NCBI GenBank assembly: GCA_020054815.1
Contig: JAIHAN010000008.1
Coordinates: 1-38,385 of the forward strand
From: Peptococcaceae bacterium
GTDB taxonomy: Bacteria; Bacillota; Peptococcia; DRI-13
Length of the DNA: 38,385 bases
Direction: 5' to 3'
Position numbers and translations under genes: made by a program. Of this stretch, positions 1 through 38,385 are shown piece after piece. Under the pieces are notes generated by a model. The model made no database searches. It saw nothing but the letters and a program-made list of their open reading frames with translations, and had not been told where the DNA came from. The number at the start of each line of letters is the position of its first letter. Within the stretch, counting starts at the first letter, position 1.

Positions 1-129
1 TGCGAGCAGTTGATCCAAGTCTATTTTGACACGGCAACCCAGCGTTTTTCAAGGCTTATTGATAAATTCTGGCCACATTCTTTGGAACTTAGGTTATGGA
101 ATTGGAAAAATTATCCTGAAACTGCATAA
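1..129 (+). CDS. C-terminal tail of a possible transposase (partial, left edge)
   Basis: An open frame enters from the left edge and ends at a TAA at 127-129, giving 43 residues that end in WNWKNYPETA. The composition (aromatic-rich, basic, with a FDTATQRFSRLIDKFWP stretch) looks like the C-terminus of an IS4-superfamily DDE transposase, but this is recognition from memory and no catalytic motif lies in the visible part. A definite broken transposase occurs at 3426-3990 on the same strand and lacks its own C-terminus, so the two could be pieces of copies of the same element flanking the TRAP genes. Alternative: the tail of an unrelated gene upstream of the window. Confidence 0.4.
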   Translation, partial: CEQLIQVYFDTATQRFSRLIDKFWPHSLELRLWNWKNYPETA

Positions 130-174
130 CTACTGTTTGGTACATGAAAATAATTTATTAAGGAGGAGTCAACA

Positions 175-1191
175 TTGAAAAAGTATTTTAAATCAATGGT
201 TTTGATTCTGTTATGTGTATCCTTGTTTTTGCTTACGTCTGCATGCGGGCAGTCTGAAAGTAAACCTGGTGTTTCAGACAAAAAGGATTGGCCTAAGGGT
301 ATTTCAATTTCATCAGCGCCGCTGGGAGGAACCTTCCACGTGTATGCTACAGCCTGGGCTAGTATAATTAACAAGAATCTGGGTATTGCGACTAATGTAG
401 AAGCAACCGCTGGTCCAATTGCTAATATTCAACTAGTCAATAATGGTCAGTCAGATGTTGGTTTAGTCACAATGGGTCCAGCATATGAAGCATACAATGG
501 AATTGGCTGGACAGATCAAAAGCATCAAAACATAAGAACTATTTTCCCAATGTATGTTAGTTATTTACACTGGTTTGTAGCACCTAATACAAATATAAAA
601 ACGGTCGCTGACTTTGAAGGTAAGGTTGTAGGTACTGGAGCAAGGGGAGGAACGCCTGATTATTATACAGTAAAAATATTAGATGATTTAGGTATAAAAG
701 CCTCCCGTATTATTAATAGCTCCTTTAGTGAGTATGCCAATTTAATGGCAGATAAAACTATACATGCTTTCGGTGTCTTTGCCCCCACAGGTCATCCAAC
801 TGGGGCAGAAGTTATAAGAACTCAAAACGCTAAAGTGATGGGCTTAGGAGAAAAGTCGAAGGAACTTGCTAAAAAATACGGGATTACAAGTGGAATTATG
901 AAAGCCAAAAGTTACGAAGGACAGACCGAGGATATAGAAACTCTAACTATTTACAGCGCTTTCGCTGTGAATAAAAACCTTCCTGACAGCTTAGTTTACG
1001 AATTAGTAAAAACTACTTTTGAACAAAAAACCGAATTGCAAAAAGCAGTAATACAGGCCGCTGAACTAAATTTAGATATAGTACCGGATTCGATAACTGC
1101 TGTCCCTTTACATCCGGGAGCAATAAAATACTATGAAGAAAAAGGTGTTAAGCTTCCAAAATCCGCATATCCCCCAGAATATTCGAAGTAA
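175..1191 (+). CDS. TRAP transporter solute-binding lipoprotein, TAXI family
   Basis: Encodes 338 residues, the usual length for TAXI-type TRAP receptors. It starts with a lipoprotein signal peptide: basic MKKYFK, a hydrophobic core, and lipobox LTSAC with the acylated Cys at residue 24. The mature protein should be tethered outside the membrane and deliver a small carboxylate or amino acid-like ligand to the permease encoded next. The family is recognised from the SISSAPLGGTFHVYATAWA region, the AGPIANIQLVNNGQSDVGLV region and a C-terminus with LHPGAIKYYEEKG. The start is TTG at 175, six bases after a strong AAGGAGGAG. The gene is AT-rich compared with genes after 4 kb. The ligand cannot be told from sequence; many TAXI receptors take glutamate or other dicarboxylates. 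Confidence 0.9.
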   Translation: MKKYFKSMVLILLCVSLFLLTSACGQSESKPGVSDKKDWPKGISISSAPLGGTFHVYATAWASIINKNLGIATNVEATAGPIANIQLVNNGQSDVGLVTMGPAYEAYNGIGWTDQKHQNIRTIFPMYVSYLHWFVAPNTNIKTVADFEGKVVGTGARGGTPDYYTVKILDDLGIKASRIINSSFSEYANLMADKTIHAFGVFAPTGHPTGAEVIRTQNAKVMGLGEKSKELAKKYGITSGIMKAKSYEGQTEDIETLTIYSAFAVNKNLPDSLVYELVKTTFEQKTELQKAVIQAAELNLDIVPDSITAVPLHPGAIKYYEEKGVKLPKSAYPPEYSK

Positions 1192-1250
1192 GGAAAGACT
1201 ATAGTATAAATCCATATTAACCGTTCCACTACTTGTGATTTAAAGATTTG

Positions 1251-1325
1251 TTATAAGAGCTCTTTGTTTATGTTTAAGTGCAACATTTGTAAATAAAGCC
1301 ATAATAAACAAAGAGTTCTTTATAA
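1251..1325 (+). promoter_or_regulatory. Imperfect palindrome between TAXI receptor and permease genes
   Basis: The arms at 1251-1271 and 1304-1325 are nearly perfect inverted repeats (about 20 pairs, one bulge and one mismatch) around a loop of roughly 30 bases. There is no uridine tract directly after the right arm. It lies in the 170-base gap between the two cistrons, where a stem-loop would protect the upstream mRNA or partly terminate transcription, so that receptor is made in excess of permease. That role is inferred. Confidence 0.6.
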
Positions 1326-1361
1326 CTTAATTGGATTGATTAGCACAAGAGAGGTGAAAAA

Positions 1362-3296
1362 ATGGATACTAATAAGGATATGAATTTAGATGACTTTGAA
1401 AGACAACAAAGACAGCTTAGTGGTTTTAATGCAAAGGTAGTGTTTTTGATAGGGCTTACTTTTGGAATTTTTCAAATAATTGTACTTTCTGTATATCCAA
1501 TAGATCCTTGGGTTTTTAGAGCCCTTCACTTTGCAGGGGCTGGGGCTATTGGCTTTTTAACATATTCTGCAATTAAGGGCAAATCAACGTCAAGACCTAC
1601 AATTATTGACTTTGTAATGGCTTCATTACTACTAGCCTCAAGTATCTATATAACGGTTAACTATGTTGAAATGCTTGACAGGGTTGGCGTTGCTCCTACC
1701 TCATGGGACTTGTTTTTTGGAGCTGTAGCAATATTGTGTTTGCTTGAAATAACTAGAAGGACGACAGGATGGGCACTACCGATATTAGCAGTATTTTTTT
1801 TAGGTTATACTTATTTCGGGAAAATCTTTCCCGGAGAACTTTGGCATCGTGGATATAGTCTTGAGAGGATTATAAGCTATATGTTCAGTATGGACGGAAT
1901 TTATAATATACCTTTGGGTGTCTCAGCTAACTATGTATTTATATTTATATTGTTTGGTGCATTTCTTGAAGTAACAGGAAGTGGGAAATTTTTCATTGAC
2001 TTATCTTATTCAATTGCAGGTCGTTTCCGTGGAGGACCGGCAAAAGTGGCTGTTATTTCTAGCGCAATGATGGGTTCAATAAACGGGAGTGCTGTTGCGA
2101 ATGTTGCAAGTACCGGAGCCTTTACAATACCTTTGATGAAAAAAGTGGGGTATAAGGCACAATTTGCCGGTGCCGTTGAAGCTGTAGCTTCAACTGGAGG
2201 ACAAATACTGCCTCCGGTGATGGGGGCCGGTGCGTTCATAATGGCAGATATTACAGGTATTAGCTATTCAACCATAATTATTGCTGCAATGGTACCAGCA
2301 TTACTATATTTCCTAGCTGTTATATTTATGGTTGATTTTGAAGCTGGAAAGCTTGGTCTGGTAGGATTACCAAAAAGCGAGCTGCCTGATACACTGAAAG
2401 TTCTTAAAGAGCGTGGTTATTTGCTTATACCTTTAATAGTAATGCTTTTATCATTACTTGTCTTACAAAACTCACCAGTTCGTGCTGCTATATTATCAAT
2501 TGGATCCCTGATTGTATTAAGTTGGTTTACAAAAAGCGAAAAAATATTCCTAAAACAATTCTTTGAGGCAGTTAGTAATGCTATGAAAGGAATGGCATCA
2601 ATTGCCGCTACTACTGCCTGTGCTGGTATTATAGTCGGTGTTTTTTCTCTGACAGGATTAGGAGCAAAAATTGCATCTTTTGTAATCGCTATATCTGGGG
2701 GTAATGTGGCGGTAGCATTATTTCTAGTTATGATGCTTTGTCTTTTATTAGGCATGGGACTACCTACTGTTGCCGCATACGCACTAGCGGCAAGTACAGT
2801 CGCACCAGCGCTAGTAGACCTAGGAGTACCGTTACTAGCCACCCATCTCTTTATTTTTTACTTTGCCTGTATATCTACTATTACACCGCCAGTATGTTTA
2901 TCTGCATTTGCTGGAGCCGCAATTGCGAAAGCTGATCCTATGGAAGTAGGTTGGCAGGCATTAAAACTTGGAAGCACGTCGTTTATTATTCCTTTTATGT
3001 TTATGATTGACAGTACTTTATTACTACATGGTGATGTGGCGACCATTATTATTGACATAACCAGTGCAATTATTGGAATTATAGCACTGTCCGCTGGAGT
3101 GAGCGGGTTTTTGGCTAATAAAATCAGTGCACTAGAACGCAGCCTTTTTATAATAGCGGCCCTTTTGTTAATGACTCCGCAAATAACAATATCTATTCCA
3201 GGGTTTATACTGTTTTGTATTCTTTGCTACTTAAATCTGAAAAAATATAACTTCAAAACAGGAGTTATGCAGTTGATGGAAATAAATAGAAAATGA
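1362..3296 (+). CDS. TRAP transporter fused permease (small plus large subunit)
   Basis: Encodes 644 residues, the size of the fused 4TM/12TM permeases that pair with TAXI receptors. The N-terminal third carries about five hydrophobic segments corresponding to the small (DctQ-like) part. The large (DctM-like) part follows, with conserved glycine-rich loops such as SSAMMGSINGSAVANVASTG and ASTGGQILPPVMGAGAFIM at about residues 225-290, and a second set with GMGLPTVAAYALAA and TPPVCLSAFAGAAIAKADP at about 465-530. It uses an ion gradient to import the ligand captured by the upstream lipoprotein. The start is ATG after AGAGGTG. No clear terminator follows; the next feature is a transposase remnant. 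Confidence 0.92.
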   Translation: MDTNKDMNLDDFERQQRQLSGFNAKVVFLIGLTFGIFQIIVLSVYPIDPWVFRALHFAGAGAIGFLTYSAIKGKSTSRPTIIDFVMASLLLASSIYITVNYVEMLDRVGVAPTSWDLFFGAVAILCLLEITRRTTGWALPILAVFFLGYTYFGKIFPGELWHRGYSLERIISYMFSMDGIYNIPLGVSANYVFIFILFGAFLEVTGSGKFFIDLSYSIAGRFRGGPAKVAVISSAMMGSINGSAVANVASTGAFTIPLMKKVGYKAQFAGAVEAVASTGGQILPPVMGAGAFIMADITGISYSTIIIAAMVPALLYFLAVIFMVDFEAGKLGLVGLPKSELPDTLKVLKERGYLLIPLIVMLLSLLVLQNSPVRAAILSIGSLIVLSWFTKSEKIFLKQFFEAVSNAMKGMASIAATTACAGIIVGVFSLTGLGAKIASFVIAISGGNVAVALFLVMMLCLLLGMGLPTVAAYALAASTVAPALVDLGVPLLATHLFIFYFACISTITPPVCLSAFAGAAIAKADPMEVGWQALKLGSTSFIIPFMFMIDSTLLLHGDVATIIIDITSAIIGIIALSAGVSGFLANKISALERSLFIIAALLLMTPQITISIPGFILFCILCYLNLKKYNFKTGVMQLMEINRK

Positions 3297-3425
3297 AAAA
3301 ACTCCAAAAATATTTTTAAAAAGATCATAATTTTCGACAAAAAAGGCCTTGAGATTTTTGGAAAGCCCTCATAATTGCAAAGGACGGTACTTTTTACCAT
3401 CACACTGGCGATATGGGTGATATTG

Positions 3426-3990
3426 ATGAGCAAGCTTTGTAAAGCTACTTTCGAGAAAAAAGATCACGGGCGAGGTGCCGGAATTCCGGTACTCAAGACA
3501 ATCTGGGATTTGTTTGATCTTAAGCATCCTCACGGAAAAAAATCCCCTTTCTCTGCTGGCTCTTTGACAGTTCTGAAAAACGCCATGTCTGGTGCATGAA
3601 CCTTGTATCGACCCTTGCCGTTTTAAAAAATGGTCTGGAATATCCCATGTTATGGCGCTTTTGGGTTAAAACCGACCGGGAAAATGAAAAACAGACTAAG
3701 CTTGACCTGGCCAGAGAGATGCTCTCGGAAATACGTCGACTGAACAATGCCAGACTCTGGGTCGCCATGGATCGCTGGTTTCTGTGTAAAAAGTTCCTAT
3801 TCTGGCTTATAGCTCAGGGCTTTGATTGGGTTACCAAGGCCAAAAGCAATACGATTCTGTATCGGAAAATCTATGACCCTGTGTCACGTAAAGGACAATA
3901 CATCAAGCTTAACCCGAAACATTTGCTAAAAGAAGTAGCTTTTTACCCATAGCTGTTATTGCGGCAACTTATGAGAGACCCTTCTTTGCT
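3426..3990 (+). pseudogene. Broken DDE transposase (IS4-superfamily-like)
   Basis: The N-terminal piece begins at ATG 3426 (MSKLCKATFEKK...GAGIPVLKTIWDLFDL), then jumps directly to HPHGKK, so about 100 residues of the first catalytic region appear deleted. At a run of seven A near 3536-3542 the frame slips. After it the frame reads KKIPFLCWLFD, then RHVWCMNLVSTLAVL, then NARLWVAMDRWFLCKKF and AQGFDWVTKAKSNTILYRK, which is the second catalytic-Asp region of this family. The frame breaks again near LLKEV at about 3940, and all C-terminal sequence is missing. No intact inverted terminal repeats were identified. The right end abuts M20 peptidase sequence at about 3995, suggesting that insertion removed the front of that gene. 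Not functional. Confidence 0.85.
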
Positions 3991-3995
3991 ACGCA

Positions 3996-4829
3996 ACCTG
4001 GGAGTCGTGTATCTGGGAAAACTCTTTTAAAGATGAGAACGGTCATCCCGTTATTCGCCTGGGTAATAAGGGTATGCTCTATGTGGAAATGAGGGTAAAA
4101 GCCGCCGCTACAGACTACCATTCCCGTTTTGCTCCCGTTATTCCCAATGCGGCGTGGAGACTTGTTTGGGCCATTTCCACACTCAAAGGTGCAAATGAAA
4201 AAATACTCATTGAAGGATTTTATGATAAGGTTAGGTCTATTCCTGAAGAAGAATATGGTGCTTTAAAAGACCTGGCAGCCCAGGAAGACAAAATAAGAAA
4301 GCGGGCCCAGATAAAGGAATTATTAAACGGGGTAACAGGAATAGACTTTGCCAATCAACTTTTTAATGCGCCTACCTGTACCATTTGCGGGATAGAATCG
4401 GGATATACCAAAGAAGGCCAAAAGACAGTACTTCCCTCTACAGCCATGGCTAAGATTGATTTTCGCCTGACCGTGGACCAGGATCCTGAGGAAATTCTTC
4501 AATTGCTAAGAAAACATCTGGATAAGCACGGGTTCCAGGATGTAGAAATACATACCTTGAGTACTGCCAAACCGGCCAAGACTCCTATTACTTCACCGTT
4601 TGTTAAGGTTGTCTTGGAGGCAGGAGCTTTAGTCTATGACAAACCTTTTGTCATTGAACCAAGTTCCGCCGGGACCGGTCCCCGCTATGTTTTCAGTAGC
4701 TGGACCGATATGCCTATTGCCTCTATAGGCCCAGGATATGCAGGTTCTCTTAATCACGCACCTGATGAGAATATTGTCCTGGAAGACTACCGGCAAGCCT
4801 TGAAAGGTAGCAAACCAAACTCCTGCTGA
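3996..4829 (+). pseudogene. M20-family metallopeptidase, N-terminally truncated
   Basis: Similarity starts in frame at about CIWENSFKDENGHPVIRLG just upstream of the ATG at 4074 and runs to a normal-looking C-terminal APDENIVLEDYRQALK near 4803. The visible parts are the dimerisation (lid) domain, from KGMLYVEMRV, and the C-terminal half of the catalytic domain, with the late histidine region LNHAPDE. The N-terminal catalytic portion with the HxD and Glu-Glu metal ligands is missing and replaced by transposase wreckage. At about 4803-4812 the frame runs into a second M20 fragment and ends at TGA 4829 by reading out of frame. In the intact ancestor it was probably a peptidase or carboxypeptidase linked to the nearby transporter. 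Not expected to be active. Confidence 0.85.
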
Positions 4830-5184
4830 GATCTTTGAAAAGTTAGTAAGTTTTATCCGAAAGTTAGGATATGACAATGTTGATATAGAGCTTAAAGGAT
4901 GTGTAGAACCATCTAAAACTCCAGTCGATACGCCTTACCTCCCCCTTATAGAAGAAGCCACCCGGGAAACATATGGGGAATACATTCTCTATCCCAGTCG
5001 CCCCTCTACAGCTCCGGATTACTTATGGACCAATGTTTTGGGCTTACCCGCCATACAAGTACGCTGGGGGGATGCGGACTCGGGGAATCATGCGCCCAAT
5101 GAACATTTGGCCATTGAAACGTACTTGAAAGGAATTGAGTTAACAAGTCGTGTAATACGCGTTATTGGGGAAAAAGATCTTTAA
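4810..5184 (+). pseudogene. C-terminal half of a second M20 peptidase paralogue
   Basis: An open frame without a start reads ANQTPAEIFEKLVSFIRKLG and ends at TAA 5182-5184. It aligns by eye with the second half of the preceding fragment: TPAEIFEKL against DPEEILQLL, SKTPVDTPY against AKTPITSPF, and NHAPNEHLAIETYLKG against NHAPDENIVLEDYRQA. It is therefore the back end of a neighbouring paralogue, not a continuation of the same gene. A deletion between two tandem M20 genes, from the very end of the first to the middle of the second, explains the arrangement. Confidence 0.8.
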
Positions 5185-5192
5185 CCTAATAG

Positions 5193-5300
5193 TGTGACAG
5201 CTGGGTGATTCCCGGAGATATTGAACACCAGGCTGAAATTATAGAAGATTCAGTAGTTGTAGAAGTTTTCTCTCCCGTTAGGGAAGATTATCTGCCATAA
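5193..5300 (+). pseudogene. C-terminal remnant of a cupin-domain protein
   Basis: The frame [19 protein letters not shown], followed by a stretch ending [10 protein letters not shown] and TAA at 5298-5300, has no start; a TAG stands at 5190-5192. WVIPGDIEH followed by a Val-rich strand and FSPxREDYL is the typical end of small single-domain cupins, where the final His is a metal ligand. Only about 35 residues of an expected roughly 110 remain. It sits immediately after the M20 fragment and before a strong terminator, so it was probably the last gene of the decayed transport/peptidase operon. Confidence 0.65.
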
Positions 5301-5309
5301 AATAAAAAA

Positions 5310-5348
5310 CAATACACCCGGTTCAAGATGCCGGGTGTATTGCTTTGA
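5310..5348. terminator. Bidirectional intrinsic terminator
   Basis: A perfect 12-bp stem (5310-5321 with 5331-5342) with a 9-base loop lies between the converging cupin remnant and the yqeB-like gene. A-rich sequence on the left gives a U-tract on the minus strand, and TTTGATT gives a weaker one on the plus strand. Confidence 0.85.
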
Positions 5349-6152
5349 TTATAGTTTTTTGCTCTGCCTGAGATGGAGAATGGCTTCCAAAACCCCTCCA
5401 CCGATGGCCCGGGCTTTATCGGAAATAGTGTAGCAGTATTCCTTTTTGCCCCGGGGGTCTATATCACCGATTTTCATGCCCTGTTTTACGTGGGCCCCCT
5501 GGGCAATAATGCCGCGTACGATACCCGTAATAGGCGCCAGTACTGGGCTGCCGTGGACTTCCCCTATGATCTGGTCCTTTTCTACGGAGGAGCCGATCTC
5601 TACCAGCCCCTGAAATACTCCTGTCCCAGGAGCCCTGATAATACGTTCTACCGTGAAGCCTCCGATATCTCCGGGAATGCCGGTATCCGGTAAAGCTTCA
5701 CCCTGGTAGATAACTCTTCCCAGATCATGGCCCCGGCTTGTTTCGATGACGGCATCCACATCCTTACCTGCAGCGAAACCCGGTCCCACACCGATGACAA
5801 TGGGGGCCTGTCCTCTGTAGGTACCTAAATTACGCTTGGCGATAATGGCATCCACCAGGGCCAGGGGATGAAGCTGTGGGATATGTTGCCCGGAAGGGTC
5901 AATTAAAACAGGAATAAATCCTTCCGCCATTTTTTGCATGGCTTCATCAGGTGTGGAAACAAGGAGGGCCGTTACGCCCTCAATGGTTGTTTCCCCATCA
6001 TAGACGGCCTGGGCAAAGGCTACCGTGCGGCGGATTACAGTAGGTTGGGGTATTTCGAGGATGACAACGGAAAAACCGCTCTGAAATAGGCGATGAGCAA
6101 TTCCTGTGGCTAAATCACCACCCCCACGGATGATAACGGGTTGAGATGACAA
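5349..6152 (-). CDS. yqeB: Selenium-dependent molybdenum hydroxylase system protein, YqeB (EF2563) family
   Basis: Encodes 267 residues. The N-terminus has a glycine-rich nucleotide-binding-like start (VIIRGGGDLATGIAHRL). The middle has the family block VIGVGPGFAAGKDVDAVIET and GDIGGFTVERIIRAPGTG. The C-terminal half contains a lipoyl/biotinyl-like segment (SPVLAPITGIVRGIIAQG) and ends with KIGDIDPRG, followed by the A-I-G-G-G-V-L-E-A block. Family members accompany selenium-dependent molybdenum hydroxylases such as xanthine dehydrogenase or purine hydroxylase and are thought to help cofactor maturation; no hydroxylase gene lies in this window, so its partner must be elsewhere. The start is TTG at 6150-6152 with a weak AAAGG about ten bases upstream. 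A TATAAT matches at 6191-6196 on the minus strand without a convincing -35. It is one of few intact genes in a decayed stretch. Confidence 0.85.
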   Translation of the reverse strand: MSSQPVIIRGGGDLATGIAHRLFQSGFSVVILEIPQPTVIRRTVAFAQAVYDGETTIEGVTALLVSTPDEAMQKMAEGFIPVLIDPSGQHIPQLHPLALVDAIIAKRNLGTYRGQAPIVIGVGPGFAAGKDVDAVIETSRGHDLGRVIYQGEALPDTGIPGDIGGFTVERIIRAPGTGVFQGLVEIGSSVEKDQIIGEVHGSPVLAPITGIVRGIIAQGAHVKQGMKIGDIDPRGKKEYCYTISDKARAIGGGVLEAILHLRQSKKL

Positions 6153-6251
6153 ATTGTATCAGCCTTTCTTTATATAAAATTTCTGTTTCTATTATACCTG
6201 TTTCGTATGGCTGTTTGGCAGATTTAACGGAAGGGCGGAGTATGGTTTTTA

Positions 6252-6440
6252 ATGGTCCGCAGATATACAAGTTATTTCATAATCTATGTCTTTGTGGGGT
6301 TTAAAGAGGTAGGCGAACTTTCCCGGGCAGGGCGTCTTTTTACCGTCTTTTTAATTTTTTCCAGTGTGGGTACAGTGGGCTTATAGTTTTGGCAGTCTAA
6401 TTATTTTTGTCCTAATTTTCCGTTTTACCTATTGCTTAGA
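6252..6440 (+). pseudogene. Remnant of a potassium ion channel gene
   Basis: From ATG 6252 the frame reads MVRRYTSYFIIYV, which looks like the cytoplasmic end and first membrane helix. It is fused directly to VGFKEVGELSRAGRLFTVFL and SSVGTVG, which is the pore exit and second helix of two-helix (Ion_trans_2 type) channels. The pore helix and part of the selectivity filter are deleted. At about 6379 the frame shifts by one base and then continues AYSFGSLIIFVLIF, as expected after GTV in this family. A TrkA-N regulatory domain would normally follow; instead sequence runs into the end of the minus-strand HD-GYP gene. Not functional. The small size makes identification moderately sure. Confidence 0.65.
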
Positions 6441-7723
6441 ATATAACTATTTCTTTGTACTTGACTTGATAAAGAGGTCCACCGGTCGTCAATCAGGCCC
6501 CGGTTTTCAAAAAGGATGTCGGCTATTTCTCCATCTAAGGCACCGCCCCTTACCTGGTTATAAATGATCCTCTCTATCTCTCCCCAGGTGAGAGAGCTGC
6601 GATACGGGCGTTCTTCCCGTAACGCTGTGAATATATCCGCCACGGCCACGATCCTGGCTTTTGTATCCAGTTCGTGTGCCCCTTTGTGGAAGGGATATCC
6701 TTGCCCGTCAAGTCGTTCATGGTGATAGGCTGCCCACTCGGCTACAGGAAATGAGGGGAAAAGAGGCTTTAACCACCAGTATGTATAGTATGTATGTTGT
6801 TTCATGATGCTGAATTCTGCCGCAGTTAACGAACCGGGCTTTTGGATGATTTCCTCGGGAACTGACAATTTCCCGATATCATGGAGTAAGCCTGCCAGGT
6901 TAAGCAAGAACACTTCATCTTTGGGGAGCCCTGCCTGTTCCGCCAGGGAACGGGCGATGAGAGCTACACCCTGGGAATGCCTGTGGGTAAAAGGACTCTT
7001 GGCGTCAACGACTCTCGCATAAAGCCTGGCCATGTGTGAAAGGTCTTCCGGTTTGATACTCCGGCGGTTTTCAGGCAATTCATCAAGGAGACGCTGGGAG
7101 ACCCAGGAAGAAGTTAGGTCCATCCAGAGGCTTTCTACCTTTGTCAGATCAGCTACAACAGCCACCAGGTCGGGATCGAAAAGGGAACCCGCGTATTTTT
7201 GCAGTTGTTTAATAATATCATTGGACTGCTGTAAAATAAAAATCTTGTCATTAATCAAAACATCAACACGGTCGGCGACATAGATGATACGGCTGGGCAG
7301 AGGGATCTGGGTCCCGTAACGCCCGGAGGGATTATTTCCGGCCCAGGTGTCATGATGGGAGAGGACAATATCAGCAGCTTTATCCAGAAAAGGAATACCG
7401 GAAAGGAATTCGTAACCTTTTTGACAATGTTCCCAGGGACTTTGGACCTCAAACTGATGAAGGCTTCTTTTTTCGTTCCAGGTAACAGCACCTACATCAT
7501 GGATAATTGCGGCTGTGAACAAATTGAAAAGATCCTGTTCTTTAAGACCTGCAGCTTTACCAATGTATAATGATAGTAGGGCTACACGTTGGTGGTGTTG
7601 CAGCAATCCTTGCGATGAAAAATCAAGACTGCGGGAAAGGTGTACCAGGGAACTGGCCAGGTTAATTTCCAGTGAATGGGCAAATTCCTCCTTCTTGCTG
7701 TATAGAGATGTACAGGTTTCCAT
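6425..7723 (-). CDS. Tandem HD / HD-GYP domain phosphohydrolase-like protein
   Basis: Encodes about 432 residues with two HD domains. The first (about residues 35-190) keeps an HD pair in AAIIHDVGA and a second pair in LSHHDTWAGNN, but the GYP loop is degenerate (SGRYGTQIPLPSRIIYVADR). The second (about 240-405) is a canonical HD-GYP: HSQGVALIAR, LLHDIGKLSVPEEIIQKPG, H in MKQHT, YHHERLDGQGYPFHKGAHE, then RIVAVADIFTAL. HD-GYP domains hydrolyse cyclic di-GMP or related dinucleotides using a bi- or trinuclear metal site. The ATG at 7721-7723 is chosen because AGGGGGG lies seven bases upstream; a longer frame with nine extra residues lacks a good site. There are no membrane segments, so it is cytoplasmic. 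It is probably transcribed separately from the upstream coiled-coil gene because a terminator intervenes. Confidence 0.88.
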   Translation of the reverse strand: METCTSLYSKKEEFAHSLEINLASSLVHLSRSLDFSSQGLLQHHQRVALLSLYIGKAAGLKEQDLFNLFTAAIIHDVGAVTWNEKRSLHQFEVQSPWEHCQKGYEFLSGIPFLDKAADIVLSHHDTWAGNNPSGRYGTQIPLPSRIIYVADRVDVLINDKIFILQQSNDIIKQLQKYAGSLFDPDLVAVVADLTKVESLWMDLTSSWVSQRLLDELPENRRSIKPEDLSHMARLYARVVDAKSPFTHRHSQGVALIARSLAEQAGLPKDEVFLLNLAGLLHDIGKLSVPEEIIQKPGSLTAAEFSIMKQHTYYTYWWLKPLFPSFPVAEWAAYHHERLDGQGYPFHKGAHELDTKARIVAVADIFTALREERPYRSSLTWGEIERIIYNQVRGGALDGEIADILFENRGLIDDRWTSLSSQVQRNSYILSNR

Positions 7724-7885
7724 AAGAATCCCCCCTGCAACAAAGATCATGTTTCCTAGTATCTAATAAGCATCCTGCAAAAGTTTTAGCATGCTGAGAA
7801 GAATAATACCAGGAATTACTATTCGACATGAGGATACTTATCCCTTTTTAGAAATGTTGAAAAATCAATAATTAAGAAGAATCAT

Positions 7886-7921
7886 GCAAAAAATAACCCC
7901 CCTTGTTTTGAAGAGGGGTTA
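7886..7921 (-). terminator. Intrinsic terminator of the coiled-coil gene
   Basis: The stem AACCCC with GGGGTT (7895-7900 with 7915-7920), extended inward past one mismatch, overlaps the stop codon. On the minus strand it is followed by ATTTTTTG. Confidence 0.75.
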
Positions 7922-9133
7922 ACTATTCACTATTTCTTCGGCGTTAGCAGGTATTGAGGAAATTTCTTCCGCATCTGAATTATCGTCTAACTGATTCAAC
8001 TCGGTAGTGGCAGGGTTAAGGAAATCATAAATGCTCACTTTCTTAAAAATGTCCAGGTGATAAAAGACTTCAAAGTCTTTGGCTTTTTTCTCACAGACGG
8101 CAATATTTAAATCAGTTAAATTTAATTCAAGGGGAATTCCATTGTCGTCCACTTCCTCAAATTGCCTTTTAATAGGCAGGGCCTTAAAGATCTGGACAAA
8201 CTGGTCATCATTTAACAGGCGTATGGCGTTATAGGTATCTTTACCGCTAATGATTTTAAGTTCAATAGACTGGGTACTAAAACTGCGTTTGCCGGAGACG
8301 AAAACTTCCCCTTTGTATTTCTTGCCGATATAGGCATTTTTAAAGGTGTTGTAAGAGACGGTAACCTCTCCCAGTCTTTTGCTTTTAATCGAAGGATTCT
8401 TGCCGGCAGAGGTTTTCCCCACAAGGGAGCCTTCAATTACTTCCCTTAAAGTTATGTAATAGACCGTTTTCCTGCGCAAAATCGTGATATACACCTGAAT
8501 GGGCTGGCGGAATAGTTCTAAATCTTTAATTAGCATATCGGCCGAATTTATTATCTTCTCGTATTCCTTTCCCAAATCTACGGCCAGCAAAAAGTCAAAT
8601 TCTAAAAAGGTAACCGTTTCCCATACTTTATACTTTTCCAGAAGCTCCTCCAGGAGGGGAAGGACCTGCTGGACCTTTTCATTGATTATTTCTTCGTATT
8701 TAGGTTCCAGGTTGATTAACACCTGGCTCTTTTCTTTAATCTTATAAAGCCTGCTGGTGATATTCATTTGGCAATAATTGATATCGTTTTTAAAAGTAGT
8801 ATACTGTTCCCAGATCTTCTCCATTTCCTTGATTTTATTATGAATAGTTTCGATTTGTTGGAAATATTCGCCAAAACTGCTTTGTAACGTGCTGAGGCCA
8901 GGAGGAGCATTCAGCAAATTTTGCAAATCGATTAACGTTGATTTAAGGCTGTTGAGTTCTGTACTCAGAGACTGGCGGAGTTCGATGGGGAGTTTGCCGG
9001 TTTCGCTATAAGTAAGATAGCCTTTTTTCTGAATCTTTTTTAAATCTAGTAAAAGGGACTTTCTGGTCAGATAAAAACTGGTGATAATTGAGCCGCTAAT
9101 TAAGGCTATGATAAAAAGTACTATGTTTAACAT
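7919..9133 (-). CDS. Unrecognised membrane-anchored coiled-coil protein
   Basis: Encodes 404 residues and matches no family I can name. Residues about 2-22 (LNIVLFIIALISGSIITSFYL) form one N-terminal membrane helix with a short outside tail, followed by RKSLLLDLKKIQKK, so the bulk is probably cytoplasmic. Residues about 55-220 are rich in E, K, L and Q with heptad-like spacing (IETIHNKIKEMEKIWEQY, VLPLLEELLEKYKVWETV), suggesting coiled coil. Residues about 225-330 look beta-rich and basic (SIKSKRLGEVTVSYNTFKNA). The tail is acidic and Ser/Asn-rich. No enzymatic motif was seen. The layout recalls envelope or division scaffolds such as EzrA, but I see no sequence match. It is read alone with its own terminator. 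The ribosome binding site is weak. Confidence 0.75.
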   Translation of the reverse strand: MLNIVLFIIALISGSIITSFYLTRKSLLLDLKKIQKKGYLTYSETGKLPIELRQSLSTELNSLKSTLIDLQNLLNAPPGLSTLQSSFGEYFQQIETIHNKIKEMEKIWEQYTTFKNDINYCQMNITSRLYKIKEKSQVLINLEPKYEEIINEKVQQVLPLLEELLEKYKVWETVTFLEFDFLLAVDLGKEYEKIINSADMLIKDLELFRQPIQVYITILRRKTVYYITLREVIEGSLVGKTSAGKNPSIKSKRLGEVTVSYNTFKNAYIGKKYKGEVFVSGKRSFSTQSIELKIISGKDTYNAIRLLNDDQFVQIFKALPIKRQFEEVDDNGIPLELNLTDLNIAVCEKKAKDFEVFYHLDIFKKVSIYDFLNPATTELNQLDDNSDAEEISSIPANAEEIVNS

Positions 9134-9436
9134 TTACTCGACTACTGCACCACCCTTCTTTTTAACTAATGCTTATCTTTTTTCCTTATTCGCTGTCGGG
9201 GGGTAATAAACCTGCGCCAAGATGCGAATTTGTCGAAAAAAGGATAAAAATTCCCAACCCGACGAATGAAGTGCCTGCCCTGGGCTTTATCATAATAACC
9301 TTGGCACCAAGGAACAATGAAACGGCCCGTACCTGAAGAGGATACGGGCTTTTCTTTGGTCTCTTTAAAGGAAACAACGCCTTAGATGTTGAATAACTAA
9401 AAATGTCTTATTAAATGATGTAAGGAGTGCCTGTAG
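9134..9436. other. Intergenic stretch with an orphan plus-strand terminator
   Basis: No convincing gene lies here. A plus-strand frame without a start ends in TLAPRNNETART and a TGA directly before the terminator at 9325-9356. It could be the tail of a lost gene, but I do not recognise it. Confidence 0.5.
9325..9356 (+). terminator. Intrinsic terminator without an intact upstream gene
   Basis: GCCCGTA (9325-9331) pairs with TACGGGC (9343-9349), followed by TTTTCTTT. It reads on the plus strand, while the upstream gene is on the minus strand, so its original gene is gone or is a short RNA. Confidence 0.7.
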
Positions 9437-10417
9437 ATGATTCAAGAGATTTCTCCCCAACTTTATAAGCTGAATATACCCCTGCCCAATAACCCTTTAA
9501 AAGCCCTGAACTGCTATATTATTAAGGGACCCGAACGCACCCTGATTATAGATACCGGCTTTGCTCGGGAAGAATGCCGCAAGGCCCTGGATGAGGGTTT
9601 AAAGGAACTGGGTATTGATCTGCGTCAGACTGATTTGTTTATTACCCATTTGCATGCGGATCATTCCGGCAATATCTCTTATCTGGCCACAGCCAGTACC
9701 CGTATTTATGCCAGTAAAGCAGATGCCATAATAATTAATGCGGGTCGTGAAAGCAGCCACTGGGAGGAGATGCGGGTCTATGCGGGAAAGAGTGGTTTTG
9801 TCCCCATGGAACTGGAGGGGGCCATTGAGAAACACCCCGGCTATAGATTCGGTACGGAAGGAAATCATGAGATTACCTATATGGCTGAGGGAGACCGGCT
9901 TCGGGTAGGGGACTACAATCTTGAGATTGTGGAAACGCCCGGACATACAGGGGGTCACCTCTGCCTCTATGAACCGGAAAAGAAGATATTTTTTTCCGGC
10001 GACCATATCCTCTATGACATTACCCCTAACATCGCCCTCTGGTCAGATGAGGAGAACCCCCTGGAAGAGTATTTCCAGAGCCTGGATAAAATAAATAAGC
10101 TGGAGATAAATCTTACCTTACCCGGACATCGCAGCCTGATGGCCAGCCCCCGGGAGCGTATTGCCGAACTAAAATCCCACCATCAGAAAAGGCTGGATGA
10201 AGTACTGGAAATCCTGAAAGCCGGGACCATGAATGCTTACCAAGTAGCGTCCCGCATGACCTGGGACCTGACCTACAAAACCTGGGAGGAGTTCCCCACA
10301 CCTCAGAAATGGTTTGCCACAGGTGAGGCCATCGCCCACATTAAGTATCTGGTGGAAAAGGGGCAGGTTACCCAGGGGGAGAAAGACGGGGTAATAGTAT
10401 ATACTTTAGTAAGATAA
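9437..10417 (+). CDS. MBL-fold metallo-hydrolase with C-terminal winged helix
   Basis: Encodes 326 residues. The metallo-beta-lactamase signature THLHADHSGN gives His71, His73, Asp75 and His76. Further ligands lie in ETPGHTGGHLCLY, FFSGDHIL and LPGHRSL, so both zinc or iron sites look complete. The last about 80 residues (RLDEVLEILKAGTMNAYQVA... and HIKYLVEKGQV) resemble the small winged-helix tail found in LACTB2-like hydrolases. Members of this group are hydrolases for esters, thioesters such as hydroxyacyl-glutathione, or RNA; the substrate cannot be told here. The start is ATG after AAGGAG, ten bases away. It stands alone between terminators. Cytoplasmic, no signal peptide. Confidence 0.9.
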   Translation: MIQEISPQLYKLNIPLPNNPLKALNCYIIKGPERTLIIDTGFAREECRKALDEGLKELGIDLRQTDLFITHLHADHSGNISYLATASTRIYASKADAIIINAGRESSHWEEMRVYAGKSGFVPMELEGAIEKHPGYRFGTEGNHEITYMAEGDRLRVGDYNLEIVETPGHTGGHLCLYEPEKKIFFSGDHILYDITPNIALWSDEENPLEEYFQSLDKINKLEINLTLPGHRSLMASPRERIAELKSHHQKRLDEVLEILKAGTMNAYQVASRMTWDLTYKTWEEFPTPQKWFATGEAIAHIKYLVEKGQVTQGEKDGVIVYTLVR

Positions 10418-10538
10418 GAAAGAAGGCAAGCGTACCGCCTGCCGTGGCCATAGATATATCAAGCCCCTGATATGGGCTGTTATAGTTTGGGACTATTGAA
10501 TTGCATGGAAGAATGGAACTAGGTTAAATCAATGGTTT

Positions 10539-10592
10539 AAGAAATGCATGGGTTGTGGAGTCTGTGTCTCCACAACCCATGCATTTCTTTTA
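10539..10592. terminator. Strong bidirectional terminator with perfect 22-bp stem
   Basis: 10539-10560 and 10568-10589 are perfectly complementary around a 7-base loop. It separates the converging MBL hydrolase and DUF1847 genes; TTTTAG follows on the plus strand. Two weaker hairpins lie upstream at about 10427-10445 and 10462-10479. Confidence 0.85.
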
Positions 10593-11210
10593 GGGAAACA
10601 TCCTTGTTTTAAAATACCCATCTGCACAATAAAGGGCCCCTGCCGGATTGTGAGCCAGGATGCGGTCTTTGGCAACAAGGACTGTGGTAGGCGCATCTGC
10701 ATATTTAAAGAAGAGGCTGTCATGGCCCACACAGAGTCCGACCACAATATTGAAATCTACTCCGGCATGATTGAGGAGTTTGGCCTGGCTGATGGGATTA
10801 CACATGGCTTCAAACTGGCCGGGGCGTACTTTATCTTCTTCAGAAATGCCCAGGAAAGACTTTGCTGTCCCGCCGTTCTTGCACACTACGGAGACAACTT
10901 CAAAACCGTGGGAACGCAAAATTTTCGCCAGAATCCTGGCTTCTTGTTTAAGCCCAATACAAAAGGCAATACCAAGTTTATGGTAGTCCATGGCCTTAGA
11001 GAAATGGATGATTTCCTGTACCCGCGTCCACTGGCAATAGCCCTTGCTTTCCGTGAGGGCGGCCTGACGGGCGAAAAGTAGTATTTCATCACGATATTCC
11101 TTTTATATTTCCTCTTGCATGTTTGTCAGACGACCGGGACAGTTTTTGGGTAACTGGTCTGTTCGCCCTTCCCGGCAGCTGAGTTTTTCACATTCTGCAC
11201 AGGTAAACAC
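10590..11210 (-). pseudogene. DUF1847 metal-binding protein interrupted by one in-frame TAA
   Basis: Read as one frame from GTG 11208-11210 to TAA 10590-10592 this is 206 codons, the expected length for DUF1847 proteins. The N-terminus carries the zinc-ribbon-like cysteines (FTCAECEKLSCREG, then LPKNCPG). The frame is broken only by a TAA at 11103-11105, between NMQEEI and KEYRDEILLFARQAALTES. After it the rest is intact: FSKAMDYHKLGIAFCIGLKQ, VSVVCKNGG, QAKLLNHAG, VGLCVGHDSLF and the C-terminal AGALYCADGYFKTRM. No frameshift is needed. A GGGAGATG site precedes GTG by seven bases. Translation could restart at Met 10989-10991, but that would lose the cysteine cluster and about 70 residues. Function of the family is unknown. 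A sequencing error at one base is an alternative. Confidence 0.85.
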
Positions 11211-11308
11211 TGTTTTTCATCTCCCTAACAATAGATCTTTACGTAAATAAGTTTCTTCATTTTTAGGATATTACCTTTAAAATTTAGAAAGAATTTGATC
11301 TTTTCCCC

Positions 11309-11345
11309 GCAAAAAAATAGGGAAAGCCCTGTGACAGGCTTTCTC
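11309..11345 (-). terminator. Terminator of the dnaK-dnaJ-clpB operon
   Basis: GAAAGCC (11322-11328) pairs with GGCTTTC (11337-11343), and a run of seven T follows on the minus strand (A run at 11311-11317). It lies about 75 bases after the clpB stop. Confidence 0.8.
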
Positions 11346-11418
11346 TGTTCTCGTAAATATATACGCACTGACCCGGGAACTAGTGGGATCTGGGAAGTCA
11401 GAGCAGTACTGCGGCATT

Positions 11419-14016
11419 TTACTTTACTGTCAACTGCAGTTCGCCGTTTTTTGCCTCAAGGCTGATAGTAGAGCCTGGTGAAGCTTCGCCTTTTACCAGC
11501 AACCGGCTTAGGGGAGTTTCTACCTCCTGCTGGATCAGCCTTTTTAGGGGACGGGCCCCGAAGCTGGGGTCATAACCCTTGTTGGCCAGGTAAACTAAGG
11601 CTTCCTGGGACCAGGTCAAGGTAAGACGGGCTGTTTCTTTCAGGCGTTTGGCCAAACGCTCCAGCATCAAGGCAGTGATTTCCTGCATGTGTTTGGGTTC
11701 CAGGGCGTGGAAGACCACGGTCTCATCTACCCTGTTGAGGAATTCGGGACGGAAGTAGCGCTGCATTAGATTCATGACGGCATTCTTCATCCTGTCATAA
11801 TCATGAATGCCCTGGCGCTGGAATTCCAGGATTTCCTGGCTGCCGATGTTGGAGGTCATGATGATGACGGTATTTTTGAAGTTTACGGTACGGCCTTTGC
11901 CATCGGTAAGACGTCCGTCGTCCAGGATCTGCAGCATGACATTAAAGACGTCGTTGTGGGCTTTTTCAATTTCATCAAAGAGAATGACAGAATAAGGACG
12001 GCGGCGGACGGCTTCTGTTAACTGGCCACCTTCATCGTAGCCCACATAACCGGGAGGGGCACCAATGAGACGGGCTACCGTGTGTTTCTCCATATATTCG
12101 GACATGTCGATGCGGATCATGTTCCTTTCATCATCAAAGAGGGCTTGAGCCAGAGCCCGGGCCAGTTCTGTTTTGCCTACCCCTGTGGGCCCCAGGAAGA
12201 TAAAGCTGCCGATAGGCTTATTAGGATCCTTGATGCCGGCCCGGGCCCTTAAGACCGCATCGGCCACGGCGCGTACGGCCTGATCCTGGCCGATCACCCG
12301 CTGGTGGAGAAATTCATCCAGGTGGATAAGCTTTTCTTTTTCGCCTTCCATGAGTTTATTTAAGGGGATTCCTGTCCAACGGCTGACCACCCGGGCAATA
12401 TCCTCTTCATCCACTTCTTCTTTTAGGAGCATGTTGTTCTTTTGCTTGTTGGCCAGCAGTTCTTCTTCCGCTTTTAGTCTTCTTTCCAGGTCATTCATCC
12501 TGCCGTATCTTAGTTCGGCCATGCGGTTTAAGTCATATTCCCGTTCAGCTTTCTCGATTTCCAGGCGGGTTTCTTCTATTTCTTTTTTCAGCTGGCGTAC
12601 CCGGGCGATGGCCTGTTTTTCCACCTGCCACTGGGTGCGCATCACATCGGCTTCTGCTTTTAATTCAGCCAGTTGTTCCTGGATTTTCTGCAGCCGCTCC
12701 TGGGATACGGCATCTTTTTCCTTCTTTAAAGCGGCTTCTTCGATTTCCAGCTGCATAATGCGGCGGGTGATTTCATCCAGGGCTGTGGGCATGCTGTCGA
12801 TTTCCGTGCGCAGGCGGGCGGCCGCTTCATCCATGAGGTCGATGGCTTTATCGGGCAGGAAGCGGTCAGCAATATACCGGTCAGAGAGTGTGGCTGCTGC
12901 CACCAGGGCACTGTCCTGGATACGTACCCCGTGATGGACCTCGTACCGTTCTTTTAAGCCCCGCAGGATGGAAATGGTATCTTCCACTGAGGGGGGATTA
13001 ACCATAACGGGCTGGAAGCGCCGTTCCAGGGCGGCATCTTTCTCCACATGCTTCCGGTATTCATCCAGGGTGGTGGCACCAATGGCCCGCAGTTCACCCC
13101 TGGCCAGCATGGGTTTCAGGAGGTTGCCGGCATCCATGGCCCCTTCGGCCGCTCCCGCGCCTACTACAGTGTGGAGTTCGTCGATAAAAAGAATGATCCG
13201 GCCTTCAGACTTTTGCACTTCTTTTAAGACTGCTTTCAGTCTTTCCTCAAATTCACCGCGGTATTTGGCGCCGGCAATCAGAGCACCCATATCCAGGGCA
13301 ATAACTAATTTATTTTTCAGCCCTTCAGGGACGTCACCGGCCACGATTCTCCGGGCTAATCCTTCCACGATGGCAGTTTTACCCACGCCCGGTTCACCAA
13401 TGAGGACAGGATTGTTTTTGGTGCGGCGTGAGAGAATTTCTATGACCCGGCGGATTTCGTCATCGCGGCCGATAACCGGATCTAGCTTGCCTTCCCGGGC
13501 TAACCTGGTCAGATCACGGCCGTATTTTTCCAAAGCTTCGTAGGTTTCTTCGGGATTTTCGCTGGTTACCTGCTGGTTACCCCGGATAGCCTGCAAGGAG
13601 GCCAGCAGGGTTTCTCTTCTTAAACCCACCTGGCGGAAAAGGTCTCGAACTTCGCTTTCTCCTTCTTCCAGGAGGGCCAGGAGCAGGTGTTCCACACTGA
13701 CGTACTGGTCTTTCATATCCCGGGCTTCTTTTTCCGCCCTGGGGAATACTCTGGCCAAACCGCTGCCCAGCCGTAAAGAACCCTCGTAGCCGTGAACGGC
13801 AGGGGTACGGGCCAATAAATCCTCGGTCAGTCTCTGTATGGTAAGTAGATTTATCCCGGCATGTTCCAGGAAGCGGGGAATCAGGCCGCCCTCCTGTGTT
13901 AAAAGGGCGTAAAGTAAGTGTTTACCGGTAACTTCCTGGTGGTGCCGTGCTGCCGCCAGGTCCTGGGCTGAGGAAATGGCTTCTCGCGATTTTTGGGTAT
14001 AACGGTTAAAATCCAT
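11419..14016 (-). CDS. clpB: ATP-dependent disaggregase ClpB
   Basis: Encodes 865 residues, full length for ClpB. In order: double Clp-N repeat (residues about 1-145), first AAA+ module with GEPGVGKTA (about 205) and ILFIDELHT, a long coiled-coil middle domain (about 400-525, [19 protein letters not shown] and [19 protein letters not shown]), then the second AAA+ module with [14 protein letters not shown] and the [15 protein letters not shown] pore loop, and a C-terminal domain with [12 protein letters not shown]. Both arginine fingers appear present ([20 protein letters not shown]). The middle domain distinguishes it from ClpA/ClpC; it should cooperate with DnaK/DnaJ encoded upstream to extract proteins from aggregates. 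It is the third gene of the operon. The strong AGGAGGTG lies an unusual 27 or so bases before ATG, with a hairpin between. Confidence 0.97.
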
Positions 14017-14023
14017 AGCGCTA

Positions 14024-14051
14024 ACCCCTTAAAGCGGGGTATTCACCTCCT
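14024..14051 (-). promoter_or_regulatory. clpB leader: Shine-Dalgarno separated from ATG by a hairpin
   Basis: On the minus strand AGGAGGTG (14044-14051) is followed by ACCCC-GCTTTAA-GGGGT (14024-14040) and then by TTAGCGCT and ATG. The 3' arm contains AAGGGG, which stands eight bases before ATG and could itself serve as the ribosome binding site when the stem opens. An in-frame TAA in the loop rules out an upstream start. Confidence 0.55.
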
Positions 14052-14093
14052 TTTTAACATATCTAATTGTACATAATATTTACGGACCATTGT

Positions 14094-15092
14094 TTATCCC
14101 ACCCCTTTCCTTATCTGGGCCAGTTTCCTGTATAGATCAAGTTCTGCCTCGCTTAAAAGGGAGGGAAGGTCAATGCCTACTTCCACATAATGGTCCCCCC
14201 GTCCGCCTCCTTTTAATGGCCAGCCTTTACCGCGCAGGCGCAGCTTTTTTCCGCTGTGGGTTTGGGGAGGAATGGTGAGGATGATATCCCCATCCAGGGT
14301 GGCAGTGGTTACTTTGTCACCCAGGGCAGCCTGTTCGGGGGTAATAATGACTTTGGACTCGATGTCATTTCCTTTCAGGGTAAAGAGGGGATGGGGCTGG
14401 ATATTGACTTTGAGATAAAGGTCACCCCGCTGGCCACCTCCTAAACCTTCGCCTCCCTGATTCCTGAGGCGGATCTTGCTTCCGTTCTGGATACCTGGGG
14501 GGATCTTTACTTCCAGGGTCTTTCTCCCCGTTGTGTTTCCTGTGCCGCCGCAATAGGCACAAATACCCCTGTCCAGGTGCCCGCTGCCCTGACAGGCGGC
14601 ACAAATTTCCCTGGAGGTTAGTTGAATGGTTTTTTCACCGCCCCGGTAAGCTTCTTCCAGGGTAAGCTGAAGTTCGCTTTCTATATCCTGGCCGCGCATC
14701 TGGGGCTCCCAGCGAAAGCCGCCTCCGGTGCGGCTAGCCCTAGCTCTGCCAAAGAGGATCTCAAAGAAGTCACTGAAACCTGTTGCACCCAGATCCCCAT
14801 CGTTCCAGGTGTAAAAGTGGAAACCATCCATATCAGGCGGCGGCTGCCATTCCTGGCCATGTTGCCAGTTGGCGCCCAGACGGTCATACTTGGCCCGTTT
14901 TTCGGGATCACTGAGAACCTCATAAGCTTCGTTAATTTCTTTGAATTTTTCTTCGGCGGCTTCTTTCTCGCTCCCTGTTTTCAGGTCGGGGTGATACTGG
15001 CGGGCTAATTTACGGTAGGCGCTTTTAATCTCCTGTTCCGTGGCCGTACGTTCCACGCCCAGGATTTTATAATAGTCTTTATATGTCGTCAT
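14094..15092 (-). CDS. dnaJ: DnaJ-like co-chaperone with a half zinc finger
   Basis: Encodes 332 residues. The J domain (residues 4-72) has the HPD motif at 34-36, so it can stimulate DnaK ATPase. A linker with [12 protein letters not shown] and [11 protein letters not shown] replaces a long Gly/Phe region. The central part has just two CxxC-type pairs, C164/C167 and C178/C181, enough for one zinc site; classical DnaJ has four pairs and two zincs. The substrate-binding barrels follow ([20 protein letters not shown], then [15 protein letters not shown] and [18 protein letters not shown]). It is shorter than standard DnaJ (about 375). It sits between dnaK and clpB; the start has AGGTGGTGAG upstream. 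It could be called CbpA-like; the dedicated DnaJ of the cell may lie elsewhere. Confidence 0.9.
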
Positions 15093-15115
15093 TTATCGTT
15101 CTCACCACCTTATGA

Positions 15116-15148
15116 CTTAAGGCTGCCGGATAGACCGGCAACCTTAAG
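15116..15148 (-). promoter_or_regulatory. dnaK-dnaJ intercistronic stem-loop
   Basis: The stem at 15116-15129 with 15135-15148 is 14 bp with one G-U wobble and a 5-base loop. It lies in the 72-base gap between dnaK and dnaJ, and no uridine run follows on the minus strand. It fits an mRNA processing or stabilising element better than a terminator. Confidence 0.65.
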
Positions 15149-15164
15149 GGAGTAAAGGAAGATC

Positions 15165-17042
15165 TTATTTTTCACGGTATTCGGCATCAATGACATCATC
15201 TGGTCCCGCCGTGCTGGTATTACCGGCGTAGTTTCCTGGCTGGGGATTACTGCCCGTATAGGCGAAGGCTGCGGCAGCCTGCTGCAGGTCACCGGTAAGG
15301 GAACGAATACGGTCGATGGCCGCATTTTCTTTGAGGGCAGTCTTCAGATCATTGACAAGCTGCTCAATCCGGGCTTTTTCGTGGACAGGCAGCTGGGTTC
15401 CCTGTTCTCTGAGTTTTCTTTCAACCTGATAGACCAGGCTGTCGGCTTCATTGCGAATCTCTACTTCCTGACGGCGTCTTTTATCTTCGGCTGCGTTGGC
15501 TTCAGCCTCTCTGACCATCCTGTCTATTTCTTCTTTGGAGAGGGTGGAGGAGCCGGTAATGGTCACAGTTTGCTCTTTGCCCGTAGCCTTATCTTTGGCG
15601 CTTACCTTTAAGATGCCATTGGCGTCAATGTCAAAGGTAACTTCAATCTGGGGTACGCCGCGAGGAGCGGGAGCAATACCTTCCAGTTTAAACTGGCCAA
15701 GGGTCCGGTTGTCTTTGGCCATTTCCCGTTCGCCCTGCAGAACATGGATGTCTACGGCAGGTTGATTGTCCTCTGCCGTGGTAAAAATCTGACTGCGGCG
15801 CACAGGAATGGTCGTATTCCGCTCAATGATTTTGGACATTACGCCGCCCAGGGTTTCTACGCCCAGGGAGAGGGGAGTGACGTCCAGGAGCAGGACATCT
15901 TTCACTTCACCGCTGAGTACACCTGACTGAATAGCAGCCCCCACAGCCACGACTTCATCAGGGTTTACTCCCTGATGGGGATCCCGTCCTCCCGTCAGTT
16001 CCCGTACCAGCCGCTGTACTGCAGGAATCCGAGTAGAACCTCCTACCAGGATAACCTGGTCAATATCTTTAGCTGTCAGTTTGGCATCAGCCAGGGCCGC
16101 CAGTACGGGGCCGCGGGTGCGTTCCACCAGGTGATGGGTCAGGTCTTCGAATTTGGCCCGGGTAAGTTTCATATCCAGGTGCTTGGGGCCTGTAGCATCA
16201 GCTGTAATAAAGGGCAGGCTGATCTGGGTTTCGGTAATGGTGGAAAGCTCGATTTTGGCCTTTTCCGCCGCTTCCGTCAGGCGTTGCAGGGCCTGACGGT
16301 CTTTACGCAAATCAATGCCATAGTCTTTCATGAATTCCTCAGCCAGCCAGTCGACAATGGCTTTGTCGAAGTTGTCGCCGCCCAGATGGGTGTCGCCGTT
16401 GGTGGCTTTTACTTCAAAAACGCCGTCGCCCACTTCCAGGATGGATACGTCGAAAGTGCCGCCGCCCAGGTCATAGACCAGGATGGTTTCATTCTTTTTC
16501 TTGTCCAGGCCATAAGCCAGGGCCGCTGCCGTAGGTTCGTTAATAATACGCAGGACATTGAGGCCGGCAATTTTACCGGCATCCTTGGTAGCCTGCCGCT
16601 GGGCATCGTTGAAATAAGCGGGCACGGTAATGACGGCATCGGTGATTTTTTCGCCCAGATACTTGGAAGCATCATCAACCAGTTTCTTTAAGACCATGGC
16701 GGAAATTTCTTCCGGGGCATAAAGTTTACCGCCGATATCGAAACGTACGGTATCATTGGGACCGGGTACTACCTTGTAAGGGACAAGGTTCCTTTCCTCG
16801 GCAACCTCTGAGTAGCGGCGGCCGATAAAGCGTTTAACGGAATAAAGGGTCTTGTCAGGATTGAGGGCAGCCTGGCGTTTGGCCACCTGGCCCACCAGTC
16901 TTTCCCCTCCTTCCCTGAAGGCAACCACAGAGGGAGTTGTTCTGGACCCTTCTGCATTGACGATCACTGTAGGTTTACCGCCTTCTAATACTGCCACAAC
17001 TGAGTTGGTTGTACCCAAGTCAATACCTACTGCTTTTCCCAT
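15165..17042 (-). CDS. dnaK: Chaperone protein DnaK (Hsp70)
   Basis: Encodes 625 residues. The N-terminal ATPase has the phosphate-1 motif [23 protein letters not shown], the [14 protein letters not shown] block, phosphate-2 [15 protein letters not shown] and adenosine motif [16 protein letters not shown]. The interdomain linker [15 protein letters not shown] leads to the substrate-binding domain and lid. The C-terminus ends [13 protein letters not shown], matching bacterial DnaK tails. The gap between ATPase lobes is the short Gram-positive type. The start is ATG after TAGGAGG. It is the first gene of the operon with dnaJ and clpB. Neither grpE nor hrcA is adjacent, in contrast to the common hrcA-grpE-dnaK-dnaJ order of Firmicutes. 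A promoter with CtsR-like boxes lies upstream, and I saw no CIRCE element. Confidence 0.97.
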
Positions 17043-17084
17043 AATAAAAACCTCCTAATAACATATATTAATAATTATTACTAA

Positions 17085-17156
17085 ATTGACCAAACTTGAC
17101 CTTAATTTTATTATCGTATTTTTGATATTTTTGAGCAAAGGTCAGAATAGGTCAGG
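17085..17156 (-). promoter_or_regulatory. dnaK promoter flanked by two CtsR-like operators
   Basis: On the minus strand a -35-like TTGCTC (17133-17138) and GATAAT (17110-17115) are 17 bases apart. Just downstream lies GGTCAAG-TTT-GGTCAAT (17085-17101, minus strand). Just upstream lies GGTCAGA-ATA-GGTCAGG (17140-17156, plus strand). Both have the heptamer-3-heptamer direct repeat of the CtsR operator (consensus RGTCAAA NAN RGTCAAA). The match is good at GGTCA and looser afterwards. Confidence 0.6.
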
Positions 17157-17573
17157 ATACAACCAGAAGGGTTATTTTCTCAAATCTACTTAATTTACGT
17201 TGTATTATCTCACTCAATTATTATTTTTTGTCATCATTTAGCATTTTTAACCAAGACTTTTCCGGGGAAATTTTAAAAGCCAGTGTGGGCATTAAAAAAA
17301 CTATCTGCCTGGTCAAAGAAGTCCTGACCAAAGATTTGGAACACTCTTTTGACAGCAAGAAAAATTGTCGGAACCGTGTAGAATTACAATTGTTTTTACA
17401 CGGTTTTTCTTTTGGTTATAACTTAGTTCAGGTGCCTCTTATCTTAGCTAAGTTATTAATTGTTAGATTGAAAATACCGAGGTAAAATTGAAGTATCTTA
17501 CATAAATTAGTTCTTGTTATCTATCGAAAAGTAGTAAAATAGAGGAGAAATTTGACTGTAAAATAGGAGATGG
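17157..17573. other. Long intergenic region between dnaK and the crotonase gene
   Basis: It contains a further GGTCAAA (17311-17317) facing an inverted copy (17325-17332) and a plus-strand terminator at 17372-17413. An 85-codon TTG-initiated frame has no ribosome binding site and contains the terminator, so I do not call a gene. Confidence 0.5.
17372..17413 (+). terminator. Orphan plus-strand intrinsic terminator
   Basis: AACCGTGTA (17372-17380) pairs with TACACGGTT (17397-17405) over a 16-base loop, followed by TTTCTTTT. No plus-strand gene precedes it, so a small RNA or a decayed gene is possible. Confidence 0.65.
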
Positions 17574-18362
17574 ATGTTTGTGGAGAAACTGCTGGTAAAC
17601 TATGATGGTCCTTTAGGCTGGCTAATTTTCAATAATCCCCGGAAACGTAATGCGCTAAATTTAGAAATGTGGCGGGGAATACCTGAAATTATCCATAAAT
17701 TCAACGAAGACGAAAACATCAGAGTTATCATACTGAGAGGGGCCGGGACAGAAGCCTTTGCCTCCGGTGCCGATATCTCCGAATTTGGCGAGTTACGCAG
17801 CAGCCTGGCTACCTCTGAGCGTTATAACCGGGCAACGGAGGAGGCCTTCTCCGCCATAAAATCGTCGGCTAAACCGGTCATTGCCATGATTCACGGGTTT
17901 TGTGTTGGCGGCGGATGTGCCATTGCTTTACAGTGTGATTTGCGGGTGGCTTCAGAAGAGGCCAGGTTTGGCATTCCCGCTGCAAAACTGGGAATTGCCT
18001 ATGGATATGAAGCTGTAAAACAACTGGTAAATGTAGCCGGTGCCCCCTTTGCAAAAGAAATGTTATTTACAGGACGTGTTTACGATGCGGAAACGGCACT
18101 CCGGATGGGATTAATTCATCATAAGGTTCCCACTCTTGAACTTGAAACCTTTACCCGGGAGTATGTCCTCACTATTGCCCGTAATGCGCCACTGACCATC
18201 CGTTCCGTTAAGATGGCTGTGGAGGAATACCTAAAAGAGCCGGAGTTAAGGGATTTACACAAGGTAGAACTAGAAATGGCCAGGTGTTTTGACAGTCAAG
18301 ATTACCAGGAAGGCTACAGGGCTTTCTTAGAAAAACGCAAGCCCAGGTTTCAGGGCAAATAA
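17574..18362 (+). CDS. Enoyl-CoA hydratase/isomerase (crotonase) family protein
   Basis: Encodes 262 residues, normal for the crotonase fold. The two oxyanion-hole segments are present: AFASGADISEF (about residues 61-71) and IHGFCVGGGCAIALQCDLRV (106-125). In classical hydratase two glutamates act. The second is kept (E162 in AKEMLFTG), but the first, usually in QPE, is Ala136 in FGIPAAKLGIAYGYEAVKQL. It may therefore be an isomerase, decarboxylase or thioesterase-like member and not a hydratase. The C-terminus QEGYRAFLEKRKPRFQGK is typical. It stands alone between dnaK and a terminator. The start is ATG at 17574 near TAGGAG, or possibly GTG at 17580. Confidence 0.88.
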   Translation: MFVEKLLVNYDGPLGWLIFNNPRKRNALNLEMWRGIPEIIHKFNEDENIRVIILRGAGTEAFASGADISEFGELRSSLATSERYNRATEEAFSAIKSSAKPVIAMIHGFCVGGGCAIALQCDLRVASEEARFGIPAAKLGIAYGYEAVKQLVNVAGAPFAKEMLFTGRVYDAETALRMGLIHHKVPTLELETFTREYVLTIARNAPLTIRSVKMAVEEYLKEPELRDLHKVELEMARCFDSQDYQEGYRAFLEKRKPRFQGK

Positions 18363-18396
18363 AAGTGGCCGGTGAAATACCGACCACTTATTTTTT
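18363..18396. terminator. Terminator between crotonase and methyltransferase genes
   Basis: The stem at 18363-18373 with 18379-18389 has one mismatch and a GAAAT loop, followed by TTTTTT (18391-18396). It serves the crotonase and overlaps the stop of the minus-strand gene. Confidence 0.85.
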
Positions 18397-18987
18397 ACCT
18401 AAAACAAAATACAGGTCTTCATTATCCTTTTTATCTATTACTTTGAAGCCTACTTCTGTGAGAAGAGCCTCCAGGTCTTCGGCAGGAGGTAAGCCATGGG
18501 AAATCAAGCTCCGGCCAAGTTCCTTGTGCCTCTCATTTATGGTCTCCCGGCTTTCCGAGTGACAGATTAAAAGGAGACCGCCATCTTTTAAGTACCCTTG
18601 CATAGCCTGAAGGGTTTCCCAGGGATTGATAAAATGAGGAAAAACCGAGTAGCACACAATTGCGTCAAAACTTTGGGGAGGAAAAGAGGCCTTGGTAACG
18701 TCGCCTGCAATAAACTGGATGTTGGGATGGGGAAATTTGGCTTTGGCTTTTTCTATCATTTTTTCGGCCACATCAATAGCGGTTATCCGTCCTGTTTCGC
18801 CAACCAGCTTCAGGAGAAAAGGCAATAAGATTCCCGTGCCTGTTCCCACATCCAGTACGGAAGCGCCGGGGATTAAACAAAGTTTGCTTAAAAGGTTTTG
18901 GATTTTTTCAGGGTTATGGTTCACAATATTGTCCCATTGGTCTGCTTTATTGTTGAAGAAATTACGATTAAGTTCTACTGTCATCAT
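18388..18987 (-). CDS. Class I SAM-dependent methyltransferase
   Basis: Encodes about 199 residues from ATG 18985-18987; a TTG four codons upstream is possible but has no spaced ribosome site. The Rossmann-type SAM fold shows motif I VLDVGTGTGILLPFLL, an acidic strand-2 residue in RITAIDVAEKMIEKAK, motif II-like QFIAGDVTKASFPP, then FDAIVCYSVFPHF and LKDGGLLLICHSES. No substrate-specific domain is recognisable, and small-molecule or quinone-type methyltransferases look similar. It overlaps the end of the Fur-family gene by about 20 bases, so it is translated as part of the same transcript and may belong to the metal-responsive regulon. Confidence 0.85.
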   Translation of the reverse strand: MMTVELNRNFFNNKADQWDNIVNHNPEKIQNLLSKLCLIPGASVLDVGTGTGILLPFLLKLVGETGRITAIDVAEKMIEKAKAKFPHPNIQFIAGDVTKASFPPQSFDAIVCYSVFPHFINPWETLQAMQGYLKDGGLLLICHSESRETINERHKELGRSLISHGLPPAEDLEALLTEVGFKVIDKKDNEDLYFVLGKK

Positions 18988-19435
18988 TATCCTGCTCAAC
19001 TCCGGAATTTTTTCTGCAATCCTTACAGTAACCGTATATTTCGATGCGGTGTTCTGTGGGTAAAAAATCTGTAGATTCCCGCAACGTCTTTTCTAACTCG
19101 CCCAGGGGGCAGTAAGGTAATCGTTCTGTCTTATGGCATGACTTACAGATCATATGATGAAGGTGAGATTCCGGTCCCCGCAGCTTAAATTTTGCCCCGT
19201 CGGCGAAATTCAGCTTTTCGATGAGCCGGCTCTCTACTAAAATTTCCAGATTTCTGTAGACCGTTGAGAAATTTATCTTTGGGCTTCGGCTTCGTACCTG
19301 ATCATAGATTTCGGCAGCATTAAGAAATTTATCTTCAGAGCTGCAAAAAACAGAAATGATGATTTTACGGGCAGGTGTTAGTTTAAAGCCTTTATCTTTA
19401 ATTGTATCGTAAATAAATTCTATTTTCGCAGGCAT
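18968..19435 (-). CDS. zur: Fur-family metalloregulator, probably Zur
   Basis: Encodes 155 residues. The N-terminal winged helix is about residues 1-82 (GFKLTPARKIIISVF, then NFSTVYRNLEILVE). The dimerisation domain has HLHHMICKSCHKTERLPYCPL and HRIEIYGYCKDC, giving two CxxC pairs (C97/C100 and C137/C140) for the structural zinc and several His for the sensory site. It sits about 120 bases downstream of the zinc ABC transporter genes, which makes Zur more likely than Fur or PerR; the assignment is by context. A CAGGAG site precedes ATG. It probably binds the palindrome upstream of znuA and represses when zinc is sufficient. Confidence 0.85.
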   Translation of the reverse strand: MPAKIEFIYDTIKDKGFKLTPARKIIISVFCSSEDKFLNAAEIYDQVRSRSPKINFSTVYRNLEILVESRLIEKLNFADGAKFKLRGPESHLHHMICKSCHKTERLPYCPLGELEKTLRESTDFLPTEHRIEIYGYCKDCRKNSGVEQDNDDSRT

Positions 19436-19557
19436 CGTTTAACTCCTGATATTGATGTGATGTTTTTATTCTAACAAATACCGACCAAAATTAAAATCCG
19501 GTATGAACGAGTGTTCTTTGTACCACGGGACAAGTGGCAACTTGGCTTCTATTTCGC

Positions 19558-20382
19558 CTACGGCCTGGTACAAGGCAAGTTTTCTTTGCACTTCTTGCCT
19601 AAAAGGACAAGAAGAAGAATCATGACCGAAGTGACCACAATGGTACCGCCGGGAGCCAAATCGAGATAAAAAGAGGTGATTAAGCCAATTAATACAGAGG
19701 TAATACCAAAAAGATTGGCCCATATCAAGGTAACCTTAAAACCTTTGCCAAGCAGGATACTAGTGGCTGTAGGGACAACCATGAGTGAAGAGATAAGCAG
19801 GGCTCCCACAATTCTTAAACCCAGAGCAATAATGGCCGCTGCCAGCATGATAATAAGATAGTTGAAAAAGTTAACCGGGATTCCGGCCAGACGGGCGCCT
19901 TCTTCGTCAAAGGTCAGATAGAATAATTCCCGGTAATACCGTGCAACTAAGCCTAGAGCGACAAGGGCCAGAATACCTATTAAAATAACTTCTTCATTTG
20001 TTACGGACACAATACTGCCGAAAAGAAGGCTGGCCAGGGTTGAATCGGAAGCGCGTACTATTCCCATCAGGATAACGGCAGTCCCTAAACCTCCCGCCGT
20101 AATGATAGCGAGAGAGACTTCTCCATAATATTTAAAATAGCGCCGCAGTTTCTCCAGGAGTATAGACATCAGGATAGACATAACCAAGGCAAAAGGGAGA
20201 GGACTAATACCCCAGAGTATGCCGCATAATACTCCAGATAAAGAGACGTGGGACAGGGTTTCCCCTACCATGGAAAGACGGCGGAGAACCAGAAAAAGGC
20301 CAATGGTAGGACATAGGATGCCCACCATAAGACCGACAACTAAGGCTTTCTGCATAAAGGTGTATTGTAAAATTTCCAGCAC
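19558..20382 (-). CDS. znuB: Zinc ABC transporter permease ZnuB-like (ABC-3 family)
   Basis: Encodes 274 residues with about eight hydrophobic segments, matching ABC-3 permeases for zinc or manganese. Recognisable parts are GLMVGILCPTIGLFLVLRRL and MVGETLSHVSLSGVLCGILW near the N-terminus, the coupling-helix region FDEEGARLAGIPV, and LRIVGALLISSLMVVPTATS later. The start is GTG at 20380-20382, two bases after the ATPase stop, which implies translational coupling. It forms the membrane channel of the ZnuABC importer. Metal specificity is inferred from the His-rich binding protein and the Fur-family gene. Confidence 0.92.
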   Translation of the reverse strand: MLEILQYTFMQKALVVGLMVGILCPTIGLFLVLRRLSMVGETLSHVSLSGVLCGILWGISPLPFALVMSILMSILLEKLRRYFKYYGEVSLAIITAGGLGTAVILMGIVRASDSTLASLLFGSIVSVTNEEVILIGILALVALGLVARYYRELFYLTFDEEGARLAGIPVNFFNYLIIMLAAAIIALGLRIVGALLISSLMVVPTATSILLGKGFKVTLIWANLFGITSVLIGLITSFYLDLAPGGTIVVTSVMILLLVLLGKKCKENLPCTRP

Positions 20383-20384
20383 GG

Positions 20385-21029
20385 CTACACCACTTTCAAA
20401 TCTTCTTTAGCGAGTTCTTTTCCTTTCCCTTTAGAGATATAGAAAAAACGGGAGGCATGGTCAAAAACCGGGGATATGTCATGGGTGACCATAACGATGG
20501 TTAGTCCCTCTTTATTGAGATTAACCAGTAAAGACAGGAAGTCCTCCTGGGCTTCCGTATCCAAGCCCGTAGTAGGTTCATCAAGGAAGAGGATTTGGGG
20601 GTCGTTGATTAGGGAGCGGGCGATCAGCATCCGCTGAAACTGGCCGCCGGAAAGGGACCCTATCAGGGTGTCCTTTTTTTCCAGTAAGCCCACTTTTTTC
20701 AAGACAGAATTGACTAATTCCCCGGTCCTTTTTTCTCTAATAGGGACCTGCAGTTTAACAATTTCCTCGACTGTGGCCGGAAAACCGGGGTTAAGCAAAG
20801 TAGATTTCTGGGGGATATAATTGACAACTGCCCTGTTAATTTCTATAGTACCTTTCTGTGGTTTTAACAAACCCAGCATCAGTTTAAGGAGAGTAGTTTT
20901 GGCAGCTCCGTTAGGGCCCAAAATTACCAGAAATTCCCTGCTGTAAACCGTAAGGTCGATATTTTCCAGAACAAAAGGCCCTCCCGGATAGGCAAAGGAA
21001 ACGTGGTTTAAGGTAATAAGGGGTTTCAT
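20385..21029 (-). CDS. znuC: Zinc ABC transporter ATP-binding protein ZnuC-like
   Basis: Encodes 214 residues, slightly short for ZnuC. It has a P-loop, signature LSGGQFQRMLIARSL, Walker B QILFLDEPTTGLD and switch His in VMVTHDISPVF. The Walker A reads GPNGAAKTTL: Gly before the Lys is replaced by Ala43, an unusual change in a position that is nearly always Gly, while Lys44 and Thr45 remain. The start overlaps the znuA stop by 4 bases (ATGA type), so the genes are coupled. It powers zinc import if active. The Ala43 codon is GCC on the minus strand (20901-20903). Confidence 0.93.
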   Translation of the reverse strand: MKPLITLNHVSFAYPGGPFVLENIDLTVYSREFLVILGPNGAAKTTLLKLMLGLLKPQKGTIEINRAVVNYIPQKSTLLNPGFPATVEEIVKLQVPIREKRTGELVNSVLKKVGLLEKKDTLIGSLSGGQFQRMLIARSLINDPQILFLDEPTTGLDTEAQEDFLSLLVNLNKEGLTIVMVTHDISPVFDHASRFFYISKGKGKELAKEDLKVV

Positions 21030-21988
21030 GGCTGGTACTCCAAAGCGGTTTTTAAGCTTTCCAGGTTTTCCCGCATAATGCTGAAATAATCTTTACCATG
21101 CTGTAAGTCTTTCTCTGTAAGTCCACCTACGTCATTTAAAACCAAAGTTTGTGTTTTTGTTTCCCGGGCGATGGTTTCTGAGATTTTGGGGCTTACCAGA
21201 GTTTCAAAAAAGATGTAATTGATCTTATTCTTCTTTACGATGTTTACGATTTCCTTTAACTTTCCCGGTGCAGGTTCTGCATCAGCATTTAGACCCATCA
21301 CAGGGATTTGTTTTAACCCGTAATCCCGGGCTAAATAAGCAAAAGAATCATGGGAAACAACAATCTCTTTTTTCTTGCATTTAGCCAAAGTTTCTTTATA
21401 CTCACGGTCTAATTTTAATAATTCGTCTTTAAACTGTTGATAATTTTTTTCATAGTAATCTTTATTGGCCTCGTCTACTTGAACCAGGGCCTCTAAAATC
21501 TTTTCTCCCTGTTTGATGGCATTATTAGGACTCACCCAGGTATGGGGATCGAAACCAGTATCAGCATGCTCTATCTCGTGATCATTCCCATGTTCATGCT
21601 CGCCTTTAATCAAGTCAAGGCCGCTACTTGTTTCCACCAGGATTAAGGGACTTCCCTTGAGGGTTTCTTTTACTTTGTCTATATAATGTTCCATGCCGGC
21701 ACCGTTATAAATAAAAAGTTTTGCTTTAGTTAGTTCAGCCAGCAATTTGGTAGAAGGTTCAAAGGAATGGGGTTGGGCTCCCGCCGGAACTATATTTATG
21801 ACCTCAACCTTATCACCGCCGATTTTTTTGGTGAAGTCATACATAGGGTAAAAGCTGGTATACACCGTTAGCTTAGCCGGGGGTTGGGGCCCTTTATTTG
21901 CAGTAGAAGCTGGTTGTTTGTTGCATCCCGTCAAACTAAAAATGAGAAGAAGAGATAAAAAAAATGACAGAATAGAGCGTGCTTTCAT
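21026..21988 (-). CDS. znuA: Zinc ABC transporter substrate-binding lipoprotein ZnuA-like
   Basis: Encodes 320 residues. The signal peptide ends in lipobox SLTGC with Cys22 as lipid anchor. Cluster 9 (A-1) binding-protein features follow: YTSFYPMYDFTKKIGGDKVEV, IVPAGAQPHSFEPS (first His ligand), a His/Glu-rich loop GEHEHGNDHEIEH, DPHTWVSP (second His), ETLAKCKKKEIVVSHDSFAY (third His) and a late Asp/Glu region. The His-rich loop favours zinc over manganese. It is the first gene of the operon, with GGAGG seven bases before ATG and a palindromic operator immediately upstream. Confidence 0.93.
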   Translation of the reverse strand: MKARSILSFFLSLLLIFSLTGCNKQPASTANKGPQPPAKLTVYTSFYPMYDFTKKIGGDKVEVINIVPAGAQPHSFEPSTKLLAELTKAKLFIYNGAGMEHYIDKVKETLKGSPLILVETSSGLDLIKGEHEHGNDHEIEHADTGFDPHTWVSPNNAIKQGEKILEALVQVDEANKDYYEKNYQQFKDELLKLDREYKETLAKCKKKEIVVSHDSFAYLARDYGLKQIPVMGLNADAEPAPGKLKEIVNIVKKNKINYIFFETLVSPKISETIARETKTQTLVLNDVGGLTEKDLQHGKDYFSIMRENLESLKTALEYQP

Positions 21989-21999
21989 AACTTACCTCC

Positions 22000-22056
22000 A
22001 AATGCAAATTATTAGCATTTGCATTTATTATAAACCTAGGTTAAACTTAAAAGCAA
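22000..22056 (-). promoter_or_regulatory. znuA promoter with Zur-type palindrome
   Basis: AAATGCAAAT (22000-22009) and ATTTGCATTT (22017-22026) are perfect 10-base inverted arms around TATTAGC. A Fur-family 7-1-7 core TGCAAAT-T-ATTAGCA is nested inside. On the minus strand TATAAT (22027-22032) touches the palindrome, with TTGCTT (22051-22056) 18 bases further up. A repressor here would cover the transcription start and lie just before the ribosome binding site. Confidence 0.75.
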
Positions 22057-22187
22057 GGGTTTATGTGTTAATAACTGGAAGTAGTAATATTCTTATTTTT
22101 TCAAATTGTTATTGGTGAAAAAGAATAACTTGCAAAATCCTGCATAGTTATGTAACATATACTTGAAAAAAACTTTATACATTATCT

Positions 22188-22390
22188 GTTAGGTGCCCTT
22201 TCAGGGAGAATAGGGAAACCGGTTAAAATCCGGTGCGGACCCGCCGCTGTAATCGGAGACGAATCCCCAAAATGTCACTGTCCGGCACTTAACTTTATGG
22301 TTAGTAATATAGTTACTACCACTAAGTTAAGTGCAGGGTGGGAAGACGGGGAGGAGGATGACACGAGAGCCAGAAGACCTGCCTAACGGG
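22188..22390 (+). ncRNA. Cobalamin riboswitch aptamer
   Basis: It follows the class consensus: GGTGCCC start, GGGAAACCGGT then CCGGTGCGGACCCGCCGCTGT, TCGGAGACGAATCC, GTCACTG, and GACACGAGAGCCAG followed by the B12 box AGCCAGAAGACCTGCC (22368-22383). The variable arm between GTCACTG and GGGAAGACGGGG is enlarged by a long stem in which CACTTAACTT at about 22286 pairs with AAGTTAAGTG at about 22324. It precedes cobalt transport genes cbiMN, so adenosylcobalamin binding should switch them off. Confidence 0.95.
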
Positions 22391-22452
22391 AAGCCTGCTA
22401 TCTGGGGAACAGAACAGGCTTAAGCGGACTAAGTCTTTGAGGCGGGTTACAG

Positions 22453-22484
22453 TCCCTTAGCGCAGCTAAGGGATTTTTCTTTTG
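22453..22484 (+). terminator. Riboswitch expression-platform terminator
   Basis: TCCCTTAG (22453-22460) pairs with CTAAGGGA (22466-22473), followed by TTTTTCTTTT. It stands about 65 bases after the aptamer and before cbiM, as expected for transcriptional control by ligand. Confidence 0.88.
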
Positions 22485-22551
22485 TTTCGGAGGTGATGGA
22501 TATCAAAAGACCAACATTATTTTGGGGGATTAACTTAAGGGAGGTATAATA

Positions 22552-23304
22552 GTGAAAAAATCATTGATAGTTTTATGGTTTGTTTGCTTTTTGCTCATAC
22601 CCAAAAAGACTTATGCCATGCATATCATGGAGGGTTTCCTGCCTTTAAATTGGGCAATTCTCTGGAGTTTATTTAGCTTACCTTTTTTATATGGAGGGCT
22701 CCGTTCAATCGGCAAAGTCACCAGGGACAATCCTCAGCTTAAAATGCTTTTGGGTGTGGCAGCTGCTTTTACTTTTGTACTTTCCGCTTTAAAACTTCCT
22801 TCTGTTACAGGAAGCAGCTCCCATCCTACCGGGGTTGGACTGGGTACTGTATTGTTCGGTCCCATGGCCATGAGTGTTATTGGCTGTATTGTCCTTATTT
22901 TCCAGGCTTTGCTCCTTGCCCACGGAGGTATCAGTACCCTGGGAGCTAATACCTTTTCTATGGCTATAGTGGGACCCCTTGTTGCCTATGGTGTTTACAA
23001 GGCAACAAAAAAAGCAGGGATATCTCAGGGCATTGCTGTTTTTCTCGCGGCTGCTTTTGGTGATTTGGCAACCTATGTTACTACTTCTTTACAGTTAGCC
23101 CTGGCTTTTCCTGATCCTTCAGGAGGTATAGCGGCTTCCTTCGTGAAATTTGGCAGTATTTTTGCCCTTACCCAGGTTCCCCTGGCTATAGTAGAAGGTT
23201 TACTTACGGTAATGGTTTATAATTATCTGACAGTCTACAGTCAAAGCGAGCTCCAAGAATTGGCCCTGTTGAGAGGAGATGTGCAGCATGACCCTGGCGC
23301 ATAA
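22552..23304 (+). CDS. cbiM: Cobalt transport protein CbiM
   Basis: Encodes 250 residues. A signal-like first helix ends in [11 protein letters not shown]; the MHIMEG segment becomes the N-terminus after processing, where Met-His form the metal-binding site typical of CbiM/NikM. Later conserved pieces are [38 protein letters not shown] and [18 protein letters not shown]. About seven membrane helices. It is the substrate-capture (S) component of an ECF-type cobalt importer. The start is GTG with GGGAGG seven bases before. The B12 riboswitch supports cobalt over nickel. Confidence 0.95.
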
Positions 23305-23569
23305 AAATCTTTTACTTATTTTTGCTGTTGTTGTCTTAACGATCATGCCTTTAATTATGATAACGGACTCCGAATTTGGAGGGGCCGACGGCGCTGCCGA
23401 AGAGGTTATTCTTGAGATTAAGCCGGATTATCAGCCCTGGTTTTCTTCCCTGTGGGAACCGCCGGGAGGAGAAACGGAAAGCCTGCTTTTTGCCCTTCAG
23501 GCTGCCATTGGCGGTGCCTTCTTAGGGTATTACTTTGGGGTGAAAAAAGGGCAGCGGAAAGTGATTTAA
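23288..23569 (+). CDS. cbiN: Cobalt transport protein CbiN
   Basis: Encodes 93 residues from ATG 23288, chosen because GAGAGGAG lies nine bases upstream; this overlaps the cbiM end by 17 bases. It has two membrane helices, [18 protein letters not shown] near the N-terminus and [20 protein letters not shown] near the C-terminus, around an external loop with FGGADG, then [18 protein letters not shown]. CbiN helps load cobalt into CbiM. The usual partners CbiQ and CbiO do not follow; a terminator and then an opposing gene are found instead. Confidence 0.93.
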
Positions 23570-23792
23570 CCCTAGTTTAAAGGAATTGTTCACCCGGCGT
23601 AGATCTTTGCCTAGAATTGCGTGGTTAATAATATCATGCATGGGGTAAAGAAAAGCGCCTCTCTTATGCTCGGATGGTATAACCAATCTCCGCATGACGC
23701 TGGATTTGTCCCCATTCGTAGGGAGATAGGAAATAATAATAATAATATCTATTTCCGGGTATAACTGCAGGAAGAGGCAGTGATAGCCCAAT

Positions 23793-23828
23793 AAAAAACG
23801 AGAATGCCAACAAGCATTCTCATTTTTT
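23793..23828. terminator. Bidirectional terminator between cbiN and the M23 peptidase gene
   Basis: GAGAATGC (23800-23807) pairs with GCATTCTC (23814-23821), with A-rich sequence on the left and TTTTTT on the right, so it works on both strands. The 220 bases before it hold an AAT-repeat run near 23735 and no gene that I can support. Confidence 0.85.
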
Positions 23829-23847
23829 CTATATATTAGATATCGTT

Positions 23848-24987
23848 TTATTTTAAATAGGACATTGGATTCTGCGGTTCCCCGTTAACCCTCACTTCAA
23901 AATGCAGATGGGGGCCGGTGCTCCAGCCAGTACTGCCTACCCGGGCGATAGCTTGACCTTTTTTCACTTGCTGTCCCGGTGTTACTAGGGCCGCCGAGGT
24001 ATGGGCGTAAAGAGTTACAATGTTGCCGCCATGACTTACCATTACCACTCTGCCGTAGCCGCCTCGCCAGCCTACTTCAATAACCTCGCCGTTTTCCGCA
24101 GCCACGATGGTGGCGCCCTGGGGAGCCCCTATGTCGACCCCCGTGTGGAGACGGTTCGTTTTCAAGATGGGGTGTCTTCGCCAGCCAAAGGGGGAGGTGA
24201 TTCGGGTATAACCGGGCGTTGGCCAGGCTAACTTACCGCTGCCCAGGTATTTTCCTCCTGCCAGTTTGCTCAGTTCGGCGGCGATTCTGTTGGATTCGGC
24301 TTCCAGTTCATCCAGAGCCTGTTCAATAGCGGCCTTGTCTGATTGAATGTCTTTCAGAATTTCTTTCTGACGGGAACTGGCAATTTGAAGCTGATGCTTC
24401 TTTTCATTCTGGTCGGCCTGCAGTTTAACCAGGGTTTCTTTTTTCACCAGAACTTGGTTTTGTTTAGCCTGGTAAAATTCAATCTCCTCTTTAACGCTAT
24501 CGATTAGTTCCATATCATTTTCCGCGATGCGGCTCAATAAGTCCCAGCGGGTTAGAAAATCCGTAATACTGGCAGAATTAAGTAGGACTTCCAGGACATG
24601 GACATCGCTCTGTTCATAAAGAGCCCTTAAGCGCTCTTCTAGAACCTTGGTATTTTTTTCAAGATTAACCTGAGATTTATTTAGTTCACTTTCAAGGTAT
24701 TTTAACTCTTTTTCCGTTTTCGACAGTTTGCTTTCTGTGGTTTGTAATTCTTTTTCCGTAGAAGAAAGTACATTGTTTATGTATTTAAGTTCCAGCAGGT
24801 TCTTGCGCTCTTCTTTTTTCTTCTGTTGGAGAAGTTGTTCCTGCTCCTTTATCTTTTGCTCAATCAGTTCCTGGCGTTTTTTCAAGTCCAGTTCCGCTGC
24901 TCCTGCGGTCACAAAAAGGCTTGTCCCTAAAAAGAAAGACAAAACCAAAGCGGTTCCTTTTAACAACCCCGTGTATTTTCTCATCAT
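23848..24987 (-). CDS. Coiled-coil M23 peptidase, murein hydrolase or activator (EnvC-like)
   Basis: Encodes 379 residues. The signal peptide ([17 protein letters not shown]) suggests export. Residues about 32-245 are strongly coiled coil ([20 protein letters not shown] and onward), interrupted by the segment [20 protein letters not shown] seen in EnvC/PcsB-like proteins. The C-terminal M23/LytM domain has the zinc motifs HTGVDIGAP (H and D ligands) and [10 protein letters not shown] (His360 and His362), so the catalytic set is intact. It is therefore probably an active endopeptidase on peptidoglycan cross-links, acting in cell separation or wall turnover. The start is ATG with GGGAGGAG upstream; a second ATG follows immediately. 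Confidence 0.92.
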
Positions 24988-25152
24988 TGCTGCTCCTCCC
25001 TTTTATGCCACTTAAGTTTCTTCGACATAAACGAGGAGAATCCTGCCAAAAAAACTCATTTTGTGCAATTGTAATATTTTACAGCAATACGTACTTTTCT
25101 CGGGGTTACGAATATAATTACACAAAGAATGATTAGAGGCAGGTGCGGAAGG

Positions 25153-25662
25153 ATGAACAATAGGGAATGGAAAAGACCCCGGAACCTGACCATAGGCGCT
25201 CTTCTAGCTGCCTTGGCCGTAGGATTTCAGGCTTCACCTCTTTATCTTCCTTTTGTGGGTATTTCTTTTAGCTCACTAAGTACCCTGCCTATCGCTTTGG
25301 CAGGTTATATGGAAGCAATGACTGGCCTTTTGGCTTACCTGGTAGCGGGGTTAATCATGATTACCCTCAGTGTACCCCAGGCCCTCATTTTTTTTCTTTC
25401 CTCGGGACTCCTGGGTCTCTGCCTGGGAATCCTGATGAAAAGTAAGGCACCTTTCCTGGTGGTGGTAGGAGTCTCTGCTTTCCTACTTTCCCTGGGAATT
25501 TTAATTCTTGGTTCCCTGCTGGGTATACCTGTGTTACCCTGGCTTACAGGAGTGAGGAGGGCTTTACTGATACCCGTCACCCTATGTTTAACCCTGCTCT
25601 ACAGCGCCATCTGGGTGCCGGTCCTGGCTGCTGTTATCGTAAGAGTAAAAACTTATCTTTAG
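25153..25662 (+). CDS. Integral membrane protein, ECF transporter S-component-like
   Basis: Encodes about 169 residues with five or six hydrophobic helices (TIGALLAALAVGFQ, MTGLLAYLVAGLIMITLSV, FFLSSGLLGLCLGILM, FLLSLGILILGSLLGI, LIPVTLCLTLLYSAIWV). Size and the short basic N-terminus before the first helix fit vitamin-binding S components of ECF transporters, but I see no ligand signature. The start ATG 25153 is preferred because AGGTG lies eight bases upstream; a frame eight codons longer is open. The stop lies about ten bases before a mutM remnant. No energising module is near. Confidence 0.6.
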   Translation: MNNREWKRPRNLTIGALLAALAVGFQASPLYLPFVGISFSSLSTLPIALAGYMEAMTGLLAYLVAGLIMITLSVPQALIFFLSSGLLGLCLGILMKSKAPFLVVVGVSAFLLSLGILILGSLLGIPVLPWLTGVRRALLIPVTLCLTLLYSAIWVPVLAAVIVRVKTYL

Positions 25663-25670
25663 GCTGCTTC

Positions 25671-26044
25671 ACATGGTTTCCCTGGAAGGATGCACTGAAA
25701 CCTCTCCTCACTGATCAGGAGTTTATTGCAGGGATCGGTAATTGTTATTCCGACGAGATACTCTTTGCGGCAGGGATCAGGCCTGACCGTAAAGCTAATG
25801 AACTGGACAGGGAGGAAGTTTCTCGCCTGTATTCTGCCATTCCCGGACCCTGGAGGAGGCTATTCGAAACGGCGGTTATATGGATAAACCTTTCCGGCGG
25901 GACGATGATTTTACAGGAGGACATAACAACCATTTGAAGGTTTATGATCGGGAAGGCCAGCCTTGCTATTCCTGTAATGATCTGGTTCGCCTTATACAAA
26001 TCTCGGGTAGAAAAAGCTTTTTCTGTCCTGTCTGTCAGAAGTAA
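25671..26044 (+). pseudogene. 3' remnant of a formamidopyrimidine-DNA glycosylase (Fpg/Nei) gene
   Basis: The visible part starts at about WFPWKDALKPLLTDQEF and runs through FIAGIGNCYSDEILFAAGI, which is the helix-two-turn-helix region of Fpg. At about 25841-25850 one base is lost or gained: the frame changes from SAIPGPWRR to TLEEAIRNGGYMDKPFRRD. The second frame ends in the zinc finger PCYSCNDLVRLIQISG then KSFFCPVCQK and TAA 26042-26044. The catalytic N-terminal proline domain (about 140 residues) is absent, and the front directly abuts the upstream membrane protein gene. The protein should be inactive. Normal Fpg removes oxidised purines from DNA. Confidence 0.85.
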
Positions 26045-26072
26045 TACCTTCTCTTTTTCATATAGATGAAAG

Positions 26073-26102
26073 CATGGTCGTGGGGGCACGACCATGTTTT
26101 CG
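26073..26102 (+). terminator. Terminator after the fpg remnant
   Basis: CATGGTCGTG (26073-26082) pairs perfectly with CACGACCATG (26087-26096) around GGGG, followed by TTTTCG. It may also slow transcription of the opposing kinase gene. Confidence 0.8.
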
Positions 26103-26139
26103 TTTATTGTGAGATAAAAGCAGGGAAAAACAAAGGATA

Positions 26140-26622
26140 TTACCTTTTGAAAATTCTTTGGGCTGTAATAACCTTCGCTAACTTTAAGTCTTCATTATAG
26201 AGTTTAATGACATGGATACCTTCTTCTATGCGAGGCCTTTGAAAGGACTTATAAAGGGATTTGATTACATATGTAGGCACTTTCCGTTCCCTTTCACTGT
26301 TTCTGACCAGTGCCGTTTGAAGGGGAGTGTTTACCCAGTGTAAGATGATCTGGGCCTGGTATTTCTGGCCCAGCTTAATAAAACTTCTCCGTTTGACAGC
26401 AGTCAGGTTGGTTGCATCAAAAATTACATTTTTACCTATGGAAAGCAGGTAAGCAATAATCTCTTTAGCAAGAGCAAAGACCAATTTATCATGTTGGACA
26501 ACAGCTTCATCGTTCCAGAGAAACTTGCGCAGGTTATCAGTGGACACGACATATCCCTGCAGGCGACTGCCTAAAGTTGATTTGCCGCTGCCGGGAATGC
26601 CGCATAAGATGTGTAACTTCAC
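26140..26622 (-). CDS. Small P-loop kinase (polynucleotide kinase-like AAA_33 type)
   Basis: Encodes 160 residues. Walker A is GIPGSGKST (residues 8-16), followed by YVVSTDNLRKFLW, which holds the Asp that often binds the acceptor, then NVIFDATNLTAVKRRSFI (Walker B-like Asp and Asn) and the lid-region arginines RNSERERKVP. It resembles the kinase part of Pnkp-like or zeta-toxin-like phosphotransferases and small ATPases of unknown substrate. The start is GTG with AGGTG seven bases upstream and TATAAT directly before that. No antitoxin-like gene lies beside it, so a toxin role is not supported. Confidence 0.8.
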   Translation of the reverse strand: MKLHILCGIPGSGKSTLGSRLQGYVVSTDNLRKFLWNDEAVVQHDKLVFALAKEIIAYLLSIGKNVIFDATNLTAVKRRSFIKLGQKYQAQIILHWVNTPLQTALVRNSERERKVPTYVIKSLYKSFQRPRIEEGIHVIKLYNEDLKLAKVITAQRIFKR

Positions 26623-26798
26623 CGGTTATCACCTATTATATTGGGGACATTCCTCTCTTTTGATAAATACCTATGCTTCAGCAGGTGTGTCCCCTTTCCT
26701 TATATATACCATTATCATGTGTTATTTGATAAGAATTAAAAAGTGTACGAAAATGTTTTATTATATCAGTATAAGCAATAGAAAAGGAGAAGGATGAT

Positions 26799-27719
26799 AT
26801 GATTAAATCTCCACACTTGATGCTGGTCCTGGCTACCCTTTTTTGGGGTGGCAACATTGCTTTAGGGAGAGCTGTTACCGGTAGTATACCGCCGCTGACC
26901 CTGTCATATCTGCGCTGGACGGAGGCTTTCCTCATCTTTTTACCCCTTGCTTGGCGTGAGCTAAAGGAACATAAAGATATCCTCCTCGCCAACTGGCCTG
27001 CTTTTGCCGCCCTGGGTTTAACAGGAATTTTAGGTTTTAATATGTGTGTTTACCTGGCGGTTCAGTATACCACTGCCACCAATGCCGCTTTAATCAATTC
27101 TTTTTCTCCGGTCGCTGTTATCCTGTTTAGTTTTATTTTCTTTAAGGAAAGGATTACCTTAAGACAACTGGGAGGTATTATCCTTTCTTTTGCGGGTGTA
27201 GTTTTGATTATTGCCCGGGGGGAATGGGAAAATCTTATAGGCTTAACCTTTAATAAAGGTGACATCATCATGCTGGTGGCTGTACTGCTCTGGGCAGTTT
27301 ATTCCATGGTATTAAAGTTAAGAGGAAAGGTAGCGCCGCCGAAAGCCGTTTTTGCCGCATCTATTTTGGGTGGACTTATTTTTACCTTTCCTTTAGTCAT
27401 CTATGAAAACTACACGGGTGGGATGGGATGGATTACCAATCTGAAACCGTATCATTACCTTAGCCTACTCTATTTCGGTATCTTCCCCACTATACTGTCT
27501 TTCCTTTTCTTTAATAAAGCAATGTTGGAACTGGGTCCTAACCGGGCAAATATCTACCAGAACCTGGTCGTGGTTTTCGCTTCCTTATTCGGTATTTTGT
27601 TTTTGCAGGAAAAACTTATTTATGCTCATCTCCTGGGCGGTGTTCTCATCATTACCGGGGTGTATTTGACTTCGCAGATGGGGAAAGCACAGGCAGATAA
27701 AATTACAGTGAAATACTAA
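26799..27719 (+). CDS. EamA (DMT superfamily) transporter
   Basis: Encodes 306 residues with ten predicted membrane helices in two EamA repeats. Repeat one includes LFWGGNIALGRAVTGSIPP, LGLTGILGFNMCVYLAVQY and ATNAALINSFSPVAVILFSF. Repeat two includes LLWAVYSMVLKLRG, LLYFGIFPTILSFLFFNKAM and ANIYQNLVVVFASLFGILFL. These are inner-membrane exporters or importers of metabolites, often amino acids; the substrate is unknown. The ATG start follows AAGGAGAAGG. Single gene with its own terminator. Confidence 0.92.
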   Translation: MIKSPHLMLVLATLFWGGNIALGRAVTGSIPPLTLSYLRWTEAFLIFLPLAWRELKEHKDILLANWPAFAALGLTGILGFNMCVYLAVQYTTATNAALINSFSPVAVILFSFIFFKERITLRQLGGIILSFAGVVLIIARGEWENLIGLTFNKGDIIMLVAVLLWAVYSMVLKLRGKVAPPKAVFAASILGGLIFTFPLVIYENYTGGMGWITNLKPYHYLSLLYFGIFPTILSFLFFNKAMLELGPNRANIYQNLVVVFASLFGILFLQEKLIYAHLLGGVLIITGVYLTSQMGKAQADKITVKY

Positions 27720-27762
27720 AAGGGAATGGATGCTCCACGTTAGGCATCCATTCCCTTTTTAT
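27718..27762. terminator. Bidirectional terminator after the EamA gene
   Basis: A stem of about 16 bp (27718-27733 with 27744-27759) and a 10-base loop are followed by T residues. It separates converging EamA and glcF-like genes. Confidence 0.9.
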
Positions 27763-27788
27763 AAGATTAATAGTTTAAGGTTTATTTC

Positions 27789-29015
27789 TTATTTTTGCCC
27801 ATAACTCATGGCTAACAGTTCCACAGGATGGAGTATTTCTACGGGCACATTAAACTTCCTGGCACCCAGGGCCAGCTGCATGCGGCAGCTGGGACAGCCC
27901 ACAGCCAGGGTGTCCGCTCCTGTAGCTTTAGTGTTTGCCATTTTGTGCTCCAGGATTTTCATAGACACTTCGGGGTTTTTAATGTTGAAGGTGCCGGCGC
28001 CCCCGCAGCAGCGATTGGCATCAATCATTTCCCGGTATTCCACCCCCGGCAGGGATTTTAAGAGTAGACGGGGTTCTCTGGTAACTCCCATGGTCCGGTT
28101 AAGATGGCAGGAATCATGGTAGGTGACGGTCCTGTTAAGGGCCAGGGAGCCAGGTTTGATTCCGGCATCGTTGACCAGGAATTCCGTGATATCCCGTACT
28201 TTGCCGGCGAATTCCTGGGCCTTGGACTGGTCTTGGTCTTTTAGCCAGTGAGGGTATTCCCTGAGGGCACTGCCGCAGGAACCGCAGTCGGTAAGGACGG
28301 CTTCCACATCATAGGTAGTAAAAATATCCAGGTTTTTCAATGCCAGTTCCCGGGCGGTATCCATGTCGCCGGAAGAGTAGTGAGGCAATCCGCAGCAGTA
28401 TACCTTGGGAACAATGACCTCATAGCCGTGGGCTTCCAGCATCCGTACAGCCGTTAACCCGACCTGGGGAGAGACCAGGTTGGTCATACAGCCCACAAAG
28501 TAGGCCACTTTTTTTCCGCTACCTGGTTTGGCCTTATACTGTTCCCAGAAAGTCTTAGACGGCAGGGGTGGGAGAATTTCTTCTTTTTCTTTGAGGGAAT
28601 GAGGCAAGAGCTTCGTTAAAGAGAGATTCCTGGCCAGACCCAGGGAGGCAAAAACAGTTTCCATGACAGCCGGATTCTTTAAGCCCCAGCGCAGGGCCAG
28701 GTAGTAAACCAGGGGTAATCCCTGGTCTTTTACGAACTGGGCCCGGGCTGCCGCTACTATTTTATCGGTGGGAATTTTATTGGGGCAGCTTTCGGCACAG
28801 GCCTGGCAGCCTAAGCAGAGGTCCATGAATTTTCTTAGGCGGGGGGTTAACTGGAGATTCCCTTCCAGCAGTTCACGGGTCATGCGGATTTTTCCTCGGG
28901 CTACGGTACCTTCGTGCCTTTCTGCATGATAGACGGGACAGAAGCCCAGGCAGATGCCGCAGCGCAGGCAGCGTTCAGTTTCATCTTGGTATGGTTTAAT
29001 GTACTCATTATTCAT
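27789..29015 (-). CDS. glcF: Glycolate oxidase-type iron-sulfur subunit (GlcF-like)
   Basis: Encodes 408 residues from ATG 29013-29015; a GTG three codons upstream is open. Two 4Fe-4S motifs lie near the N-terminus: CLRCGICLGFCPVYH and CLGCQACAESCPNKIP. Two CCG domains follow: YFVGCMTNLVSPQVG with YCCGLPHYSSGD, and TYHDSCHLNRTMGVTREP with ANRCCGGAGTFNIKNP. These bind further iron-sulfur centres and pass electrons from the flavin subunit to a carrier such as quinone. The gene overlaps the end of glcD by about 8 bases, which indicates a complex. The electron acceptor is unknown. Confidence 0.9.
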   Translation of the reverse strand: MNNEYIKPYQDETERCLRCGICLGFCPVYHAERHEGTVARGKIRMTRELLEGNLQLTPRLRKFMDLCLGCQACAESCPNKIPTDKIVAAARAQFVKDQGLPLVYYLALRWGLKNPAVMETVFASLGLARNLSLTKLLPHSLKEKEEILPPLPSKTFWEQYKAKPGSGKKVAYFVGCMTNLVSPQVGLTAVRMLEAHGYEVIVPKVYCCGLPHYSSGDMDTARELALKNLDIFTTYDVEAVLTDCGSCGSALREYPHWLKDQDQSKAQEFAGKVRDITEFLVNDAGIKPGSLALNRTVTYHDSCHLNRTMGVTREPRLLLKSLPGVEYREMIDANRCCGGAGTFNIKNPEVSMKILEHKMANTKATGADTLAVGCPSCRMQLALGARKFNVPVEILHPVELLAMSYGQK

Positions 29016-30402
29016 GATCTTCACCTAAAAGGACAACTTTACCGGGATTTAAGATATTAAGGGGGTCAAAGGCCTTTTTGATGTTTTGCAGTACTTCCAC
29101 TCCTGTTTCGCCAAACTCCCAGGGAATATATTTTCTCTTGGCGATACCAATGCCATGTTCACCGCTCAAGGTACCGCCCAGTTTGAGGGCAATGGCAAAC
29201 ATTTCATCAATACATTTTTCTACCCTGGCCACTTCCTCGCTGTCCCTTTCATCAAAGAGAATAGAGGGATGGAGGTTGCCATCTCCTGTATGGCCCAGCA
29301 TGGGTATCCGCAGGTTGTACTTTTTACCCAGTGCTTTAAATTCCCGGACGGCATTGACCAGCTCGCTGCGGGGAACGGTGGCGTCCTCCGTAAAGATGGA
29401 ACGGGTACTCTGGGTGAGACAGCCGAAGGATGCTTTGCGACCGGCCCAGAGGGCAGCCGCTTCTTCGGGAGTCTGGGCAATCCTTACTTCTCTGCCGCCA
29501 AATTCCTTACAGATTTCCTCTATGCGGCTGATGTCTTCGTCAACCTCGCGGGGTTTACCGTCAACTTCAATGAGGATGGCAGCCTCGACGTCAGTAGGGA
29601 AGCCCACATGCTTGGCATTTTCGATGAGGACCAAATTGTCCTGGTCCATTAGCTCCAGGGTCGTTGGGACAATTCTTCGCTCGATGATACCGGCAACTGC
29701 GGCCGCTCCTTCTTCCAGGGTGTTAAAGATAGCCAGGGCGGTGCGTTTGGCCTGGGGCAAAGGAATCAGTCGGAGAATGATTTCGGTGACGATACCCAGG
29801 GTACCTTCGGAACCCACGAAAAGCCGGGTCAAATCGTAGCCGGAGACATTTTTGATGGTTTTGCCCCCTGTCCTGAGAACACGACCGTCAGCCAGGACAA
29901 TTTCCAAACCCAGAACATAATCCTTGGTCACACCATACTTGAAACACCTGGGACCGCCGGCGTTGGTAGCGATATTCCCCCCGATGGTACACATGTTCAT
30001 GCTTTGGGGGTCAGGAGGATAAAAGAGGCCCTGGGCTTCCACAGCCCGGTGCAGGTCGGCAGTAATGACGCCGGGCTGGACCACGGCGACTAAGTTCTTG
30101 GTATCAATCTCCAGGATCCTGTTCATCCTGCTCATATCTATGACGATAGAACCCTCGCTAGGCACGCTGCCTCCGGCGAGACTGGTACCTCCTCCCCGGG
30201 GAATAACAGGTGTTTGGTATTTGGAAGCAATCTTTAAAATTGCCTGCACATCTTCCCTTTTTTCCGGCACTGCTACGGCCAGGGGCTGACAGATATAGGG
30301 GGAAGAATCGTAGGAATAGCACACCAGGTCTTCTTTTGCAGTGAGAACCTTGTGTTCTCCCAGCGATGCTTTTAGTTTCCGTATAGCGTTAACAGAATCC
30401 AT
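29008..30402 (-). CDS. glcD: FAD-linked glycolate/lactate oxidase-type subunit (GlcD-like)
   Basis: Encodes 464 residues. The N-terminal FAD-binding domain (FAD_binding_4) has PVIPRGGGTSLAGGSVPSEG and GGNIATNAGGPRCFKYGVTK. The C-terminal FAD-oxidase domain has LGHTGDGNLHPSILFD and GGTLSGEHGIGIAKR, which hold the catalytic His residues. It oxidises a 2-hydroxy acid, with glycolate and D-lactate as usual substrates, and delivers electrons to the GlcF-like protein encoded next. ATG follows AAGGAG. No lactate permease or acetogenic lct-type Etf lies adjacent, so the substrate is open. Confidence 0.92.
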   Translation of the reverse strand: MDSVNAIRKLKASLGEHKVLTAKEDLVCYSYDSSPYICQPLAVAVPEKREDVQAILKIASKYQTPVIPRGGGTSLAGGSVPSEGSIVIDMSRMNRILEIDTKNLVAVVQPGVITADLHRAVEAQGLFYPPDPQSMNMCTIGGNIATNAGGPRCFKYGVTKDYVLGLEIVLADGRVLRTGGKTIKNVSGYDLTRLFVGSEGTLGIVTEIILRLIPLPQAKRTALAIFNTLEEGAAAVAGIIERRIVPTTLELMDQDNLVLIENAKHVGFPTDVEAAILIEVDGKPREVDEDISRIEEICKEFGGREVRIAQTPEEAAALWAGRKASFGCLTQSTRSIFTEDATVPRSELVNAVREFKALGKKYNLRIPMLGHTGDGNLHPSILFDERDSEEVARVEKCIDEMFAIALKLGGTLSGEHGIGIAKRKYIPWEFGETGVEVLQNIKKAFDPLNILNPGKVVLLGEDHE

Positions 30403-30592
30403 GAATATTACTCCTTCCGTAAAATCCTGATACGTTTTTAACCGCTTTTGTTCTTATTGTAAATGTCTTAATTTATGATAACAAATTTTTAATCTACAAA
30501 CGATAGTAATATTTTTGAATGTAATTGCCTTTGGAGTTGAAGCTGTTGTATTATTCTTAATAATCACCTATTAAGTTTAAGGGGATGATGTT

Positions 30593-31540
30593 ATGGAGTT
30601 AGTTACTTTCGGAGAAACAATGGTTTTATTTAATCCCGATTCCACAGGGCCTTTGAGATACGTTCATACTTTTAGCAAATCTATCGCCGGTGCCGAATCC
30701 AATGTAGCCATTGCCCTGGCCCGCCTGGGTCATAAGGTGGGGTGGTTTTCCAAGTTAGGCGATGACGAGTTTGGAAGATATATCACCTCTGTCATCAGGG
30801 GTGAGGGAGTAGATGTTTCCAGAGTCGTGTATGATGCACAGAGAAATACAGGATTATTATTTAAAGAAAGATTCTCCCATGTCAATCCTAATATTTATTA
30901 CTATCGAAAAAATTCGGCGGCAAGCGGGCTTGTTACAGGTGAAATTGATTTTGACTATATCAGGAGTGCAAAAATACTACATGTGACGGGTATTACTTTG
31001 GCCTTATCTGAGAACTGCCGAAAAGCTGTCTTTGATGCCGTAAGAGAAGCGAAAAAACATAACGTCCAGGTTTCTTTTGACCCTAATATCAGACTAAAGT
31101 TATGGAGCATCGACCAGGCCAAACCGGTTTTACTGGAAATGGCTAAATTGGCGGATATAATCTTTCCCGGAGTGGATGAAGGTAAAATCTTACTAAACAC
31201 GGATGAACCGCGGCTGATAGCCGGTACGCTTCACGAAATGGGCTGTGGAACAGTGGCAGTGAAATTGGGCAAGGCCGGCTGCTATGTTTCCCAGGGAAAA
31301 GAACAGCATTTTATTCAAGGTTTCGTTGTGGAAAAACCGGAAGATACTGTAGGTGCAGGCGATGGCTTTGCCGCCGGGTTCTTATCGGGGATACTGAAAG
31401 GGCTAAGCCTTCAGGAATGTGGGGAATTTGCCAATGGCGTGGGGGCTATGGCCACGCTGGTCAAAGGTGATATGGAAGGATTTCCAACACTGGCCCAGGT
31501 GCTAGATTTTATGGGTAAAACCACATACGTGGACAGGTAA
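30593..31540 (+). CDS. PfkB-family sugar kinase (2-keto-3-deoxygluconate kinase-like)
   Basis: Encodes 315 residues, standard for the ribokinase fold. The N-terminal signature GGE-like region is ELVTFGETMVLFNP with SIAGAESNVAIALARLG. The C-terminal signature DTVGAGDGFAAGFLSGIL contains the catalytic Asp and anion hole (GAGDGF). A sugar-binding region HVTGITLALSENCRKAV and a nucleotide-contact region VAVKLGKAGCYVS are visible. The closest functional type from memory is KDG kinase, because of the TFGETMVLF start. The start is ATG with TAAGGGG upstream. A LacI-family regulator follows after a terminator, suggesting a sugar acid regulon. Confidence 0.88.
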   Translation: MELVTFGETMVLFNPDSTGPLRYVHTFSKSIAGAESNVAIALARLGHKVGWFSKLGDDEFGRYITSVIRGEGVDVSRVVYDAQRNTGLLFKERFSHVNPNIYYYRKNSAASGLVTGEIDFDYIRSAKILHVTGITLALSENCRKAVFDAVREAKKHNVQVSFDPNIRLKLWSIDQAKPVLLEMAKLADIIFPGVDEGKILLNTDEPRLIAGTLHEMGCGTVAVKLGKAGCYVSQGKEQHFIQGFVVEKPEDTVGAGDGFAAGFLSGILKGLSLQECGEFANGVGAMATLVKGDMEGFPTLAQVLDFMGKTTYVDR

Positions 31541-31551
31541 TTCAGCGATAG

Positions 31552-31585
31552 GTGCGATCGATAACAAGATTGCACTTATTTTTTT
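31552..31585 (+). terminator. Terminator of the sugar kinase gene
   Basis: GTGCGATC (31552-31559) pairs with GATTGCAC (31568-31575) with one wobble, followed by a TTATTTTTTT run. Confidence 0.85.
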
Positions 31586-31637
31586 AAAATAAGCAGGAAA
31601 GAGCGGATTTGTGTCGTATATAGTTAACGACAACCTA

Positions 31638-31664
31638 TGAAATCGATTGCAGAAATCGATTTCA
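31638..31664 (+). promoter_or_regulatory. Two tandem LacI-type operators
   Basis: TGAAATCGATTGCA (31638-31651) and AGAAATCGATTTCA (31651-31664) are arranged head to tail with a 14-base period. The second contains the perfect palindrome GAAATCGATTTC with the central CG of LacI-family sites, and the outer halves together form a larger inverted repeat. They lie 43-70 bases upstream of the regulator start, so autoregulation is likely. Confidence 0.7.
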
Positions 31665-31707
31665 AAAAAAGACAGTGACATACGCTTTGCTCAGGGAGGT
31701 GATAAAT

Positions 31708-32718
31708 ATGCCTACGCTCAAAGATGTGGCAAAACTGGCGGGTGTATCTACCAGTACAGCCAGCCGGGTCCTCACGGGTGCTGCTAATGTCAATGAGGCT
31801 ACAAAAGCACGGGTTATGGAGGCTATTGAGAAGTTGGGCTACCAAACCAACTTTGTGGCCAAGAGTTTACGTCAGAGGCGCACCGGTACACTGGCTCTTT
31901 TAATACCTAATATCCGGAACCCTTTTTATTCTATCGTTACTAAAGGAGTTACGGCTGTAGCCAAGCAGCATGGTTATACTGTAATTTTGGCCGATTGCGA
32001 CGATGACCTCCAGCATGAAGTGGAGACCATCAACAGACTGAAAAACCGCTGGGTTGATGGCTTTATCATAGCCACCACCAGTGAAAAGAATTATGACCAC
32101 CTGCTGGCCTTGCAGGATAGTAAGATACCGTTAGTGTTGCTGGTGAGGAAAATAGACCGGGAAATCACCTCAGTGGTAGTGGATGACTACCGGGGAGGGT
32201 ACCTTGGTACCGAGTACCTGCTGCAAAAAGGCCACCGCAGAATAGCCTTTATCGGGGGAGATTTGAATTTAAGTTTCAACCGTAACAGGTATTTGGGTTA
32301 CCTGAAAGCCCTCAAGGACTGGGGGGTGGAAAAGGATGAGGAGATCATCATTACCCGGATTATTGGCCATGAAGGGGGCTACCAGGCTGTGAACGAACTG
32401 CTTTTATTGGAAAAGAAGTTTACGGCTGTCCTTTGTACCAATGACATTAAAGCCCTGGGCGCTATGCGGGCTATTTATGATGCGGGGCTCAGTGTACCCC
32501 GCGATATTTCCGTGATGGGTTTTGACAATTTAGATCTCTCCGCCCTGAGCATTCCCGCTTTAACGACAGTAGCCCAACCCGCTTATGAAATGGGTGAGGA
32601 AGCGGCCCAGCGTGTCATTGACCTGATCAACAATATTAAACCCCCTAATCTTATTAAGTTGATGGATGTCTCAGTAGTGGAAAGAGATACGGTCACAGTT
32701 CCACCCGTTTATCTTTAA
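31708..32718 (+). CDS. LacI-family transcriptional regulator
   Basis: Encodes 336 residues from ATG 31708, chosen because AGGGAGGTGA stands seven bases upstream and the first residues MPTLKDVAKLAGVSTSTASR form the classic helix-turn-helix. The hinge helix region EKLGYQTNFVAKSLRQRRTG follows. The ligand-binding domain, periplasmic-binding-protein-like, has LALLIPNIRNPFYSIVTKGV, GFIIATTSE, VVVDDYRGGYLGTEYLL, AVLCTNDIKALGAM and DISVMGFDNLDLSALSIPAL. It should bind a sugar or sugar acid. It lies between a PfkB kinase and an acyl-CoA dehydrogenase operon; only 72 bases and no terminator separate it from the latter. Confidence 0.95.
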   Translation: MPTLKDVAKLAGVSTSTASRVLTGAANVNEATKARVMEAIEKLGYQTNFVAKSLRQRRTGTLALLIPNIRNPFYSIVTKGVTAVAKQHGYTVILADCDDDLQHEVETINRLKNRWVDGFIIATTSEKNYDHLLALQDSKIPLVLLVRKIDREITSVVVDDYRGGYLGTEYLLQKGHRRIAFIGGDLNLSFNRNRYLGYLKALKDWGVEKDEEIIITRIIGHEGGYQAVNELLLLEKKFTAVLCTNDIKALGAMRAIYDAGLSVPRDISVMGFDNLDLSALSIPALTTVAQPAYEMGEEAAQRVIDLINNIKPPNLIKLMDVSVVERDTVTVPPVYL

Positions 32719-32744
32719 ATAATTATCATTAGTAAATAACACAA

Positions 32745-32774
32745 TTAACTATCAACTATCAACTACCAACTAAA
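32745..32774 (+). repeat. Short tandem heptamer repeat
   Basis: AACTATC is repeated twice and then AACTACC and AACTA follow, within the 72-base gap before the acyl-CoA dehydrogenase. Four units in total, one base varying. Confidence 0.8.
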
Positions 32775-32790
32775 ACAAGGAGGAGTTAAA

Positions 32791-33939
32791 ATGGATTTTC
32801 GTTTGAATGAAACCCAGGAAATGTTTCGTGACATGGTGAGGAACTTTGCTCGCAAAGAAGTTGCCCCTCTTACCCAGGAATTGGATAAGAAAGCCGAGTT
32901 TCCCTGGAAGAACTACAAACAGGCCGCTGAACTGGGGATCTTAGCTATGACCTTACCAGAAGAGTTTGGCGGCGTGGAAGCCGATTCCATCAGCTATGCC
33001 CTGGCCATTGAAGAACTAGCCTGGGCCAGCGCTTCGGTAGCCGATAGCATTATGCTGGTAGAGGCACTTACCTATCTTTTACACACCTATGGTACCAGGG
33101 AACAACAGCAAAAGTGGATTCCTCCCCTGGTTAATGCCGAAATCCTGGGTTCTTTTGCTGTTACCGAACCCAACGCCGGCACTGATGCAGCCAGTATGCA
33201 GACTACTGCCGTGCTGGATGGTGACTGTTATGTGCTAAATGGCACCAAAGCTTTTATTAACAACGCTCCCGTGGCCGATATGGCTATCGTTTTTGCCGTT
33301 ACCGACAAAGAGAAAGGCCCCCGGGGAGGGATTACTGCCTTTATTGTGGAAAAAGGCATGCCCGGTCTCTCTGCCGGCAAACCTGAAGATCTCCTGGGCC
33401 AGCGTTCTTTAATCGTGGGTGAATTAATCATGGAAGACGTCCGGGTACCCAAGGAAAACGTCCTGGGTAAAGTGGGTGAAGGTTTCAAAATGGCCATGAA
33501 GTGTTTGGATAACGGCAGGATAGCCATAGCTGCCCTGGCCTTAGGGATAGCCCAGGCGGCTTTGGACGAATCCATCAAACACAGCAAGCAAAGGGTACAA
33601 TTTGGCCAGCCTATTGCTAATTTCCAGGCGACCCAGTTTAAGATTGCCAACATGGCTACGGAAATTGAAGCAGCGCGTCTCTTAATTCACAAAGCAGCTT
33701 TTCTTAAGGACCAGGGGGTAAAATTCAGCAAGGAAGCGGCCATGGCTAAGCTCTTTGCCTCAGACCTGGCCGTGAGAGCGGCCAATGAAGCTGTACAAAT
33801 CCACGGAGGGTATGGCTATACCAAAGATTATGTGGTGGAAAGGTTATACAGGGACTGCAAGATTACCCAGATCTACGAAGGAACTAACGAAATCCAGCGT
33901 GTGGTGATTGCCCGCCATGTCTATAACGAGAGCGAATAG
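32791..33939 (+). CDS. Acyl-CoA dehydrogenase
   Basis: Encodes 382 residues, the size of short-chain or butyryl-CoA type dehydrogenases. It has the N-terminal helix domain (DMVRNFARKEVAPLTQELD), the FAD-contact signature FAVTEPNAGTDAASMQT, the beta barrel with LNGTKAFINNAP, and the C-terminal helix domain with QFGQPIANFQATQFKIANMA, NEAVQIHGGYGYTKDYVVER and the catalytic base E363 in IYEGTNEIQR. It oxidises an acyl-CoA to a 2-enoyl-CoA, or the reverse, with electrons exchanged with Etf encoded directly downstream. Chain specificity cannot be read. ATG follows AAGGAGGAG. Confidence 0.95.
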   Translation: MDFRLNETQEMFRDMVRNFARKEVAPLTQELDKKAEFPWKNYKQAAELGILAMTLPEEFGGVEADSISYALAIEELAWASASVADSIMLVEALTYLLHTYGTREQQQKWIPPLVNAEILGSFAVTEPNAGTDAASMQTTAVLDGDCYVLNGTKAFINNAPVADMAIVFAVTDKEKGPRGGITAFIVEKGMPGLSAGKPEDLLGQRSLIVGELIMEDVRVPKENVLGKVGEGFKMAMKCLDNGRIAIAALALGIAQAALDESIKHSKQRVQFGQPIANFQATQFKIANMATEIEAARLLIHKAAFLKDQGVKFSKEAAMAKLFASDLAVRAANEAVQIHGGYGYTKDYVVERLYRDCKITQIYEGTNEIQRVVIARHVYNESE

Positions 33940-33957
33940 GGAAAGGAGAGGGATAAG

Positions 33958-34722
33958 GTGAAAATACTTGTTCTAGTCAAACAGACTTTTGATACAGAGG
34001 CTAGGATTACCCTGGACGAAAAAGGGCAGATTTGTGATAAAGACGTAAACCGCATTACAAACCCCTATGATGAGTTTGCCCTGGAGGAAGCAGTGAGGAT
34101 TAAAGAAAAGAACGGGGCAGAAGTTGTGGCTATCACTTTGGGCACTGAAGAGGGGGAAAAGGTCCTGCGCAATGCCCTGGCCATGGGAGCAGACCGCGCC
34201 ATCCATATCACCTCCAACCTGGATGGCCTGGCGGACAGCCGTAAAATTGCCCATTATCTCTCCCAGGTTATCAAAGGGGAAGAAGCTGATTTTGATCTAA
34301 TCTTAGCCGGCTGGGTAGCTGTTGATAATAACGCTGCTTTGGTTCCCGGATTTATTTCGGAGTTTTTACAGGTTCCTCTGGCCAATGTGGTTACGAAGCT
34401 CCAACTGCAAGATGAGATGGTTGAATGTGAACGGGAAGGCGACGGCGTTAGCGAAATCATTTCCTTAAAGCTGCCTGCCCTGGTGACAGTTCAGAAAGGC
34501 ATTAACGAACCCCGCTATCCCACCATGAAAAATATCATGGCCGCTAAGAAAAAGCCCATCAAAATCATCAATATCAAAGAACTGCAGGAGACAGAACCGT
34601 ACACACTTGTAAAAAAGTTTTATCTGCCTGTCAGTAAAGGCGCCGGAAAAATCGTGGTAGATGAAGGTGGAAACTCTGTGGGTGAACTTATGGCCTTTTT
34701 CACGGAAAAAAGATTCATTTAG
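33958..34722 (+). CDS. etfB: Electron transfer flavoprotein beta subunit
   Basis: Encodes 254 residues from GTG 33958 with AAGGAGAGG upstream. It has the Etf signature KILVLVKQTFDTEARI, then NPYDEFALEEAVRIKEKNGA, the nucleotide site in ILAGWVAVDNNAALVPGFIS, and the partner-recognition loop INEPRYPTMKNIMAAKKKPI. The loop position that is Leu195 in human EtfB appears as Met. The sequence resembles the canonical (AMP-binding) class more than the NADH-bifurcating class, by eye. It accepts electrons from the preceding dehydrogenase and works as a heterodimer with EtfA. The gene starts 18 bases after the dehydrogenase stop. Confidence 0.94.
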   Translation: MKILVLVKQTFDTEARITLDEKGQICDKDVNRITNPYDEFALEEAVRIKEKNGAEVVAITLGTEEGEKVLRNALAMGADRAIHITSNLDGLADSRKIAHYLSQVIKGEEADFDLILAGWVAVDNNAALVPGFISEFLQVPLANVVTKLQLQDEMVECEREGDGVSEIISLKLPALVTVQKGINEPRYPTMKNIMAAKKKPIKIINIKELQETEPYTLVKKFYLPVSKGAGKIVVDEGGNSVGELMAFFTEKRFI

Positions 34723-34750
34723 CCGTGGAAGTGGGGATAGGAGGTAAATT

Positions 34751-35746
34751 ATGATAAACATAATGATTTATGCCGAACAAACGAATTATAAACTGCGTAA
34801 AGCTTCCCGCGAAATCCTCGGGTATTTTTCCGTTCTGGCGCAAGAACAGCCTCTTCAGGTTACCGCCCTGGTAGTGGGCGCCGAATGTAACGAAGTTATC
34901 AAGGAAATTGGCAGGTGCGGTGTTAGGGATATCCTGGTGATGGAAGGCCAGGAATATCAGACTTATCATCCCAACATCTTGGCTCAGGCTGTTGTACAAG
35001 GGGCAAGTGATTTAAGGCCGGATTATCTGGTCTTAGCTAATACCGCCGTAGGTAAAGATATTGCTCCCAGGGTGGGCGGAAAATTAGGCTGGGGTTGTGT
35101 TTCCGACGTGATAGACCTTGAGCTTACAGATAATTTAACTTTTGTGAAACCTATTTATGCCGGGAAAGCTTTGGCCCAGATTGCCGGAAATGGGCAAAAA
35201 CCGTTAATTGTAACCGTAAGGCCCAATGCCTTAAAAGCCGTTGATCCTTCACCTGTGGAGCCTGTGGTGAGTAAGGGTGTAACGCCTGATTTAACCGGTA
35301 ATGAACACCTGGGCTATATCCTTAAGGAAGTCGTGGCCAAAGTGACAGGTAAAACGCCTCCTCTTACTGAAGCCGATATTATTGTCAGCGGCGGCCGGGG
35401 AATGAAAGGACCGGAAAATTTTGTACTCCTGGAGGAACTGGCTGAAGTTCTGGGGGCAGCAGTAGGGGCTTCCCGGGCCGCTGTAGATGCAGGTTGGCGG
35501 GAACATCAATACCAGGTGGGGCAGACAGGAAAGACCGTTTCTCCCAGTTTGTATATCGCCTGTGGGATTTCCGGGGCCATCCAGCACCTGGCGGGAATGT
35601 CCTCGGCCAGGACGGTCGTTGCCATTAATAAAGACCCTAATGCCCCGATTTTCAAGATTGCTGACTTCGGTATTGTGGGCGATGCCTTAAAGATATTGCC
35701 GATACTGACGGCTGAACTAAAAAAGCATTTAAAACAAACTCAATAA
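34751..35746 (+). CDS. etfA: Electron transfer flavoprotein alpha subunit
   Basis: Encodes 331 residues from ATG after AGGAGG. Domain I is the N-terminal half ([15 protein letters not shown] to [13 protein letters not shown]). Domain II holds the [63 protein letters not shown] and [20 protein letters not shown]. All elements for FAD binding look intact. It carries electrons between the acyl-CoA dehydrogenase and an acceptor; no EtfQO (quinone oxidoreductase) is adjacent, but a fumarate-reductase-like flavoprotein is, 28 bases downstream. Confidence 0.95.
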
Positions 35747-35774
35747 ATCAACTAAAAGGCAAAGGAGATGAAAT

Positions 35775-37601
35775 ATGGAAATCTTCAAAGGTGATGTTTT
35801 GGTCGTAGGTGGGGGCGGCGCTGCTATTCGTTCCGCCATTGCCACCAAAGAAAAATACCCCCAGGCCAAAGTCTTTCTGGCTACTAAAGGGGAACTGGGG
35901 AAAAGCGGTGTGACAGCCATTGCCTGTTCCGACCGCATGGCCTTTCATGCCACTTTAGAACACACAGAACCCCAAGGGGAAGAGGCCTGGCGTTACCATG
36001 CAGAAGATATCTACAAGATCGGGGGCTATGTTTCTGACGAAGATCTGGCAGAAATCCTTGCTAAAAACGGTGCAGATGCTTTCCATTACCTGGACCAGCT
36101 GGGTGTTCCCTTTGCCAAGGTAGACGGCAAAGCCCATCAATTTGTCACAGACGGCTCTATCTATGCCCGGGCCTGCTATACCGGGCCCCGTACAGCCGTT
36201 CATATTGAAGAAGCTCTGGTGAAGAGGATTCGCGAACTGGATATCCAGGTCATTGAGCACTGTATGGTCAGCGAACTGATTATCAAGGAGGGAAAAATAG
36301 CGGGAGCCTTTGCCTTAGATACGAGGTTACATGAGGACAGACCGGAAAATCTTAAGGTTTTCCATGTTAAAAATATTGTGTTCGCTACGGGCGGTCCCGG
36401 GAAAATGTACAAATATAACGTTTACCCCATGGGGATGGGGGCAGATGCCCACGCCATGGTCTATCATGCGGGAGCAGAACTGGTCAACATGGAGTTTATT
36501 CAGATCGGCCTGGCCAACACCAAAACAAAGTTAAACTTCTCCGGCAGTTTGATGCGGGCTGTGCCCAAGATCATCAACGATAAGGGAGAAGAGTTTTTAC
36601 CGAAATATTTTGCGCCCGGGACATCGTTAGAAGAAATTTATAATCTTGTCTTTGAAAAGGGCGCTAGCTGGCCTGTATCTTATGAACATAAGACCCATAT
36701 CATTGATATAGCCATATATAAGGAAATAATGAGTGGCCATAAGGTTTACTTCGATTACAGCACCAACCCCACGGGCTTTACTTTCAGCAAGCTTAGCGAA
36801 AAGAACAGGGAGCGGTATTTCACCGAGCAAAACAAAGATTTCGGTGCTGAATTAAGAGAAACCAGTCCCCTGTACCGTTTAAAGGAAATTAACACACCCT
36901 CCATCCTGTGGCTTAAGGAGCATGGGGTAGATCTGGAAAAAGGTGACCTGCCGGAGATTGCTCCTTGTGCCCAGCACTTCCAGGGAGGTATCCGCATTAG
37001 GGAGTACGGTAATACCAACATATCCGGGCTTTTTGCCGCTGGGGAATGTGCCGGCGGGCAGCATGGCGCCAACCGTCCCGGAGGCAATGCCCTCCTGGAT
37101 TGCCAGGTCTTTGGTAAGATTACCGGGGAAAAAGCAGGGGAACAAAGTGAAAAAGAAAACTTTGTCCCTGTAAATGAGCAGGAAATCACAGCTTATCAAG
37201 CCCAGTTGACTTCTCTTCTGGAAAACAAGGAAGGACTTCCTGCTTACAAGGTGCGTGCTGAACTTCAGGATATCATGCACCAGGCTGCCAGCATCGTCCG
37301 CACAGAAAAAGGACTCACTGAGGCCCTTGGCAAACTGGCTGACCTCCAGGCTAAAGGAATTGTCTTAGACGGTAACGGGCTTCCCTTCCTCCTGGAGACA
37401 AAGAACCTGTTTATTGCCGCCGAAATGGTCCTGCGGGCCGCCCTCTTACGCCAGGAAAGCCGCGGTCCCCATCTTTTCTTCGCAAATTATGAGGACAGCA
37501 CGCCTATGGGCAGAAAAGACCCGGAATGGCAGAAGTATATCGTCATCCGTAAAGGAAGTCAGGGAATGGAGCTGGATATCCAGGAACCCTATCATAGATA
37601 G
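35775..37601 (+). CDS. FAD-dependent oxidoreductase, fumarate reductase/succinate dehydrogenase flavoprotein-like
   Basis: Encodes 608 residues. The N-terminal FAD motif is VLVVGGGGAAIRSAIATKE, with the histidyl-flavin-type region GELGKSGVTAIACSDRMAFH. The substrate (capping) domain follows. The catalytic-site region CAQHFQGGIRIREYG includes His401. The C-terminal FAD site is GLFAAGECAGGQHGANRPGG followed by NALLDCQVFG. A long helical C-terminal domain as in SdhA/FrdA/AprA/NadB follows (about residues 460-600). No FrdB-type iron-sulfur or membrane-anchor gene accompanies it. It lies 28 bases after etfA, so it is part of the operon and may exchange electrons with Etf. Substrate unknown; possible roles are reduction of an enoate or oxidation of a saturated acid. 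No signal peptide; cytoplasmic. Confidence 0.85.
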   Translation: MEIFKGDVLVVGGGGAAIRSAIATKEKYPQAKVFLATKGELGKSGVTAIACSDRMAFHATLEHTEPQGEEAWRYHAEDIYKIGGYVSDEDLAEILAKNGADAFHYLDQLGVPFAKVDGKAHQFVTDGSIYARACYTGPRTAVHIEEALVKRIRELDIQVIEHCMVSELIIKEGKIAGAFALDTRLHEDRPENLKVFHVKNIVFATGGPGKMYKYNVYPMGMGADAHAMVYHAGAELVNMEFIQIGLANTKTKLNFSGSLMRAVPKIINDKGEEFLPKYFAPGTSLEEIYNLVFEKGASWPVSYEHKTHIIDIAIYKEIMSGHKVYFDYSTNPTGFTFSKLSEKNRERYFTEQNKDFGAELRETSPLYRLKEINTPSILWLKEHGVDLEKGDLPEIAPCAQHFQGGIRIREYGNTNISGLFAAGECAGGQHGANRPGGNALLDCQVFGKITGEKAGEQSEKENFVPVNEQEITAYQAQLTSLLENKEGLPAYKVRAELQDIMHQAASIVRTEKGLTEALGKLADLQAKGIVLDGNGLPFLLETKNLFIAAEMVLRAALLRQESRGPHLFFANYEDSTPMGRKDPEWQKYIVIRKGSQGMELDIQEPYHR

Positions 37602-37645
37602 AAGAAACCTCTGCTTTTTTGCAGAGGTTTCTTCTGTTTGTTTAT
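37601..37645 (+). terminator. Terminator of the acyl-CoA dehydrogenase/Etf operon
   Basis: A perfect 14-bp stem (37601-37614 with 37621-37634) with a T6 loop is followed by TGTTTGTTT. The first base overlaps the flavoprotein stop codon. Confidence 0.9.
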
Positions 37646-37696
37646 GGTATAGTAATAATTAGAGCAGTGCTATGTACAGACAAAAGAGGGATGAAG

Positions 37697-38385
37697 ATGA
37701 ACAGACAGGAGAAAATCAAAGCTTGTGTTGCACAGTATGAAAATCAAATCATTGCCTGGCGAAGAGACTTTCACCGTCATCCGGAGCCTTCCTATTGTGA
37801 AGAACGGACGGCCAACCTGGTAGCACGTTCTCTGAAAGCTCTTGGCCTTGAAGTATACGAAGGAATAGGGAAGACAGGCGTTGCGGCAGTACTGGAGGGA
37901 GGCCTGCCCGGACCGATAGTGGCTTTACGAGCGGATATGGATGCCCTGAAACTTGCCGGAGAATCAGAAAGTGAGTACGCCTCTATGGTACCTGGTGTGA
38001 TGCATGCCTGTGGTCATGACGGACATACGGCCATGCTCCTGGGTGCGGCCCATGTACTTACTAAATTGCGAGAAAAATTTCCCGGGAAAGTAAAGTTCAT
38101 TTTCCAGCATGCCGAGGAGACGGCGCCTGGTGGGGCCTTGGCGTTTATGGAAGAAGGTTTTCTTGATGATGTGGATGCCATCTTCGGTCTCCATCTCCGG
38201 TCAACGCTGGAAGCGGGAAAGCTGGAGATTGTACTGGATAAACCCATAATGGCGGCGGCTGATAGATTTACAGTTCATCTTCAGGGAAGGGGGGGGCATG
38301 GCTCCCAGCCCCAGGAATGTATCGATCCTATCCTCATTGCTTCCAATATAGTGATGAACTGCCAGAGTATTGTGAGCAGAAGCCT
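37697..38385 (+). CDS. M20-family amidohydrolase (partial, right edge)
   Basis: The frame is open from ATG 37697 (AGAGGG six bases upstream; ATG 37691 is also in frame) to the window edge, giving 229 residues of an expected 390 or so. It has the N-terminal WRRDFHRHPEPSY, ADMDALKLAGESES, the metal ligands HACGHDGHTAMLLGAA, HAEETAPGGALAFMEEG with Glu-Glu, and the start of the dimerisation domain GRGGHGSQP. This is the amidohydrolase branch (hippurate, N-acetylamino acid or N-acyl hydrolases), distinct from the decayed M20 genes at 4-5 kb. The start lies 95 bases after a terminator, so it is probably its own transcription unit. Confidence 0.92.
   Translation, partial: MNRQEKIKACVAQYENQIIAWRRDFHRHPEPSYCEERTANLVARSLKALGLEVYEGIGKTGVAAVLEGGLPGPIVALRADMDALKLAGESESEYASMVPGVMHACGHDGHTAMLLGAAHVLTKLREKFPGKVKFIFQHAEETAPGGALAFMEEGFLDDVDAIFGLHLRSTLEAGKLEIVLDKPIMAAADRFTVHLQGRGGHGSQPQECIDPILIASNIVMNCQSIVSRS

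Follow-up and report, generated by a model that had tools for sequence, protein, structure and literature searches.

A probable CtsR promoter-operator with two opposed boxes at the second dnaK operon of a Peptococcaceae bacterium

Introduction

The window, meaning the whole analyzed stretch of 38,385 nucleotides, contains a dnaK gene (hereafter dnaK2) followed by dnaJ2 and clpB (Table 1). A sequence-only reading had noticed two heptamer-3-heptamer GGTCA repeats around its promoter, no CIRCE, and neither hrcA nor grpE, and had proposed control by CtsR instead of HrcA. Our analysis indicates that positions 17085-17156 very probably constitute the CtsR promoter-operator of dnaK2-dnaJ2-clpB, and that a separate dnaK1 operon answers to HrcA. 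The original proposal is likely correct for the dnaK2 operon, given the presence of ctsR, the box at ctsR-mcsA-mcsB-clpC and the conservation of the module, with the correction that hrcA, grpE and CIRCE do occur in this genome, at another dnaK (dnaK1).

Table 1. Features of the dnaK2 locus (window coordinates)
Feature	Position	Strand	Remarks
clpB, 865 aa, disaggregase	11419..14016	-	TIGR03346 above cut-off
dnaJ2, 332 aa	14094..15092	-	J domain and C-terminal domain
dnaK2, 625 aa	15165..17042	-	TIGR02350 and NF001413 above cut-off
Proximal CtsR-type box, GGTCAAG-TTT-GGTCAAT	17085..17101	-	Covers the presumed start site; from sequence and conservation, 7/8 orthologues of the order
-10 hexamer, GATAAT	17110..17115	-	17 nt from -35; from sequence and conservation
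-35 hexamer, TTGCTC	17133..17138	-	Weak; from sequence and conservation of TTGC
Distal CtsR-type box, GGTCAGA-ATA-GGTCAGG	17140..17156	+	Opposite orientation, 1 base upstream of -35

Two dnaK operons in one genome

The absence of hrcA and grpE holds for the window but not for the genome. Neither gene is adjacent to dnaK2; both are found with dnaK1 at C95, in the operon hrcA - thermosome-like chaperonin - grpE - dnaK1 - dnaJ1, with a perfect CIRCE at hrcA. Since hrcA, grpE, a perfect CIRCE and another dnaK exist elsewhere in the genome, the dnaK2 operon is a second dnaK operon, and dnaK2-dnaJ2-clpB would be a grpE-less chaperone operon whose genes are presumably co-transcribed. DnaJ2 gave no match to the DnaJ zinc-finger domain model; only two CxxCxGxG-like motifs were seen by eye, and none in the DnaJ2 of the more distant genome G028. 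The chaperonin gene between hrcA and grpE (L011:1991-3562) has the thermosome as its best NCBIfam match, below cut-off, and we take its product to be probably a bacterial group III chaperonin (cf. PMC5220055). C59 (L012:1638-5288) encodes the third Hsp70 of this genome, a divergent protein of 578 aa; the next gene specifies a J-domain protein that has repeats and, at its C terminus, a SEC-C-like motif (both assigned by eye).

The lack of CIRCE was upheld in the window at up to three mismatches; at up to five, a single site appeared at 6389, far from dnaK2. This bears on the possibility of dual control, in which the dnaK2 promoter would respond to CtsR and, in addition, to HrcA or some other heat regulator. 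Such overlap of CtsR and HrcA on dnaK is known from other Firmicutes (PMC6305308), and this genome does carry hrcA. Nevertheless, with a perfect CIRCE at hrcA and only that remote degenerate site in the window, dual control appears improbable.

The search for ctsR suggested by the sequence-only reading was successful. The gene (PF05848, 120.5 bits, C11:2246) encodes a protein that has both the HTH and the dimerisation domain and matches the solved CtsR structure 3h0d at 131 bits, RGGGG loop included. It is the first gene of ctsR-mcsA-mcsB-clpC, where the names mcsA and mcsB are our assumption from sequence and gene order. In the ctsR promoter, GGTCAATAAAGGTCAGG stands right after TATAAT, and a box of the dnaK2 type marks ctsR both here and in the sister genome. 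The accompanying suggestion, to look for the motif before clpC and clpP, was borne out in part: the box is present at ctsR-mcsA-mcsB-clpC, but no CtsR box was found upstream of clpP in eight genomes (nine loci, best score 6.1). An hsp20 gene of this genome is also preceded by two looser boxes.

Promoter and paired boxes upstream of dnaK2

Read along the gene strand, the distal box, which points away from dnaK2, is followed after 1 nt by TTGCTC, a 17-nt spacer, GATAAT, 8 nt and the proximal box, which points with dnaK2; an AGGAGG ribosome-binding site and the dnaK2 ATG at 17042 come next. The two GGTCA repeats were confirmed at exactly the coordinates first given and in opposed orientations, one directly above the -35 and the other over the probable start site, which we would place near 17101-17104. 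The -35 hexamer matches the consensus at three of six positions, and the TTGCTC/GATAAT pair was absent from the output of a generic promoter scan. Both hexamers are backed by their conservation in relatives, where TTGC is retained, TTGC itself having belonged to the search pattern.

Both boxes have the form of a CtsR operator, namely a heptamer direct repeat with a 3-base spacer, as well as its placement on the core promoter, bracketing TTGCTC-17-GATAAT (as judged from sequence and conservation). The GGTCA core is exact in all four heptamers, while their final two bases (AG, AT, GA and GG) differ from the AA of the consensus (A/G)GTCAAA. This amounts to two and three mismatches in the two boxes, and the genome's own ctsR box departs similarly. 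Centre to centre, the boxes are separated by about 53 bp, or nearly five turns of the helix.

Exact GGTCAN5GGTCA occurs twice in the window, and both matches are the dnaK2 boxes. When one mismatch was allowed, three matches were found against a shuffle mean of 1.6, and 22 of 100 shuffles reached three, so that the bare motif is not significant in the window. The case for the dnaK2 boxes therefore rests on their pairing, place and conservation. Across the 2,715,011 bases of the genome the exact motif occurs seven times (four for the reversed-pattern control): two sites are at dnaK2, one is at the ctsR promoter and four fall within open frames of 120 codons or more; of these frames, the one with the site C124:26275 is short and perhaps not a gene. 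The ctsR box itself lies in an open frame too, where that of ctsR is extended at its 5' end. As for the pairing, dinucleotide shuffling of the 300 nt preceding dnaK2 did not equal the opposed pair in any of 2000 trials, at a spacing range of 45-60 nt that was set after the data were seen. A search with the simple consensus RGTCAAANNNRGTCAAA at two mismatches was uninformative alone (78 matches, 121 in the reversed control), though it did lead to the paired boxes at hsp20.

Conservation in related genomes

Orthologues of dnaK2 with at least 76% identity were found in eight of the 25 genomes searched in the order, including the present genome (G000) and its sister (G001), which are not independent of each other; a further orthologue (71% identity) is present in G028, of the same class but outside the order. 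The order dnaK2-dnaJ2-clpB occurs in G000, G001 (as judged by alignment), G009, G014, G016, G024 and G028, and also in G010, where clpB is broken into two frames and truncated at the end of the contig. In G017, clpB is not adjacent to dnaK2 and is sited elsewhere.

The upstream regions of dnaK2 were scored with a 15-position matrix, trained on ctsR promoters alone in order to avoid circularity. The training boxes came from 20 of the 22 ctsR-bearing genomes (G007 and G016 were left out as unclear), and their constancy is inflated by overlap with the ribosome-binding site. With this matrix, the distal box scores 19.7, and an opposed pair was recognized at dnaK2 in seven of the eight same-order genomes, representing five families. 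The weaker box of the pair scores between 7.5 and 16.1 in these seven genomes, and in each none of 2000 shuffles was as good. Other single high-scoring sites exist in the window, e.g., at 435 (20.0), 23954 (17.7) and 23539 (14.4). The opposed pair is not universal: the matrix found no boxes upstream of dnaK2 in G017, and in G028 the two top-scoring boxes (24.8 and 23.5) have the same orientation. The 80 loci from a DnaJ2 scan of named genomes, mostly of other phyla, yielded 16 DnaK-like upstream regions, of which none scored 14 or more and one scored 10 or more.

A search pattern built from six dnaK2 promoters (G000, G001, G009, G010, G014 and G024), which consists solely of TTGC and the inner half-sites, was run over 46 genomes. 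It returned 24 rows, corresponding to 22 distinct places in 20 genomes, compared with two for the reversed control. These places comprise the six source promoters, 11 sites before ctsR, two before clpB (G017 and G018) and three strays. All 13 ctsR/clpB modules have the outer half-site, which is not part of the pattern, at the proximal box (NGTCA), and nine have it at the distal box (GGTYA); in the three strays neither box has it. In 15 of the 19 modules a -10 hexamer TATAAT or TACAAT stands at a distance of 16-19 nt from TTGC, GATAAT stands at 17 in G000 and G001, and no -10 was called in the two clpB modules. Box centres are separated by 52-55 bp in 18 of the 19 modules and by 49 bp in the remaining one, again near five helical turns, a constancy to which promoter geometry itself contributes. 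The case of G017 is telling, since clpB has left the operon there and the module stands at the separate clpB and not at dnaK2. The ctsR promoters of family f7 (G017-G020, G022 and G023) combine a start-site box with a second, opposed box between -35 and -10, an arrangement that differs from the dnaK2 module.

These data also bear on whether the repeats could be operators of another regulator that recognizes GGTCA direct repeats, the likeness to CtsR boxes being incidental. The heptamer tails do depart from GTCAAA, and binding of CtsR to the boxes is a prediction. However, the module precedes ctsR in 11 other genomes and a matrix derived from ctsR promoters alone recognizes the dnaK2 boxes, and we regard a different regulator as very improbable, slightly more so than dual control. 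That the boxes are chance repeats in AT-rich DNA, devoid of any regulatory role, is hardly credible, for although a one-mismatch motif is expected 1.6 times per window, conservation already contradicts it, with the opposed pair recurring at similar spacing in five families and enriched before ctsR and clpB.

Flanking sequence

A third GGTCAAA with an inverted partner at 17311-17332 had been pointed out as well. It was rejected as a CtsR box: it is not a heptamer-3-heptamer direct repeat, its matrix score is 7.8, and it is not conserved in the sister genome, which is deleted and diverged at the counterpart.

In the 262 nt preceding dnaK2, identity between the present and the sister genome is 98.1%, as compared to 85.3% for dnaK2 (62.6% at third positions). 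Along dnaK2 and dnaJ2, however, identity in 100-nt windows ranges from 72 to 100%, most of dnaJ2 being at 96-100% (two windows of 24 and 27% were set aside as a gap and the end of the alignment). Because identity varies in this way and mosaic recombination can account for it, upstream hyperconservation was not used as evidence and the idea of a longer functional element was dropped. Positions 2533-18996, compared with L219/L220 of the sister genome, likewise show a mosaic of about 79 to 99% identity by block, a pattern that suggests recombination.

The enoyl-CoA hydratase gene adjoining dnaK2 (17574-18362) is reduced to a C-terminal stretch in the sister genome (L131), where the deletion ends about 280 bp before dnaK2. 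On the + strand, the promoter scan reported TTGACC-17-TATTAT at 17086-17114, its -35 being part of the proximal box, and an inverted repeat with a T-rich run behind it was noted by eye at about 17375-17412; a short divergent transcript from this promoter-like pair is possible. An Rfam search of the window found only a cobalamin riboswitch (22174-22400, 115.4 bits), upstream of a gene at 22552 that by eye resembles a cobalt transporter component.

Proposed regulation

In Bacillus subtilis, CtsR dimers occupy heptamer repeats in the core promoter and thereby prevent initiation; the repression is lifted by heat together with McsB, ClpC and ClpX (PMC12634643). The simplest reading is that the same mechanism operates here; binding, repression and heat induction at this promoter are all predicted from sequence. 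In unstressed cells, one CtsR dimer would occupy each opposed box, one abutting the -35 and one over the start site, and RNA polymerase would be excluded from the promoter. Upon heat or protein damage, CtsR would be released and inactivated, assisted by the McsA, McsB and ClpC encoded in the ctsR operon, and the DnaK2-DnaJ2-ClpB disaggregation set would be made together with ClpC. The hrcA-chaperonin-grpE-dnaK1-dnaJ1 operon would respond separately to HrcA at CIRCE.

A bolder version may be entertained tentatively, and we consider it rather unlikely as a whole: the two CtsR dimers, on mirror-oriented boxes, would confront each other across the polymerase site and might bridge it, clamping the promoter, in a dedicated architecture by which this bacterial group assigns DnaK2-DnaJ2-ClpB to CtsR and DnaK1 to HrcA, so that the two Hsp70 sets would have different heat thresholds.

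Relation to known systems and significance

The operator form and core-promoter placement, as well as the box at ctsR-mcsA-mcsB-clpC, agree with the B. subtilis CtsR regulon (ctsR-mcsA-mcsB-clpC, clpP and clpE) as described in PMC12634643, where the site is likewise a heptanucleotide direct repeat with a 3-base spacer. In contrast to that regulon, clpP is without a box here, and the apparent target is dnaK-dnaJ-clpB, whose promoter lies between two opposed boxes. That CtsR can control dnaK is already known. PMC6305308 describes such control as exclusive in Oenococcus oeni and as overlapping with that of HrcA in streptococci and staphylococci. As in O. oeni, the dnaK2 studied here is apparently under CtsR and not HrcA; unlike O. 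oeni, which lacks hrcA and CIRCE (PMC6305308), the present genome possesses the two, at another dnaK. For Clostridium acetobutylicum, CtsR sites have been predicted at ctsR-clpC, hsp18 and a dnaK operon (PMC3828012). The ctsR-clpC and dnaK targets are shared with our genome, in which two looser boxes precede hsp20; the single hrcA-grpE-dnaK-dnaJ operon of C. acetobutylicum is predicted in the same source to be under both regulators, whereas here the regulators seem to be split between two dnaK operons. Among titles and abstract openings of the open literature, no description was found of an HrcA/CtsR split between two dnaK operons, nor of opposed CtsR boxes or of CtsR boxes at a second dnaK-dnaJ-clpB operon. 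What is added here is the apparent division of the two operons between two regulators, together with the opposed module in its fixed form.

This bacterium probably operates two sets of Hsp70 chaperones, each answering to a heat sensor of its own. This points to a natural split, with a disaggregase set (DnaK2-DnaJ2-ClpB) under CtsR and a folding set (thermosome-like chaperonin, GrpE, DnaK1 and DnaJ1) under HrcA. For genomes whose clpP is no CtsR target, the module also offers a strict promoter signature of CtsR that can be searched for, and the question of why some bacteria keep two dnaK genes becomes testable through regulation.
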